A DNA stretch of 64,000 nucleotides from Dyadobacter tibetensis Y620-1 (GTDB lineage: Bacteria; Bacteroidota; Bacteroidia; Cytophagales; Spirosomataceae): positions 1,054,001-1,118,000 of the forward strand of contig NZ_AZQN01000003.1 in assembly GCF_000566685.1 (NCBI RefSeq). The letters are read 5' to 3'. The notes under the pieces were generated by a model. It did not search any database. It worked only from the letters and a program-made list of their open reading frames with translations, and was not told where the DNA came from. The number at the start of each line of letters is the position of its first letter. Within the stretch, counting starts at the first letter, position 1. Shown here in pieces: positions 1 to 64,000 of this stretch. The translations under genes were made by a program, and so were the position numbers.

Positions 1-1
1 A

Positions 2-3000
2 GCTTCTGATACAGCAGAAACCAGCGTGCTCAGAAATAGCTTTCCGGCGGAGAGCATCGTAGATCGTACTATTAAAGGGATCGTGAAAGATGAGTCGGGA
101 ATGGGGCTGCCGGGAGTTAGTGTGGTGGTGAAAGGAACACAAAGGGGTACCTCAACGAATACTGATGGTACCTTTCAGCTCGATCTTCCCGATAATCTGG
201 GTAATAATGCCGTGCTGGTATTGAGCTTTGTGGGTTATAAGCCTAAAGAGGTGGCAGTGGGAACCCGGGTAAACCTGGAACTTGACCTGGAACAGGACAC
301 GAATGCACTAGATGAAATCGTAGTAGTAGGATATGGTACGGCCCGGAAGTCGGATCTGACCGGTGCGGTGAGTACGGTGAAGGGGGAAACCCTTCAAGAG
401 CGTCCTGCTGCTTCACTCAATCAAGCACTGGCAGGGAGAATGACGGGGGTGAATGTTTCGGTAAACTCTGGTCGTCCCGGTGGGCGAGCCAATATCCGAA
501 TTCGCGGTAACACATCAGTAAGTGTTGCTAATAATCCGCTCTATGTTATCGATGGTGTTATTTTGAATGCTACCGGCCTTTCCAATGGTAGCACTCCCAT
601 CGATTATATCAGTCCTAACGATATCGCCTCAATTGAAGTGTTGAAGGATGCATCTGCCACTGCTATTTATGGTGCAAGGGGAGCAAATGGTGTTATTTTG
701 GTAACTACCAAGCGAGGCTCTAATCGCGGAGGACAAATCAACTATGATGCCGATGTGAGTGTGGGCGTAATGGCTAAGAAAATAGAGCTTCTTAATTCGG
801 AAGAATTTTTAAGAACGGAAGAAATAGCCTACGGGAATGCTGCCAAATATGATCCGGTTGGATGGGCAGGTGGTAAATATGTCGATCCGAAAACGAAACG
901 AAATAACCCTTTGCTTTTTGACCAAAATGGGAAACCGCTCTATGATACCGATTGGCAAAAAGAGGCCAGCCAAAAGGCTTTGACCCAAAATCATCAATTG
1001 TCATTTTCTGGCGGAAATCAGAAGGATAGTTATGGTGTGTACCTGGGTTATCGTAATGAAAATGGAATCATCCGGGAATCCTGGTTAAAGCGTTATTCTG
1101 GCCGTTTTGTTTTCGATAGTCAGATTAAACCCTGGTTGAAAGTTGGGGGAAGCATGGGTTATAACGATCAGAATGAAAGTCAGATTGACCCCCTCGGTGG
1201 AGGTGGTATTATTGCCATGCGCCAGGTATTGGAAGCCCTTCCTATTATTCCTGTTAAGTATCCGGATGGACGATGGGGAGGTAATGAGGATTATCCGGGT
1301 ATGGAAGGAGGCGGTAACCCAGTCAATGTACTCAAGGAGCGCTTGTTTTACCTTAAAACTCAGACCCTGTTAGGGAATGTATATTCGAATATTTCCTTCG
1401 GAAAGGATTTACAGTTGCGGACATCGCTAGGTACGAATATCATCAATCAGCGGAATGATTATTACGGAGGACGTACGCTCAACTACATTTCCCGGAATCA
1501 GGGAGGGGATGCCTATGTTAGAAATGATCGCTATAACTCCTGGCAATTTGAAAATTATCTAACCTATAATAAGAAGATAGGAACAGACCATAATATAAAT
1601 GCACTGCTCGGTCTTTCATGGCAACATGTCGACCAGTTTTATGCTCAGGCTCGGTCACAGAATTTTCAGGATGATTATTTTGCGTATAATAACCTTGGAG
1701 CAGGTGCTACCGCCGTGGCACCTACCTCAGGAGCGAGTGCATATGGGCTAAACTCTTATTTTGGAAGGGTCAACTATAACTTGAAAGATAAATATCTGAT
1801 TACATTCACCGGACGTGCTGATGGATCTTCGAAATTTGGCTCTGCTAACCGCTTCGCTTTTTTCCCTTCTGCCGCCTTGGCATGGCGTCTGTCTGAAGAG
1901 GACTTTGTCCGTAATATACCGGCCATTTCCAATCTGAAGGTTCGTGCGAGCTACGGGGTAACAGGTAACTCGGAAATAACAGCTTACCAGGCCCTTGCTG
2001 GCATGGGTAACTACTCGGTAATATTTAACGGAGGACGTGCCATAGGTATTGGTATCAATCGGCTTGCTAACCCTGATTTACGATGGGAGAAAACACATCA
2101 GGTTGACGCTGGTCTAGAATTAGGATTGTTCCAAAATCGACTTTCGGTAGAATTTGATGTATATAGAAAACTGACTACAGACATGCTCTTAAGTGCTCCG
2201 GTGCCTATGAGCAGTGGGTTCACTGAGGTATCTCAGAATGTGGGAAGCATGGAAAATAAAGGTATAGAGCTGGGCATAAATACCGTGAATATAAATACGG
2301 AGAATTTTGGATGGAATACCACTTTCAACGTATCCATTAACAAAAATAAGGTAAAGGCACTCACGGGAGGTGCGGATATATTCCTGGGATCTACCGTTGT
2401 CCGGGAAGGTGAGCCTGTAGGATCATTCTTCGGCTTTGTTCACCAAGGTACCTGGAGCACCGCCGAAGAATCTCTGGCTGCCAAATATCTGAAGAAACCA
2501 GGCGATATTAAATACAAGGACGTAAATGAGGACGGAGTAATTAATGATAACGACCGCGTAGTTATAGGTAAGGGTATTCCAGATGGTTTTGGTACCTTAT
2601 TAAATAGCTTCCGCCACCGTAATTTTGAGCTTACTGTCGATTTGCAGTTTATGTATGGAAACGACGTTTTGTTCCGCAGTAAGCACTCAGCTGAAGATCG
2701 TCAGGGGATTGCCAATAGTTTTGCAACGGTACTGAATGCCTGGACTCCAGAGAACCAGAATACCAATATTGCTCAGTTGCGGCCGGTTTCGGCGGGTTAT
2801 AACACCAATAACGATACCGATCGGGTACGTGAGGCCTCTTTCTTGCGCGGACGAAATCTCTTGCTAGCCTACACTTTCTCACCCGATGTGGTTGAAAAAC
2901 TAAAGCTGAATCGACTACGTATGTATGCTTCCGTACAGAATTTCTTCGTGGCTACACAATATGAAGGCTACGATCCTGAGGTGTCTACTTCAGGAAGTGC

Positions 3001-3076
3001 TTTCGACCAGGGTGTGGCCTTGTACGACTACCCTAAGCCTCGTGTCTTTATGTTTGGATTAAATATCGGACTGTAA
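2..3076 (+). CDS. SusC-family TonB-dependent outer-membrane receptor (5' truncated by window edge)
   Basis: Outer-membrane TonB-dependent transporter that, with the SusD-like lipoprotein encoded next, imports oligosaccharides or other large nutrients into the periplasm. The reading frame is open to the left edge, so the signal peptide and true start lie outside; the GTG at 26 is not a credible start. Order of domains: carboxypeptidase-D-regulatory-like beta-sandwich (IKGIVKDESGMGLPGVSVVV, about residues 15-95), the SusC signature region DEIVVVGYGTARKSDLTGAV, a plug domain with NPLYVIDGVI and a long beta-barrel ending in a hydrophobic strand (FMFGLNIGL) typical of outer-membrane proteins. It is followed 13 bp later by the SusD gene, so the two are surely co-transcribed. 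The substrate cannot be told: no glycan-degrading enzyme follows. Family assignment is very secure; substrate is unknown. Confidence 0.96.
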   Translation, partial: ASDTAETSVLRNSFPAESIVDRTIKGIVKDESGMGLPGVSVVVKGTQRGTSTNTDGTFQLDLPDNLGNNAVLVLSFVGYKPKEVAVGTRVNLELDLEQDTNALDEIVVVGYGTARKSDLTGAVSTVKGETLQERPAASLNQALAGRMTGVNVSVNSGRPGGRANIRIRGNTSVSVANNPLYVIDGVILNATGLSNGSTPIDYISPNDIASIEVLKDASATAIYGARGANGVILVTTKRGSNRGGQINYDADVSVGVMAKKIELLNSEEFLRTEEIAYGNAAKYDPVGWAGGKYVDPKTKRNNPLLFDQNGKPLYDTDWQKEASQKALTQNHQLSFSGGNQKDSYGVYLGYRNENGIIRESWLKRYSGRFVFDSQIKPWLKVGGSMGYNDQNESQIDPLGGGGIIAMRQVLEALPIIPVKYPDGRWGGNEDYPGMEGGGNPVNVLKERLFYLKTQTLLGNVYSNISFGKDLQLRTSLGTNIINQRNDYYGGRTLNYISRNQGGDAYVRNDRYNSWQFENYLTYNKKIGTDHNINALLGLSWQHVDQFYAQARSQNFQDDYFAYNNLGAGATAVAPTSGASAYGLNSYFGRVNYNLKDKYLITFTGRADGSSKFGSANRFAFFPSAALAWRLSEEDFVRNIPAISNLKVRASYGVTGNSEITAYQALAGMGNYSVIFNGGRAIGIGINRLANPDLRWEKTHQVDAGLELGLFQNRLSVEFDVYRKLTTDMLLSAPVPMSSGFTEVSQNVGSMENKGIELGINTVNINTENFGWNTTFNVSINKNKVKALTGGADIFLGSTVVREGEPVGSFFGFVHQGTWSTAEESLAAKYLKKPGDIKYKDVNEDGVINDNDRVVIGKGIPDGFGTLLNSFRHRNFELTVDLQFMYGNDVLFRSKHSAEDRQGIANSFATVLNAWTPENQNTNIAQLRPVSAGYNTNNDTDRVREASFLRGRNLLLAYTFSPDVVEKLKLNRLRMYASVQNFFVATQYEGYDPEVSTSGSAFDQGVALYDYPKPRVFMFGLNIGL

Positions 3077-3089
3077 TTCTTAAGCGAAT

Positions 3090-4601
3090 ATGACTATGAA
3101 ACATATATTAAAATCTACTGGCCGGATCGCCCTTTGCAGTGTTATGATGCTCTGGGCCACGGGATGCAATGACTTCCTGGATGAGACAGATCCCTCAAAT
3201 TTTACCAAGGAAAACTATTTTACAAAACCTGCACACGCTGAAAGTGCAGTGAACTCCATATATGATGCCCTAAAGTCCACCACAGGCGGGGGCTTTGGTG
3301 GGGCCCCTTGGATGATGCTCGAATTTGCCACAGGACTGGCCAATACGGAGTTAGGGCAGGCACAAAATAGCATCTTTGTACGGAACCTGGTTAATAACTC
3401 AGATAATGGTTATGGCGTAACCTATTGGCAGAGTGCTTATCGTGGAATAGGCAATGCCAACTTAGCCATTGAGAAGATTCCTGGAATCACTATGGATGAG
3501 ACAGCCAAAGCAAAGTTTATGGGTCAGGCACATTTCCTGAGAGCTTGGTATTACTATAACCTCGTCCGTATTTTCGGTAAAGTGCCCTTGATCACAACAT
3601 CCATTGAGTTGACGTCGGAAGCGCTATATCCAGAACAAGCAGAAGTGGAGGCCATTTATAACCAGATAGTTGCCGACTTAAAAGCGGCTGAGGCATCCGG
3701 ACTTCCCTGGACCGACAAAACTGGTCGGGTTAATATGGCTGCTGTCAAGTCCGTGCTGGCAGATGTCTATCTGACCATGGCCGGTTATCCCTTACAGAAA
3801 GGTGCTGAATATTATAAGAATGCTGCGGATAAAGCCAAGGAAGTGATCGATTCCAAGCAGTATAGCTTGTTTACCAGCTATAATGACCTTCACGATCCCG
3901 CTAAGAAAAATATAGGGGAGAATATCTTTATGGTGCAATTTGCGGCTTTTCTCCAACCCTCCGGCTGGCAGAGTTCTATTATACCTTATAACCAGGGTAT
4001 TTCAGCTTATTCAGATGAAACAGGAGCCATATTTGCAAACAAAGAGTTTGTGGAATCTTATGAGACGGGAGATAAAAGGGTAAAAGAAAAGGAATTTTAT
4101 TATAAGACTTATACGCTAAGCTCAGATCGGAGTAAGACAGTAGATCTGGGAGGCTACTATATTTATAAGCATTTTGACACGGCGGCGCATCTGACGACTA
4201 CCAGCTCCGACCTCAACTGGTCGCTTATACGGTATGCAGACGTGCTTCTTATCTTCGCCGAAGCGTCCAATGAGGCACAGGGGCCCAATGAAGCAGCTTA
4301 TGAAGCGGTAAATTTGGTTAGAAAAAGAGCGGAACTAGCTCCGTTAACGGGACTAAATCAGCAGACTTTCCGTACTGCCGTAATGAAAGAACGAATCTAT
4401 GAGCTTAGTTTCGAAAATCGTACCTGGTTCGATATGGTGCGGTGGAGGAAGGCATTTAACGTAAACACCAAGCAATTTGAAGATTATGTGGGACATAAAT
4501 TCTCCTATGGGCCCGTTATAAAGGAACGTGAGTTGTTATTCCCCATCCCCACGTCCGAGATCAGAAATAATAAGAAGTTAACCCAAAATAAAGGTTACTA
4601 A
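3090..4601 (+). CDS. SusD/RagB-family nutrient-binding outer-membrane lipoprotein
   Basis: Surface-exposed lipoprotein that caps the SusC barrel and captures the substrate. The N-terminus has a hydrophobic signal followed by a lipobox ending LWATGC, so Cys26 (counting from the ATG at 3090) is the likely lipidated residue. An in-frame ATG at 3096 (MKHILKS) gives a more usual signal peptide and may be the real start. The body shows SusD hallmarks: N-terminal NDFLDETDPSNF, FLRAWYYYNLVRIFGKVPLI in the TPR-like part, and the C-terminal ELLFPIPTSEI...N..LTQNKGY. The length of 503 residues is normal for the family. It is translationally close to SusC (13-bp gap) and the pair ends at a strong terminator, so this is a two-gene unit as far as visible. 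Substrate unknown. Confidence 0.96.
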   Translation: MTMKHILKSTGRIALCSVMMLWATGCNDFLDETDPSNFTKENYFTKPAHAESAVNSIYDALKSTTGGGFGGAPWMMLEFATGLANTELGQAQNSIFVRNLVNNSDNGYGVTYWQSAYRGIGNANLAIEKIPGITMDETAKAKFMGQAHFLRAWYYYNLVRIFGKVPLITTSIELTSEALYPEQAEVEAIYNQIVADLKAAEASGLPWTDKTGRVNMAAVKSVLADVYLTMAGYPLQKGAEYYKNAADKAKEVIDSKQYSLFTSYNDLHDPAKKNIGENIFMVQFAAFLQPSGWQSSIIPYNQGISAYSDETGAIFANKEFVESYETGDKRVKEKEFYYKTYTLSSDRSKTVDLGGYYIYKHFDTAAHLTTTSSDLNWSLIRYADVLLIFAEASNEAQGPNEAAYEAVNLVRKRAELAPLTGLNQQTFRTAVMKERIYELSFENRTWFDMVRWRKAFNVNTKQFEDYVGHKFSYGPVIKERELLFPIPTSEIRNNKKLTQNKGY

Positions 4602-4625
4602 AATTATACGGGTTTTTACAGATGG

Positions 4626-4660
4626 AATCCCTCTGACTGCTTGGTCGGAGGGATTTTTTT
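4626..4660 (+). terminator. Rho-independent terminator after susCD
   Basis: Arms AATCCCTC and GAGGGATT (4626-4633 and 4648-4655), extended by an internal GAC/GTC pairing, then a run of seven T. It lies 24 bp after the SusD stop codon. Confidence 0.9.
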
Positions 4661-5040
4661 GTCTTTATTCTCCCTCCCCTGGAATCACCGTCCGAAAGTA
4701 TTGTCTGACGGCAAATGACTACTTCACTTTCACGCGGGTCTTACACAAAATTCCATTTGCCAGGATAAGCTTCTATAAGCTGTATTAGGAGGGACAGATT
4801 AAATTAGGAGAAAAACCAGGAGCTCAGATGAGGTAGACCATGTATGGGCTGGACTATGAATATTTACTTAGAGTATTTAAATGGGTTACAGGATATTAGG
4901 CGGTTCTAACCTGCGGTAATATGGGCAGCCTGATAAAAATCCTAAATATTTATCGAAGAATTTCTATTGTGTAAGTCTTCTAATAAGTATTAGATTTGAG
5001 AGTATATCACGTTTCAGCCGAATCTATCAAAATAAAGCTC
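4661..5040. other. Intergenic region upstream of RR1, no gene seen
   Basis: AT-rich spacer between the SusCD terminator and the ATG of RR1. No convincing ORF, RNA or inverted repeat was found; the RR1 promoter should lie here but no clear Bacteroidota -33/-7 pair could be picked. Confidence 0.5.
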
Positions 5041-5679
5041 ATGAAAAATATCCTACTCGTAGACGATCAACCATTGACCTGGATAGGGATGGAGAATTTA
5101 GCAAAAAAAGTGATTGCAGATGCAGCTTTTTATTTCGCTCCAACCTTTCCAGATGCACTTCAACTACTCTCCGATACCAAAATGGATTTAGTAATGTTGG
5201 ATTTGAATCTGCCAGGAGGGCAAGGCGTCGAAATGATAAGTCAACTGAGAGGAGTACAGAAAGACGTCCGAATTCTGATCTGCACCGGAAGAGAAGAAAG
5301 TACTAATGCTCCCGTTTTTATCCAGAAAGGGGCCAATGGCTTTGTTAATAAAACGGCCTCCAACGACGAGGTAGAAGAGGCAATTCGCATGGTGTTAAGC
5401 GATAAACGCTATGTAAGTCCTCATGTGCAACGACATATTCTAGAACGCTTTGTAGACGGCAAAACCTATCCGCTTAATCCGGTAGAACAGCTCTCTCCTC
5501 GTGAAAAGGAAATTATGGAGTTGCTCTTGAAAGGCAAATGGACAAAAGAAATTTCTGATATTTTAGGGATAAAATTCTCCACTGTGAGTACGCATAAGTC
5601 CAGGATATTCGAAAAAATGGAGGTTGATAATATACTCGAACTTTCCAAACGGGTCGAAATGTTTGAAGGAGCATATTGA
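5041..5679 (+). CDS. RR1: NarL/LuxR-family response regulator
   Basis: DNA-binding response regulator of 212 residues. The receiver has acidic D8/D9, phospho-acceptor D54 (LVMLDLNLPGG), T82 and conserved K104 (ANGFVNK). The C-terminal LuxR-type HTH starts at LSPREKEIMELLLKGKWTKE and ends in FSTVSTHKSRIFEKM. I chose the ATG at 5041 (MKNILLVDDQP) because the receiver fold begins there; a TTG at 4996 would add 15 residues with no family match. It is convergent with sensor kinase HK1 and very similar to RR4 at 29828 (both share DDQP, the W.GME block and GKWTKEISD.LGIKFSTVSTHK). By the paired HK2/RR4 arrangement, HK1 is its likely partner (inference). All catalytic residues are present. Confidence 0.94.
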   Translation: MKNILLVDDQPLTWIGMENLAKKVIADAAFYFAPTFPDALQLLSDTKMDLVMLDLNLPGGQGVEMISQLRGVQKDVRILICTGREESTNAPVFIQKGANGFVNKTASNDEVEEAIRMVLSDKRYVSPHVQRHILERFVDGKTYPLNPVEQLSPREKEIMELLLKGKWTKEISDILGIKFSTVSTHKSRIFEKMEVDNILELSKRVEMFEGAY

Positions 5680-5846
5680 TTGATTCGCAGAACGGGAAAA
5701 TTGAGCACGAAGAAAAACTATCTGGTTTATTCCAGATCGAGTTAGCATATAATCTGAGAAACTAGATAGTTGACGTCGTTGCTTTCTGGAAATTCGCACC
5801 TGTAACTGATGATTTAGCACTATCGATCTGGGATAGGGTAGAGACC

Positions 5847-5897
5847 ATCCAAAACAATAGGACTGAGGCCGACGGCCTCAGTCCTATTGTTTTGGAT
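5847..5897. terminator. Perfect 24-bp inverted repeat, probable bidirectional terminator
   Basis: Positions 5847-5870 and 5874-5897 are exact reverse complements with a 3-nt loop (GAC). The outer arm contains AAAACAAT on one side and ATTGTTTT on the other, which supplies a U-rich end for both directions. It sits between convergent RR1 (+) and HK1 (-), where a shared terminator is expected. Confidence 0.75.
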
Positions 5898-6050
5898 CAG
5901 TATCCCTAAACTGGCATTGAATTAAGGTGTACCCTCCTACCATATTTATTATAAAGGTGTGTATAGTGATCTATCAGAGCGAGTAATTTTCGTTTTATTT
6001 ATCTACTCGTAAATATATCGACAAATATAACCTTTGTAATTCTTTATATA

Positions 6051-9000
6051 CTAGGAATATGACTTCTCGTCTGTAGAAACTATTTGATGTTTTTGTTTAT
6101 CTGGATTGGGGAAGTTTAGTTCAAATTTTGTTCCATTGCGAACAGTTACACGAATAGTGATGTGTAGCATATCGCAAATGTTCTTGATTAAGGCCAGACC
6201 TAGTCCCTGGTAGTCTTTGGGAGGAATTGTATTATCTCCTGTAGGGGAGTTCAGCCATTCTGTTAACCGTGGGGGCAGGCCAGGACCATTATCAATAACG
6301 AGAAGGTGAAGATATTCGGCCCCATTCATCCGTTTCCAGTCTGTCAGAATACGTACCTGACCCGTGGGATTGGCCTTCAGCGCATTATCTAGTAAATTAT
6401 GAATGACAATTCCCAGTAGATTACCGTTGGTGAATACCTGTAAATCTTCCTCGATTTCATTACTGATAGTGCCTTTATTTAGCCAGGAAAGGTTCTTGAA
6501 AAGTTCAGTTTTTTTGTCAACCAGTGCTTTCAAATGGGTTTTGCTCAATCCATCCTGATCTCCGGAAGTGCGGGCCTTAAGATATTGTGTCATATCGTCG
6601 GTAAGTCGCATCATATTAGCCACCGATTTTTTTACGATAATGCTTGAAGTTGAGACTGTCTTACTGTCATTTTTCTGTAGACTGGTGGGAACGGTTTCTA
6701 GCCAATCATAAATGAACTTTAATGGGGAACGAACATCATGAGATATGGATGCAATGATATGGCTGTGTAAACGGTTTTGGTTGATCAATTGATTTTGCGA
6801 GGACTTCATATTCAAAATGGTTTCTCTTAAGGTGAGCGTTCGTTCTCTCACTTTTTCTTCCAATATTTCATTTCGTCGTAATGCCTTTTTTAGTCGTAGA
6901 GCCAGGGCCAGATAGAGGGTAGTGCCCAGTAGCAGAAGTCCTAAAGAGTAAGCCCACCAGGTGCGATACCATGGTTTACCCACCATAATCGTGATTTTCC
7001 TTTCTATTTCATTGCTTTTTTCAAATCCATCCACTGCACGAATCGTAAGCTGATATTCGCCTGGTTGAAGCAGAGAAATTGTTATTTTAAAGTCTTTATC
7101 CTCAATTTTATACCACTGTTTGGTAGAGCTGCCCCGGGGAGTAAGAGCGTATTGTAACTGTAAGTTATTTAGGGGCTCGAAATAGGCCTTACTAATATTT
7201 AGTCGTAAGCGGTTAAAGTCATGATTGATGCTTATACTATCATGAACCAGTCTCACTTCATTATTGTCTACGAAAATATTATCGATAGTGATCGGAGTGG
7301 AATGTTTGATGTTAGTAATTTGACTAGGCTGAAACCATACAAGCCCGTTCATGGAAGGAAAAGAGATATAGCCATTCGGCATAATAAGCCCGCAGGGCTG
7401 ACAACCTCCATTAAATTCGTTAATCTGAAAGCCGTTGGTCTTATCAAAGTGTCGGTAATAGGGCATGGTTTTGGTTGAAGCATAGCGCAGCAGGGCAGAT
7501 TTTTTGATCTGAAAAAGTCCGTTATTGGTCGTAATCCACATATACCCCTGGCTGTCTTCGATCAGGCAATGTGCTCTGGCCAAATAATGTTTCTGATCCA
7601 AAGGGAATTTGATAATTTTTCCGTTTTGGATAAGGAAAAACCCATTCTTGTATGTAGTAATCCACATTTCATTAGGAGCAGGACTATAGATACTTCTAAT
7701 AAACAGCCCGTCTAATTGCTTTATCTTCGAGACTTTTTTGGTTTTTAAATCGATTTGAAAGAGGCCTTTGTCGTTACCCACCCAAAGTTGATCATCCCTA
7801 TCTTGGTGCATCCAGGAGATATTTTCCAAGGGTGGGCCTATAAATTTTTCTGGTACCATTTCACCCGTTTTCAAATTGAGTTGATAAAGGCCAGCAAATC
7901 GAAATCCAATCCATAAGGTTTTATTCCGGCCTTCATACAGCCAGGTCATCCCTTCTTTAAAATGTTGTTTGCCCAGCATTTGGGTCCCCTGACTGTTATA
8001 TTTATACAGATAGTCGAAATTCTTTGTCCAAATATGCCCATCAGAATCTCTTAGTATACTGTACTTGTCCCCATTAAAGTGTTTCTTTAATAGAAGGTTT
8101 TCCGAATTTAGAATGGTGGAGTTATTTTTCCACTCGAATATTTCGCCTTGTGTGGTAAGAACGGACTGAGGGTTAAGGAGCATCTGGCCGTAATACACAT
8201 TATGATTGATATTGCTGCCTTTTGCAGCTTCTAAGGTTAGAAACTCTTTCTCCGTAATTACAAAAAGCCCTTCCGTTGAACTCCCTAAAAATAATCTTTT
8301 ATGCAACTTATCGTAATACATTGAAATTATTTTATTGGCATTGATGTCGAAGTCAGACAGGATTTTCCTTGCAGCGATGGTTCCGGTTTTTTCTTTTTCC
8401 AGGATATATAATTCAAGGCCTTTTGCAATCATAGCCTGGTCCATACTATTGCTCCAAAATAGATGAATGTCTTCCTGCTTAGCTCCGCTGATATTAGAAA
8501 GATTTTGTTCAATTCCTTTGGCAGAAGGGTTCGACAGATCCAGTCTTATAAGGGTTCCGTCGTTTTTTAAATAGCAGAGCGTGTTGCCAATTCGAAAATA
8601 CCGCCATTTGTTAACTCCTAGGGGTAAATAATTACTTATGGTCGTCCCTTTATTGACAATAGATATGGCGGAATCAGAACAAATGATACTTTGGGAAGGA
8701 GGAAAGGAAATGATTAAATGATGAGGGAAAATAATGTCATGATAAGGTTCGGGCAAGCCCCTGGTTATCAGGCTGTCTGGGTAGGGTAAATAGGAGTCTA
8801 ATTTATTCTTTTTTTTTGTTGCCTGATCTGTATTGATGAGTTTGGCGAAACCGTCTTGAATCCTGATCCGGTCATATTGATCAGTAATTGCATAGAAAAA
8901 GCCCGGATCCTCGGTCTCTGCAGGCTCCATTGAATGTATTCCTCGAATGGAGGCAAATTCATCATAATGATTAAAATGCTGTCCATCAAAACGGGTTAGT

Positions 9001-9239
9001 CCCGCATCGGTACCTAGCCAGATATAACCATGGCGGTCAGCTGCTATTTTTTTGACACTGTTTTGAGGTAAGCCCTCCTCGTCAGTAAAGTGCTGAATAT
9101 GAAAACGCCGATGTTTTATCTCTTTTATAGTTTGTTGCGCCCAGGAATGGGGTGCTGTACAGGCAATTAAGTTAAGAAGTAAAATTAATAAAGTATGAAG
9201 CTGTTTCTTCGATCGGACCGGGTATATGAAAAATCTCAT
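6051..9239 (-). CDS. HK1: Reg_prop/Y_Y_Y beta-propeller sensor histidine kinase without receiver domain
   Basis: Inner-membrane sensor kinase of 1062 residues. A signal peptide or anchor (LHTLLILLLNLIACTAP) leads into a large periplasmic two-propeller sensor built of Reg_prop repeats (QNSVKKIAADRHGYIWLGTD, MWITTNNGLFQ), then a Y_Y_Y immunoglobulin-like domain (about 720-760) and one membrane helix (about 763-785). The cytoplasmic part has an HisKA domain with phospho-accepting H834 (SISHDVRSPL) and an HATPase_c domain with intact N box (HNLLDNALKAN), G1 box (VIDNGPGLP) and G2 box (YQGLGLALIK). Classical hybrid two-component regulators of this architecture carry a fused receiver and AraC HTH; this one stops after the ATPase domain, so it should signal to a separate regulator, probably RR1 next door (inference). 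The ligand is unknown. Confidence 0.93.
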   Translation of the reverse strand: MRFFIYPVRSKKQLHTLLILLLNLIACTAPHSWAQQTIKEIKHRRFHIQHFTDEEGLPQNSVKKIAADRHGYIWLGTDAGLTRFDGQHFNHYDEFASIRGIHSMEPAETEDPGFFYAITDQYDRIRIQDGFAKLINTDQATKKKNKLDSYLPYPDSLITRGLPEPYHDIIFPHHLIISFPPSQSIICSDSAISIVNKGTTISNYLPLGVNKWRYFRIGNTLCYLKNDGTLIRLDLSNPSAKGIEQNLSNISGAKQEDIHLFWSNSMDQAMIAKGLELYILEKEKTGTIAARKILSDFDINANKIISMYYDKLHKRLFLGSSTEGLFVITEKEFLTLEAAKGSNINHNVYYGQMLLNPQSVLTTQGEIFEWKNNSTILNSENLLLKKHFNGDKYSILRDSDGHIWTKNFDYLYKYNSQGTQMLGKQHFKEGMTWLYEGRNKTLWIGFRFAGLYQLNLKTGEMVPEKFIGPPLENISWMHQDRDDQLWVGNDKGLFQIDLKTKKVSKIKQLDGLFIRSIYSPAPNEMWITTYKNGFFLIQNGKIIKFPLDQKHYLARAHCLIEDSQGYMWITTNNGLFQIKKSALLRYASTKTMPYYRHFDKTNGFQINEFNGGCQPCGLIMPNGYISFPSMNGLVWFQPSQITNIKHSTPITIDNIFVDNNEVRLVHDSISINHDFNRLRLNISKAYFEPLNNLQLQYALTPRGSSTKQWYKIEDKDFKITISLLQPGEYQLTIRAVDGFEKSNEIERKITIMVGKPWYRTWWAYSLGLLLLGTTLYLALALRLKKALRRNEILEEKVRERTLTLRETILNMKSSQNQLINQNRLHSHIIASISHDVRSPLKFIYDWLETVPTSLQKNDSKTVSTSSIIVKKSVANMMRLTDDMTQYLKARTSGDQDGLSKTHLKALVDKKTELFKNLSWLNKGTISNEIEEDLQVFTNGNLLGIVIHNLLDNALKANPTGQVRILTDWKRMNGAEYLHLLVIDNGPGLPPRLTEWLNSPTGDNTIPPKDYQGLGLALIKNICDMLHITIRVTVRNGTKFELNFPNPDKQKHQIVSTDEKSYS

Positions 9240-9737
9240 TGGTACGGGGTCAAAATGGGTAAGAATGTTGATGAGTATGGTATTTGGTAGCTGGATTTAT
9301 ACTATAATTCGATTCGCAGTGCGTCATTTTTACTTTGATAATTTGGATCAGGGAAACTCGTACTGCAATCGAATTTGTAGGACTGCAAATTAGTAATTTA
9401 TTCCGTATATACTAGTAGGTACAATAAATGATATTGATCAGTATTTTACTGGATAGTAATCATGAATGATCCTTGATGCATGTTTTGAACAGTAGGATTA
9501 GTAGGATGAAAGCTATTACTAAATATTATTTCCTAGAATATCTGCTACTGAAAAAATCGATCAGCCAGGTTGAAATTAACAGGGTTTTTATAAAGTATTC
9601 GTTCTGATGGATCAGTGAGGGGCGGATAGCTTAGGACTGGAAGTATTGATACAAGGAACCTAGCTGCAGAAGTCACCGATTTTAAGACAGGCATTGGGAT
9701 GTATAGGATACGGTCGGTCAGGGGGCGCGGAAACCAT
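9240..9737. other. Intergenic region upstream of HK1, no gene seen
   Basis: About 500 bp, AT-rich, holding the HK1 promoter on the minus strand. I see no ORF with family resemblance and no strong repeat. Confidence 0.45.
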
Positions 9738-9771
9738 AAAAAAAGGGGGAGTTGCCACGTGGCGCTCCCCC
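9738..9771 (-). terminator. Rho-independent terminator of the 9798-11144 gene
   Basis: On the minus strand, arms GGGGGAG and CTCCCCC (9765-9771 and 9745-9751) enclose a further GCCACGTGGC self-complementary core and are followed by seven T (plus-strand A run 9738-9744). It lies 27 bp past the stop codon. Confidence 0.9.
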
Positions 9772-9797
9772 ATATAATAACCGATACCTTTGCTTAT

Positions 9798-11144
9798 TTA
9801 ACGTGCAATCAACAGCTTATGACTCTTTTTCGAACCATCTTTCCTAACAACCAGTAGAGTATAGACTCCAGGATTCAAATTCGCTACACTGATCTGGCCC
9901 TCCGAATCGAGCTTGGAGGTATGGGGCCATAAATGGACCCCTTTTGCATCTACTAGCGATAGGCCACTTACCTGATCAGGCTCGGCAATCCGAACAAATT
10001 CATTGGCAGGATTAGGGTAGATGGCTAATGGAGATTCGCTGGTCTCAAAATTTATGTTTCTAATCCGGCTATAAGAGTAGGTCTTATCGCGATCGACCAT
10101 CTTCAGGCGGTAAAGATTTTCACCACTTAGAGGACTTTTATCTAAAAAATGGTAATGTTGCTCGACTGCAGTTTCCTGATTAGAAAAGATTCGTCCAATT
10201 TGATTCCAAATTTTACCATTTGCACTACGTTCTATGTCGAAATGAGAACTATTGGTTTCTGAGGTAGTGACCCAATTCAACAAAGTGTTTCTGTTTTCCT
10301 TGGTAGCCTGGAACTGAGCCAGAGTTACTGGTAAAGGATCTGTTTTGCCAGCAAGGGTATAAACGGTATAATTGCCAGGGGTACCTGCAAGGTCGGTGGT
10401 TATGGAACCTGAACTGAGTGTACTGGCTCCACCAAGTATTCCTACAGCGTCGATGGTGGAGGGGATTTCCTCCCATTGTAGGGTGGAGGGGTTCCAGCCT
10501 ACAATGGTGAGCAAGGGAAGCTTACTTCCAGTAAGGGCGGCCACATCACTGTTGGCATTCCAGGTTAGGGTGATCAAAGATGAGTTGGTTCCGTCAATGT
10601 CCCAATACTCTTTAGTACTGACAGACTGTATTGCGGTTTGCTTATCGGCAGTGGGGAAAGGAGCGCCTGGAGGCAGAACAGGGTAATTGCCGCCTCCCAG
10701 ATTACTTGTTACCGACGAGTTGGGATCCACTCCAAAATAGGCTCCTGTTGTTCCAGCTCCATCAGCGGCGAAGGGACGATAGGCTCCATTATCTCCAACG
10801 GGATAAATAAAATTGCCTCCCCCTAAATTTCGGACATATCCATCAACATGGTTCGCATTATTAGCTCCGGTAACAATTAAGCTAGACGAACTATAGTTGA
10901 GTACACCATATGTGGCCGAACGAACGGTGCCTATAATGCCCGGTTGCGTACCTGATCCGCCGGTGGCAAAATCATGATTTCCAAAGAAGGTCATCTGGGC
11001 CCCACTGAAAATGGTGGTATTGCCTTGGCTAGACTGTTGCGAATAGCCCGCGGGCCCCATTAGCAATATCAGTGACATTAATCTGACTTCATATGATCCT
11101 ATACTTTTTCGTATGGATTCAAAAGGTTTTGTAAAAATGGTCAT
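9798..11144 (-). CDS. Secreted protein with T9SS type-A sorting domain
   Basis: Predicted cell-surface or secreted protein of 448 residues. A signal peptide (LILLMGPAGYSQQ) is followed by an N-terminal domain beginning GNTTIFSGAQMTFFGNHDF, which recurs in the 22610-23845 protein and shares blocks such as YVDGYVR.LG, IYPVGDN and KEYWDIDG.N with it. From about residue 275 comes the linker LPVTLAQFQA ... WVTTSETNS ... GENLYRLKMVDRD, then a C-terminal sorting domain (AIYPNPANEFVRI to HKLLIAR) that is cleaved on export by the type IX system in known members. The N-domain function is unknown; similar proteins are annotated only as T9SS-sorted hypothetical proteins. It has its own terminator. Confidence is high for export, low for role. 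Confidence 0.88.
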   Translation of the reverse strand: MTIFTKPFESIRKSIGSYEVRLMSLILLMGPAGYSQQSSQGNTTIFSGAQMTFFGNHDFATGGSGTQPGIIGTVRSATYGVLNYSSSSLIVTGANNANHVDGYVRNLGGGNFIYPVGDNGAYRPFAADGAGTTGAYFGVDPNSSVTSNLGGGNYPVLPPGAPFPTADKQTAIQSVSTKEYWDIDGTNSSLITLTWNANSDVAALTGSKLPLLTIVGWNPSTLQWEEIPSTIDAVGILGGASTLSSGSITTDLAGTPGNYTVYTLAGKTDPLPVTLAQFQATKENRNTLLNWVTTSETNSSHFDIERSANGKIWNQIGRIFSNQETAVEQHYHFLDKSPLSGENLYRLKMVDRDKTYSYSRIRNINFETSESPLAIYPNPANEFVRIAEPDQVSGLSLVDAKGVHLWPHTSKLDSEGQISVANLNPGVYTLLVVRKDGSKKSHKLLIAR

Positions 11145-11662
11145 GTAAATGATAATTTGATGATTAATGAAATAATTTGAACTTACTTCCAGTTTATAAC
11201 TGTAGAATCTTCCTTTTTCTCATGCATATATGGGGTTAGATGGTGTATAGGCTTTAACAGGGCTAATTTTACTACTTGAAGACACTTTCTCCTCTTAGGT
11301 GCGATAATAGCAGTCAGATGAGCGATTCGGAGATGAGGGTTAGTCTTCATTCTTCGGACGATAATAGTTCCTTTTTCTACATCCTAATTTTGGGGCAAAT
11401 GAGGAAGATGGGTAAATATTTCTTTCAATCTCCTGTTTTAATTCGCACGATATAAAACTAATATGATTAGTCCAGACAAATATATTGAAATAGGGATCTG
11501 TAATGTATAGTAATATGGCCTCCTTAGAGTGGATATATTACGAAGAATAAACGCTATGGATGTGTAGTATTTGACTGTTTGATTTTGTATTTTGTGCGGC
11601 ATTCTAATATAAATGGTTTCGGTAGGGCTTGAGATAAATGGTTTTCCTTAACCATATATTAT
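11145..11662. other. Intergenic spacer, first part
   Basis: Part of a 1.4-kb gene-free stretch between two minus-strand T9SS genes. This first part holds the promoter region of the 9798-11144 gene; nothing else is recognisable. Confidence 0.4.
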
Positions 11663-11693
11663 AAAAAAGCCGCCATGCTTGAACATGACGGCT
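11663..11693 (-). terminator. Terminator-like hairpin of the decayed T9SS gene
   Basis: Minus strand: AGCCG / CGGCT outer pairs plus an inner CATG/CATG pairing (one mismatch) followed by six T (plus-strand A run 11663-11668). It lies just past the stop codon of the remnant at 11720, as expected if it once ended that gene. Confidence 0.65.
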
Positions 11694-11719
11694 CGAGTAG
11701 TGCTAAGTTTTTATGAATT

Positions 11720-11789
11720 TCAATGACTAATTATCAATTTATGGCTTGTTGTGGTGCCATCCTTGCGAAGCAGATTTAGGATGTAAACG
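11720..11789 (-). pseudogene. Remnant of a T9SS sorting-domain C-terminus
   Basis: The stretch 11725-11789 is nearly identical to 12538-12601, the 3' end of the 12529-15357 gene. In the minus strand it reads YVYILNLLRKDG then TTTSHKLII and ends in SH-stop (stop at 11720-11722). Upstream of 11789 the similarity breaks off abruptly, so only about 22 codons of the sorting domain remain. A terminator-like hairpin follows. This is best read as the tail of a lost paralogue or the product of an incomplete duplication. Confidence 0.7.
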
Positions 11790-11978
11790 TATAGGTTGAT
11801 TAATAGAAAAGTAGTTCGGTGTTTCCCAGATATAAGGTTCACCCTAAGATGTGTCTGATGGCTGCTTCATGGATATGAGATTTACGTAAAAAAATATCTA
11901 TTGATTACCAGTGGCTCGATGAATTAGAGCTAAGTGGAGATTTTATGTTTTGCCGATTGTAAGTTGCTGTTGATCTTG

Positions 11979-12010
11979 ATGTAACTGACTCAAAAATAGC
12001 TATTGTAAGG
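11979..12010 (+). repeat. 32-bp direct repeat, copy 1
   Basis: Exact copy of 12209-12240 (begins ATGTAACTGACTC, ends TATTGTAAGG), with the two starts 230 bp apart. Sequence flanking the copies is different. Confidence 0.85.
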
Positions 12011-12208
12011 TGTGCTTGAATATGTTTTTAAAGTGTGTAGGTCGGAACTTTTACAGGTTAATTTTGCTCTAGGAACTGTCTATTTTATAATTCATTTAGA
12101 TAGCTATTTGTAGAAAAATATATTTAATAGTTCCTATTTAATTCTATGATTCTTATCAACTAAGCTCAGTTATATGCTCTAAAGGGTGGAGCGCAGTTAT
12201 CGCTTTTA

Positions 12209-12240
12209 ATGTAACTGACTCAAAAATAGCTATTGTAAGG
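12209..12240 (+). repeat. 32-bp direct repeat, copy 2
   Basis: Second exact copy of the 11979-12010 element, in a gene-free spacer. No ORF spans either copy. The role is unknown; remnants of a duplicated 3' region or a small mobile repeat are possible. Confidence 0.85.
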
Positions 12241-12461
12241 CAGGGGAGTTTTAAATCTGTAGCTCATATCATATAGAATGTTTTTGGTATATGGAATTGG
12301 AAAGAATTAGTATGGGTTTATGTAATCTGAAATCTGAGCAGAAATTAGATTAGTGGATATTGGGTAATCTCGGAGAAGGAAATTGCACATCATATATCCA
12401 TAATGAAGCTGACAGCCATTCGGTTTGCTTCAGAAATGATCATTATGTCCCCAACTCCTAT

Positions 12462-12499
12462 AAAAAAGACCTGGAGCTTTCTAGCTCCAGGTCTTTTTT
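12462..12499. terminator. Perfect 17-bp hairpin terminator
   Basis: Arms 12462-12478 and 12483-12499 are exact reverse complements (A6-GACCTGGAGCT / AGCTCCAGGTC-T6) around a 4-nt loop. The A run and T run make it usable in both directions; it serves the minus-strand gene ending at 12529. Confidence 0.92.
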
Positions 12500-12528
12500 G
12501 TTACTGCTGTAAAGGCTTACTTGCTTAC

Positions 12529-15357
12529 TTATTTTTCGTCAATTATCAATTTATGGCTTGTTGTGGTACCATCCTTGCGAAGCAGATTTAGGATGTAAAC
12601 ACCAGGCTCTAAACCTGAGACCTTTAGTTTGCCCAGCTGGTCTATTTTAGCCGAATGAGGTAGTACTCGTTTACCTGCCTTGTCGATCAAATGGACGGAT
12701 ACCACTTGCTCAGGGGCTTGAATACGAATATAATCGGTAGCAGGGTTGGGATAAATGCTTAGCCTGTCAACTTCTGAGTCGATATTCAAACTACGAATTC
12801 TGCTATAGGCGAAGGTCATATCCTGATCTATCATTTTAAGGCGATATAGGTTTTCTCCTGCCAGGGGCATAGCGTCTGTATATCGGTACTGTTTAAGCTG
12901 GGCACTCTCTCCCTGGGCATTCACGCTACCTATGGTGATCCAATCTTTAGCATTCTGACTCCTTTCAATTTGGAAGTAGTCGCTGTTGGTTTCAGAGGTG
13001 GTAGCCCAGTTGAGCTGAACGATGTTCTGTTCCATGCTCAGGTCGAAGTTCAGGAGTTTTACCGGAAGTGGGCAGTCGACGGTGACGTTGATAGCCGCAA
13101 TGGACTCCAGGTTATTTTCGTCGACGATGACATAGCGAAGAGAAGAAGTTCCCTGGAAGGCAGCTTCGGGAGTGAAAGTGACGATACCAGTTGTGGGATT
13201 CAGCAGGAAAGTGCCTTCTGCTGGGATCATGACCGATACCACTCGGCTGCTGTCGGCTGGGTTAAGCAATCTGGTATTTGCTGTTACGATGGGCGCCCCA
13301 CCTGGCAGGTCATTAGCGAGAATATCGATTGTGCCGGCATCACAATTGGTGGTTAGCTCATCGGGTACTGCGGTTGGCGGTGGAACCAGGAAGATATTGA
13401 CCGAATAGTCCTCCACTTCCCCATCTCCTGCAGCTCCTGCGTCTCCACTGGGGTTGGCTACTTCGGATGGGACAGAGGCGATTCTTAGGCGGATATAACT
13501 CTGTCCGGCCGATAAGCCGCTAAGTCCGGTCCAGTTTAATTTTACGGACGTGGCACCGTTAGGGACAGTTGCCTGCGCCCTTTCTCCTGTGTTGAATACC
13601 CCATTTCTATTAAAGTCCACCCAGCCGCTCAGGGTAGCATCGGCGCCGGTATTGTTGGTGACCTTCACATCGAGCTCATAGCTGGTATAGGTAGTGCCCA
13701 GAGCAGGGACTGCCGCCAGCGCATCCTCGTCATTCGGTGTATCCGACAGATTATCCCCGTCTGCATTGGTGGTGGGTTGACCATCATCTTCAGCATCTAC
13801 ATATTGTCCCAGAAGCAGGTTAGAACTTAAAACATGCGAGGGCCCTTCACTGTTAAGCAAAGTTTTATAAGTATCTGGGGCATCGCCCAGGTCGATCTGG
13901 AAGGACGGGGCTATAGGGCAGGATGCACCATCGTTGGAGCCATTTGGGGTGTATGTAGAAAGTAAAGTAGCTTGATTTGTGGCTAGGTCTACTCTGTAAT
14001 ATCGACCTTGAGAATTATTGAATAAATAGAATGATTCGTCTTTATCGAAGAATACCGCACCGGCCCCACCTGTTTCTCCTTGAATTCCTCCTCCTGTTAC
14101 TGTACTAGTACTTAGGGTAAACGATAAATCAACTGGATTGATTTTTAAAATTTTGAAAGAATTTGCTCGTCCTGGAACAATGATACTATAGAACATTTTG
14201 TCAACGGGATTATAAGCCATATCGCTAATGGCATAGCCAATCACTGGGACACCATATGGAGCGGTATCAATTGCATAAGCTATTCTTGGATCAACTAATT
14301 GCATATATGTTGGACGTGACTGATTCACATCAATAATAAAATATGTAGTGCCTAATCCTGAATATATATATAAGTAACCTTCGTCTGTTATATCTGCCAC
14401 ATTATATGGACCCATTGGTAAATTTGGCACCGTGTAAATCCTCTCATTTCCTTCAGAATCTATTCTAACCAAATCGGATGAGTTAACATCGGCCCCGTAA
14501 ATCATGTTATCTAATTGATTGTATCCAATGGCATTATAATTACGTTCTAATAGTTTAACTGCCATCCTGCTTCCAGTAAAGGGGTTATATTTGTATAAAG
14601 TGCTGTTTGAACTATTATTGGGAGCGATTACTTGATACAAATAAGAGTCGCAGGTAAATGCGATCGAGTTTGTAGATAACAAAGTGGCCGTGTTCGTCTG
14701 CAAGTTTATTCTATAATACTTTCCTAACATATTACTGAAGGTATAAAAGAAGCCATTTTGGTCGAAAAATACGGCCCCAGATCCGCTGCTTTCGCCCTGA
14801 ATTCCTCCGCCCGATACGGCAGTAGATGCTACTTTATATGACAAATCGATAGGGTCAATGGCTAGTATCTTAAATGCATTGGTACCCGAGGTGTTGATGA
14901 TGCTGTAAAATTTCTTATCCTTGGGGTTATAGGCCATGTCATTAATATGAAACGGGTAGGTTGCTCTGCCATAAGGGGCCGTGTCAAGTGCGTAGCTAAG
15001 TTCTGGATCAACTAGTTGTAAATAGGTGGAGTTGCTTTCATTTAAATCTATTATATAAAACTTATTTTCTATAACTCTATATAGGTAGAGATAGCCATCC
15101 TCTGTAATATCACCCACGTTGAATGACTCATTTGGAAGGTTGGGAATGCTAAAATGAGTTTCATTTCCTTCAGCATCAATTCGAACTATTCTATTAAAGT
15201 TATTGTCAGAACCCCATATCATATTATCCTTAACATTATAACCTATGGCATTATAAGCGGCACTTAATGTTTTGGTTGCAGTCCTGGTGCCGGTAAAGGG
15301 GTTGTATCTATACAAAACACTGTTGGCTGTGGAGCTGCTAGCGATTACCTGATACAA
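12529..15357 (-). CDS. T9SS-sorted repeat protein, 3' portion of a frameshifted gene
   Basis: Secreted surface protein fragment of 942 residues. It starts inside a repeat unit (the TTG at 15357 falls within the CDSYLYQVIA motif) and has no signal peptide, so it is not a natural gene start: it continues the 15345-16952 ORF after a frameshift. Visible parts: two ~240-residue propeller-like repeats (CDSYLYQVI ... LY.YNPFTG ... YNAIGYN), a GEVED-type domain (about 486-655: LGDAPDTY, GWVDFNRNGVFN, GDGEVEDYSV), a cadherin-like Ig domain (about 660-755: DILANDLPGG) and the LPVKLLNF / ENLYRLKMIDQD linker with a type-A sorting domain (IYPNPATDYIRI to HKLIIDEK). Joined with its 5' part the protein would be about 1470 residues. 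The function is presumably adhesion or matrix; a sequencing error cannot be excluded. Confidence 0.85.
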   Translation of the reverse strand: MYQVIASSSTANSVLYRYNPFTGTRTATKTLSAAYNAIGYNVKDNMIWGSDNNFNRIVRIDAEGNETHFSIPNLPNESFNVGDITEDGYLYLYRVIENKFYIIDLNESNSTYLQLVDPELSYALDTAPYGRATYPFHINDMAYNPKDKKFYSIINTSGTNAFKILAIDPIDLSYKVASTAVSGGGIQGESSGSGAVFFDQNGFFYTFSNMLGKYYRINLQTNTATLLSTNSIAFTCDSYLYQVIAPNNSSNSTLYKYNPFTGSRMAVKLLERNYNAIGYNQLDNMIYGADVNSSDLVRIDSEGNERIYTVPNLPMGPYNVADITDEGYLYIYSGLGTTYFIIDVNQSRPTYMQLVDPRIAYAIDTAPYGVPVIGYAISDMAYNPVDKMFYSIIVPGRANSFKILKINPVDLSFTLSTSTVTGGGIQGETGGAGAVFFDKDESFYLFNNSQGRYYRVDLATNQATLLSTYTPNGSNDGASCPIAPSFQIDLGDAPDTYKTLLNSEGPSHVLSSNLLLGQYVDAEDDGQPTTNADGDNLSDTPNDEDALAAVPALGTTYTSYELDVKVTNNTGADATLSGWVDFNRNGVFNTGERAQATVPNGATSVKLNWTGLSGLSAGQSYIRLRIASVPSEVANPSGDAGAAGDGEVEDYSVNIFLVPPPTAVPDELTTNCDAGTIDILANDLPGGAPIVTANTRLLNPADSSRVVSVMIPAEGTFLLNPTTGIVTFTPEAAFQGTSSLRYVIVDENNLESIAAINVTVDCPLPVKLLNFDLSMEQNIVQLNWATTSETNSDYFQIERSQNAKDWITIGSVNAQGESAQLKQYRYTDAMPLAGENLYRLKMIDQDMTFAYSRIRSLNIDSEVDRLSIYPNPATDYIRIQAPEQVVSVHLIDKAGKRVLPHSAKIDQLGKLKVSGLEPGVYILNLLRKDGTTTSHKLIIDEK

Positions 15358-16109
15358 ATAAGAGTCGCAGGTAAATGCGATGAATTGGGTTGACGGGTGG
15401 ACAATAATGAAGCCTTATAGGTATCTAAGTTTATCCGATAGTAACTTCCCTGACTATTATTGAAAATATAGAAAGATCCATTTTGATCGAAGAATACCGC
15501 ACCTGCTCCATTTGTTTCACCTTGAATGCCTCCACCAGAAACGGCTACAGACGAGAGAGAATAAGAGAAGTCAATAGGGTTAATTGTAATGATCTTAAAT
15601 GAATTGGATCTATTAGCAGAAATAATCCCATAGAATTTATTATCTCTAGGATTATAAGCCATATCCGAGATAGCTAAACCAGCTACTACATCATTTCCAT
15701 AAGGGGCAGTATCTAAGGAATAGTTAAGTTTGGGATCCACTAGTTGCATAAAATTATGGCTCTCCACGTTTAAATCAACAACATAGTACTTGGAACCGGT
15801 AGAATTGTATAATGTTAAATAACCATCATTGGTGATATCACCCACATTATAGCTCAGATTAGGTAGGTTAGGCACATTATAAAATAATTCATTGCCTTCG
15901 CTGTCTAGTCTTACTAGGCGACTTGATTCGTTGTCTGAACCCCAGATCATATTATCTTTTAAGTTATACCCAATCGCATTATATTTAGAGCTCAGGTTTT
16001 TAATTACAGTTCTATTTCCAGTAAATGGATTATACCGATATAAAATACTAGAGGAATTATTATCTGGAACTATTACCTGATACAAATAAGAATCACAGGC
16101 AAAGGCAAT
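13940..16109 (-). repeat. Three tandem ~720-bp coding repeats
   Basis: Each unit begins IAF.CDSYLYQVI and ends near LLST; unit starts on the minus strand are 16109, 15381 and 14664, giving spacings of 728 and 717 bp (the first not divisible by three, consistent with the frameshift). Units share RYNPFTG, YNAIGYN, DNMI.G.D, GNE...VPNLP, VGDIT..GYL, DTAPYG, MAYNP.D..FY.II and SGGGIQGE..GAGAVFFD blocks. The end of the third unit is approximate. Confidence 0.85.
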
Positions 16110-16952
16110 GGGTTCAACGAATGGCATTGTGATGGTTCCTGTACTCGGGCTGGGTCGATTTGCTTTGTCAATTACGGAATAGTCAAAAGCAACAGAGACA
16201 GGGCCGTCATTGGGGTCAATTAGAAGCAGGGTTCGATTAAAGTTAGGGATGATCTGTTCTGCTATTACCGCTGTGCCATTATAGTACAGTGTTCCCTGGT
16301 CTGGTAAGGTTTCTATTACTACTGTCCCCGTCCCGGTATTCCATATATTTCCATCTTCCGCATCCAAAGCATTGGGGGAGATGACAGGCACTTTGTAATT
16401 GCCATTGGGATTTTGCTGGGGAGCTGCTGTAATGGAAAGAGCCGCCGGTAGCTGTTCTATTCCAAAAGCAATATTGTTTAGGTTGCCACTGGCCGGCATA
16501 TTAATGGCTATTATTCCGGTTTTATTATTGGTATCCCCCGCTCCGGTAGATCCTGAGGTAAGGTTAATGCCTGTGTGAACAAAGTTGGTTGGGGTGCTCG
16601 ATTCCGTGAGTGTCGATCCCAGAACTGGTTTAACACTTGTCATAATAAGCCTATAGCTAGCGCTATTGATAGCACCCGTAATGGTGGCCACTCCAGAGTT
16701 ATTGATAGCAGCCTGGCCCACCACCTGACTTGTGGCTGGGTCTACCAGATTTATCCATAAGGGAGTGCTGTTTCCCGCTACAATTCCTTCCGCATTGGAT
16801 TTTTGCCCGTTTCCATTCCCATCGTTCCATACCGAAACTGTAATGTTCGCCGCATAGGATGCAAGCGGCAAGAGAATGGTCAGGAGCAAAATTGACATTT
16901 TGGTCCAAGAAGAACCCTGTTTATATTGGATTTTAAAAGTAGATAAGTCCAT
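15345..16952 (-). CDS. 5' portion of the frameshifted T9SS repeat protein
   Basis: Encodes the signal peptide (MSILLLTILLPLASYAA), an SdrD/prealbumin-like domain (ITVSVWNDGNGNGQKSNAEG), a cadherin-like segment (YKVPVISPNALDAEDGNIWN, TLPDQGTLYYNGTAV) and the first ~240-residue repeat unit. It then runs out of frame: after LLST the frame reads RQPNSSHLP to ICIR and stops, while the next repeat unit (IAFTCDSYLYQVIA) continues in another frame. Between the LLST codons and the IAF codons there are 14 nt, not a multiple of three; in the intact junction of repeats 2 and 3 the gap is in frame. One lost or two gained bases explain it. A shared ancestor gene at 12529-16952 is therefore near certain; whether it is a true mutation, phase-variable or an assembly error cannot be decided here. 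Confidence 0.85.
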   Translation of the reverse strand: MDLSTFKIQYKQGSSWTKMSILLLTILLPLASYAANITVSVWNDGNGNGQKSNAEGIVAGNSTPLWINLVDPATSQVVGQAAINNSGVATITGAINSASYRLIMTSVKPVLGSTLTESSTPTNFVHTGINLTSGSTGAGDTNNKTGIIAINMPASGNLNNIAFGIEQLPAALSITAAPQQNPNGNYKVPVISPNALDAEDGNIWNTGTGTVVIETLPDQGTLYYNGTAVIAEQIIPNFNRTLLLIDPNDGPVSVAFDYSVIDKANRPSPSTGTITMPFVEPIAFACDSYLYQVIVPDNNSSSILYRYNPFTGNRTVIKNLSSKYNAIGYNLKDNMIWGSDNESSRLVRLDSEGNELFYNVPNLPNLSYNVGDITNDGYLTLYNSTGSKYYVVDLNVESHNFMQLVDPKLNYSLDTAPYGNDVVAGLAISDMAYNPRDNKFYGIISANRSNSFKIITINPIDFSYSLSSVAVSGGGIQGETNGAGAVFFDQNGSFYIFNNSQGSYYRINLDTYKASLLSTRQPNSSHLPATLICIR

Positions 16953-17320
16953 AATATTACATGATTTGTTGTGTATGTATTTGTCAAATGATAGATTCCA
17001 GGTTGTTCTATCTTACATCAACCTGTCAGGATCGTTTTAAGATGAGTTTAAGTAGGTTTCCATAATTTTGTGGTAATGTGAACTAATTCATTTAATCAAA
17101 ATTATTTTTATGGGTAATAGTCTGAATTTGGAATAGCCCAGCAGTTTTACGAGGATGGTTTTGGTTTATGTTACTGGATGTTGATCATATCAAAAGTAAG
17201 GGGAGTGCTCCGAAGACCTTTAGATTTATGACTTGTTGATTGTAGAAAAATTTCGATTGTGATAATAGATTATATATGTTTACTTCGATCTTACTTTTTT
17301 AGAGTCTAATTTCAAGTTTA
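16953..17320. other. Divergent intergenic region between T9SS repeat gene and RR2
   Basis: Shared upstream region of a minus-strand surface-protein gene and plus-strand RR2. It contains an inverted repeat CAGGTTG / CAACCTG (16999-17005 and 17019-17025, 13-nt spacer) located 47-73 bp before the minus-strand start codon, a possible operator or 5'-UTR hairpin. No ORF was recognised. Confidence 0.4.
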
Positions 17321-17986
17321 ATGGAGCATATTTTAGTGGTGGACGATCATCCCCTGGTACGGGTTATGGTCAAAAAATTGATTAAAGAAATTCCCTTTAC
17401 CGGGGTTATTCATGAGGCCGGTAGCTACTCCCAGGCTCAGGAAATGCTCAGAATCCATCCAATGAAAATGGTGATCTTGGACCTGAGTATTCCAGAGGGA
17501 CGCGACGCGGAGATGATCAGGGGAATTAGAGAAATTCAAGTTGAAGTGCCTATTTTGATACTGAGTGGAAGGGACGAAAGGGTACATGCTCCATTTTATA
17601 TGAATAAGGGCGCGAATGGTTTTGTCTCTAAAATGAGTGAGGAATCGGAAATTTCTTTGGCTATCTTAACCGTGCTCAATGGACATCGATTTTTAAGGAA
17701 AGAAATAAAAAATTTGATACTTTCATCTATTGTTGAGAATAATCAAATGATGTTTAATCCAATTCACCACCTTACTGTAAGGGAGAAGGAGATTATGCAA
17801 CTCTTATTGAAAGGGATATCCGTAAAGGAGACGGCGGCCCGACTAGACCTTAAAATGTCTACGGTTAGCACTCATAAGCTCAGGATCTGCGAAAAGCTGA
17901 ATGTGGAGAATATTATGGAACTAGCCAAAAAAGTTGAAGTTTATGAGAACGAATTAATGATAACCTCTCCAATGTTAACAGATTAG
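17321..17986 (+). CDS. RR2: NarL/LuxR-family response regulator
   Basis: Response regulator of 221 residues starting at ATG 17321 (MEHILVVDDHPLVR). Receiver residues are complete: D8/D9, D54 (VILDLSIPEG), the S of ILSGRDER at the T/S site and K in ANGFVSK. The C-terminal LuxR HTH reads LTVREKEIMQLLLKG ... MSTVSTHKLRICEKL. It is a sister of RR3 at 20389 (shared DDHPL, ILDLSIP.G, SGRDER.HAP, FNPIH.LTVRE) rather than of RR1/RR4. It precedes the heparinase-family gene on the same strand by 134 bp. No kinase is adjacent; HK3 or an off-window kinase may be the partner (inference). Confidence 0.93.
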   Translation: MEHILVVDDHPLVRVMVKKLIKEIPFTGVIHEAGSYSQAQEMLRIHPMKMVILDLSIPEGRDAEMIRGIREIQVEVPILILSGRDERVHAPFYMNKGANGFVSKMSEESEISLAILTVLNGHRFLRKEIKNLILSSIVENNQMMFNPIHHLTVREKEIMQLLLKGISVKETAARLDLKMSTVSTHKLRICEKLNVENIMELAKKVEVYENELMITSPMLTD

Positions 17987-18120
17987 GCAATGACCGAAAA
18001 GGGGGATTAAATTCGGGCTGATCGGAGAATTAAAGACAATTAATTGCAGTAAATATGGCCCCATTCGGGGCTTATTCAGATAAAGGTACTAATCAACACC
18101 ATCCTATTCTGATCATTATT

Positions 18121-20166
18121 ATGCGAATTATTGTCTCTGTTTTTCAAACCCTTCTTTTGTTATTGATCCTTCCTGGCTTGGGTTTAGGCCAGGGTCAGTG
18201 GCAGAACTGGACCTCGGTAGAAGACATTACTACTGCGCGTCCCCACCTGATGCATTCCTTACTCAATGATCTGGACCTGTCCCGCCCAGGGTTGGAGAGG
18301 GTTCATGCTGCCCAGAAAGCAGGAAAGTTGGAGCAGGCCTGCACATCTTTGCTAGATTACTATAGGGAGGGTAATCATGCCGGGTTTCTTATAAAAGAAT
18401 TGCCCGACTCTAGCGATCGCAGAGTAGCAGCGGGAGATACATTATTAGAGAATATTTTCGAGATTCAAAATGTTCGTGGAAAACTTCCAATAGGAAGCGA
18501 CGGTCATAGAGATTGGTTTTACAAGGGGCCAAATAAGGATCGGGAATGGGCCTGGTTGTCCAATAGGCATACCCAACTCAATCAGCTTTTGGATATTTAC
18601 TTTCAAACTGGCAATCCCATTTATGTCCGATATATAGATTCATTTTTGAAAGACTTCATTCTCAAGAGCCTTCCTTATCCGTCGGCCAAAGGTGAAGGGT
18701 CTATATGGAGAGGCCTGGAAGTGGCTGCCCGTGCGAAGGTATGGTCCAGGGTGTTTTACGCCCTTTTAGCGAGTAAGGACTTCAGTGATGCCACACGCCT
18801 ATTAATGCTCCACAGTTTTTCCCATCATGCCCATTACAATCGTAATTTCCATGGAGGTAATAACTGGTTAACCATGGAAATATCTGCTTTGGCTACTGTC
18901 GCTACCAACTTTCCTGAATATAAAGAATCGGAGTCTTGGCTCGATTACAGTGTAAATGCGATGGTACAAAGTATGAAAGGGCAGATATACCCCGATGGAG
19001 TACAAACGGAATTAACCTCCCACTACCATAATGTATCCTTGGCCAATTTTGAGCTTTTCAAAGATATTTGTTTAAGAGCTGGAAAGAGTTTACCTGATTT
19101 TTATAACCAGACATTAGTAGATATGTATGATTATATTGCAAGGGCCATTCGGCCCGATGGGCACCGGATTCTCAATAACGATGGGGACCGCGGCAGTGAT
19201 CGAGAGCTTTTACTACAGGCTGCAGAAAAATATAACCAACCAGAATGGGCCTATTTAGCAGCGAATGGCAGTAAAGGGAGTCGTCCTGTAAAGGGCCCAT
19301 CTTATTTTTTCCCCTGGGCGGGGCAGTTAATTTCACGCAGCGGTTATGACGCGAAAGCGCATTGGTCATTTTTCGATCTGGGGCCTTGGGGAAGTGGTCA
19401 TCAGCATAACGATAAATTACATCTATCCATTGCCGCCTACGGCAGGGATTTACTGGTGGATGCCGGTCGTTTCGCCTATACAGGAGCAGTGGCAGAAAAA
19501 TTCAGGCCCTATGCCAGGGGTAGTGAAGGGCATAATGTTTTGTTGATAGATGGAAAAGGACAAGGGGCCGGACCTCTGCTGGCTAAGGAAGCCTTGTCGA
19601 CGTCTGATTATAAAGTGACGGAAGCCTACGATTTTGCCGTTGGATCTATGGATTCCTTTAAGGGGATAAAAGGAACATTTACACATCACCGTGCGCTATT
19701 TTATGTTCGCGGAGAATTCTGGGTAGTGGTTGACCGTCTGTCTACTGACCGGCCCCGCAGCGTGCAGGCACTTTGGCATTGGCATCCCGATTGTAAAGTA
19801 AGTGTACAGGATGGACGAATACAAACGGTAAATGAAAGTGGCAATCTAGCAGTTATTCCGGTGGGCAAAATGCAAGGGACGCCCAGGCTCATCAATGGAC
19901 AGGAAACTCCGGAGCTACAAGGCTGGTACAGCCCCGAATATAATGTTTTCGGTCCGAATACAGCAGGAAGTTATGAATCCAAAATTAATTCGGACACAAC
20001 TCTGGTCTGGGTTTTGCTCCCCTTCGAAAAAGAATTGCCAGAAGTGAAGACGAACATCATGGAAGAGACGGCAGAAGGTGTGCTCGTCAAGGTGAATGTG
20101 GGTACTCAAAGCTGGGACCTTAGAATCCCTTTCTATGGCAGTAAAAATGCGGCAATAATGGAATAG
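18121..20166 (+). CDS. Heparinase II/III-family polysaccharide lyase, secreted
   Basis: Predicted periplasmic or secreted polysaccharide lyase (681 residues from ATG 18121), cleaving uronic-acid-containing glycans by beta-elimination in known members. I chose ATG 18121 because it opens directly with a signal peptide (MRIIVSVFQTLLLLLILPG); an upstream ATG at 18055 would add 22 polar residues. The N-terminal half is the alpha/alpha-toroid domain (LLDYYREGNH, WRGLEVAARAKVW, GGNNWLTMEISALA with E253, SHYHNVSLA with Y302). The C-terminal half is the beta-sandwich Heparinase_II/III domain (GPWGSGHQHNDKLHLSIAAY with H427/H429, LLVDAGRFAYTG). Length is typical for PL12/PL21-like enzymes. It stands alone between RR2 and RR3, away from the SusCD pair. 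The substrate (heparin, alginate or another uronate) cannot be assigned. Confidence 0.88.
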   Translation: MRIIVSVFQTLLLLLILPGLGLGQGQWQNWTSVEDITTARPHLMHSLLNDLDLSRPGLERVHAAQKAGKLEQACTSLLDYYREGNHAGFLIKELPDSSDRRVAAGDTLLENIFEIQNVRGKLPIGSDGHRDWFYKGPNKDREWAWLSNRHTQLNQLLDIYFQTGNPIYVRYIDSFLKDFILKSLPYPSAKGEGSIWRGLEVAARAKVWSRVFYALLASKDFSDATRLLMLHSFSHHAHYNRNFHGGNNWLTMEISALATVATNFPEYKESESWLDYSVNAMVQSMKGQIYPDGVQTELTSHYHNVSLANFELFKDICLRAGKSLPDFYNQTLVDMYDYIARAIRPDGHRILNNDGDRGSDRELLLQAAEKYNQPEWAYLAANGSKGSRPVKGPSYFFPWAGQLISRSGYDAKAHWSFFDLGPWGSGHQHNDKLHLSIAAYGRDLLVDAGRFAYTGAVAEKFRPYARGSEGHNVLLIDGKGQGAGPLLAKEALSTSDYKVTEAYDFAVGSMDSFKGIKGTFTHHRALFYVRGEFWVVVDRLSTDRPRSVQALWHWHPDCKVSVQDGRIQTVNESGNLAVIPVGKMQGTPRLINGQETPELQGWYSPEYNVFGPNTAGSYESKINSDTTLVWVLLPFEKELPEVKTNIMEETAEGVLVKVNVGTQSWDLRIPFYGSKNAAIME

Positions 20167-20388
20167 GCTGTTGTAAATGGTTTGCTGATTTCTATTCCTA
20201 GGCTCGATAAATAATTTATTCCAAGAATAGATAACTGTATCGTATTGATAAGTAGTATTCTAACGTAGAGAGCAAATAGAGTGATTCTGGATATATAGCC
20301 AATGGGTGGTAGAAAGATTTCGGAAGCATCTGAATGCTTTTAATTGTTACATTAGTGATAGCGTTTAACACGATAGCAATCTATATAT

Positions 20389-21048
20389 ATGAAACATATT
20401 TTAGTAGTTGATGATCATCCATTGCTTAGAGTTGCCTTAGGGAATACGATTCGTAATTTACTTTTTCAGGTAGCCCTCAAGGAGGCTAGCGACTTTTTCG
20501 AGGCACAAGAAATCCTAAGCGAGCAATCAATGGATCTAATCATTCTCGATCTGAGTATTCCTAACGGAAAGGAAGTAGATATGATTGCCTCATTCCGTAG
20601 GATACAGGACAAAGTTTGCATTCTCATTTATAGTGGAAGAGATGAGAGGATTCATGCCCCCTATTATATCAATCAGGGTGCCAATGGATATATCTCCAAG
20701 CTCAGTGATGAGAAACAAATCATCATAGCCATCACAAAGGTTTTAAAGGGTGATGTTTATTTAAATCAGGAGATTAAAAGCCAGATTTTATTTTCGATGG
20801 TAGAAAATAAACAGTATGTTTTTAATCCGATTCACACCCTAACAGTCAGGGAAAGAGAAATTGTTATGTTATTATTAAAAGGCCATACTGTTAAAGAAAC
20901 GGCAGAATTGATAGGTCTAAATATGTCCACTGTCAGTTCTCACAAGGTAAGGATATTGGAGAAGCTTCATGTTGATAACTTTATGGAGCTTGTCAAACTT
21001 ATGTGGACATATAATGATGAGTTGGTGGTAACTTCGTCTTCAAAATGA
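20389..21048 (+). CDS. RR3: NarL/LuxR-family response regulator
   Basis: Response regulator of 219 residues starting at ATG 20389 (MKHILVVDDHPLLR). Receiver: D8/D9, D54 (IILDLSIPNG), S of IYSGRDER, and K in ANGYISK. The LuxR HTH spans LTVREREIVMLLLKGHTVKE to MSTVSSHKVRILEKL. It is the closest relative of RR2 in the window; the two flank the heparinase-family gene, all three on the plus strand, which suggests a local duplication. No cognate kinase is adjacent. The gene ends at 21048 and is convergent with the T9SS gene at 21507-22574. Confidence 0.93.
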   Translation: MKHILVVDDHPLLRVALGNTIRNLLFQVALKEASDFFEAQEILSEQSMDLIILDLSIPNGKEVDMIASFRRIQDKVCILIYSGRDERIHAPYYINQGANGYISKLSDEKQIIIAITKVLKGDVYLNQEIKSQILFSMVENKQYVFNPIHTLTVREREIVMLLLKGHTVKETAELIGLNMSTVSSHKVRILEKLHVDNFMELVKLMWTYNDELVVTSSSK

Positions 21049-21078
21049 TTGATTTGGGGCAATGATGGAATCCTTTAT

Positions 21079-21312
21079 TTAGCAACATAAAGGTGGATGT
21101 GCTTCAACACCGTTCGAGCCTAAATTTTGTCTAAGGTCAAATGGGATGCATAGTCCATTTCCAATTGATATTATATGGCGATTGCCTTGAATGGTCAGCC
21201 TTCCTTTTCCTAAAACATGGTCATGTTTCAGATATACATTCCCATGTACATGTATGGAGGCATTGTTCGCAATAAGCAAGGTGTCGAATATATCAATCCC
21301 GCTTTTGCCGGT
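21079..21312 (-). pseudogene. Probable remnant of a secreted-protein gene
   Basis: An open minus-strand frame between stops reads GIDIFDTLLIANNASIHVHG, continuing through LGKGRLTIQGNRHIIS to a stop near 21079. The pattern (hydrophobic-alternating, HGNV, GKG.LTIQGN) looks like the beta-strand repeat start of Bacteroidota surface proteins, but there is no signal peptide, no good start codon, and the frame is closed upstream at 21313. I read it as a leftover piece of a T9SS-type surface gene; a short functional ORF from TTG 21279 is less likely. Confidence 0.4.
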
Positions 21313-21426
21313 TCAGATGCTCCTTCGCATATTTGCAGAGCCACGCAGCAAATTGCGACGGCACTAAAAATCAAATGTTTGCGTAAGGCATGCATCATGG
21401 CCCTGAGGGATAAGGGTTGCTGTTTA

Positions 21427-21466
21427 ATACAAAGCCCATAACAAACGACTATTACGGGCTTTGTAT
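21427..21466. repeat. 11-bp inverted repeat past the 21507-22574 gene
   Basis: ATACAAAGCCC (21427-21437) and GGGCTTTGTAT (21456-21466) with an 18-nt spacer. It lies 40 bp past the minus-strand stop and in the convergent gap with RR3. A T tract is missing, so it may be a weak terminator or an mRNA-stabilising hairpin. Confidence 0.6.
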
Positions 21467-21506
21467 GATAGAAATGAATAATGCAGATTATGATTGGTAC
21501 TGGAAA

Positions 21507-22574
21507 TTATTTTCCAATTACCACCTTCTGTGTAGACGTAAGTCCGTTTGAGCGGATGATCCGTACTAGGTACATACCTGCTGTAAGATTTCGAACGTTG
21601 ATCTCGCCAGTTGTGGTTTTGCCTGATTCCAATATCGTTCTTCCGTTCAAGTCGTTGATCGAGACTTTTGTTATCTGGCTGTAATCTCTAATTTTTAACA
21701 CATCCGAAACTGGGTTTGGGTATACCGACAGGTCGTTTTCTTCCAATCCTAAAAATTGCACATTCCGGATTCGACTGTAAGCAAAAGTCTGATCTTTATC
21801 GACCATTTTTAGCCGATACAAGTTCTCGCCGTTCACTGGTGAAGCATGTGTAAAGTCATATTTTCTCTCTACTTGACTTTCCCCATGGGATGCTACTTCT
21901 CCTACTTTCGCCCATTCCTTTCCCGTTACACTGTGCTCGATGTCGAAGTGGTCACTATTGGTTTCTTCAGTGGTAGCCCAGTTGAGCAAGGCAGTCTGTC
22001 CTTCTAGGGAGAGAGTGAATGCTGTAAGGGTTACTGGAAGTGGACCGTCTATATAAGTTGTTCCAGCTGTGTTGTCGTCGTTTGTATCGTTGGTGCCTGG
22101 TCCGTTTGGTGCATTACCATTACTTGTTAAATTGACCGTAAATCCATTATTGGGAGTGGCTTGAGGGGTGGCAATTGTCGCTTTATATCCAATACTTATA
22201 TTTCCACCATCAAAACCAGCAATAGGTTGATTTTGAGTGCCTGAGTAAGTTGCCGTAATAGGGTTATAAACCCAGTCAAAATAGTTGGCATAGCTTCCGC
22301 TGATAGCGGCAATTGGGTCCGCAAAGTTTACATCATCGTATGTGCCATTCTGTAAAGAAATGGTCAATACTATTGGGTCGGGAAACGCATCCACATCCAA
22401 GTGGCTGATTGGATCAGGACCCAGATTTGCGAAAAGAAACTCAAGAGTAGCATAGGGCTGATTTCCTGGAATAGGATCTGGAGATACAGCAGCATTTGTT
22501 ACGGTGGGGTTTGTTTGAGCTATACTTGCAAACGCCAGCAAACTTAATAAAAAGGTTAAAATTATATTTTTCAT
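21507..22574 (-). CDS. Secreted protein with T9SS type-A sorting domain
   Basis: Exported protein of 355 residues. The signal peptide MKNIILTFLLSLLAFASIAQ is followed by a ~170-residue N-terminal domain rich in N, G, P and T (SPDPIPGNQPYATLEFLFAN, SGSYANYFDWVYNP) of unknown fold. Then comes the shared linker LPVTLTAFTLSLEGQ ... WATTEETNSDHFDIEHS ... GENLYRLKMVDKDQTFAYSR and a type-A sorting domain (VYPNPVSDVLKI, AGMYLVRI to KVVIGK). It begins 35 bp after the stop codon of the 22610-23845 gene and is surely its operon partner. The N-domain function is unknown. Confidence 0.87.
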   Translation of the reverse strand: MKNIILTFLLSLLAFASIAQTNPTVTNAAVSPDPIPGNQPYATLEFLFANLGPDPISHLDVDAFPDPIVLTISLQNGTYDDVNFADPIAAISGSYANYFDWVYNPITATYSGTQNQPIAGFDGGNISIGYKATIATPQATPNNGFTVNLTSNGNAPNGPGTNDTNDDNTAGTTYIDGPLPVTLTAFTLSLEGQTALLNWATTEETNSDHFDIEHSVTGKEWAKVGEVASHGESQVERKYDFTHASPVNGENLYRLKMVDKDQTFAYSRIRNVQFLGLEENDLSVYPNPVSDVLKIRDYSQITKVSINDLNGRTILESGKTTTGEINVRNLTAGMYLVRIIRSNGLTSTQKVVIGK

Positions 22575-22609
22575 ACTACAATTTTTTGAAAGTTAAAACT
22601 TAATTAAGA

Positions 22610-23845
22610 TCAAGGATAAAAGGTCGCTACTTCAACGTCGGTCTGATTCAGGTTGTAAATCTCCTGACCGCTTGGAAAGTCGATGGTAACAGTGATAGGG
22701 AGACTTCCTGTAGTTTGTCCTGGTAAAAATGTACTGGTAAAACCAATATACCTGGAGCTTCCTTTGGCAAGAATATCCGTTGTGGTCCAGATATGATAAA
22801 GTGGGTTTGTACTGCTGTACGTCCAAACCGAGTTACTCAATGGCCCTAAGGTGTTCGAGGTTTGTGTTCCATCCCATACAAAGCTCCATCTGGTGTTATT
22901 CTTTAAAATTCTCACGGTAATAGTGCCGGAGGTTTCAGTATCTGTTGATGTATTCAAGTTCAATATTCTTATACGTGTATCAAAAACTGTTGGGCCGGCC
23001 ATTACATTTGGCGAAATGGTAAGGAAAGGGGTGAGATCAGGAGCAGTAATACTTGCCAAAGTATAGGCAGTATAGGTATCGGGAACAATTGAGTTCGTGG
23101 TAGTAATAGATCCGATTGTCAAATCGCTCGTGCCACCTAAAACCGAAGTTGCATCGACTTGAGAAGGTATCCGAACCCACTGAGCTCCGTCCCATCCGAC
23201 AATAGACAGATAAACTAATTTAGCATTGGTCATAGTTGAAACCGTACTGTTAGCATCCCAGGTAAGTGTAATTGGTGTTGCGTTGGCTCCGTCAATGTCC
23301 CAATACTCAATGGTACTTACGGTTGCTACTGCAGTGCTTTTAGATGTTGTTGGAAACGGCCCTCCGGTAGGGAGTGCTGGATAGTTGCCGCCAGTAAAAA
23401 GATTGCTAGTGACTGCAGTTGCCGGGTTTGCATGGAAATAGGCCCCCATGGTGCCATCTGCTGAAGCAGCAAATTGACCAAGATTGTTGTTATCCCCTAC
23501 GGGAAATATAAACTGGCCAGTACCGTATTTGCGCACGTAACCGTCTACATAGTTTGCGTCTGACGCACCTGTGGATGTAAGATTATCTCCTGCAAAATTA
23601 AGGATGCCAAAATTACCTGCCGCCCGTTCCGTCAGGATGACGCCTGGCTGGGTGCCACCTGTAGGTGCTACAAAATCGTGGTTGTTAAAAAATGTCATCT
23701 GAGCTCCGCCGAAAATGGTGGTGTTGCCCTGAGAGCCTTCCTGGGCACGTGCCATATAAGCCAACATCATTAATGCGGTCAGCATTACAAGACTTACCCA
23801 CTCCCGTTTGCCAGTATAGGTCGAATCTGAATATAATTTGTCCAT
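22610..23845 (-). CDS. Secreted protein, paralogue of 9798-11144 N-domain but lacking a sorting domain
   Basis: Exported protein of 411 residues with a signal peptide (LVMLTALMMLAYMARAQ). The first ~260 residues match the N-domain of the 9798-11144 product block by block (GNTTIFGGAQMTFFNNHDF, GGTQPGVI, YVDGYVRKYG, FPVGDNN, IEYWDIDGAN, SIVGWD). Unlike that paralogue it has no LPVTL linker or IYPNP sorting domain; it ends with a different ~140-residue region (LTPFLTISPNVMAGPTVFD, TSGTITVRILKNNTRWSF, VTIDFPSGQEIYNLNQ), which may be a fibronectin/DUF11-like fold. It is first in a two-gene unit with the T9SS-sorted 21507-22574 protein. Possible readings: it associates with that partner at the surface, or it is periplasmic. 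Role unknown. Confidence 0.82.
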   Translation of the reverse strand: MDKLYSDSTYTGKREWVSLVMLTALMMLAYMARAQEGSQGNTTIFGGAQMTFFNNHDFVAPTGGTQPGVILTERAAGNFGILNFAGDNLTSTGASDANYVDGYVRKYGTGQFIFPVGDNNNLGQFAASADGTMGAYFHANPATAVTSNLFTGGNYPALPTGGPFPTTSKSTAVATVSTIEYWDIDGANATPITLTWDANSTVSTMTNAKLVYLSIVGWDGAQWVRIPSQVDATSVLGGTSDLTIGSITTTNSIVPDTYTAYTLASITAPDLTPFLTISPNVMAGPTVFDTRIRILNLNTSTDTETSGTITVRILKNNTRWSFVWDGTQTSNTLGPLSNSVWTYSSTNPLYHIWTTTDILAKGSSRYIGFTSTFLPGQTTGSLPITVTIDFPSGQEIYNLNQTDVEVATFYP

Positions 23846-24610
23846 TATTGTGTTTTTTTAATGAATGAATTGTTTTTTCTTTTCATGTATAAATTACTTT
23901 TCTTATTGGTTTATTAGTAGTGTCAATATTTATCGTATTTATTATACCGGTTACAAATAAATTATTGCTGGTATAAGCTACCTTTATGTACTATTAACCA
24001 ATCGATTCACCATTTTTTTTTTACAGTGTATAGCCTATATCTAATTGGATACTGAAGGGGCCAAATGAGATCAATGCGCCCTTAGTAAGTGTGTTCTGAC
24101 CTTCTGCCCTCAATCATCATTGCACCATTTATTAAAATAACAAAACTGTGTTCTGGCTTAATTTTCCATTGGGGATAAACGGTTCATAAGCATGTTTAAA
24201 TTTATGTTTAGATAGGACAGATATTAAAATTCAACTGGTAATTTGCTTTATATATCCTTCGTTTAATAAGCTGAATATTAAAATGTTTATATATTCGAAA
24301 TGACCATATTCTTGATATGATGCTTAAAATGTACATTAAATATTTTTCGTAAGCTTTGGTGTTATGATCTAGTTTATAAAGAATATTACTAGGGTCTGAT
24401 GGGAAAGATAAGATGATATTTTTAGTGTCTTAATTTAAAGATCTCTTCATACAATCCATAGGCAATATTTTGAGTAAAAATGGACAGAAGGGGTTTTAGT
24501 TTGTTCAAAAGTTAACTGATAATAAGCTGCTTGAGCCTGCCATCACTAGACTTTAATTTTGAGAATACTATAAGCTAGTGAGTAGGTAATTAAATGTGGA
24601 ACCGAAGGTT
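23846..24610. other. Long AT-rich intergenic region, no gene seen
   Basis: About 760 bp between the 22610-23845 gene (promoter side) and the C1q-like gene (3' side). I found no ORF with recognisable composition, no tRNA and no strong repeat. Confidence 0.4.
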
Positions 24611-24722
24611 TTGTTGGGGCAGCAGTTAGGGATTCCATAATAGAAAAGGCCGCCCCATCTTCATTTGTGTCAACCTTTTTGGTTATTGAGGCATTGCAAT
24701 GTTCGGTGGACTGCCCCAACAA
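24611..24722. repeat. 12-bp inverted repeat enclosing 88 bp
   Basis: TTGTTGGGGCAG (24611-24622) and CTGCCCCAACAA (24711-24722) are exact reverse complements and lie immediately past the stop codon of the C1q-like gene. The long interior makes a simple intrinsic terminator unlikely; a structured 3' UTR or a minimal mobile element end-pair are alternatives. Confidence 0.6.
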
Positions 24723-24723
24723 T

Positions 24724-25437
24724 TTAATTCTTGTTACAGTCAACACGGGTACCTGTAAATCTAATATTCGAAACTGGAATGGTTACAGCTGGTTTGGTGC
24801 CACTGGCAGCAACGTGTGTGATGGAAATTCTGATAGAAATTTTATCACCTGCTAATAAATAATTTGCGGATATAGGTGATGATACATTGGTGAAGGTATA
24901 AGGCACGTCGGGCTCCGACATATTGGTTAAAACTCCTCTGTTAGCAGAGTGTATATCCATCGTTGTTGTTCTGGCAGTGGTGCTAGATAATATATTGCTG
25001 GCAAGTGTATTGAAAATATAAAATCCATCAGAGGGTATGGTGTATTGCCCAGTACTAGGATCATACGCATTATTTGGGTCATACGATTCAGTATCTGCAA
25101 TTAATGTAGTAACACCACCTGATATAACAACATTTTGGGAGGTAGATCTCGATGCTTCAAATGAGGAGCACGCATTTCCATTCACTTGCCATGTAGCCAC
25201 CCCATTCGCATCGCTAGTCAATACTTTTTCATTTCCTTCCGAACCATCCTTTATAGTGACTTTGCCGGTAGTTTTGTCAACGGCTACGGCTCGGCCGGCA
25301 GTAGAAGCTTCGATTTCCAAATTATTTGCTGGGTTAATGGTGCTAGGATTAGCTCCAATTTTTACTTGAGCAAATAACGTGGTGCCTGTGATAAAACAAA
25401 GTACAATTGCAGTGGTAAATAATCTGTTCATTTTCAT
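24724..25437 (-). CDS. Secreted C1q-like-domain protein
   Basis: Exported protein of 237 residues. Signal peptide MKMNRLFTTAIVLCFITG ... FAQ, then a short stalk AQVKIGANPSTINPANNLEI with GKVTIKDGSEGNEKVLTSDA, also present in the 30870-31523 protein. The C-terminal ~140 residues fit a C1q/TNF-like jelly roll (YDPSTGQYTIPSDGFYIFNT is the typical C1q 'PSTG.YT.P..G.Y.F' block). In Bacteroidota such stalk-plus-C1q proteins are usually surface or matrix-associated and of unknown ligand. No T9SS sorting domain. It is downstream of HK2 on the same strand with a 595-bp gap, so it has its own promoter. Confidence 0.8.
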   Translation of the reverse strand: MKMNRLFTTAIVLCFITGTTLFAQVKIGANPSTINPANNLEIEASTAGRAVAVDKTTGKVTIKDGSEGNEKVLTSDANGVATWQVNGNACSSFEASRSTSQNVVISGGVTTLIADTESYDPNNAYDPSTGQYTIPSDGFYIFNTLASNILSSTTARTTTMDIHSANRGVLTNMSEPDVPYTFTNVSSPISANYLLAGDKISIRISITHVAASGTKPAVTIPVSNIRFTGTRVDCNKN

Positions 25438-26032
25438 AGTAAAATTGATTTATAGTTTAATTGATTTTTGTGAATAGATACTTAAAAATACTTTGGTTGA
25501 TATTATTGTGTGTATAGCACGATGTTGATTTTTTTAACATGAATCAAATATAGTTTGGTATTAAATTGTATGCATTGGTGCTGTGTCCAATGATGTATAG
25601 AAATATTACTAAGAAATGCTCGAAATGATGGGAGGTTTATTTCATTACCTATTTGAATGATGGCTTTGCGGAGAATATAGGCACTAAAAGGGTAGAGGTT
25701 ATTTTACTAGAATGGGGGTAATTGAACTGAAAATAAAACAGTTCCAATTTGGTTTTTGCTCTGGGTGCATCTAAATAAACGAGGAGTAGTCGAGAGGAGC
25801 TTCAATTTGGAATAATAGGATCCTTGTGGAGACGTTTGATTGGTGAACATTAAACTTTATACTCCTAACAGAACGCAGTAATTCTGGATCAAATCAAATA
25901 TTGGTGCCCTGCTTGGGATTTTCAAGATGTTGATCTATAGCCAAGTTGGGAGGGAATGTTTATGGCTATCCTATCAGTGCGTATTTGGTAGATAAGTTGC
26001 CTTTGTAAGGTTCAGGCTAATTTTAGATCAGT
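25438..26032. other. Intergenic region between C1q-like gene and HK2
   Basis: It holds the promoter of the C1q-like gene. The only structure noted is a weak inverted repeat ATAGCCA / TGGCTAT (25937-25943 and 25963-25969), located 64-96 bp past the HK2 stop codon. No ORF was recognised. Confidence 0.4.
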
Positions 26033-29000
26033 TTACCGCAGTGTCAGCTGGACCGAAGTTCCCTGATCTACCGTTACTTGAAGAGTGATGTTAAGTAGTT
26101 CACTTATGCTTTTAACCATAGCGAGTCCAAGTCCATGATAAGATTTAGGAGGATTAGTATGCAAATGTTTCGGGCTGTTGAGCCACCTTATAAGCTCTAA
26201 CGGCATTCCGGGACCGTTGTCCATAATGATGAGAAGAACGGCAGAGGAGTCTCGTATGTTAATAGTTTTTGCTCGTACCAGAACTTGTCCGGAATAATTA
26301 ACTTTGATTGCATTGTCAATTAGATTATTTATCAATATGCCAAGTAAATTTGAATTAGTACGAACCATTAATGAAGATTCTACCTCAATTGTGATGACCC
26401 CCTTTTTGACCCACAAGATGTTATCAAAAATAGCTGTTTTTTCCATGATCAATTGGGCCAAATTATGACTCTCTAGATTAGTTTGAGCTCCTCTGTTTAT
26501 GGCCTTCATATAATCGGTCATATTATCGGTAAGATACATCATATTCGCTAACGTTTTTTCTACTACTTCACTATTTGCACTTAGTGATTTGAAGTCATTT
26601 TGAATTATATTTTGAGGTATGTCTTTTACCCAAGAATGTACGAGTTTGAGAGGAGACCGGAAATCATGGGAAATAGAGGCCAGTATATGGGTATTCAACA
26701 TGTTTTGCCTTAATAATCTCGATTGTGAAATTTTCAAATCCTTCACCGTGTCTTGAAGATTCAAAGTCCTTTCTCTAATTATACTTTCTAAAATTTCATT
26801 TTTCCTCAATAAATGGTGTAATCGAAATCTAAATAAGAGAATAAATATAAATACTAAAATTATTAATATTAGGCTCAAAAACCACCCACTCTGAAACCAT
26901 GGCTCCTTCACTGAAATATATAATTTTTTTTCTGTGAAATTATTCTCTTCAAAACCATTGATACTTTTGATCGTCAATATATAATTACCTGGTTTAAGAC
27001 TAGGGATTCCAATACTATAATGATTATCTTGAAGTTTATGGAATACATAGGATGAATTATTTTCGTTTATAATAGAATAATATACTTGTTGGTTATTGGG
27101 GTTTCCAAAATAGGCTTTTCTAAAATCAATTTCGAGTAGATCGAACTCGTGATCCAGTAGAAGACTATCACCTTTGGGGGTTGCTTTTACATTGTCTATT
27201 AGTACCTGGTCGAGTACAAATGGTGTTTTTGCAGGCGCTGTTTTGAAATACTCAGGCCTAAAAAAAACCAACCCTTCCATAGAAGGAAATGAAATAAACC
27301 GGTTTGCTACTTCGACAGCACAGGGCTGGCAGCCTCCATTAAATTCATTGATATTAAAGCCCTGAGACTTATTAAAATATCGATAATAAGGGCGGGTCGA
27401 ACCCTCCATCACGGACTTTAACAGGGCCTGTTTCTTAAACTGAAAGATCCCGTGATTGGTATTGATCCAAAGGAAACCAGACTGGTCCTCTATGATGCAA
27501 TGTGCATGAGCCAGGTATCTTTTATCGTCAATGGGTATTTTAATAAGGCGGTTATCTTTCAATAAATAAATGCCATTCCTGTACGTAGTGATCCATATTT
27601 CCTGGGTGGATGAGATATATAAACTTCTGATAAATTTTCCTTGTAACTGTTTAATTTGGGAGACTTTTTTCGTTTGTGGATTGATTGTGAATAATCCGGA
27701 ATCTGTTCCTATCCACATAAGCTTGTCTGAAACCTCCTCAATCCAGGTTATATTTTTTAGAGGAGCTCCGATAAATTTTTTAGGGATAAGGTCCTTGTCC
27801 TCAAGGGAAATATAGTACAATCCGGAATAGAGCATTCCGACCCACATCCTGTTATTTCTTCCAGGGTGGAGCCAGGCAATATCTTCCTTTAATTTTATTT
27901 TTGCCGTCAACTTAGATAAATTTTTATCATATCGATACAGGGTTTTGTCACTTTTACTCCAAATATTTCCTGATTGATCTTTGACAAGCATGTATTTATC
28001 GATTCCATAATTTTTTTGTAACAAAGTGGATAAACGGTGTCGGCTTCTTCCATCGGAATCTAGGCTGAATATATCTCCCTGGCTGGTCATAATGGTGCTG
28101 TCATTGAGCAATGCCTGACCATAATATACCTTGTCAGAATAGCGATCTGGATTTAAAAGAACTCTAAAAGGCTTTTGATGGGCAATAAAAAGACCTCTGG
28201 TAAGACTACCTAAAAATACTTTTGCGTTGGGCTGGTCATAATAAACGGTCCTGATTTGGTTTTCTTTTAGCTTAAATCCGCTAAGTATTTTTTCGGCATA
28301 TATTTGATTCCCTTCTTCGGATATATGATACAGTTGGTCATTGAGATAAAAAAATACCTGATTGTTGACATTATTCCAAAAAATCTGGGGTACCTGTTGT
28401 CCCCATGTCGGCATATTATGTACCGAAACGGTATGGATTCCTGCTTGATCCGACCTGATCAGAGTGACTTTCCCATTCGCATTCAAGTGACAGAGCTTGC
28501 CTTTTAAGATAAAGAATCGCCATGGATTCGCTCCCTTAAACGGAATCGTTTTTACGCCTTTTCCCGGCTCGAAATATTGAATTTGGTCGGTTTGGTATAG
28601 AAAGGTTTTGCCTACATTTCCGCGGAATTCAATCTTGGTAGGAGTAATCTGCGTTTCGGCCTGGTCGGGGAGGCCTCTGGATTTATAGACGTCCCTCGGT
28701 TTGCTCATTCCATCCAGAGCGGTTTTTGTTTCGTTAATGCCGGCCTGTGAAAGAAAAGCCTTTCCAAAATGAATGGCCATTCGGTCTAACTGATCACTTA
28801 CAGCAAAAATCGTGTCGCCTTGTATCCCTCTTTCGAAGGAGTGAATTCCCCGGATAGAGTTGAATTGATCATAATTGATAAATCGCTGTCCATCGAAACG
28901 AGCCAATCCGGCATCAGTTCCTAACCATAGAAATCCGGCGGCATCCTGGACAATTTTTTTTATGCTGTTCTGGGGTAGTCCATTTTCATCGGTGTACTGT

Positions 29001-29146
29001 TCTATATGGTATGAGTTTTGTGTCAGATCAGTAGTCTGAGAATAAGATGGGATCTGGATGGACAGGTAGATAACAATTATTATAATAGATTTTAAACAAT
29101 TCTGCAAGAATATGTAAGGGTACGGCATTAAAAAAAATAGGTTCAA
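26033..29146 (-). CDS. HK2: Reg_prop/Y_Y_Y beta-propeller sensor histidine kinase without receiver domain
   Basis: Membrane sensor kinase of 1037 residues, same architecture as HK1. N-terminal hydrophobic signal (SIIIIVIYLSIQIPSYS), periplasmic Reg_prop propellers (QNSIKKIVQDAAGFLWLGTD, EIWITTYRNGIYLL), Y_Y_Y domain, one membrane helix (about 755-777), HisKA with H827 (SISHDFRSPL) and a complete HATPase_c domain (N box INNLIDNAIKVN, G1 IMDNGPGMP, G2 YHGLGLAMVK). No receiver or HTH follows, so a separate regulator is needed. RR4 starts 682 bp away in the opposite direction and is the obvious partner. HK2 and HK1 align along their whole length (for example RFDGQ.F, RGIHS, INEFNGGCQPC), indicating duplication. 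Ligand unknown. Confidence 0.93.
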   Translation of the reverse strand: MNLFFLMPYPYIFLQNCLKSIIIIVIYLSIQIPSYSQTTDLTQNSYHIEQYTDENGLPQNSIKKIVQDAAGFLWLGTDAGLARFDGQRFINYDQFNSIRGIHSFERGIQGDTIFAVSDQLDRMAIHFGKAFLSQAGINETKTALDGMSKPRDVYKSRGLPDQAETQITPTKIEFRGNVGKTFLYQTDQIQYFEPGKGVKTIPFKGANPWRFFILKGKLCHLNANGKVTLIRSDQAGIHTVSVHNMPTWGQQVPQIFWNNVNNQVFFYLNDQLYHISEEGNQIYAEKILSGFKLKENQIRTVYYDQPNAKVFLGSLTRGLFIAHQKPFRVLLNPDRYSDKVYYGQALLNDSTIMTSQGDIFSLDSDGRSRHRLSTLLQKNYGIDKYMLVKDQSGNIWSKSDKTLYRYDKNLSKLTAKIKLKEDIAWLHPGRNNRMWVGMLYSGLYYISLEDKDLIPKKFIGAPLKNITWIEEVSDKLMWIGTDSGLFTINPQTKKVSQIKQLQGKFIRSLYISSTQEIWITTYRNGIYLLKDNRLIKIPIDDKRYLAHAHCIIEDQSGFLWINTNHGIFQFKKQALLKSVMEGSTRPYYRYFNKSQGFNINEFNGGCQPCAVEVANRFISFPSMEGLVFFRPEYFKTAPAKTPFVLDQVLIDNVKATPKGDSLLLDHEFDLLEIDFRKAYFGNPNNQQVYYSIINENNSSYVFHKLQDNHYSIGIPSLKPGNYILTIKSINGFEENNFTEKKLYISVKEPWFQSGWFLSLILIILVFIFILLFRFRLHHLLRKNEILESIIRERTLNLQDTVKDLKISQSRLLRQNMLNTHILASISHDFRSPLKLVHSWVKDIPQNIIQNDFKSLSANSEVVEKTLANMMYLTDNMTDYMKAINRGAQTNLESHNLAQLIMEKTAIFDNILWVKKGVITIEVESSLMVRTNSNLLGILINNLIDNAIKVNYSGQVLVRAKTINIRDSSAVLLIIMDNGPGMPLELIRWLNSPKHLHTNPPKSYHGLGLAMVKSISELLNITLQVTVDQGTSVQLTLR

Positions 29147-29827
29147 AAAGGTTATGGTTTTAATTGTCTTCTCAGTTTTTAGGCTCGCAAATCATACTAA
29201 GGATACGGTCTTTTTCTCGGAATGAAAAGATGCAAAAATCTCAAATTTATTTGGGTGAAATTAGTAATAATTCTGTTTGAATTTTTTTGTATTTTAAATG
29301 CTTAAAGGTAGCCCTTGCTTGGAAGTTGCGGACTATTAATTAAATTCAGCTAAAAAGTGCTCCCTATGCTAAATAGTTGCCAGGCTTGTTACAGAGTATA
29401 ATCGACTGAGTGGCAGATGTAAAATTCAAATTTGTCACAAGTCAAATTTGACGGGTAGTAGATTCGTTCATTGCCTTAGGTAAATATTTAATAGGTGATT
29501 TTGATATTATATGCTCTATTTTGAGATAAGTGGCTGTTTTTTGTCTCCGAAGTAGCTATGAAAAAAAAATGAAACTTCATCAGACGGTTAGAATAGTAGC
29601 TGTCCTTTTGATCATATATCATTTGCCCGTCTTTTGCCTCTTACCAGAATCAGTTACTTTTTCTGGAAACAAGTCTCATGATTTTCTTATAATTATGTTT
29701 TATGCTAAAATATTACTGGTTCTTTCGAGAAGGGTATTAGAAATGTTTCTACATGGTAAAGGCTACAATATGTATTAAGTTTGAGTTCCAATATCCTTCT
29801 TCAATACCTTGTAAACTTAGTCGTAGT
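29147..29827. other. Divergent HK2/RR4 intergenic region
   Basis: 680 bp containing the promoters of HK2 (-) and RR4 (+) and two palindromes described separately. A TAAGTTTG string (29776-29783) matches the Bacteroidota -7 consensus TAnnTTTG and lies 45 bp before the RR4 ATG, but no matching -33 element is clear. A small plus-strand ORF (ATG 29569 to 29778, 69 residues, hydrophobic) is open here but has no family likeness. Confidence 0.4.
29427..29452. promoter_or_regulatory. Candidate regulator-binding palindromes
   Basis: CAAATTTG at 29427-29434 and the 12-bp perfect palindrome GTCAAATTTGAC at 29441-29452; centres are 16 bp apart. They sit in the HK2/RR4 divergent promoter region. LuxR-type regulators bind such dyads as dimers, so autoregulation by RR4 is plausible but unproven. 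Confidence 0.35.
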
Positions 29828-30463
29828 ATGAGCCATATTTTGATAGTAGACGATCAGCCAGTCACTTGGTTGGGAATGGAGTTAATCGTAAAAAATGTAC
29901 TCAGAGAAAGTAATTTTCATTTTTGTAAAAATTTTAATGAAGCCTTGCTGAAAGTTAAGGAGCAGCCGATGGACTTGGTAATATTAGATCTGAATATGCC
30001 AGGAGGGCGAGGTTCTGCCATGATTACCGAACTCCGCAAAGTGCAGGGCGGAGTCCGCATACTGATATGTACCGGAAGGAATGAAGATTTAAATGCACCC
30101 ATTTATATTCAAAAGGGAGCAAATGGTTTTATCAGTAAATTAGCGTCTAGTCACGAAGTGGAGCGGGCCGTGTATACGGTTATTCATGACCAGCGTTATG
30201 TAAGTCCTTCTCTGCAACGTAGTATCCTTAACCGCTTTGCAGAAGGTGTCCCTTGTCCGGTAAATCCCTTAGAGTCACTCTCTCCCCGGGAAAAAGAGAT
30301 TGTGCAATTAATGCTCCAAGGAAAATGGACGAAAGAAATATCAGATGCCCTAGGTATTAAATTTTCAACTGTAAGCACTCATAAGGCGAGAATTTTTGAG
30401 AAACTTGAAGTGGAGAACATACTAGAACTATCCAAAAAAGTCTCTGCATTAGAAGAGGCGTAA
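29828..30463 (+). CDS. RR4: NarL/LuxR-family response regulator
   Basis: Response regulator of 211 residues. I chose ATG 29828 (MSHILIVDDQPVTW) because the receiver begins there; a start at 29753 would add 25 unrelated residues. Receiver: D8/D9, D54 (VILDLNMPGG), T of ICTGRNE, K of ANGFISK. LuxR HTH: LSPREKEIVQLMLQGKWTKE through FSTVSTHKARIFEKL. It is closely similar to RR1. Divergent from HK2, its probable kinase, with possible operator palindromes in the shared region. A short hairpin follows at 30640. Confidence 0.94.
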   Translation: MSHILIVDDQPVTWLGMELIVKNVLRESNFHFCKNFNEALLKVKEQPMDLVILDLNMPGGRGSAMITELRKVQGGVRILICTGRNEDLNAPIYIQKGANGFISKLASSHEVERAVYTVIHDQRYVSPSLQRSILNRFAEGVPCPVNPLESLSPREKEIVQLMLQGKWTKEISDALGIKFSTVSTHKARIFEKLEVENILELSKKVSALEEA

Positions 30464-30639
30464 GTGACAGGCTCGAAATATTATATCATTTGTTCTGTGT
30501 GATCCTATTAAAATAGTATATGTATTAGAATTAGTTCTATTTATTTGAAAGCATAATACTATGGCTGCTTAAATCCTTGCACTTATTTTTGTCAGGCAGA
30601 TGAAGTATCGCTTCCGAAAGGGGCCTATACTTTTAAATC

Positions 30640-30660
30640 AGGCGCTTAACATCAGCGCCT
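30640..30660 (+). terminator. Hairpin after RR4, weak terminator candidate
   Basis: AGGCGCT / AGCGCCT (30640-30646 and 30654-30660, 7-nt loop), followed directly by a second AT-rich hairpin TTCAATT / AATTGAA (30664-30670, 30680-30686). No T run, so termination is uncertain. The rest of the 30464-30869 gap carries nothing recognisable apart from the promoter of the next gene. Confidence 0.5.
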
Positions 30661-30869
30661 TCATTCAATTATATAATTAAATTGAAGGATTTGCGAGGTC
30701 GCATAAAAGGTACAAGATGAGGTAAATGATGCTTGGCGTATATTGATATGCGTTAGTCTACTTGCTGCTTAACTTTATCCGATTTTCCGGATGGGGTAGA
30801 AGGATTATGTGCAGACAAGATTAGTTCCAGTAAATCTTAACTGTTTAACTATACCCAACTATAATTTCT

Positions 30870-31523
30870 ATGAACAAGATTACTTTAAAAATTTCGATCT
30901 TAACTGGATGCATGTATATGCTTTCGGGACCCCTATTCGCTCAGGTGAAAATAGGTGCTAATCCTACCATTATCGATCCTAGTCACAGTCTGGAGGTGGA
31001 AGCGAGCAATGGTATGAAAACAAGTGTTAACAAGACTAATGGAAAGGTCACTATTCAGGATGGTTCTCAAGGAGATGGGCGGATTTTCACCTCCGATGCA
31101 AATGGTAAAGGTACCTGGAAAGAATCTACGAGTCCTGTTTATTACGGAAGTTTTAATACTGTCAGATGGATCAACCGTAATACAGTAGGAACCGTTCCTT
31201 TGAATACTAAATTGGGGACAGGGTATAACTCTTCTGATTGGACGGTTTCTGTACCTGCCGCAGGAATGTATCGTATAACGGGCGGTATGCGTTGCAGGGG
31301 CACCGTGAATGCCAACCAAGAGGGGATTATTGTATTAAATGAGGCCTATTACTATCCTTCAGATAATATAACCGTCAAGCTAAACACTTCTTTTATGCGC
31401 ACCTTCTCGGTTGTTTCCGAGTATGAACCCAATGACAAGATATTCTTAAGCTTGAACAATCAATCCTCAGAGCCTATGGAATGTATAAGGGGATTTATTT
31501 TTATTGAGCGTCTGAATAATTAA
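30870..31523 (+). CDS. Secreted protein with the C1q-like stalk, second copy
   Basis: Exported protein of 217 residues with a signal peptide (ISILTGCMYMLSGPLFAQ). The stalk AQVKIGANPTIIDPSHSLEV with GKVTIQDGSQGDGRIFTSDA is clearly homologous to that of the 24724-25437 protein. The C-terminal ~130 residues (GTGYNSSDWTVSVPAAGMYR, GGMRCRGTVN, FMRTFSVVSEYEPNDKIFLS) match a C1q/TNF-like jelly-roll pattern but are quite diverged from the first copy. It sits beyond RR4, mirroring the C1q-like gene beyond HK2. Function unknown; surface or matrix display regulated by the HK2/RR4 pair is an inference from position. Confidence 0.78.
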   Translation: MNKITLKISILTGCMYMLSGPLFAQVKIGANPTIIDPSHSLEVEASNGMKTSVNKTNGKVTIQDGSQGDGRIFTSDANGKGTWKESTSPVYYGSFNTVRWINRNTVGTVPLNTKLGTGYNSSDWTVSVPAAGMYRITGGMRCRGTVNANQEGIIVLNEAYYYPSDNITVKLNTSFMRTFSVVSEYEPNDKIFLSLNNQSSEPMECIRGFIFIERLNN

Positions 31524-31612
31524 TTTTCAAAATTAATAGTGATCCTGACTTTCTAATAACCATCAGTTCGATACATTAAACCCTTGCTAATCGAAAACTT
31601 AGGGTTCTGTAC

Positions 31613-31643
31613 AAGGCGCTATCCCCAGTGGATGGCGCCTTTT
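31613..31643 (+). terminator. Rho-independent terminator of the second C1q-like gene
   Basis: AAGGCGCTATCC and GGATGGCGCCTT (31613-31624 and 31630-31641, one G-T pair, 5-nt loop) running into a short T tract. Confidence 0.8.
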
Positions 31644-31995
31644 GTATTGAGTTGACTATTATTTATTTACTGTATATATTCTAACTATAATGCATTCCTT
31701 GAATTAAGAATTAGGGTAATAATTAACATTAAAATAGGGTTTTATCAGGGAAATAATACGAATGTATTAGTAAAAACCAATCTATAATTATATCGATTCG
31801 CCTAGAATATATTTGCAGTTGCTACAATTAACTAATAGCTGGCCCAAATTCATTTTATTGGCCGTACTGGTCTGGTTTCGATAACCTCATGCCTGACTGG
31901 GTAGATGACACTCTTTTAATATATTAATTATAAACCAATTTCCGATTGCCTATGATGCCAGAATAGTTTGATTTTTTTTTACACACTTAACCCTA
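31644..31995. other. Upstream region of the giant adhesin gene
   Basis: AT-rich 350-bp spacer that should contain the promoter of the 31996 gene. Nothing else recognisable. Confidence 0.4.
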
Positions 31996-34900
31996 ATGAT
32001 CCAAATGTTACAAAATGTACGTGTTCTTACGTTATTAGTGATGTGTAGTCTAACACCGATAACCAGTTTATGGAGTCGTGGTGCAGGACTCCCACCATTT
32101 ACACAGAATGAAAGAAAAATAATTACTTCCAATGACCAGAGGAAAAGCGAGGGACTCAGTCGGACTCCCCATGGAGATAAGAAAGTGGATGCTGGCGGTT
32201 TTATCGAAAATAGAGGTCAGATCCGGGATTTAAACGGCAGGGCGAATAACTTGGTGCAGTACCTCTTGCAGGCGCAAGGTTTGAATGTACAACTTCGCAA
32301 AACAGGATTTAGTTACGATACCTATGTACAGGAAGGAGGTTCACCTCTACGTTTTCACCGCATAGATATCGAATTGTTGGGTGCCAATCCGCATGCTAAA
32401 ATAATTGCTCAGGAGAAGATGCCAGGGAGGGATAATTTTATTCGATCAGATATTTCCTACAAATCAGTTTATCAATATAAGGAGGTTCTTTATCAGAACA
32501 TATATCCGGGGATAGACCTAGAATTTCTTGCTCATCCTAATCATGATAAGTTGGTAGAGTATAACTTTATCATTCATCCTGGAGCCGATCCATCCTTAAT
32601 CCGTCTTCAATATAATGGGGCTCATTCCATCGGACTTAATGGTGATAGTATCGTGATGAAGTTAAATCAAGGCCAACTGAGCGAACATATTCCTGCTAGC
32701 TGGCTAACTCAGACAAAGGAATCCTTGGCCGTCACCTATGCTCATTTGAGCCAAAATACCTTTGGCTTTAAAGTTCCGGAATATGATCGTAGTAAGACAC
32801 TGGTAATTGACCCCACACCTAATCTGGAATGGGCTACTTATTATGGTGGTACTAATTCTGAAATAGTGTACGGAGTTGATTCGGATTCGGAAGGGAACAT
32901 GTATGTGACGGGCTCGACGACGAGTACGACCAATATTGCTAGTTCAGGAGCTTATGATGGAACCTTTGGCACCCCCAATCAAGCAAATGACCGTGATATT
33001 TTCATTGCTAAATTTAGTCCTACCGGGCAAAGAATCTGGGGGACATATTATGGGGGTGCCGATAATGACCAAGGGTTAGGGGTGACCTACCATAGTGGAA
33101 AGATATATCTGGCTGCCTCGGCAGAGAGCCCAGATATGGCCACGGCTGGGGCACACCAGACCATAGCCAATCAGCAAACGGCCCTTGTTGCCCGCTTCAA
33201 TGCTGCCTCCGGGATGCTTGAGTGGGCGACGTATTATGGAGGCAACCGTACATCCCAGACTGAAAACTTGGATCACGCAGGTTTTTTTCAAAAAATAGCC
33301 ATCGACAAGGATGGGAATATATTCGCCATAGGTGGGAGCGAATTGAATTTATTCCCTTCTCAACCTGACCAATCTGGAGATATCGCTACGCCGGGAACCT
33401 TCCGTACGTCCGGAGGAAGTTCTACTTCGTTTTTAGTGAAATTCAATGCATCTGGGGAGCGAGTGTGGGGAACGTTTCTGGTAGGTAAAAATTCTAGGAA
33501 ACTATTCACAGAAGCGGCATTTGATTTAGCAATAGATTCCTCGGGCGATGTGTACGTATCTGGACAGGGTTCCGACCCTACCGATGATGTGAATTGGGCA
33601 AAGAATGTAGGTGAAGGTACGACTGTTCAGAATGGATATGTGGGTAAAATTTCGGGTGCGAATGGCACTCTAATATGGGGACGGTTTATCGATGGAGCTG
33701 TCGCCTCGGTTAGTATAGATGAAGCTAATAACTCCCTTCATATTGTGGGAGATACCAGGGCTAGCGCTGGTATTGCTTCTGCGGGTTCATATAAATCGAG
33801 CTTAGGTTCTGCCCGTGATGGATACTGGATGACCCTTGATCTTGGCGGACATTATCAAAAAGGCACTTACCTGGGAGGACTGAGTGGTACTACTATGGCT
33901 ACAGACAGCAAGCTAGATGGGCAAGGGAATATTATAATTCTGGGGCAGTCCAATACGACTGGAAGTGAACTGGCTACAGAATGCGCCTATCAGCCCAATA
34001 CGGCAGGTGGTTGGGATGTGTTCTTGAACAAATTTGATATTGCAAGCGGTCAAAGATCTTGGGGAACTTATTATGGCGTTTCCGGCAATGAAACGGTAGG
34101 GCTAACGGGCGGTGGTTCTTATGGGCAATTGCCGGCCCGGCGTACCTTAGCATTACTGCCGAATCAATCGGTAGGTTTGGGTCTTACTACTTCGAACTCT
34201 GGTCTTTCTACACCCGGAACTCATCAACAAACCATATCAGGAAGCTCCGATATGGTTCTTGCAAAATTTAATGTAGGCTCTATACCGAGCGGATTTAAGG
34301 TGACAGCCAGTAGTCTAGCTCCTTTGAGTCAAGATGCTTGTATTTTGGGCATTCCCAATAATATTATTGGGAATGCAGTAGGGGTCAGCTATCCTGAAGG
34401 AAATAATTCGAAGATATTCTACCAATGGCAACAGTCCAGCCAACTCTCAGGTCCCTGGAGTGATTTGGTAGGAGAAGTGTTTAAGGATTTGCAGCCTCTA
34501 GCTTCCAATTCCACCATGTATTATCGCCGCTTGGTCAAGGTGTTGGGAGAGAATTGTATGTTGGAAGCCGTAGATAGTTCTCAGGTTGCCACTGTAAATA
34601 TTAACAGTAGTGTTTCCCCCATTGCCCAGGCAGATGGACCTCAATGGTATGTTTGCGGGCCAGGTAATAACACTGTAATGTTGAATGGTACAGCAAGTGG
34701 TGGTTCGGGCAGCTACGGGTTCCAGTGGTATAGAGGTAGTTCCAGTTCTGGTACGGCCCTGGTTGAAACGGCAGATTTGACTACTCCTGCCGTGACAGAA
34801 GCTACCACCTTTACTTTGAAGGTCACCGATACGGCTGGCTGTGTAGATATAGACCAGGTAACAGTGGTGCCTGCCATAGCTAAAGCGGGGGAGGATCAAT

Positions 34901-37900
34901 CTCTCTGTCAAGGGGGGAACGGTGTACAGATTGGGACTGCTCCTGTGGCTAGTCCGCAAGTTAACTACTCTTGGACCAGTGTTTCAGGGAGCCCTGTTAG
35001 CAGTCTAAGTTGCACAAATTGTGCTCAGCCCATAGCTAATCCTACGGTAGCAACGGTTTACCGCCTGATGGTAACCGTAACTCAAAAGGATGGTACCACC
35101 TGCAATAGTACAGATGAGGTGACTGTTTCACCTATATCTGCTCCTAATGGGTCCTTAACTTTTGCAGGAACGGATAAGACCATTTGTAAAAATACGACGG
35201 TAACGCTGGGAGAAGCCAACGATGCTAGTTTCCAATACACCTGGACAACGGGCCAATATCTTTCCAATGCGCAAATCGCCAATCCAATATTTAACGCTGG
35301 GACGGCGTCAGTGGCAAATTGTGCAATTAATTATCTTGTAAGCGCTCAAAAGAGCGGTTGTGTTTTTACGGATGAGGTAAAGGTTTCAGTGGTTAATCCT
35401 GCCATAAACTACCAGAATGAAACGAAATGTGGCCCTCTTTGGGTAGGTCAATTTGAAGAGGCGAATTGTGCCCAGGCGACATATTCCTGGGAAGTGGTTA
35501 GTGGAAATGGGTCTATATTGAATCAGGTGAATGGAGGGGAACGGGCTTATCTGAAGAGCAACTCCGGCATCACTCAATTTCGTCGATCGGTAACCCTGAA
35601 TGGAGTTTCATGTTCGGCAGATGTGTTTATTGATGCTTGTAGCGGTGGAGCCCCCGCGTGTGATTTTGAAATTGTAACCAGATCTGAACAGGGTTGCCCT
35701 AAGGTATTCGGGTCTATGGTCCTTCAACTGGGTACCACGGTTTCAGACCCAGCAAGTTATAATTTTTCATGGAGCCCGGCCCAGCTGGTAGATAATCCCT
35801 CAGCGGCGGAGGTTACCATTAATTCGGAACGGGAGGCGACAATTAGCCTGACTATAACCAATAAATATGATCCCGGTATAGCCTGTACCAAATCGATCGT
35901 AGTGAATCGTCCGGGATGGGCTTTACCGGTCTTTGATGCCCAGGATCGTTATACTTGCCCCGGTCAACCTATACAAATAGGTAATCCAGCCAATGCGGGT
36001 TTTGCTTATTCCTGGATGCCTTATGAAGGTCTGAATAACCCCAACTTATCGAACCCTACAGCTTCCATTTCTAGCTCGCGTACCTATTCAGTCGAGATTT
36101 TGGAGACAAGCAGTGGGTGTAAAACGAAGGAAAATGTACTGGTAAATGTTTCGGCACCTGAAGCAAGCGCTGGCAACGACCGTGCCATTTGTAATGGAGC
36201 TACTGTAACTCTGGGCACTCCGGCTCCGACGGGCACAAATTGGCAGTATTCCTGGTCACCTTCAGGGGCGCCCTGGACCAACGGGACCACTCATACCGAC
36301 GCTCAACCGCAACTAGAGTTTGCATTTACGACGCCTCAGACCTTTATCCTGACGGTAACAGATCCTCTTTCGGGTTGTACGGCTACCGATCAGGTGGTGC
36401 TAAGCAATACCGTTACGGCCGGGGAATATGCGGGAGCAGCTCAAACAACCTGTGAAGGAGTCGCAGTGACCTTGGGCCGTAATGCGGAGCCCTATGCACA
36501 ATATCAATGGTTTATGGCCGATGGTGTTACACCAGCGGTGGGGCTAAGTAGTAATACAGTAGCCAATCCGACCCTGACAAATCCTGTTGAATCCAACAAT
36601 TATGTGGTTCAGGTTAGTTATCCTGGTTGTAGTACCCCATTGAGCGATATTGTTGCCGTTACAGTTAATGAATTTCCTGAATTAGATCTTAAGGACCAAG
36701 TCGTATGTCCGGCAGGTCCCCTAGCCATTGGATACGGGGCGGCGGGAAATCCTACTGCCCCCGACGGAGCTACTTATCTTTGGAGCCCTTCTGCCGGACT
36801 GAACAGTACTACTGTGGCCAATCCTCTTGCTACCGTGTCTGCGGAAACAGTATATACGGTTCGGGTTACTCTAGCCAGTGGTTGTATCTATACAGATGAA
36901 GTAAGGGTTCGTCCTTCCGCCGATGCAGGATCAGATGTGGAAATTTGTCCGGGCGAGACCACAGTCATTGGAAAAGAGGCGCTCGAAGGTGCTATCTATT
37001 CGTGGTCTGGAGGTCCTATCGTAAGCGGAGCTAATACGGCTCAGCCTAGGGTAAACCCTGCCAACACCACTACTTATACCGTATCAGTAACCTTGGATGG
37101 CTGCACGACCAGCGACCAGGTACAAGTACGTGTAAATTCTATGTCCGATTTCAGCATTGCCGGTAACACTTCTATTTGCGAAGGTTCTACTACTACCCTA
37201 GGATTGGTAGGGGTTGCAGCACCCAATACGGCCTGGCAATGGAGCCCCACTGCAGGATTGTCTGCTCCTAATAGCACTTCCACGACTGTTACTCCCGCTG
37301 CTACCGGTACCTACCGGCTAACGCAAACCAACCGAAGCACAGGCTGTAGCAATTTCAAGGAGGTAGTAGTGGTAGTAAGTCCTAATAATATACAGGCGAC
37401 CTCTTCAAATTTGGAAATCTGCGCTAATGAGGCGACTAGTTTGCCACTTTCTGTGACCCCTGCCGGCGACTATCAGTATGTCTGGAGTCCGTCCACGGGA
37501 CTATCCAATGCCTATGTTGCTAATCCTACTGTGAGTACAGGGAGTAGTAGGAATTATCAGGTAACGGTTACAGACAATACTAGTAAATGTCAGGTGGTCA
37601 AGAACGTTGCGGTGACTATCAAAAGTGCGCAAACCTGTTTGCCCCCAGTTGCTTTATCAGGAAATATATTTCATGATGCCAACGGACTTAAGGATGCACA
37701 GGTGAATATGAGCTCGGCACTGCCAATACCAGATAACTTGTTTGTAACTTTGGTAGATCAAAATGGGAACGTTCTCAGAACCGTACCTGTCGGCAGCGAT
37801 GCTGGGTATAATTTTGGACTCACCGAGCCAGGACATTACAATCTTGTTTTACATCAGGGGGCTGCATCGACAGCAACACCTAGTTTACCCGAGGGCTGGT

Positions 37901-38937
37901 TAAACACTGGAGAAAATTTGGGACTGGGCAATGGAAACGATGCTGCCATTAATGGGGTTCTAACGGCAGTTCAGGTTAGTACTTTTGATATTATAAATGC
38001 TAATTTTGGAATTCAACAACCTCCGGTAGCAGATCCTAAGGAGTATTTGATCGACCAGCCCACTACGGGACAGCTAGTACCCCTGGATGGGACGCATGTA
38101 TCAGTTGGGGCCGGTACTACTTCTCCAAACCAGATGACGGGGACTGATTCTGAAGATGGTGCCTTGGATGGCTCTAACAAGAACCGTGTCGTCATCATTA
38201 ATACTTTGCCTGATAACGGTGTCCTTTATTATGATGGACAGCAGGTGTTTGCCGGTCAACAGATCAAGAATTACGATCCATCCAAAACGGCTATTGAGCT
38301 TACTGGATCGGGATACTCAAGCACTACCTACCGTTACTCCTATGTCGATGAGGCAGGAGCTATTTCCGCTCCTGTCGATTATACGATTCGCTGGGGAGCA
38401 CCCTTGCCAGTGACCCTCATTGGCTTCTCTGCCAAAGCTAATGAGCACAGGGTGTTATTAGAATGGAGTACTGCCGATGAAACCCGTGCGGATCGATTTG
38501 AAATACTACGGAGTGCCAATGGTAAACGCTGGGAATCGCTCGGATTAGTCCAGGCCGCCGGGAACAGCGCTGTTACTCAATACTATTCATTTGCCGATCT
38601 TCAGCCACTTCAGGGCGGGAATATCTATAGATTAAAAATGATCGACCAAGATGGTAGCCAAGCCTACAGTAGAATGGTTCAGGTTCAGATGGATGCGGCC
38701 TTCGAAATAAGCATTTATCCAAATCCTGTCAGGGAATTTTTGAATTTAAATGTTCCCGATTGGTCTAAGGTGAGTACCGTTGAGCTCAATCATATTGATG
38801 GCAAGCAGGTCTATAAGGATATTGCCTCCAGAAGCAAATCTATTAATATTAAAGGTTTTGTGGAAGGTTCCTATATACTCAGAATTAATTACCATAATGG
38901 GGCAGTTCAGACCCTGAAATTTGTACATCTAAAATAG
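31996..38937 (+). CDS. Giant SBBP/Ig-repeat surface protein with T9SS sorting domain
   Basis: Exported protein of 2313 residues. The start at 31996 (or ATG 32005) opens a signal peptide (VRVLTLLVMCSLTPITSLWS). Order: an N-terminal domain usual before SBBP repeats (GGFIENRGQI, YPGIDLEFLAHPNHDKLVEY, about 60-270); SBBP beta-propeller repeats (WATYYGGTNSEIVYGV, GNMYVTGS; about 275-765); roughly twelve Ig/PKD-like modules (about 880-1880) each with a conserved Cys (ICNGATVTLG, ICEGSTTTLG, ICPGETTVIG) and a YSW.P..GL..ANP block; an SdrD-like domain (LSGNIFHDANGLKD, about 1890); a cadherin-like segment (TLPDNGVLYYDGQQV); and the LPVTLIGFSA / NIYRLKMIDQDGSQAYSR linker with type-A sorting domain (IYPNPVREFLNL to LKFVHLK). 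It resembles gliding or adhesion proteins of Bacteroidota; an adhesin or matrix role is inferred. Confidence 0.9.
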   Translation: MIQMLQNVRVLTLLVMCSLTPITSLWSRGAGLPPFTQNERKIITSNDQRKSEGLSRTPHGDKKVDAGGFIENRGQIRDLNGRANNLVQYLLQAQGLNVQLRKTGFSYDTYVQEGGSPLRFHRIDIELLGANPHAKIIAQEKMPGRDNFIRSDISYKSVYQYKEVLYQNIYPGIDLEFLAHPNHDKLVEYNFIIHPGADPSLIRLQYNGAHSIGLNGDSIVMKLNQGQLSEHIPASWLTQTKESLAVTYAHLSQNTFGFKVPEYDRSKTLVIDPTPNLEWATYYGGTNSEIVYGVDSDSEGNMYVTGSTTSTTNIASSGAYDGTFGTPNQANDRDIFIAKFSPTGQRIWGTYYGGADNDQGLGVTYHSGKIYLAASAESPDMATAGAHQTIANQQTALVARFNAASGMLEWATYYGGNRTSQTENLDHAGFFQKIAIDKDGNIFAIGGSELNLFPSQPDQSGDIATPGTFRTSGGSSTSFLVKFNASGERVWGTFLVGKNSRKLFTEAAFDLAIDSSGDVYVSGQGSDPTDDVNWAKNVGEGTTVQNGYVGKISGANGTLIWGRFIDGAVASVSIDEANNSLHIVGDTRASAGIASAGSYKSSLGSARDGYWMTLDLGGHYQKGTYLGGLSGTTMATDSKLDGQGNIIILGQSNTTGSELATECAYQPNTAGGWDVFLNKFDIASGQRSWGTYYGVSGNETVGLTGGGSYGQLPARRTLALLPNQSVGLGLTTSNSGLSTPGTHQQTISGSSDMVLAKFNVGSIPSGFKVTASSLAPLSQDACILGIPNNIIGNAVGVSYPEGNNSKIFYQWQQSSQLSGPWSDLVGEVFKDLQPLASNSTMYYRRLVKVLGENCMLEAVDSSQVATVNINSSVSPIAQADGPQWYVCGPGNNTVMLNGTASGGSGSYGFQWYRGSSSSGTALVETADLTTPAVTEATTFTLKVTDTAGCVDIDQVTVVPAIAKAGEDQSLCQGGNGVQIGTAPVASPQVNYSWTSVSGSPVSSLSCTNCAQPIANPTVATVYRLMVTVTQKDGTTCNSTDEVTVSPISAPNGSLTFAGTDKTICKNTTVTLGEANDASFQYTWTTGQYLSNAQIANPIFNAGTASVANCAINYLVSAQKSGCVFTDEVKVSVVNPAINYQNETKCGPLWVGQFEEANCAQATYSWEVVSGNGSILNQVNGGERAYLKSNSGITQFRRSVTLNGVSCSADVFIDACSGGAPACDFEIVTRSEQGCPKVFGSMVLQLGTTVSDPASYNFSWSPAQLVDNPSAAEVTINSEREATISLTITNKYDPGIACTKSIVVNRPGWALPVFDAQDRYTCPGQPIQIGNPANAGFAYSWMPYEGLNNPNLSNPTASISSSRTYSVEILETSSGCKTKENVLVNVSAPEASAGNDRAICNGATVTLGTPAPTGTNWQYSWSPSGAPWTNGTTHTDAQPQLEFAFTTPQTFILTVTDPLSGCTATDQVVLSNTVTAGEYAGAAQTTCEGVAVTLGRNAEPYAQYQWFMADGVTPAVGLSSNTVANPTLTNPVESNNYVVQVSYPGCSTPLSDIVAVTVNEFPELDLKDQVVCPAGPLAIGYGAAGNPTAPDGATYLWSPSAGLNSTTVANPLATVSAETVYTVRVTLASGCIYTDEVRVRPSADAGSDVEICPGETTVIGKEALEGAIYSWSGGPIVSGANTAQPRVNPANTTTYTVSVTLDGCTTSDQVQVRVNSMSDFSIAGNTSICEGSTTTLGLVGVAAPNTAWQWSPTAGLSAPNSTSTTVTPAATGTYRLTQTNRSTGCSNFKEVVVVVSPNNIQATSSNLEICANEATSLPLSVTPAGDYQYVWSPSTGLSNAYVANPTVSTGSSRNYQVTVTDNTSKCQVVKNVAVTIKSAQTCLPPVALSGNIFHDANGLKDAQVNMSSALPIPDNLFVTLVDQNGNVLRTVPVGSDAGYNFGLTEPGHYNLVLHQGAASTATPSLPEGWLNTGENLGLGNGNDAAINGVLTAVQVSTFDIINANFGIQQPPVADPKEYLIDQPTTGQLVPLDGTHVSVGAGTTSPNQMTGTDSEDGALDGSNKNRVVIINTLPDNGVLYYDGQQVFAGQQIKNYDPSKTAIELTGSGYSSTTYRYSYVDEAGAISAPVDYTIRWGAPLPVTLIGFSAKANEHRVLLEWSTADETRADRFEILRSANGKRWESLGLVQAAGNSAVTQYYSFADLQPLQGGNIYRLKMIDQDGSQAYSRMVQVQMDAAFEISIYPNPVREFLNLNVPDWSKVSTVELNHIDGKQVYKDIASRSKSINIKGFVEGSYILRINYHNGAVQTLKFVHLK

Positions 38938-38963
38938 ATCCTTGAGGGATTATTGATTAGCAG

Positions 38964-39000
38964 TCCGGTCGTGAATCCTATTTACGACCGGATTTTTTTT
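38964..39000 (+). terminator. Rho-independent terminator of the giant surface protein
   Basis: TCCGGTCGT / ACGACCGGA (38964-38972 and 38984-38992) followed by eight T. It starts 27 bp after the stop codon. Confidence 0.93.
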
Positions 39001-39080
39001 GATTTACCTTGATAAGCTTACCACCCATGAAAGGTCTGTCACCGTTGAAAATTTCCCTGCAATATTTTGTTTAGAAACGG

Positions 39081-42000
39081 TCAGTCATTATTTCGTGGTA
39101 ATTTAGGTAATCGAAGAAAAACCTCTGTTCCTGAACTTACTCGATATTGGAGATCAACATGCAGCATTTCGCATATTCTTTTGATCATAATGAGTCCAAG
39201 ACCATTATAGTCCTCTGGTGGCCGCTGGGCTGCTTTTTCCGAACGATCGTTCATCCATTCTACTAGATAGGCAGGCATTTCTATTCCATTATTTTTAATA
39301 GAAAGCTCTTCGTAATCTTGGCTGGTCTGAGAAGTAATCTGGACTGCCCCCACTTCATTATTTTTGATAGCATTATCCACTAGATTGTGAATAACCATTC
39401 CGAATAACCCCTTGTTGGTGTATATGTTTGATTTGGAGTCAATAGAAATATGTACCTTGTCCGTGCCTGCAATATCCAAGCTTCTTAGTAAATCCACATT
39501 CTGTATCACCAGATCTCTTAGGTTTAGCTGCTGCTGATCGGTATTTGAACCTTTACTAAGAATTTTCAAAAAGCTTGTGATATGCTCCGTGAGATGGAGC
39601 ATTTTTTGAATGGTATTATAAATGATTGGACTGTTGGTCTGAAGGTCAGTTAACCGTCTTGCCGTGGATATACTCAGTACCCATTCGTTAATAAAGCGTA
39701 ATGGAGATCGTATATCGTGCGTCAGTGAGGCTATAATAAAGTGACTTAATTGATTTTGTCTTTGTAGCTGAGATTGACTAATCTCTAGTTCTCTAACCGT
39801 CTGTAACAGTGTAAGTGTCTTATTTCTGACTTTTACTTCTAATATTCTATTCAGGCGAAGGGCTCTATTGAGTCTCGACTGGAGAATGGTGTAGGTTAGC
39901 AATAATAACAGAATCATCAAAGTAGACAGGGCCCACCAGGTTTCATACCATTTGGGAGGGATCTTTATATAGAGACTTTTTATAACTTCCTGGCTTTTAT
40001 TAAAACCTGAAATACTCTTTATCTGTATCGTATAATTGCCTGGATTGGGTCGAGTAAGGACTATATTGAAATCGCCTCTTTTTTGCTCATACCAGCCTGC
40101 ATTAGAAAATTGCTGGGATGAAATACTATAATAAAAGCGTTGATTTAACTGATTACTAAATTCGGGCTGACTATAATTAATGGTAATTTGCTCAGGTCGA
40201 TCAGTAAGTATCAAACTATCATTCTTAAAGGAACTGATTCGATCATTGATCCGGATTTGGTCAATTCTTATTTTATTAGCTCCTTTATGGTTGGTGAATG
40301 CACGGGGCTCATAAAAAACCAATCCATCCATAGAAGGGAAGGAGAGCATACCATTACTTAGGGTAAGGCTGCAAGACTGGCATCCTCCATTGAATTCGTT
40401 GGTACTCAATCCTTTCGATTTGTTATAGAATTTATAATAGGGCAGTCGATCACCTTCTTGTAAGGCAATCATTTGTTGTTTTTTAAATTGAAAAATTCCA
40501 TTGTTGGTGGGTACCCATAAAAATCCATACAGGTCTTCCGTAATGCAATGTGCATGGGCCAGATAGCCACGCTCATCGACAGGGTATTTGGTGACCAAGC
40601 CATTCCGAATAAGGAATAATCCATTTTCATAGGTGCTGACCCATATTTCGTTTGGATTAGGAGTATACATGCCTCGAACATATATGCCGTCGAATTGTTT
40701 ATATCGCTCGACAATTTTGTTTTTTAAATGAATTTTAAATAGCCCTGCACCCGTACCTACCCACATGGTAGAATCGCTGTCCTGACTCATAAATGAAATT
40801 TTAGTCAATGGAGGACCAATAAATATTTTGAGGTGAAAATTATCCTTTTGAGGATCAATATAGTGTAGTCCTATTCTAAGCATCCCCAGCCAGATTCTAC
40901 CATCGGTATCCTTATAAAACTGGGAAATATGATCGGCTAATTTCATTTTCTTTAAGCAGGTTTGTCCGGTAGAATCATAGACATAGAGCAAATCGCTTTC
41001 TTTCCTCCAGATTCTCCCTTTATGGTCGTTGATTATCGCATACTTATCATAACGGAAATCACTTTTGATACGGGGTAGATATTGATTGGTCCATGATCCA
41101 TCCTTTTGTATTGTGAATAGATTCCCCTGACTGGTAAGAATACGATTAGGTTTTATGGCGATCTGACCATAATAGATATTATCTGCATTTTTGGAGGAGT
41201 CCAGGGCTACCTGGAAAATTTTTGCCGTATAGACGAACAAACCTTTTGCACTGCTACCGATAAAAATCTGCTCCGATTTTTCGTCATAATATATCGAATT
41301 GATGGTTATGTTAGCCAACTCCAGATCGGATAAAATGGCTTGGCCTGTCAAGCCTGATTTTGAATCGGCTCGGAGATAATAGAGGATGCGATTGCTATAA
41401 ACAAATGCCTGATTCGTTGCATTACTCCAATAAATTCTATAAGATGAGCCCAATGAAAAGGGGAGTTTTCCTGTCCACTTCCTTTTTTTGTCAAATCTGG
41501 TAATTGTCCCGTCTTTTTTCAGATGGTATAGGGTATTATTTAGCCGGAAATACGACCAGTAATCGTTAGTCCTATGGGCGTATCCGACCACCTTTTTTAA
41601 TGATTGGAAAAGAAATATGCTGTCACTTTTACAATAGAAATGACTGCTGGGGGTAAATGGGATAAGGTAGTCTTCATTTTCCTGCTGGTATATGTTAAGA
41701 TTTGGAAGACCACTGGCCACCTCAAACTTTTTATTCAAAAATCCGGGGAAAGCCGGATTGTAAATATTGGTATCAACAGGTGATATACCCCGGGTTAATA
41801 CGCCATCCTTAATGTTGAAAAATTCATTGCTGGAGGTAGTGGCATAAATGGCCCTTTCATCCTTAGGATTGGGCTGAATATTAATAACACTCCGTAAAAA
41901 CTTGAACTGATTATATTCCGAGAACTGATGGCCATCAAACCTGGATATTCCCCCATCTGTAATGATCCATAAATACCCTGAATGATCCATTACCATGCTA

Positions 42001-42179
42001 CGTACACTATTTTGTGGAAGGCCATGTTCTTCCGTATAGTTAGTAACCATAAATTTTCCAGCATCTCTGGTATATGGCAAGACCTGGGCTGTTAATCGTA
42101 TGCTAAGCAGCTGAATAACCATTGTCCATAACAATATATAGAGCAGGTGCGGACGAAAATTAAATAAAAAGTTATACAC
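39081..42179 (-). CDS. HK3: Reg_prop/Y_Y_Y sensor kinase with degenerate ATP-binding G1 box
   Basis: Third member of the HK1/HK2 type (1032 residues). Signal/anchor (LLYILLWTMVIQLLSIRLTA), Reg_prop propellers (QNSVRSMVMDHSGYLWIITD, EIWVSTYENGLFLI), Y_Y_Y domain, membrane helix (about 743-765), HisKA with H821 (SLTHDIRSPL). In the HATPase_c domain the N box (IHNLVDNAIKNN) and G2 box (YNGLGLIMIK) look normal, but the G1 box reads IKNNGIEMP where HK1 and HK2 have I[D]NGP[G].P: the adenine-contacting Asp is Asn963 and the second Gly is Glu967. Kinase activity may be reduced or lost, or HK3 may act as a phosphatase or sensor partner. No response regulator is adjacent; RR2/RR3 lack a kinase neighbour and are possible partners. 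It lies downstream of the PKS operon on the same strand. Confidence 0.9.
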   Translation of the reverse strand: MYNFLFNFRPHLLYILLWTMVIQLLSIRLTAQVLPYTRDAGKFMVTNYTEEHGLPQNSVRSMVMDHSGYLWIITDGGISRFDGHQFSEYNQFKFLRSVINIQPNPKDERAIYATTSSNEFFNIKDGVLTRGISPVDTNIYNPAFPGFLNKKFEVASGLPNLNIYQQENEDYLIPFTPSSHFYCKSDSIFLFQSLKKVVGYAHRTNDYWSYFRLNNTLYHLKKDGTITRFDKKRKWTGKLPFSLGSSYRIYWSNATNQAFVYSNRILYYLRADSKSGLTGQAILSDLELANITINSIYYDEKSEQIFIGSSAKGLFVYTAKIFQVALDSSKNADNIYYGQIAIKPNRILTSQGNLFTIQKDGSWTNQYLPRIKSDFRYDKYAIINDHKGRIWRKESDLLYVYDSTGQTCLKKMKLADHISQFYKDTDGRIWLGMLRIGLHYIDPQKDNFHLKIFIGPPLTKISFMSQDSDSTMWVGTGAGLFKIHLKNKIVERYKQFDGIYVRGMYTPNPNEIWVSTYENGLFLIRNGLVTKYPVDERGYLAHAHCITEDLYGFLWVPTNNGIFQFKKQQMIALQEGDRLPYYKFYNKSKGLSTNEFNGGCQSCSLTLSNGMLSFPSMDGLVFYEPRAFTNHKGANKIRIDQIRINDRISSFKNDSLILTDRPEQITINYSQPEFSNQLNQRFYYSISSQQFSNAGWYEQKRGDFNIVLTRPNPGNYTIQIKSISGFNKSQEVIKSLYIKIPPKWYETWWALSTLMILLLLLTYTILQSRLNRALRLNRILEVKVRNKTLTLLQTVRELEISQSQLQRQNQLSHFIIASLTHDIRSPLRFINEWVLSISTARRLTDLQTNSPIIYNTIQKMLHLTEHITSFLKILSKGSNTDQQQLNLRDLVIQNVDLLRSLDIAGTDKVHISIDSKSNIYTNKGLFGMVIHNLVDNAIKNNEVGAVQITSQTSQDYEELSIKNNGIEMPAYLVEWMNDRSEKAAQRPPEDYNGLGLIMIKRICEMLHVDLQYRVSSGTEVFLRLPKLPRNND

Positions 42180-42510
42180 TCTTAACGGGGCAGTGTGATG
42201 TCGGGTTGAATAGAATTTATTGGATTACAATAGTAACCAGTTGTGTCTAGAAATGAAATAATATCCGAGATTAATTATCTGTTGCTAACGAGAAAGAAAC
42301 CGATCACCCTGATTTACAGTAACCGATTGTCCCGAACATCTTAATCCGGTCGTGCAGCTGTGCTTTAAGGTTAAGGAGAGCCTATTTACGAACAGGCATG
42401 TTTAAACTCTGGACGGGGGGCATAAATTGAAGACCTACCGTATAAAAAGCAGATATTCTTCAGGGGTTAAAATCCGATGAGTGTTAAGGGTTTTTGGAAA
42501 CCTAATAAAG
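42180..42510. other. Intergenic region upstream of HK3 with a broken terminator echo
   Basis: It contains TCCGGTCGTG (42345-42354) and CCTATTTACGA (42381-42391). The same two strings occur in the same order, 3 nt apart, inside the terminator at 38964-38992; here they are 26 nt apart and cannot form the full hairpin. No ORF recognised. Confidence 0.45.
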
Positions 42511-42565
42511 AGGGGGAAGGTGGTAGACAGAAGCTTTATTACGCTTCAATCCAACAACTTCCCCT
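42511..42565 (-). terminator. Hairpin ending the PKS operon
   Basis: On the minus strand AGGGGAAG (42565-42558) pairs with CTTCCCCCT (42519-42511), enclosing an inner GAAGC / GCTTC hairpin, followed by CTTTATT. It starts 47 bp past the acyl-CoA dehydrogenase stop codon. Weak T run. Confidence 0.6.
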
Positions 42566-42611
42566 TAAATATGGGCTAATTTAATTTTGAAGAGGAGGAC
42601 TTAAAATACCC

Positions 42612-44120
42612 TTACGGAAAAGATAGCCAATTACTATTTTCCTGATAATCGACCGTGAATTGGCCTAGCTTAGGAGGGTGATAGGCGCAGGCAACTTTTG
42701 CGAGCTCTACATGAAGTAGAGATTGAGCCGACTCGATGAGTTGGCTATTATAGCCAAGATTGTTTAATTCCATCAGATATTCTGAAGCTACCACCTTCGC
42801 TATCATTTTCCCGAGAAGAATCATCTTTCTTTGTGGTACTTCGGCGTAGAGTGTAAAATCGAGCTCATTCTTGAAAAAGCCGGACGCCTTGCCAGTTCGG
42901 GGAGCCTGGCTTAAATATTCGAAGACGTTAAGGATTTTTCTAAACTTCATTTCTCTTAATGCTGTTTCTGCAATTTGGTTATAAAGCAACTCATTTGGGC
43001 CTTCAAATATCTGGAAGGGCCTACTATCCAAAATACTCATGCCTGCTTTGCTGCTGAATCGGAAACCTTTTGAACCGTTAAGCTGAAGTAATATTTGTGC
43101 GGACTCCTGCATCAGGTCGGTTATCAACGCTTTCATACTATTGGCTTCCAGTCCATGAGGAGAAGCATTTTTATCCATTCCACTAATTTTGCAGCTCCTG
43201 GTACACATGGCCGAACACAGGGTATAAGCATATTGTAATTTTGCTAGTTGGTATTGAATATTATCGTAAAGGTGTAGTGACTTGCCCCCAACTTTGCGTT
43301 GGGTACAATGCTGAATGGCTTCGTCTAAAATTCTTTTTAAAAAGCCCATAGCCATTCCAGGAAACTGGAGCCGGCTATTATGCAAAATATCCAGCATCAT
43401 TTTAATGCCGGTACCTTTGGAAGTTAGTTTCTGCCTTTCAGGCACGACAATATCAATTTTATTAAGACCATAGGGGATCATAAAAAGTCCCAGATTGTCG
43501 TAATATTCCTGAACCTCTATACCTTGTTCCGCTTGATTACCATCACTGATAAAGAAGTCAATATCCGCTGCGAGCTCGCCCGAGGGTAGTCGTTTTCGAG
43601 AAGCAACCAGCCAATAGTCAGCCAAGCCGGTGGGGCCTTGCCAATGTTTCATCCCCTTAATATGGTAGCCATTATTCCCATAGCTGTGACTGGTTTTCAG
43701 GTTTAAGGCGTCACTTCCATAATCGGGTTCTGTCAACATAAGGCCACCCATATGGCTACTTTCCAAAAAATTTTTGAATACACTTTTTTGTATATCCTTA
43801 TCGGCATACTTTGCGACAGGTTGTAGGAAAAGAAACATATTGATCCCTAACAGCAGGGAAAGAGGCAGCGACTCGTAAGCGGTTGTAGATAGCAAGCCCA
43901 TCGATTCTCTGATACAGCCCCCTCTGCCACCATACTGTTTTGGGATACTTACGGATAGTGGTTTTTTGGAGAGGATTTTTTTGATCACCTCTGGGCTAAC
44001 TCCGTGGGGACGATCCCGGTATTCTTTTTGCAGCCAATTTTTTATCTGCTGTTGTTGCTCTTCGAGAAAGGTCGAATACGGTATGGTAGTACTTTCCGAG
44101 CTGTAGGTATTCATTTTCAA
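42612..44120 (-). CDS. Acyl-CoA dehydrogenase-family flavoenzyme of the PKS operon
   Basis: FAD-dependent dehydrogenase of 502 residues, introducing an alpha,beta double bond into an acyl-thioester. Family signs: N-terminal helical part with VSIPKQYGGRGG, the mid-domain flavin motif GLMLTEPDYGSDALNLKT, and the C-terminal base motif IFEGPNELLYNQIAE, in which E373 matches the catalytic Glu of MCAD-type enzymes (YEGT). The C-terminal ~120 residues extend beyond the usual ~380-residue core. It is the last gene of the minus-strand operon, 18 bp after the AT-ER stop codon. In natural-product clusters such enzymes oxidise starter, extender or carrier-bound chains; the substrate here is unknown. Given the inactive-looking DH of the PKS, it could supply unsaturation in trans (inference). 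Confidence 0.87.
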   Translation of the reverse strand: MKMNTYSSESTTIPYSTFLEEQQQQIKNWLQKEYRDRPHGVSPEVIKKILSKKPLSVSIPKQYGGRGGCIRESMGLLSTTAYESLPLSLLLGINMFLFLQPVAKYADKDIQKSVFKNFLESSHMGGLMLTEPDYGSDALNLKTSHSYGNNGYHIKGMKHWQGPTGLADYWLVASRKRLPSGELAADIDFFISDGNQAEQGIEVQEYYDNLGLFMIPYGLNKIDIVVPERQKLTSKGTGIKMMLDILHNSRLQFPGMAMGFLKRILDEAIQHCTQRKVGGKSLHLYDNIQYQLAKLQYAYTLCSAMCTRSCKISGMDKNASPHGLEANSMKALITDLMQESAQILLQLNGSKGFRFSSKAGMSILDSRPFQIFEGPNELLYNQIAETALREMKFRKILNVFEYLSQAPRTGKASGFFKNELDFTLYAEVPQRKMILLGKMIAKVVASEYLMELNNLGYNSQLIESAQSLLHVELAKVACAYHPPKLGQFTVDYQENSNWLSFP

Positions 44121-44138
44121 GAGATATATTTGTATAAG

Positions 44139-46406
44139 TTAACGACAAAAACTTTCGAAGCGTCTTTTTAATAGGAGGGCTGTTTCGGTCATGAGTTCTT
44201 CAGCAATGATATCGACATGTCGATTGGGCCAATCTTGAAGTTTACTGCCCTTAACCCATTGGTTAAAGGCCCCCATGGCAGGTCCACAATGAACTTGATA
44301 GTCTACCAGCTGCTGGGGGTTTCCTTCGAGTGCCAGTGCATTGCTATGTCCAAAATACCAGCGAAAAAGATAAGCTAACTTCTGCTTAGGATTTTTTTCT
44401 GCCACCGCAATTTGTTCCGCTGAATAGTAATCTTTTACATCATCATAGACTTGTTCGAAACTCCGTTTGAAATACCGATCTTCTAACTGTATACGGGTTT
44501 GTTCGTCAATTTCTTCGAGGGCATTAAATCGTTTATAAAGGTCATATAATTTGTTTGCTCGTCCCGAGAAAAGAGTTCCTTTCTTAAGTACCTGAACTTT
44601 AGCCCCGATTTCGAACATATCCCCAGCGGGAGCATAGTCGGTATCTTGGATATTAACCTGTTGTAAAAGATCCTTTACAGCAGGACTTATACCCGACTCA
44701 ACCGTACATTGGTTAATGGATCCCGTGAGAATAAAGTCGGCACCCAGTACAAAGGCTGCGGCCGCAGCTTCCGGTGTTCCAATTCCACCGGCTGCGCCTA
44801 CCCGGATTTTTTTTTGGTAGCAGTATTGTTCCATGATTTCATCGCGCAACCGCATTATGGTAGGAACCAGAGCAAAGGCTACGCCCCGGTCTGTATGACC
44901 TCCAGAGTCTGCCTCTACACAAATATCATCGGCCATGGGTATATTAGTGGCCAGAGAAGCTTGTTCAGCTGTGATTTGTTGGTTCTGGAGTAGCTTTTTA
45001 ATGAGTTTTTCAGGGGCTGGTTTCATAAATGCTGCAGCTACCTCTGGTCTGGAAACTTTCGCCATTATCCGGGTTGGAATAACAACCTGCCCTTGGGTAT
45101 TTTTTTTAATACCAGAAAGGCGTAATCTGACCAATGAGATGCTAATTTGCATATAAGCTGAGGCTTCAATATTACGGATTTGACGATCTAAAAATAAGTC
45201 AACCAGTTCCTCTTCCATAGACCCATTCAACAGGTTCATTCCAAAACTTTCTCCCTGGTCCAATTGATCCTGGATATAGGTTATGGCAGCCGCTATGGCT
45301 GGCAATTTTAATCCGCCTGTGCCAAAATAGGCCATCAATTTTGCCCGGGCCATCTTTACAACTAATTCCTTAGATGCAATGCCATGTACCATTGCTCCAC
45401 AGGCATAGGCATACTTTACCCGGTAATCGGCTAGATACTCGGCAGATCCTAAGTCCTGGGGCCGTATGCACCGATCGCTCGATGTGGTTGCTGAGGTGCC
45501 TGAATTAGTTCGAATGAGTACATGGTTGCAAAGATCTTTAAAACTATTCTCAGACATCGGGATAGGTTCTTTTTGAATGTGAATGAGCATTTTTTTAAGT
45601 ACGTCTCCTGGGCCTAATTCTATAAATTCTGTCCCCTTATATGATAGTAAGTAGCTTATACTTTCATACCATCGAACGGGTTGGCTTATCTGCTTTTCCA
45701 ATAGATCTGGAATATATTGCATACCGTATGGTCTTGCTGTAACATTAGAAATCACCTGAATTTTTAAGGAATTATATGAGAAGCTTTTGGCAAAGTCCCC
45801 AAATTCTTTTGCGGCTTCTACCATATACCGGGAGTGAAATGCTCCGCTAACATTTAACGGGAAATATAGTTTCAGACCCTGATCTTCAAATACCTGCTGG
45901 GCCGCCTGTATCTGGTCGCTGGGACCGGTAATTACGATTTGATGTGAAGAATTATAATTGGCAATGTCAATCTCTGTAAAATGATTTTTCTCGAGGATTT
46001 TACGCACCTCATTCATCCGCATGCCCAATAGGGCAGCCATGCCTCCACTGGCCTTTTCCGACATAAGCTCTGCCCGCTTCTTTACTAATTGGAGTCCCGT
46101 TTCGAACGAAAATCCTCCTGCTGCAAATAAGGCTACATATTCTCCGAAACTATGGCCTAGCAAACAGTCCGGCATGCTGGCTTGTTCTATATGTTTTAAA
46201 TAGTCCATAACACTTACCACGTATAATGCCGGTTGGGTATACTGCGTATTGTTGAGGAGCCGATGGGGGTCATGTATGCATAAATCTTGTAGATCGTAAC
46301 CCATGATGTGGTTGGCAGTTTCCATGAGTTCGGGAAATAAGGGGAACAAATCCTGTCCCATACCTCTGAATTGAGACCCTTGTCCAGGGAACATACAGAC
46401 TTTCAT
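44139..46406 (-). CDS. Trans-acting acyltransferase / PfaD-type enoylreductase fusion (AT-ER)
   Basis: Bifunctional protein of 755 residues, typical of trans-AT polyketide synthases (PksE/BaeE-like organisation). Residues ~1-290: malonyl-CoA:ACP transacylase with FPGQGSQ, nucleophile S86 in GHSFGEY and H191 in GAFHSR, a malonyl-type signature. Residues ~320-755: FMN-dependent nitronate-monooxygenase-like enoylreductase of the PfaD family (SAEYLADYRVKYAYACGAMV, GAAGGIGTPEAAAAAFVLGA, LTGSINQCTVESG, C-terminal WYFGHSN and PAMGAFNQWVKGS). It would load malonyl onto the carrier domains of the PKS, which has no AT of its own, and reduce enoyl intermediates. Its ATG overlaps the stop of the preceding 198-residue gene (ATGA at 46403-46406), implying translational coupling. 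Identity is secure. Confidence 0.95.
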   Translation of the reverse strand: MKVCMFPGQGSQFRGMGQDLFPLFPELMETANHIMGYDLQDLCIHDPHRLLNNTQYTQPALYVVSVMDYLKHIEQASMPDCLLGHSFGEYVALFAAGGFSFETGLQLVKKRAELMSEKASGGMAALLGMRMNEVRKILEKNHFTEIDIANYNSSHQIVITGPSDQIQAAQQVFEDQGLKLYFPLNVSGAFHSRYMVEAAKEFGDFAKSFSYNSLKIQVISNVTARPYGMQYIPDLLEKQISQPVRWYESISYLLSYKGTEFIELGPGDVLKKMLIHIQKEPIPMSENSFKDLCNHVLIRTNSGTSATTSSDRCIRPQDLGSAEYLADYRVKYAYACGAMVHGIASKELVVKMARAKLMAYFGTGGLKLPAIAAAITYIQDQLDQGESFGMNLLNGSMEEELVDLFLDRQIRNIEASAYMQISISLVRLRLSGIKKNTQGQVVIPTRIMAKVSRPEVAAAFMKPAPEKLIKKLLQNQQITAEQASLATNIPMADDICVEADSGGHTDRGVAFALVPTIMRLRDEIMEQYCYQKKIRVGAAGGIGTPEAAAAAFVLGADFILTGSINQCTVESGISPAVKDLLQQVNIQDTDYAPAGDMFEIGAKVQVLKKGTLFSGRANKLYDLYKRFNALEEIDEQTRIQLEDRYFKRSFEQVYDDVKDYYSAEQIAVAEKNPKQKLAYLFRWYFGHSNALALEGNPQQLVDYQVHCGPAMGAFNQWVKGSKLQDWPNRHVDIIAEELMTETALLLKRRFESFCR

Positions 46407-46999
46407 AATTTGAAGCTTAGTTTATAGGAACAAATGCTGTTTTCAGATATTGACTCTATTTCCATACAAATTTGATATGGAAGATGAAGTGCATCGTTGA
46501 TGCCCTGGATATACGCATCTATGGGAGGGCTGATATATTGTTCGATCCCCAACTCTCTGCAGATACGATGATAGCGGTCAATTCCTGTAAATCGTATTTC
46601 AACCAGATGCTCTTCATACTTCAAAAATTGAAAGATGTATTCGGGGCTACTACGAAAAATAGATGCAATGGAAATTTTCGCTATACCCTTCGCATTTCGT
46701 TCGATGGAAGGCTTAAGAATTAGCATTTGCTTTGCAGTCTTCTGGCCTAAAGCATAGGTAGTAGCCTTAGAGAGTTCTTCCATGCATTCATAGCCAAACT
46801 TTTCTCCTGCGGCTTTAAGCATTAATCCATAGAAGGAAGAGGTGGCATTTGATAACTTAAAAACTACTTCAGAAAAGCTTTCAGGGAAGAAATCAGCAAT
46901 AATCTCTTCGGCAGGCATATGGGGTAAATATTGATCCTCTCCTCTATAGCTAGAGGCGAGTGCATAAATAGGAGGCGTAGGGGTAAGGGGAGTGTTCAT
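46403..46999 (-). CDS. Unknown 198-residue protein coupled to the AT-ER gene
   Basis: Soluble protein of 198 residues, no signal peptide or membrane helix. Segment LMLKAAGEKFGYECMEELSK with YALGQKTAKQM followed by FLKYEEHLVEIRFTG and YHRICRELGI faintly recalls the L-2-amino-thiazoline-4-carboxylate hydrolase-like family, which also has a helical N-part and a mixed C-part; I cannot confirm this by eye. It begins 27 bp after the PKS stop codon and ends in a 4-bp overlap with the AT-ER start, so it is firmly inside the operon and probably acts on the polyketide or its carrier. Function unassigned. Confidence 0.8.
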   Translation of the reverse strand: MNTPLTPTPPIYALASSYRGEDQYLPHMPAEEIIADFFPESFSEVVFKLSNATSSFYGLMLKAAGEKFGYECMEELSKATTYALGQKTAKQMLILKPSIERNAKGIAKISIASIFRSSPEYIFQFLKYEEHLVEIRFTGIDRYHRICRELGIEQYISPPIDAYIQGINDALHLPYQICMEIESISENSICSYKLSFKL

Positions 47000-47026
47000 A
47001 TAAGCAGTATCGTTTAAGGATTGATC

Positions 47027-50000
47027 TTATGATAATTCATATAATGTATGGCATACTTTATTGATTTGCTGGATCACGCTCTTATCATTCATTAAGGTGA
47101 TATGATTTGGTGCAGATAATTCAATATGATGAAATTGAGGTAGCACATTTTTCCACGCTAACCAGTATTGCTGATTATCTAAATGAAGATTTTCCGACTC
47201 ATGCAAGATGCAATAAGGGGCTAGCTTGCCGTAGAATTGTTTGTCTTTATTAGAAAAATAGTAAACATCGATTGCCTCAGGCTGTTCCATGGGTAGCACC
47301 CGGTAATCCACAAATTGGGCTGACTCTCTTACAGAGCGACCTCTTTCAATTATGGCGTTAATTTGCTCTGGGGCACTGCTCAATCCTCGGGCTTTGGCTA
47401 AGGCTGTGACATACTCTAAAAAGGATTGATCGGAAGGAAAATCGGGAATTGTGTCTCTATGGATTAGCTTGTCGGCAAGCTGCTCAGTATGCTGTAAGTT
47501 AGAGGCTCCGAGAAGCAAATTAACCGTTTGCAGTACCATGGACCTGTAGTCTATAACGAAACGATTCATGGAGCCAGCAATAAATATGGAGTCGATCATT
47601 ACGATTGAGCTTACTTGCTTTCCGAGTTTCTGAAGGTGCTTTGCCATTTCATAAGCCAAGGCCCCTCCAAGGGAGAATCCTCCAAGGTCATAGGGTCCAT
47701 CTGGCTGGGTCTGAAGTACAAGCTCGGTATAATACTGAGCCATATCTGCAATTCCCTTGAAGTGTTTTCCGTGTTTGGTCCAGGTATCGGCAACAACCGC
47801 GTAAAAGGGTCGTCGGCTGCATTCGGCAATGGAATGGTATCCTTCTATACCTCCCCCGACTGGATGTAACCAAAATATGGGCCTACCTTCAGTTTGGGCA
47901 TTAAGCTTTATGATATCCTTCGGAAGCTTTTTTGAGGGCGGGGAAGAAAGAGTAGTTTGAATATTGGCCAATGATTGCGGGTGAAGGGAGAGCAAGGCAT
48001 CGGCTGCCTCTCCGACGGTTGGGTAATCGAATAATAGTCGGTTATCTACATCCGGGATGATTTTTTTTACCTGCTGAATAAATCTACTCGTAGAGATAGA
48101 ATCGAGACCATACTGATAGAGAGGTTTGCTCTCCGCTATATCTGAGGCAGGCATATGGATAATTTCTGCCACAATCTCCTTAAGTGTTGAAACCATCTTT
48201 TCCCTTTCAGGATAATTTGTTGTTTTGGGTGGAATGACACTGGAATCAATTGCCTCATCAACTCTCCCATTAGTCGAATCTGACGAAGGAGAAGAGCTTC
48301 CTTTTTTAGGAAGTGGACTTGCCCAGTAGGGCTTTCGCTCAAAGGGGTAAGTCGGAAGACTTATTCTACGCGGTATATCATTAGAGTATAATGCACTCCA
48401 TTCTATTTCGGCACCATTTACCCATAATTGGGCCAAATTTGGTAATTGAGATGATGCATATAACTCCGGATAGTCTATTTGTCGGTAATTTTGAGGGGAC
48501 TTTTTGTATGAGGTGTCAAACTGATTATACCAGACCTGAGACTCAATATGTCCATTGATAAACTGTTTAAGAAGTTGGGCTAACTCTGATATATTCCGAA
48601 CCAAAAGTGCTACTCTTTCTTTCATATGTGCCCTCCCGACCTGTAGAGTATAGCTCATTGAGTACAAATCATTCGCAGAGATCTGACCTTTACTGATGCT
48701 TTCTATAAAATTCTTCGCATATTGTATCAAGCTTGCCTTACTCTGCCCTGAGAGCAACATTAGTACTGGCTGAGCTGTGGTGTAGGAGAGGTTTTGAGGC
48801 TTATAGCTTTTATATTCTTCTAATAAAACGTGACCATTTACTCCGCCGAACCCGAAGGCACTGACCCCTGCTCGCCTTGGCCACTCCTGACCCTTATCGT
48901 TCTTTCTGACTTTCCAGTCTTGTGTATGTTGGACAACATAAAAGGGGCTATTCTCTAATTTGAGATGAGGGTTTATAGACTCACTAAAAAGACTTTTAGG
49001 GAGTTTTTTATGTTTTAATTGCATCAAAACCTTGAGCACTCCAGCCATACCCGCTCCAAACTCCAGGTGACCAATATTTGTTTTGACAGATCCGATCGCA
49101 CAGGTGCCTGCTTCCATGACGGGCTTATCATGGTTTTGATAAAGCCTGTTAAATGCGTTTTTTAAGGCTGTCACCTCCACAGGATCTCCTATCAAGGTTC
49201 CTGGTCCATGTGTTTCAACATAGCTAACTGATCGGGGGTCAATATCTAGGGGTAAATATGTATCGTAAATTAGGTCGGCTTGAGCACGAGGATTAGGAGA
49301 AGTGAGCGAATTGGCCCGCCCACCATGGTTTTCATTGGTATTTCTGATCAGCCCATAAACATGGTCCCCGGCTTCCTCCGCCGCTTTTAAGCTTTTGAGC
49401 ATGATAACTCCCACTCCTTCACCTCTAACATACCCGCTGGCACGATCAGAAAAAGCTCGGCTGCAACCATCATCACTTAATGCACCGAAGTGATAGAGGC
49501 TTTCGTAAATTTCAGGGGTTAATAAAGTATTGACTCCTGCGGCTAATGCGATGTCGCATCGGCCACTTCTAATAGATTCAACAGCTCGGTGAATGGCTAC
49601 CAATGAACTGGAACATGCGGTTTCTATGGCTTGACTTGGCCCTTTAAAGTCTAAGAAGTAGCTAATGCGATTAGGACCCATCGATGATACCATGCCCATT
49701 AGAGAATGTCCTTCAATTGGTGTTTGAGACTGTGCCAACACCCTGTTGTATTCGTAGCAGGAGATGGCAGCAAATATTCCTGTATTGCTTCCGGCTAAGT
49801 TATTAGGATTGTACCCAGCATCTTCTATGGCCTTCCAGATATGCATCATCATAAGCCGCTGTTGAGGATCCATTTGTAGGGCTTCGGCCGGAGAAATATT
49901 AAAGAAGAGTGGGTCGAAGGTGCTCATGTTTTCTATGAATCCGCCTAATCTGGCCTTCACTGCCGGATAGTCGCGGAAATCCCACCGCTCTTTAGGTATT

Positions 50001-53000
50001 TCTGTAACACAATGCCTTTCACTGACCAGATTTTCCCAAAATTCATGTATATCCTTGGCCATTGGGAGCTCGGCACTTACTCCGATAACGGCAATAGGTT
50101 CTAGGGTTTTGAGGTTATCCGAAACGTTACGGCTATTTTTATATGCTGATTCCTGTCTTAATAGATGAACCTTGGAGTACTTGGATTTTGCCGAGTCAGA
50201 TGTTATTCCCTGCTCGACATCGGTTAACTGACTACTTTCACTCCTTTTTTCTGTCTGGTGGGAAAGGCAGTTTTGGTCAAATTCTAATATTCCACCAGTT
50301 TGCCGTATTGATATTGCAGCTTCGCTGCCATTTCTATGAAGACTTCCCAGTTCCATGGAGCTGGAATGGATATTACAAATTGAATCAGATGGCAGTGTAC
50401 CAATTGTGGCCTCGACTTTTTTCTTTTGCCGGGAGCTTTCCCTAGCCTCTTGCTGCTCGGTTACCTTTTGGACTGTGTTGGGTGAGTCCTTAATTTCAAT
50501 GCCTAATCGGTACACCTTCAAACGAAATGGGTAGGTTGGAAGGCTAATTTTCTTTCTGTTGGCATTGATCGAAAGTAATTTCCAGTTTACCCGGTATCCC
50601 TGTACCCAATCTTGGATAAGGCTAAGGAGTTCAACCTGACTGCCTGTTTGGGCTATAGGCGGTGTATATGGCTGTTTTGACTTACTGAGGTCGGCCGCCC
50701 CCAGTATAAAATCAGGGTTACCCTTAGCATGTGTTTTAAAATATTGCAATTTCTCATGCAGTTCCGATATATTCGAGGCCAAAAATCCGAGGCGGTAGGG
50801 CATGGCATTCCTTCCGGTCTGTAAGGTATAGGCCATATCGGCCAACTGCTCTTGTCCTGCCTGCCCGGAGTCAATAAAGTTCAATAACAGGTCAGTTTGC
50901 TGTTGAAGTTGTTCAGGGCTTTGTGCTGAGAATACAAATATTTTGGGTTGCGCTTCTCTGCTGTAGTATTCATCAGGTGTCTGATTTTTTGGGATGTATT
51001 CCTCTATGATGACATGGGCGTTCACTCCTCCAAACCCAAAGGCACTCACCCCGGCCCGTCGGGGGCTAGCTCCTCCAGTTTCGGTGGTCACGGCCTTCCA
51101 TTCTTGATTTTTCCGTACTAAATAAAAGGGGGTTCCTTCTGTCTTAATATAAGGACTAATAGTGTTACAATGTAGATTCTTGATAAGGGTCTTATGTTTC
51201 AATTGTAATAACACCTTTATAACCCCAGCCACACCAGAGGCATATTCAGTATGTCCAATATGACTTTTGATACTTCCTAGTCCACAATAGTTTTGTTTAG
51301 TACTGTGTAGCGTACTCAATTCGGTAAATGCTGTTTTAAGGGCATCTACTTCTATAGGATCTCCTAACTTAGTCCCAGTACCATGTGTTTCGATAAAATT
51401 GACAGTAGAAGGATCAATTCCAGCTTTTTTATAGGCTTTTTTAATGAGATTGATTTGAGCCCGCATACTGGGGGCCGTCAACGCATTAGCACGCCCGCCA
51501 TGATTATCGGCAGTAGAACGAATGATTCCATATATATGATCTCCATCCGCTTCTGCTTGTTTTAAATCTTTTAATAGGACCATGCCCACTCCTTCAGCGC
51601 GTACAAACCCATCCGCAGTATCTGAAAATGTTTTACATCTGCCTTCCTTACTGAGCATACCAGCGTGGCCCATGCGGATAAAAGAAGATTTCGATTGAAG
51701 GGCATTTACGCCACCTGCTATGGCCATTGTTGAGTCGCCGGACTGAATGGACCGGACTGCCCGATGTATTGCGATTAATGAACTAGAACATGCTGTGTCC
51801 ACAGGTTCGCTGCTACCGGTAAGGTCCAGAAAGTAGCTAAAGCGATTGGGACCCATACAGGAAATAATATTGGTCTGATTGAATGAAGGGTTCGCATGTT
51901 TCTGCCTACCAATTAACTCGCTGAATTCGTGGCTTGCCATTCCTACAAAAATGGCCGTATCGCTACCTTTTAAATCCTGCGGGGCGTAGCCGGCATCTTC
52001 TATGACTTTCCATGCATATAGCATAAGGAGTCTGTGTTGAGGATCCATGTCGATAGCCTCCTGTTCGCTGATGTTAAAGAACTCTGGATCAAAATCGTAA
52101 AGATTCCGAATCAATCCGGCCCATTGGCTTGCTTTGCTATCATTCTCCGGGTTCATATCTTGACGTATCCATTGATCTTCAGGGAGAGGGACAATGCAAT
52201 CTTTACCTTCTAGTAAATTCTCCCAAAACTCCTCCAGCGTATCGGCTTTTGGGAATTTTCCACTCATTCCAATAATCGCCACGGGGCGTGAATCCTCTGG
52301 CAAATAATTTTTCGCAGAATGAATCTGAACAAGTTCTTTTTCTGGGGTGAGCGGGCAAGAGTTTGGAGCAGACTTTTTGTTCTCGTTCCACTCCTTTATT
52401 AAGGCTTCCAAATGCTCACGCTGCAGGTAGCCAGCTAATTTGAATAATGATTCACATTCAAAAAAAATGGTAGGAGCCAGATCGAGATCCCATATTTCGT
52501 TTAATTGTATGGCAAATTCGGTATATCGAATCGAGTCATATCCATACTCGTCCATACCGGCATCGAGCCGGATATGTTCGGTGGGTATTTCTAGTAAAGT
52601 GGATGCGGTTTGAATAAGGATTTCGAAAATATGCTCTTCTAATGCATGTGGTGTATCGGGTTTTAATACGTTATTATAACCTGTGCGTGGAGCGAGATTA
52701 ATGCTGTTAGCACGGTCACTTTTTGAACCAAGGAGTTCAGAAATTTGCGGACTTTCAGTGGCCTCCTGATCATGGTCTGAATGAGCGATAGTGCTATCTT
52801 TTTCCGGCAGTACCACGCTGTCTTGAAGATAGGACGCCAATGCCGTAAGAGTGCTATATTCAAAGAAAATGATTGGGGTCAGATCTACTCCGAAAGCTTC
52901 ATTAATCCGGACGGCAAACTCTGTATAACGAATGCTATCGAAACTATATTCATCGATTCCTGCTTCAGGGTCAATAAAGTCGATCGGGATTTCCAGAAGA

Positions 53001-56000
53001 TCGGACGCGAACTGTTGGAGTCGAAAGAGTATAGCCTCATGAGTGCGGGGAGAATTTTCACCAATAGGCGTCAAGGCTTCGGGTTGCACTGTGGCGTCGG
53101 CATGGCTGGACTGCTCAGGAGCAGATGCGGGCTTTGGAATAGTAGGGAGGAAATCTTCATAGTCTCCGAGAATTTCACTGCGATTCTGGATTATCTTTGG
53201 AGCTGTAGTTTCCGAAGTGGAGTTTGTTTCATCAAAAATATGCGAAGCCAAGCTACTCAGAGTTGCAAATTGGAAAAATATTGTGGGACTTAAGCTTAAC
53301 TCGAACTGTTCATTCAAAATCATGGCAAACTCGGCATAAAGAATAGAGTCAAAGCCATATTCTTCAAAAGAAGTGTCCAAATCGATATGTTCAGCAGGGA
53401 CTTTGAGTACGTCAGCGGCAAGGGTCAGCAGGGTTTTGTTAATATTTTCCATAGGGGTAGCATTTATGTCCTGAGAATAGGTCGTTTCTGTGGGAATGGA
53501 GAAGGGATCCAAAAAAAGATCGGAATTGGAGAGCTCCACCTCCCAGTTTATTCGGCGTTTTAAGTTTTCAGTCTGACCGTACATTACGAGGCACTGCGCG
53601 GAGGGACCTGACAACATATGGCTGAAGGCCCTAATTCCAATATCATTTGGCATGGGAACCATGCCTGACATATGTTTTAGATTTTTAATTCCCCCAGGAC
53701 TTAAGGTTAATCCTCCTTCCTTCCAAAATGGCCAGTTAATGGAGATGGTGTTACCCTGACGGGCCCCCGCTTTCGCTAATCTATTCCGGTAAAAAGCGAA
53801 TTCATCCATAAAGGAATTGGCCCAGGCATAGTCGGTCTGACCAATATTTCCAATTACCGATGTAGTGGAGGAAAATAAGGAAAGAAAGTCCAGAGGGCGA
53901 TTCCCTATGGCCTGATCCAGATTTACGAGGCCCTTTAGCTTTGGTGCTAGTACCTGCTCAATCTGGCCCTTGGTTTTTTTTATTAAAAGACTATCCTGAA
54001 TAACTGCTGCAGAATGGATTACCCCGGTAAGCTTTCCATAATTCAAATAAATTTCATCTATAAGTTTTTGAACCGCATCTGGGTCCGATATATCCGTGGG
54101 ATGGTAAAGTACCCGGGCTCCGGAGGATGTTAATGTAGACAACACATCTCTTTTATTTGTTTCCAGTTCAGATCGCCCGGTCAAAATTAGGGTAACCCTC
54201 TCAGTTTGACGGATTGCCTCCCTGCAGAAAAGCTGACCTATTCCTCCCATTCCTCCAGTAATAAGGTATACCCCATTCTCCTGCCATGGATTGCGTACAG
54301 GTAAGGTGGGTTTCCACTGTGCCCAATTTTTGATCCATCGATGGTGTTGTCTATAACTTATATGCCGATCGTAATCTGCCTGTTGATTTTCATCCAGCAC
54401 CCTTTTTAATGATTTTTCTTCGGCTGGGGACCATTCTATTACCTGAAAGTTGATTTTATTGTACTCTGTCTGGACTGCTTTCAACATTCCAGCAAGGGAC
54501 GAGGCCAGACGTTCAATTCCAGAGTTTGGAACCACAACTTGTATTAGTAGGGTATCTTTTAGCTGCAATACCCATTCTTGTATATAAGCGATACATTTAA
54601 TTCCTATCTCAAATATTTGATCTTCAGGTGCAATTGAAGAATGTTGGATAATTATCACCTCATGATCTCTAATTTCTTCCTTCAGATTATACCCCTTCCA
54701 TGTCCCCCCAGGGCAAAGTACTATTTTGGAGCTAGCTGCAGCATATACATGTCTTACAGGGGGGGCAGTTTTCCAATAAGAACCCAAGTATAAAGTGTCG
54801 GCCTGAGAGGATGAATTTAAAGTTTCATGGTCATCAGCAATGTTTTTTATGACAAGAATGAGATGTGCACATACCAGCCCGGAATCATTACAAAGATCAA
54901 TTTCTAAGACGTTATTTACCCCCGAACTGTTCTTTTGAACCGCCATAATTGCCCACATTTTCGATTTAAAAGCGCTGAAAAATGTGATGGATTTTAGGGT
55001 AGGATAGGTTATCCGGGTATTCAGCTGTATGGTACTGATTTTATAATGCTGCCAGAGCATCCCTAGTTGAAATGCTGTCTCCAAAATATCTGGATATATC
55101 TTAAAGCCTTGGTATGCGGCTTCTAGCGTTTGAACGCCGGCAATGAATTGGTTATTGAGAATGGAAATCTCTTGAATGCTCCGATAATGAGGCCCGTAAG
55201 CAAAGCCAGCTTTTTCTAATAGTTGATAAGTTTGTTCATGTGAATAGCCTGCCTGTGCCTGCAGAATTTGTACTGAGTCAAGGTTTTGTCTTGCCCTTTT
55301 GGTTTTTCTATCTTCTCTAGCCCTACAGGAAAATACTGGCAATCCATGTACTTGATCCACCACAGTCATTCTATCAGTAACCCCTACATCAGAGATGCAT
55401 CGAAGGGTGTGAGGTTTGCTCTTAGGTAAATCTTTTAGTGAGTTGGGATATTCGAAGTGGTCAAATGTTAAGGAAATCCGTGGCCCGCCTGGTCTTACAG
55501 ATTCTAATAATAAGGATTCCCGTACCATTTCAAGAAGGTAGCCATGAGGGATATCACTGCTACAGGTTATGAACGAATCAAGGTTGGAACAATAGGGGGG
55601 ATTTAGGGGGGGAGTTCCCTCTAGGACTATCTTTCCGGTATCATCCTTTGTTTTTTGTATAAATGGATGGACTAGTTGTTTTTCCTCTTCTGATACCCTG
55701 CTAAACCAATAGGAAGTGGGGGTAAAGGGGTAGTGGGGTAAGCCTAGTTTTTTTGGGTGAATGCCCTCAAATATTCGGTCCCAATCCCAGTTAAAGCCAT
55801 TTGAATAAAGGTGGGAAAGCTTGTTGATAATCGGTAAATAATTCTTAACAAGCGCCTCAGGAGTTTCGATACCAATCAGTGGGTCTTCCATGAGGTGGTT
55901 TTTTGTGGAATCTCTATTTTCTTGCCTTTGATTTAATTCATCGAGTGTCGACTGCAGTTGTTTTAATAAGTCATTAAGGTTTCTAACGACAAGTGATATA

Positions 56001-57517
56001 CGTTTATTAAAATGGTCTCTTCCCATTAATAATGTATAACTCAAATCGAGCAGATTAATAGGTTCTTCAGGGCGTTTTAGATAGGCCAATAAATCTGATA
56101 TTCTTTGATGAAGAGAAGGCCAAGTTTTAGCGGATAGGCAAATAATATAACTCGGTAAGTCGGGTGATTTTTCACGAGTAGGTTGGACGTACTCTTCTAT
56201 CACCAAGTGCGCATTGGTGCCACCAAATCCGAATGAACTTATTCCCGCCCTACGGGGTATCTCCGTGCCATCCTGGTCTTTAAGCCTTTTCCATGTTTTC
56301 AAATGGTCCACTATATAAAATGGGCTTCCGTTTAAGGAGATTTTTTTATTGGGTTGGGTGAAATGAACGAGTTTCGGCAAAGTCTGGTGCTTCATGGCTA
56401 GGAGAACCTTTATTAAGCCAGCCACCGCCGCGGCAGGCTCCAGATGCCCGATATTCGCTTTTACGGAACCTAAACCACAGTAAGCCGAAGAAGCTAGAGG
56501 AGGGTTGCTATAGGCATCAAAGGCCTTCAGGAGTCCCTCGAACTCGATGGGATCTCCTTTAGGGGTACCGGTACCGTGCGCTTCTATATAACCAATGGTT
56601 TGCGGCTGGATGGCAGCACGATCGAGGGCTTTTTTGATTACCTCCGCCTGGGAATCGGGATTAGGATAGGTAATCGTATAGGTTTTCCCACAATGGTTTA
56701 CGGCACTGCCCCTTATTATTCCGTAGATTCTATCACCATCTTTCTCTGCTTGTTGAAGGGATTTTAATAAAACTAATCCTGCTCCTTCTCCCCTTACAAA
56801 CCCATTGGCTTCGTCATCGAAAGTCTTACTGGTTCCAGTTGGTGATAACATGCCTGCCTTTGCCAGAGCTGTATACCTGGAGGGGGATAATAATAACCCT
56901 ACTCCCCCTGCCAAGGCCATGCTACAGTCGCCCAGATGGATGGCCTGGGCGGCCATATGTATGGCCTGAGCTGAACTAGAACAGGCAGTATCTACCGGTA
57001 CGCTGGGTCCGTTGAGATTATAAAAATAGGAGATCCTATTGGGGATTATCGCAGCAGAAGTGCCTGTTCCGTGATGAGCTTCAATGCTTCCAAAGCGCTC
57101 CACAAGTTCTTTATAATCATGGTTAAATACTCCCAAGAAAACAGCAGTGTCGGTCCCAGCTAATTGAGAGGGACGATAGGCGGCATCTTCCATACAGTGC
57201 CAGGCCAGTTCTAGCATTATCCGCTGCTGCGGATCCATTAATTCCGCTTCTTTGCCTGAAATGTTGAAAAAGGAAGCATCAAAATGGCTGATGTCTTCAA
57301 TAAACCCTCCCCATTTAGTTAGCGTATTTGGGCCGCCCTGTATGCTATGGCTATGCTCTTCCCAATTCCATCGGTCCGCAGGAACTTCGGTAATACTAGC
57401 CTTAGCATCAGAAAGGTTTTTCCAGAATTCATTATAATTTTTGGCAGATGGCACCCGGCAAGCCATACCTATGATCGCAATTGGGTCGTATCGATCATTG
57501 ATTATTTGTGACTTCAT
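47027..57517 (-). CDS. Trans-AT polyketide synthase: KS-DH*-KR-ACP-ACP-ACP-KS-KS-ACP-TE
   Basis: Megasynthase of 3496 residues. KS1 (1-430): C179, H314, H358. A DH-like double-hotdog (about 590-900) retains the GFAYGPHYRSI block, but the catalytic His of the L.DH motif is S648 and the Asp of HP.LLD is E813, so it is probably inactive. KR (about 1080-1260): TGGMGGIG, S/Y/N set in QTDYAWANSFMD. Three tandem ACPs with phosphopantetheine serines S1391 (GFDSI), S1528 (SFDSI) and S1662 (GYDSI), separated by acidic linkers. KS2: C1910, H2045, H2089, followed by an LPTYPF linker and ~150 uncommitted residues without ACP. KS3: C2635, H2770 (in ETHGPGT), H2817. ACP4: S3140 (GLDSI). Thioesterase: S3282 (GGFSLGG), D3309, H3472. 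There is no AT domain anywhere; the AT-ER gene supplies it. Product unknown; partial reduction is implied. Confidence 0.93.
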   Translation of the reverse strand: MKSQIINDRYDPIAIIGMACRVPSAKNYNEFWKNLSDAKASITEVPADRWNWEEHSHSIQGGPNTLTKWGGFIEDISHFDASFFNISGKEAELMDPQQRIMLELAWHCMEDAAYRPSQLAGTDTAVFLGVFNHDYKELVERFGSIEAHHGTGTSAAIIPNRISYFYNLNGPSVPVDTACSSSAQAIHMAAQAIHLGDCSMALAGGVGLLLSPSRYTALAKAGMLSPTGTSKTFDDEANGFVRGEGAGLVLLKSLQQAEKDGDRIYGIIRGSAVNHCGKTYTITYPNPDSQAEVIKKALDRAAIQPQTIGYIEAHGTGTPKGDPIEFEGLLKAFDAYSNPPLASSAYCGLGSVKANIGHLEPAAAVAGLIKVLLAMKHQTLPKLVHFTQPNKKISLNGSPFYIVDHLKTWKRLKDQDGTEIPRRAGISSFGFGGTNAHLVIEEYVQPTREKSPDLPSYIICLSAKTWPSLHQRISDLLAYLKRPEEPINLLDLSYTLLMGRDHFNKRISLVVRNLNDLLKQLQSTLDELNQRQENRDSTKNHLMEDPLIGIETPEALVKNYLPIINKLSHLYSNGFNWDWDRIFEGIHPKKLGLPHYPFTPTSYWFSRVSEEEKQLVHPFIQKTKDDTGKIVLEGTPPLNPPYCSNLDSFITCSSDIPHGYLLEMVRESLLLESVRPGGPRISLTFDHFEYPNSLKDLPKSKPHTLRCISDVGVTDRMTVVDQVHGLPVFSCRAREDRKTKRARQNLDSVQILQAQAGYSHEQTYQLLEKAGFAYGPHYRSIQEISILNNQFIAGVQTLEAAYQGFKIYPDILETAFQLGMLWQHYKISTIQLNTRITYPTLKSITFFSAFKSKMWAIMAVQKNSSGVNNVLEIDLCNDSGLVCAHLILVIKNIADDHETLNSSSQADTLYLGSYWKTAPPVRHVYAAASSKIVLCPGGTWKGYNLKEEIRDHEVIIIQHSSIAPEDQIFEIGIKCIAYIQEWVLQLKDTLLIQVVVPNSGIERLASSLAGMLKAVQTEYNKINFQVIEWSPAEEKSLKRVLDENQQADYDRHISYRQHHRWIKNWAQWKPTLPVRNPWQENGVYLITGGMGGIGQLFCREAIRQTERVTLILTGRSELETNKRDVLSTLTSSGARVLYHPTDISDPDAVQKLIDEIYLNYGKLTGVIHSAAVIQDSLLIKKTKGQIEQVLAPKLKGLVNLDQAIGNRPLDFLSLFSSTTSVIGNIGQTDYAWANSFMDEFAFYRNRLAKAGARQGNTISINWPFWKEGGLTLSPGGIKNLKHMSGMVPMPNDIGIRAFSHMLSGPSAQCLVMYGQTENLKRRINWEVELSNSDLFLDPFSIPTETTYSQDINATPMENINKTLLTLAADVLKVPAEHIDLDTSFEEYGFDSILYAEFAMILNEQFELSLSPTIFFQFATLSSLASHIFDETNSTSETTAPKIIQNRSEILGDYEDFLPTIPKPASAPEQSSHADATVQPEALTPIGENSPRTHEAILFRLQQFASDLLEIPIDFIDPEAGIDEYSFDSIRYTEFAVRINEAFGVDLTPIIFFEYSTLTALASYLQDSVVLPEKDSTIAHSDHDQEATESPQISELLGSKSDRANSINLAPRTGYNNVLKPDTPHALEEHIFEILIQTASTLLEIPTEHIRLDAGMDEYGYDSIRYTEFAIQLNEIWDLDLAPTIFFECESLFKLAGYLQREHLEALIKEWNENKKSAPNSCPLTPEKELVQIHSAKNYLPEDSRPVAIIGMSGKFPKADTLEEFWENLLEGKDCIVPLPEDQWIRQDMNPENDSKASQWAGLIRNLYDFDPEFFNISEQEAIDMDPQHRLLMLYAWKVIEDAGYAPQDLKGSDTAIFVGMASHEFSELIGRQKHANPSFNQTNIISCMGPNRFSYFLDLTGSSEPVDTACSSSLIAIHRAVRSIQSGDSTMAIAGGVNALQSKSSFIRMGHAGMLSKEGRCKTFSDTADGFVRAEGVGMVLLKDLKQAEADGDHIYGIIRSTADNHGGRANALTAPSMRAQINLIKKAYKKAGIDPSTVNFIETHGTGTKLGDPIEVDALKTAFTELSTLHSTKQNYCGLGSIKSHIGHTEYASGVAGVIKVLLQLKHKTLIKNLHCNTISPYIKTEGTPFYLVRKNQEWKAVTTETGGASPRRAGVSAFGFGGVNAHVIIEEYIPKNQTPDEYYSREAQPKIFVFSAQSPEQLQQQTDLLLNFIDSGQAGQEQLADMAYTLQTGRNAMPYRLGFLASNISELHEKLQYFKTHAKGNPDFILGAADLSKSKQPYTPPIAQTGSQVELLSLIQDWVQGYRVNWKLLSINANRKKISLPTYPFRLKVYRLGIEIKDSPNTVQKVTEQQEARESSRQKKKVEATIGTLPSDSICNIHSSSMELGSLHRNGSEAAISIRQTGGILEFDQNCLSHQTEKRSESSQLTDVEQGITSDSAKSKYSKVHLLRQESAYKNSRNVSDNLKTLEPIAVIGVSAELPMAKDIHEFWENLVSERHCVTEIPKERWDFRDYPAVKARLGGFIENMSTFDPLFFNISPAEALQMDPQQRLMMMHIWKAIEDAGYNPNNLAGSNTGIFAAISCYEYNRVLAQSQTPIEGHSLMGMVSSMGPNRISYFLDFKGPSQAIETACSSSLVAIHRAVESIRSGRCDIALAAGVNTLLTPEIYESLYHFGALSDDGCSRAFSDRASGYVRGEGVGVIMLKSLKAAEEAGDHVYGLIRNTNENHGGRANSLTSPNPRAQADLIYDTYLPLDIDPRSVSYVETHGPGTLIGDPVEVTALKNAFNRLYQNHDKPVMEAGTCAIGSVKTNIGHLEFGAGMAGVLKVLMQLKHKKLPKSLFSESINPHLKLENSPFYVVQHTQDWKVRKNDKGQEWPRRAGVSAFGFGGVNGHVLLEEYKSYKPQNLSYTTAQPVLMLLSGQSKASLIQYAKNFIESISKGQISANDLYSMSYTLQVGRAHMKERVALLVRNISELAQLLKQFINGHIESQVWYNQFDTSYKKSPQNYRQIDYPELYASSQLPNLAQLWVNGAEIEWSALYSNDIPRRISLPTYPFERKPYWASPLPKKGSSSPSSDSTNGRVDEAIDSSVIPPKTTNYPEREKMVSTLKEIVAEIIHMPASDIAESKPLYQYGLDSISTSRFIQQVKKIIPDVDNRLLFDYPTVGEAADALLSLHPQSLANIQTTLSSPPSKKLPKDIIKLNAQTEGRPIFWLHPVGGGIEGYHSIAECSRRPFYAVVADTWTKHGKHFKGIADMAQYYTELVLQTQPDGPYDLGGFSLGGALAYEMAKHLQKLGKQVSSIVMIDSIFIAGSMNRFVIDYRSMVLQTVNLLLGASNLQHTEQLADKLIHRDTIPDFPSDQSFLEYVTALAKARGLSSAPEQINAIIERGRSVRESAQFVDYRVLPMEQPEAIDVYYFSNKDKQFYGKLAPYCILHESENLHLDNQQYWLAWKNVLPQFHHIELSAPNHITLMNDKSVIQQINKVCHTLYELS

Positions 57518-57580
57518 ACCTTATTGCTTTACGTGAATGTATTTTGAAAAGGTCATTTATTTTCCATTTAGAAAATTTTG

Positions 57581-58252
57581 TTATTTATCCCATTCCATAT
57601 TCAAGATTTTAAGGTTCTGGAATTCCACAGGAAACAGGGTGGCAATATGCCCTGTGTACCCTTCGCCTATATTAATGGGAAATGTCTGCCAAATCTGGTT
57701 CTCTAGTATAGATCGACGATTATTGACTTCTATCTCATTCATGTTGATGTAAAGCCCCTTGCCATTGGCTTTAATAATGGCTTCTTTTTCAGTCCAATAA
57801 TTATAGAATGCCTGCAATTGATTATTAGCTTGATCAATTTTTCTCCTTTCTTGCTCTGTCATTTGGTTTAGAAATCGTTCTAATGAGATGGACTGCATAT
57901 ATTCAATGTCTAGTCCAATCCGACTATTCAGGTTTAGGGCACAGCATACACAGGTTCTTGAATGAGAAATATTGAAATCAAAATCCAGATCTGCAAAATC
58001 TAGATATGGACGTCGGAACAAGGTATATCGTAGCCCTGTTAATTTATAATTTTTGGTTATTTCAAAACCTTTTAACCCTTCCTGAAGCAACACTTTACCT
58101 AATAAAGAAGCCCAGCGATCTTCTTCTTTATGGTAATGAAGAATCCTTACATGCAGATTTTCAGGGATTTTCCGCAAAAGTTTTTGAAAGAGGCTATACT
58201 TTCCTAAGTAAGAGTGAAAGTGTGTGTATAATATTAATATCAAGGCATTCAA
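57581..58252 (-). CDS. Sfp-type 4'-phosphopantetheinyl transferase
   Basis: Transfers the phosphopantetheine arm from CoA to the serine of carrier domains, turning the PKS ACPs into holo form. 223 residues, the usual size for the Sfp class. Motifs: FNISHSRTCVCCAL, the Mg-binding RIGLDIEYM with D115 and E117, and WTEKEAIIKANGKGL with W153, K156 and E157. It sits 63 bp upstream of the PKS and 43 bp downstream of the SDR on the same strand, so it is probably dedicated to this operon. Confidence 0.92.
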   Translation of the reverse strand: MNALILILYTHFHSYLGKYSLFQKLLRKIPENLHVRILHYHKEEDRWASLLGKVLLQEGLKGFEITKNYKLTGLRYTLFRRPYLDFADLDFDFNISHSRTCVCCALNLNSRIGLDIEYMQSISLERFLNQMTEQERRKIDQANNQLQAFYNYWTEKEAIIKANGKGLYINMNEIEVNNRRSILENQIWQTFPINIGEGYTGHIATLFPVEFQNLKILNMEWDK

Positions 58253-58295
58253 CTTTTAGTAATTGCAGGCTGACATTTCTTTATAAAGGTTTCGA

Positions 58296-59045
58296 TTATC
58301 TTGCCAGATATCCTCCGTCGATTGCATAGTAGGAACCTGTCACAAATGAGGATTTATCGGATGCCAACCAGAGTACTAACTCCGCAATCTCTTCCGGCTG
58401 CCCCAGCCGTTCCATGGGTTGGGCGCTGCCCAAAACTTTACGCGTTTCTTCTGGAAGTACAGCAAGTATGGGCGTTTCTACATAAGCAGGTCCTACTGCA
58501 TTGATACGGATACCATTTGTGGCATTTTCCAAGGCTGCACTCTTGGTCAGCCCGTTAACGCCATGTTTGGAGGCTATATAGCTTGATAGTCCTTTTTCTC
58601 CTGTTTGGCCTAATACTGATGACATGTTAATGATCGAGCAAGGTCCTCCGTGTTGGAGCATAACCTTTAACTGATATTTTAAACAATAAAATACCCCGTT
58701 CAAATTAGCGCTAATAACCTTCTCCCAGTTTTCTTCCGGATAATCGGCCACTGGTGCCAGGGGTTCAACTAATCCGGCGTTATTGCAGGCAATATCCAGT
58801 CGTCCATATATTTTTACTGTCTCTTCTATCAGCTGTTTACATTGTAGTGAATCTGACATTTCTGCGGCCAGAAAAGTAGCGGTACCTCCAGCCTCTTTTA
58901 TTTTTTTTACGACGCTATTTCCTTTTTCATGATTTCGGCCCGATACGACCACTTTGGCGCCTTGTGCTGCAAATAATATTGCAATGGACTCTCCAATCCC
59001 AGAAGTAGCACCAGTTACTAGGGCAATTTTGTTTTGTAATAGCAT
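58296..59045 (-). CDS. Short-chain dehydrogenase/reductase (SDR), first gene of the PKS operon
   Basis: NAD(P)-dependent oxidoreductase of 249 residues. Start chosen at 59045 (MLLQNKIALVTGATSGIGE), where the Rossmann fold begins; a longer ORF from 59117 adds 24 residues before the fold. Classical SDR motifs: TGATSGIG cofactor loop, CNNAGL, and catalytic S/Y156/K160 (SSYIASKHG); C-term SYYAIDGGYLAR. Similar to FabG and to tailoring ketoreductases. The PKS has its own KR, so this enzyme may act on a carrier-bound intermediate or on the released product (inference). It leads the minus-strand operon; a 400-bp spacer separates it from the AraC-family gene. Confidence 0.9.
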   Translation of the reverse strand: MLLQNKIALVTGATSGIGESIAILFAAQGAKVVVSGRNHEKGNSVVKKIKEAGGTATFLAAEMSDSLQCKQLIEETVKIYGRLDIACNNAGLVEPLAPVADYPEENWEKVISANLNGVFYCLKYQLKVMLQHGGPCSIINMSSVLGQTGEKGLSSYIASKHGVNGLTKSAALENATNGIRINAVGPAYVETPILAVLPEETRKVLGSAQPMERLGQPEEIAELVLWLASDKSSFVTGSYYAIDGGYLAR

Positions 59046-59444
59046 AAATAGGTTACGTTTATAAGTGGGTAAGGTTTGGTGAATAAGAAAACGGAACAAT
59101 GGATTATTGAAGTCCATTAATTGATATTTCTTAATCGTCCAAATCTCGAGATTCTATCAAGATGCTGCTTTACAAAATGGACATAATTCTTAACAAATTA
59201 GATATTATGTCAAAATAATATTACACAGATTTAAATTTGGTTACTAAATTTTGGTTCCTATATTAATATTATAAATTTAGGAGGATGGCATGTTTCGCCG
59301 AAAAACAAACTTATGGATCTCCGCTTCAATAATGGTCTGAATACTACCTAACATATTTAGAAGCCAGCCTATGACTCAATGTCCTTACTATTGCTAATTC
59401 AAAGCCTCTAGTGCCATTCTTTATGAATTCGAAAAGGGATTAGG
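59046..59444. promoter_or_regulatory. Probable promoter region of the PKS operon
   Basis: The only sizeable spacer upstream of the SDR-PPTase-PKS-AT-ER-ACAD series, so the operon promoter must lie here or further up. On the minus strand TTGACA (plus 59208-59213) is followed by an AT-rich stretch, but no confident -7/-10 box can be picked. No inverted repeat of note. Confidence 0.35.
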
Positions 59445-60461
59445 CTAATTCGTAGTGCGGTCCTTAAGGATGGCACTTGGGGATTTGTGGTAATACTCCT
59501 TGAATGCTCTGGTAAATTGAGATAGGTTTTTGTAGCCCAGTTGCAAGGAAAGTTGGGTTAGATTATGAGGTCTCTGATGATTTAAGGCAGAGAGTGCCTC
59601 TTCCATCCTGATTTTGGTGTAGTAATCTGTAAAGGAATGGCCGGTAACACTTTTGAAGATATTTTTAAACTTTGTCGTACTCATGTTACAATGACTAGAA
59701 GCTTCCATGATGGTGAATTTTTGGTCGAGACGATTTTTTATCAATTCACATATTTCTCTAATTTTCAGCTGATCCTCCGATCGTAATCCAAAAGCCGGTG
59801 CTGAGGCTGAGAAAAATGCTTGAAGAACTTCCTCTATTAGTTCCAGGACCAGATGGGTGCTGATCTGTTGTTGACTAAATTCTTTATGCTGGTCGGTCCT
59901 CTGGATTTTAAGTAATTTCTGAAACAAATAGAGAATGTGACTGCCCATCGGCTTTAGTGAATAAAAATCAGCATTTTGAAGAATATCCTCATAACCTTTC
60001 GAGGGACAGCCAAGGCCCATTTTAGATATCATTTCTAGCAGGTAGTACCGTCCAACCTTGATTTCAATACGAGTACCAGACATTTCGCTTTGACATCCAA
60101 AGATCGATTGAACCGTGCCGGTTGAAAGACCCCAGTACTGATTTTCCTTACAGCAAATAAAGTTTTCTCTACTGTATATTTGGTAACAGTCCTGTCTACA
60201 GCTAATGAGGTCGATTATGTAAAGGTCATTTAAGGGAAGGGCATTGCGATGTATTAAAATTGGTGTTTTGGACTGAATATTTGTCGTAGTAAGCGTTAGA
60301 TTGTCCGTAATGAGCTCGTTTCGACTAATACTGAATTCATCTGTTTTCCAGCTTCGGGTAAGCTCTATCTTGTCGGTATTTTCTCGTCCTTTATGCTCGG
60401 TGGTCGAACAGTAATGATAATTGGATTTTTCACTTAACACTGGATAGTATTTGATTTCCAT
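59445..60461 (-). CDS. AraC-family transcriptional regulator
   Basis: Cytoplasmic regulator of 338 residues. The C-terminal ~100 residues form the double-HTH AraC domain (KIREICELIKNRLDQKF, TIMEASSHCNMSTTKFKNIF, LSLQLGYKNLSQFTRAFKEY). The N-terminal ~230 residues form a ligand or dimerisation domain with a PchR-like layout (GTRIEIKVGRYYLLEMISKM) but no recognised effector. Same strand as the PKS operon and just upstream of it, so a pathway-specific regulator is the natural guess. It has a long 5' spacer containing tandem duplications. Confidence 0.88.
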   Translation of the reverse strand: MEIKYYPVLSEKSNYHYCSTTEHKGRENTDKIELTRSWKTDEFSISRNELITDNLTLTTTNIQSKTPILIHRNALPLNDLYIIDLISCRQDCYQIYSRENFICCKENQYWGLSTGTVQSIFGCQSEMSGTRIEIKVGRYYLLEMISKMGLGCPSKGYEDILQNADFYSLKPMGSHILYLFQKLLKIQRTDQHKEFSQQQISTHLVLELIEEVLQAFFSASAPAFGLRSEDQLKIREICELIKNRLDQKFTIMEASSHCNMSTTKFKNIFKSVTGHSFTDYYTKIRMEEALSALNHQRPHNLTQLSLQLGYKNLSQFTRAFKEYYHKSPSAILKDRTTN

Positions 60462-60901
60462 CTGTAGTTTATTGATTATTGGTTATCAATTAAATTCACA
60501 TGCATGTTAGACTCGGTAATAAATGGCTGCTCTCAATCAAGTAAAGGTAAAGTTTAGAAAATGGCTGAAGTCAATTCGGGTGTAGAAATATTTCTAATTT
60601 ATAGGTTTTATATTTTCTTTGAGTTGCTGCAAGGATTTGTTTTTAGATCTGTGCTTTTTGGTATTATATTTATTTTTATATTGATATTTAGAACACGAAT
60701 GTTTCCTCCAGTTAAGTTGGGGAAAGGAGTTATTTGAAAAGCAGGTCTAGGATCTGAAGAGTGATTGAATAAGTTCTAGCTTAATTTTAAATCGAATCTG
60801 GAGTTATATTAGCTGGCAATTTAGTCTAATACATACTTTAATGCTTTCAGTTTTTGGAAATCAATGGTTGGGGAGTAAGGTGAAAAATGGGGACGGTCTT
60901 A

Positions 60902-60931
60902 TAGTATAGATACTAGTAGTATAGATACTAG
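60902..60931. repeat. 15-bp tandem duplication
   Basis: TAGTATAGATACTAG occurs twice head to tail (60902-60916, 60917-60931). Each copy is itself nearly palindromic (one central mismatch), so the pair could be tandem operator half-sites or a simple slippage product. Confidence 0.8.
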
Positions 60932-61103
60932 CTAAATTCGCTATATCGGACGGGTTTTGGATCTGAGCTAAAACAAAGCCTTAGCATCCTGGCTGTATCA
61001 GTAATTGTATATGCAGCATAATAGAAAGGGTTGCAAATGGTAGTTTTAGGATATGCTTGTCGAAAAACGAAATAAACCGTATTCTGTAATAGACTGTTAG
61101 AGG

Positions 61104-61129
61104 CTTGTAGGTTATCCTTGTAGGTTATC
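61104..61129. repeat. 13-bp tandem duplication
   Basis: CTTGTAGGTTATC occurs twice head to tail (61104-61116, 61117-61129), 170 bp from the 15-bp tandem duplication. Confidence 0.8.
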
Positions 61130-61158
61130 ATGGAGTCTAAATAGAAGTTTGGAGAACA

Positions 61159-61185
61159 AAAAAAGCCGTCTCAAATGAGACGGCC
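61159..61185 (-). terminator. Rho-independent terminator of the FG-GAP/T9SS gene
   Basis: Minus strand GCCGTCTCA / TGAGACGGC (plus 61177-61185 and 61166-61174, perfect 9 bp around 2 nt) followed by seven T (plus-strand A run 61159-61165). It lies 31 bp past the stop codon. Confidence 0.93.
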
Positions 61186-61216
61186 TCTTTAAACTTAAAT
61201 CAATTAATAAAAGGGT

Positions 61217-64000
61217 TTATTCCTTTACAAACTTTCTATAATAGGTGGCGCCATTTATGGTTCTAATTTTCAGCAAATACATTCCTGGTGACAGCTCGCC
61301 AACTGCCATCGTGTTCGAATCGCCAGAGGGGGAATTAGTCAATACTAATCTGCCTGAGAGGTCGAGGATGCTAATGAGAGCATTATCTGATAATCCTTTA
61401 ACTGTAAGCGTGCTGCTGACAGGGTTAGGGGCAATGCTGATGGTCGAACCGTTGCCTTCCAGTCGGAGACTTACAATCTTGGAGAGGCTATAGCTTCCAT
61501 CAATGTCTACGGATTTGAGTCTGTAGTAGCTTACGCCTTCCGGAGCTGGGCTGTAATCGAATAGATAGCTTCCCCCGTTAGAGTTGTTTTGGCTGTCGAC
61601 TCTACCAATGTTAAAGAACTGTTTTCCGTCCGCACTGAATTGTAACTCATAATGGCTGCTGTATTCTTCTGAAGTCGTTTGCCAACTAAGCTCGGCTCCC
61701 CCGGTTTCCGTTGAAGTAGCTATAAACGAAATCAAGGTAACAGGCAATGGATTTTCGGTTTTGTTGGCCAAATAGCCGAAGGTACTAAAGCTGGTGATAC
61801 CTGTAAACTCTACATAGTCTACACCATTCTCTACGCCATATACGGGGCTTTCTAGGTATTGATAGGCATGGGTGCCACTAAATCCTGTTGGGATTTGGTC
61901 GGCCAATACATCGCTGGATGTACCTTCTAATTTAAACCATTTTCCATCAGCTACACCGCCTACAGCAGGATCCAGATTGCCTTGAGCGGCCGTCAGGTCG
62001 GCAGGGTTATAGTACAAACGTACCGTAAAGCTGCTTCCATTGAGTACTGGCGTACCCGTATTAACAACGGTATACATACGGTTGGACAGGGCTGTGGTAT
62101 TATTGCTACCATCTGTTTTGCGCTGGTTGGCTATGTCGCTCTCAAGCAGGTTGTTATTATTGAGAGCCACTGCAGCTGTGTTGAAGTTATAACCCGTCAC
62201 GGCATTGGGGTGGATGGCCATATACTTAATGGTAGGGTTTGCGATATCGTTAATGAAAGGTAGGTATCCATTTTCATCGGCACAGTTCAGCATGAATGCG
62301 AGTTTGGTCTCTGCGTTTGCCACCAGTTGTGGAGGAGCCTGAAGATTAGCTACCTTAATATTTACGAAGGCGATATTATTGTCATAGTCACATTCTCCAA
62401 TCGGAGACCCTGCAATGGGGAATGTCAAGGGGAGGTTTGAGGTTCCCTTATCATTCAGTACTACATATAGATCCAATGGTGCCGTAAATCCGGATATATC
62501 CAATATTACCGATTGTATGGTGCTTGCACCAGTAGCCAAAGGAGCGAACAGGGAGTCCGTGGCGGTGAGCCGGATGGCACCTGGCAGTGTAGGGTTACCG
62601 ACATAAAAACGTACTGGTGTTTTTGCTGGCGCCATGGCTGAACCACTATTCGTGATCCTATAGCTTAGCGCGACGGCATTGGCCGGGTAAGAACAATCGG
62701 TACCGAGGGTCACTTCAGAGAGCACTGCGTCGGGAGCGGCCATAAAACCATTGGGGACGGGAGATAGGTAATTCTGAACATTATAGTTGTTAAAGGGGTA
62801 TAGCCCTGAACCAACGGGATATTCTTTTCGCATATCTTGTTCCAGTCGGGGGACAGTTAAGTCATCGTTGATATTGGTGCTGCGGTAGCCTCTTCCGTTC
62901 CAGACTTTTCTGGCTGGAGCCCAGGCAGAAGTACCGGCTTTAGCACCGAAGACTGTAAGGGCGCCAACAAAGGCAGAGTTTCCGCCCGCCACCACAACAA
63001 ATTCGGCCTGGCCATCATTGTCTACGTCGGCAACGACGGGGTTTTCCATCCAGGTAGCCGTACCTGAGGCTATTTTAAAGAGGTCAGTAGGGTTTGCTGA
63101 GTTGCCATTGATGACTTGAATGTATCGTTCGTCGTTGTAGATAAGTTCTTGATTTCCGTTTCCATTTAAATCAAAGGCTGTAACTCCTGTTTGTCCAGAG
63201 GCATCCACGACAGGAATATCCCAAATTGGTCCACTTGGGTAATTTAGGTTATAAGCGGAAAGGGTAATCGAGTTTGTGAAAATTATTTCTGGTAAATTTT
63301 TAGTTTTTCCGTCCAAGGTGACATCATCGTATACGTTGGCAATGGTGGGCATGGCCTTGTAAACGCTACCACTCCTGAGGGGATAGTCGGTTTTCATTTT
63401 GAGAATGGCTGCCACTGGATCCCATACGACGATCGCTGTTCCGTTGGTATAGGCAATGTCTAAATTTCCATCTAAATCCAGGTCGGCTACTGCAGTAGGA
63501 CCGTCATTATTCGCTGAAATATCGGATCCGGCAATTGTGCTGAGATCAGCTAGGGTAGTGAATTCACCAGTATTCAGATTAACACCAAAGACCTTTGAGC
63601 CCGCTACGATTTCTTTTCCAGGGTTGTTTGGCATAATATCGATCACAACGATATCCTGTCCCCAGCCACGGTTATCTCTACCACTAGGGGCACTATTTCC
63701 CGATGCAACCTTTTTAAGGGTTCTGGTTGATAGGTTGAACTGAAAGATATCCGTACCAATAATAATTTCTGGAATTCCATTTTCATCTATATCAACTACT
63801 CTTGGAGAACCTCCCTTAAAGGTGGTATTTATGGGTGCATCCGATTTATATTCGTAGGAGCTGGCATTACCCGAAATATGATTGAACACATATACATAAC
63901 CGTTTTCATCTATGGCTATGACCTCTGGAGAACCATCCCGATCGATATCAGCCACTGCAGTTTGATTGGTGGACTGGCCCACTTCCACATTCAATTGGAT
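61217..64000 (-). CDS. FG-GAP/VCBS-repeat protein with T9SS sorting domain (5' end beyond window)
   Basis: Secreted protein, at least 927 residues visible; the frame is open through the right edge, so the start and signal peptide are missing. The N-terminal ~370 visible residues carry integrin-alpha-like FG-GAP/VCBS repeats (VADIDRDGSPEVIAIDENGY, VADLDLDGNLDIAYTNG, TAFDLNGNGNQELIYND, VADVDNDGQAEFVVVAGG), which form calcium-binding propellers in known members. A CARDB-like middle (SYRITNSGSAMAPAKTPVRF) follows. Near the C-terminus come the LPVTLISFIATSTE / SYYRLKSVDIDGSYSLSK linker and the type-A sorting domain (IAPNPVSSTLTV to YYRKFVKE). It has its own terminator. Role in adhesion or matrix is inferred. 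Confidence 0.9.
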   Translation of the reverse strand: MQLNVEVGQSTNQTAVADIDRDGSPEVIAIDENGYVYVFNHISGNASSYEYKSDAPINTTFKGGSPRVVDIDENGIPEIIIGTDIFQFNLSTRTLKKVASGNSAPSGRDNRGWGQDIVVIDIMPNNPGKEIVAGSKVFGVNLNTGEFTTLADLSTIAGSDISANNDGPTAVADLDLDGNLDIAYTNGTAIVVWDPVAAILKMKTDYPLRSGSVYKAMPTIANVYDDVTLDGKTKNLPEIIFTNSITLSAYNLNYPSGPIWDIPVVDASGQTGVTAFDLNGNGNQELIYNDERYIQVINGNSANPTDLFKIASGTATWMENPVVADVDNDGQAEFVVVAGGNSAFVGALTVFGAKAGTSAWAPARKVWNGRGYRSTNINDDLTVPRLEQDMRKEYPVGSGLYPFNNYNVQNYLSPVPNGFMAAPDAVLSEVTLGTDCSYPANAVALSYRITNSGSAMAPAKTPVRFYVGNPTLPGAIRLTATDSLFAPLATGASTIQSVILDISGFTAPLDLYVVLNDKGTSNLPLTFPIAGSPIGECDYDNNIAFVNIKVANLQAPPQLVANAETKLAFMLNCADENGYLPFINDIANPTIKYMAIHPNAVTGYNFNTAAVALNNNNLLESDIANQRKTDGSNNTTALSNRMYTVVNTGTPVLNGSSFTVRLYYNPADLTAAQGNLDPAVGGVADGKWFKLEGTSSDVLADQIPTGFSGTHAYQYLESPVYGVENGVDYVEFTGITSFSTFGYLANKTENPLPVTLISFIATSTETGGAELSWQTTSEEYSSHYELQFSADGKQFFNIGRVDSQNNSNGGSYLFDYSPAPEGVSYYRLKSVDIDGSYSLSKIVSLRLEGNGSTISIAPNPVSSTLTVKGLSDNALISILDLSGRLVLTNSPSGDSNTMAVGELSPGMYLLKIRTINGATYYRKFVKE

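Follow-up and report, generated by a model that had tools for sequence, protein, structure and literature searches.

An orphan trans-AT polyketide synthase cluster in Dyadobacter tibetensis, probably a derived version of the six-gene cassette shared with Taibaiella

The window analyzed here is a stretch of 64,000 nucleotides (G000:C3:1054001-1118000) from the genome of Dyadobacter tibetensis Y620-1, which comprises 5,313,422 bases in 33 contigs. In the passages of the genome report that bear on the assembly, the strain is described as originating from glacial ice and its draft as 33 contigs of 5,313,963 bp with 43.4% GC (PMC4148984). Six tightly packed open reading frames occupy positions 42612..59045 of the minus strand, as an earlier, sequence-only reading had noted, and all six are open. 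In the order of transcription they encode a short-chain dehydrogenase/reductase (SDR), a phosphopantetheinyl transferase (PPTase), a polyketide synthase (PKS), a 198-residue protein, a fusion of an acyltransferase (AT) with an enoylreductase (ER), and an acyl-CoA dehydrogenase-like flavoenzyme (ACAD). The intergenic gaps measure 43, 63, 27 and 24 bases for SDR-PPTase, PPTase-PKS, PKS-198 aa and AT-ER/ACAD, while the genes for the 198-residue protein and AT-ER overlap by 4 bases. The PKS gene alone spans 10.5 kb and the six genes together about 16.4 kb. All coordinates given below for the cluster refer to the minus strand.

The first gene of the operon encodes a FabG-like SDR oxidoreductase (58296..59045; PF13561, E 5e-63). 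Its longest reading frame starts at 59117, but the start at 59045 proposed earlier better fits the 250-residue SDR of T. koreensis. The protein is 62-63% identical to the SDRs in the same position in two Taibaiella clusters described below. The PPTase (57581..58252; PF01648, E 2e-15) is 36% and 34% identical to the PPTases adjoining those clusters. In the AT-ER protein (44139..46406), residues 1-285 form the AT half, which matches TIGR00128 with 300.6 bits (cut-off 260.9) and carries GHSFG and GAFHS motifs, and residues 315-748 match TIGR02814 (PfaD) with 646.5 bits (cut-off 449.25), identifying a PfaD-type, trans-acting ER. The last gene encodes the ACAD (42612..44114; PF00441, E 3e-21, with PF02770 and PF02771), which has a C-terminal extension and whose longest reading frame starts with TTG at 44120. 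The Glu of its IFEGPN segment, which we take to be the catalytic residue, is common to both Taibaiella orthologues.

Scans of the locus for sigma-70 promoters and terminators returned matches at chance level only. An AraC-type regulator (59445-60461) is encoded upstream of the operon, and a regulator-propeller histidine kinase (Reg_prop plus HATPase; 39081-42179) directly downstream, with another of the same type at 26033-29146. Positions 31996-38937 encode a secreted-type protein of 2313 residues in which DUF7948, an Ig-like domain and a Por secretion tail are recognized.

The PKS (47027..57517; 3496 residues) has the domain order KS-DH*-KR-ACP-ACP-ACP-KS-KS-ACP-TE. Pfam and NCBIfam models bear out the domain content read from the letters: three ketosynthases (KS), one ketoreductase (KR), four acyl carrier proteins (ACP), one thioesterase (TE) and no AT. 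KS1 (residues 11-440; 56198..57487) has Cys178, His314 and His358, and the Cys-His-His residues are likewise retained in KS2 (residues 1744-2175; 50993..52288) and KS3 (residues 2474-2905; 48803..50098), the last of which reads HGPGT instead of HGTGT. The KR (residues about 1081-1300; 53618..54277; PF08659, E 2e-48) keeps in alignment the nucleotide-binding and Ser/Tyr/Asn motif residues, whose meaning in ketoreductases is general knowledge. Three of the four ACPs lie in tandem before KS2 (residues 1356-1432, 1493-1570 and 1627-1700; 52418..53452), and one follows KS3 (ACP4, residues 3106-3180; 47978..48202). The protein ends in a type I TE (residues about 3190-3490; 47048..47950; PF00975, E 7e-24) with a GFSLGG motif, and no loading domain was found in it.

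Two parts of this protein depart from what its domain order would otherwise suggest. The active-site motif of PKS dehydratases consists of an HxxxGxxxxP segment and an Asp in the second half of the domain. The dehydratase-like region (DH*, residues about 621-940; 54698..55657) lacks the HxxxGxxxxP segment and has Glu in place of the Asp, so that the earlier reading was right to mark this domain as doubtful. The region matches PF14765 with 31.5 bits but does not match PF21089, which is found in both Taibaiella proteins, and it does not classify as a functional PKS dehydratase. A structural reading of DH* was dropped because the predicted model, with a pLDDT of 44.1 and block means of 52-75 for residues about 141-280 alone, was unusable. 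The other departure lies between KS2 and KS3, where a polar linker of 128 residues (50099..50482) holds no ACP. Even with a very permissive threshold, the ACP profile likewise revealed no hidden carrier in residues 2201-2480.

The evidence supports a trans-AT PKS built on one megasynthase. A cis AT, which the earlier reading had named as grounds for refutation, was looked for, and PF00698 gives no match in the 3496-residue protein at E values up to 0.01. For all three KS domains the best single-KS match among PDB entries is PksJ (4na1), with 533, 599 and 582 bits, while the best cis-AT entries listed for KS1 are mycocerosic acid synthase, CurL and DEBS, with 396, 394 and 374 bits. We take PksJ to belong to the trans-AT system for bacillaene and the other three to be cis-AT enzymes. 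The locus therefore combines an AT-less modular PKS, an AT encoded with it and trans-AT-like KS domains, and judged by its sequence it is a trans-AT PKS cluster. Beta-branching was considered as a reason for the tandem ACPs and rejected. The HMG-CoA synthase model PF08540 has no match in the genome, while as a control it does find matches in 4 of 14 genomes; beta-branching is thus unlikely, and the tandem ACPs are no pointer to it.

A scan of genome contigs with AT-ER as the query yielded 35 loci, some of them short, and at two of these both the 198-residue protein and the ACAD are present. These are the only orthologous clusters found, and both belong to Taibaiella: all six genes recur in T. 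koreensis (L065/L066, NZ_QVNU01000001.1) and T. soli (L068, NZ_QKTW01000022.1). The same scan with the 198-residue protein as the query produced no match. The order SDR-PKS-198aa-ATER-ACAD is shared with the window and a PPTase gene lies nearby, but in Taibaiella that gene adjoins the cluster on the other strand, whereas in the window it sits inside the operon. AT-ER is 62-63% and ACAD 52-53% identical to the orthologues, and the PKSs share 45-46% identity across alignments of 3276 and 3229 residues. According to NCBI, Taibaiella belongs to the Chitinophagales and the window genome to the Cytophagales (Spirosomataceae), so the clusters occur in different orders. When window reading frames of at least 120 residues were compared by blastp with both Taibaiella flanks, the six cluster genes matched, and all other matches were weak and confined to T. 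koreensis: four window frames to one 216-residue protein (26-29% identity) and two to parts of 65 and 75 residues of a 578-residue protein (31-34%).

The Taibaiella PKSs have the order KS-DH-KR-ACP2-KS-ACP2-KS-ACP-TE, with both Pfam DH models matched and five ACPs in each. The sequence-only reading had held that the window order matches no known assembly line. This no longer stands with respect to Taibaiella, whose lines are one-to-one orthologues, yet the exact order seen in the window does differ. Module 1 has three ACPs in the window and two in Taibaiella, the KS2-KS3 interval holds two ACPs in Taibaiella and only the linker in the window, and the DH active-site motif is intact in Taibaiella but lost in the window. 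In alignment, the T. koreensis segment DHVFNGRKILP corresponds to a different, shorter window segment without that histidine, and its HPGYMDAALQ to YPDILETAFQ. The window order thus resembles a Taibaiella line that lacks two ACPs and a functioning DH and has an extra ACP in module 1, and the adjacent KS2 and KS3 and the inactive DH seem to reflect erosion of a conserved cassette. The direction of these ACP changes is inferred by parsimony.

Divergence is uneven along the protein. Between the window and T. koreensis, identity is 66% for KS1, 60% for KS2, 63% for KS3, 47% for KR, 43% for TE and 19% for DH. Measured against both Taibaiella proteins, the DH is 19-24% and the KS domains 58-66% identical, compared with 54% and 82-89% between the two Taibaiella. 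The DH is the most diverged part of the PKS, yet not the sole fast one: in the stretch before KR, window and Taibaiella are 30% identical where the two Taibaiella share 59%, and for ACP4 the figures are 29-32%, with 32% for T. koreensis, and 79%. A tree was built from 42 KS domains, 12 of them from the window, the second cluster described below and Taibaiella and the rest from 25 of the 35 AT-ER loci; domains shorter than 390 residues were dropped, and the tree contains no cis-AT outgroup and so does not serve as a test of trans-AT lineage. In it KS1, KS2 and KS3 each pair with their Taibaiella counterpart (support 100/100, 100/98 and 100/100), which indicates that the modules are orthologous. 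The window end branches measure 0.31 for KS1, 0.62 for KS2 and 0.56 for KS3, and the last two modules thus changed faster in the window lineage, which is compatible with relaxed constraint as well as with a change of role. A tree of the ACPs places window ACP2 and ACP3 (52% identical) nearest each other without strong support and leaves the origin of the third ACP unplaced.

The 198-residue protein (46403..46999) is predicted to adopt a Bet3/V4R-type ligand-binding fold. The predicted model has the fold of the V4R/Bet3 ligand-binding superfamily, although its identity to the Bet3/TRAPP, MopR/PoxR and H-NOX-fold proteins among the matches listed is only 4-12%. A Pfam scan of 16 family members at E values up to 1 found no match to a V4R/Bet3 sequence family; the sole match was one weak hit to PF14196 (ATC hydrolase, E 0.053). 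The family is also represented by a single match per genome in 34 genomes of one further genus (g52, including G304 and G358), where the copy in G1193 is broken. A TetR-OEP-HlyD-MFS efflux operon adjoins the family gene in 14 of the 16 g52 loci examined (among L060, L062 and L106-L119). Plasmid records yielded no relative of the protein. From its predicted fold, the protein probably binds a hydrophobic intermediate or product.

The same genome holds a second trans-AT cluster (G000:C5:209196-226412; L003:3197-18942 and L004:2-1412). Its PKS of 4170 residues reads MT-ACP-KS-DH-KR-ACP-KS-DH-KR-ACP-KS-ACP from profile matches and sequence, Pfam counting three KS, two KR, two DH, four ACP and one methyltransferase, and its DH domains match both DH models. 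The two clusters have in common an AT-ER fusion (42% identical), a PPTase and the 198-residue protein, whose paralogue here is 34-35% identical. They differ in the TE, which is separate in the second cluster and inside the PKS in the window. In the stretches compared, blastp found no relative of the ACAD in the second cluster, and the window SDR matched only the PKS there. Elsewhere in the window, frames 12529-15357 (942 residues) and 15345-16952 (535 residues) overlap at their ends and are each 57-58% identical to a 994-residue protein beside the second cluster (L004:3766-6750); frames 9798-11144 and 21507-22574 match that protein more weakly (about 43% over ~180 residues).

PfaD-type ERs occur in none of the 47 other genomes of the genus (E up to 1e-20), while the window genome has two. 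Across the order, 15 of 390 genomes, the window genome included, have a PfaD match at E up to 1e-80, and of the 17 matches 12 belong to frames only 531-570 residues long, too short for an AT-ER fusion. Among the remaining AT-ER fusions, those in G920:C4 and G872:C1 have neither a 198-residue protein nor an ACAD within the 32 kb around them; at a third place, G920:C3, AT-ER is split over two frames. A profile search of Flavobacterium reichenbachii and F. circumlabens (L035, L037) shows AT-ER beside a PKS with the order MT-ACP-KS-DH-KR-ACP-KS-ACP, which resembles the start of the second cluster and in which the second KS has diverged strongly (branch 3.38). Among plasmid records, 706 match PKS residues 1720 to the end, all below 60% identity (20 of the 706 listed). 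A foreign base composition was rejected, GC being 43.1% in the cluster and 41.9% in the window, without contrast. Horizontal gain still fits the patchy distribution. By term search, the word 'polyketide' does not occur in either of the papers on the D. tibetensis genome (PMC6680632, PMC4148984), and no description of the cluster was met in the titles and abstract openings searched or in passages of PMC9248904 and PMC7930024, a scope that leaves subscription papers and MIBiG outside.

We consider it likely that the locus encodes an orphan trans-AT polyketide pathway that is a derived form of the six-gene cassette (SDR, PPTase, PKS, V4R-like protein, AT-ER, ACAD) held in common with Taibaiella. 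We infer every step of its chemistry from the domains. The PPTase would prime the ACPs and the stand-alone AT half would load malonyl units. KS1 would start and extend the chain, and the KR would reduce it to the beta-hydroxy stage, at which DH* presumably cannot dehydrate it. KS2 and KS3 would then extend without reduction, provided that KS2 can borrow an ACP; lacking its own, KS2 would have to use the upstream triplet or be passed over. Release by the TE would give either a short acid or a ring of the lactone/pyrone type, and SDR and ACAD would tailor the chain, so that the product may be a small, partly reduced polyketide. The Taibaiella module 1 would carry out a dehydration as well and, together with the trans-ER, could bring about full reduction. 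The window cluster has kept its trans-ER even though its PKS shows no working DH, a feature left unexplained by this scheme.

The same departures could instead mean that the cluster is decaying, its PKS having lost DH function and the module-2 carriers and making nothing although its frame is still open. With no ACP downstream of it, KS2 has no obvious means of extending a chain, and the line may therefore be non-functional; the lost DH active-site segment, the ACP-free interval between KS2 and KS3, the long KS2 and KS3 branches relative to KS1, the HGPGT of KS3 and the low identity of ACP4 to orthologues that closely resemble each other all point the same way. However, a frame of 10.5 kb runs without a stop, the five partner genes are all open and tightly spaced, and the KS catalytic residues, KR motif, TE serine and AT motifs are all present, as is a third ACP in module 1. 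Because these motifs are kept and that ACP is found in addition, altered function is more likely than decay, which we regard as unlikely but worth real weight. Assembly error would explain the missing ACPs as a collapse of short reads in a 33-contig draft, and the genome report does describe, in its assembly passages, Illumina reads and SOAPdenovo (PMC4148984). But a collapse would leave one ACP copy where the profile finds none, the reading frame is intact, and the PKS gene contains no direct repeat of at least 24 bases (seed 14). With no such repeat in the gene, this highly improbable explanation was rejected.

Two further readings take the line to be active but would have it work differently. 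Tandem ACPs together with a PfaD-type ER are reminiscent of PUFA synthases, and the window has both, which suggests an iterative, lipid-type synthase in which module 1 runs through several cycles to make a fatty chain and KS2 and KS3 add unreduced units to give an alkyl pyrone or similar product. The last two modules indeed have no reducing domain before the TE, and the PfaA model TIGR02813 matches the PKS with 848.3 bits. That score nonetheless falls under the PfaA cut-off of 1010.1, by which a PUFA synthase proper was rejected; Pfam results for the cluster proteins include no FabA-like DH; and with the DH motif lost, repeated full reduction by the line alone is not expected. Iteration of this kind is decidedly unlikely. 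It is also quite unlikely, if slightly less so, that KS2 and KS3 share the upstream tandem ACPs, with KS2 elongating backwards onto the carriers of the preceding module, and that the V4R/Bet3-fold protein is an undescribed trans-acting partner of trans-AT PKSs holding or cyclizing the hydrophobic intermediate, a reading that draws on the presence of this protein in both of the dissimilar clusters of the genome.

On the preferred reading, a derived form of the Taibaiella cassette, the window cluster is a real pathway of the trans-AT PKS type, from which some parts have apparently been lost locally. Together with the Taibaiella clusters it provides a natural experiment, in which the same megasynthase can be compared in one form that has a DH active site and module-2 ACPs and another that lacks both. 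The cluster is small enough for transfer as a whole into a laboratory host, and such work would reveal the fate of a KS deprived of its own carrier proteins, which bears on the evolutionary trimming of trans-AT lines. If the V4R-like protein turned out to work on the polyketide, the class would gain a new accessory part. New here are the Taibaiella orthologues, the predicted fold of the 198-residue protein, its paralogue in a second trans-AT cluster, its family's occurrence in g52, mostly next to efflux genes, and the lack of PfaD-type ERs in the other 47 genomes of the genus.

Trans-AT PKSs in Bacteroidetes were reportedly described by Teta et al. in 2010, and passages of a more recent study report trans-AT clusters in Chitinophaga (PMC9248904). 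The known systems share phylum and enzyme class with the window cluster. The nearest solved KS domains are those of PksJ and of the PKS bimodule 7zma, entered as 'putative polyketide synthase' and presumably a trans-AT PKS from Brevibacillus; the summed score of 7zma exceeds that of PksJ because two of its KS domains match. The bacillaene PKS is a large multi-protein system, whereas the cluster in the window has one megasynthase.
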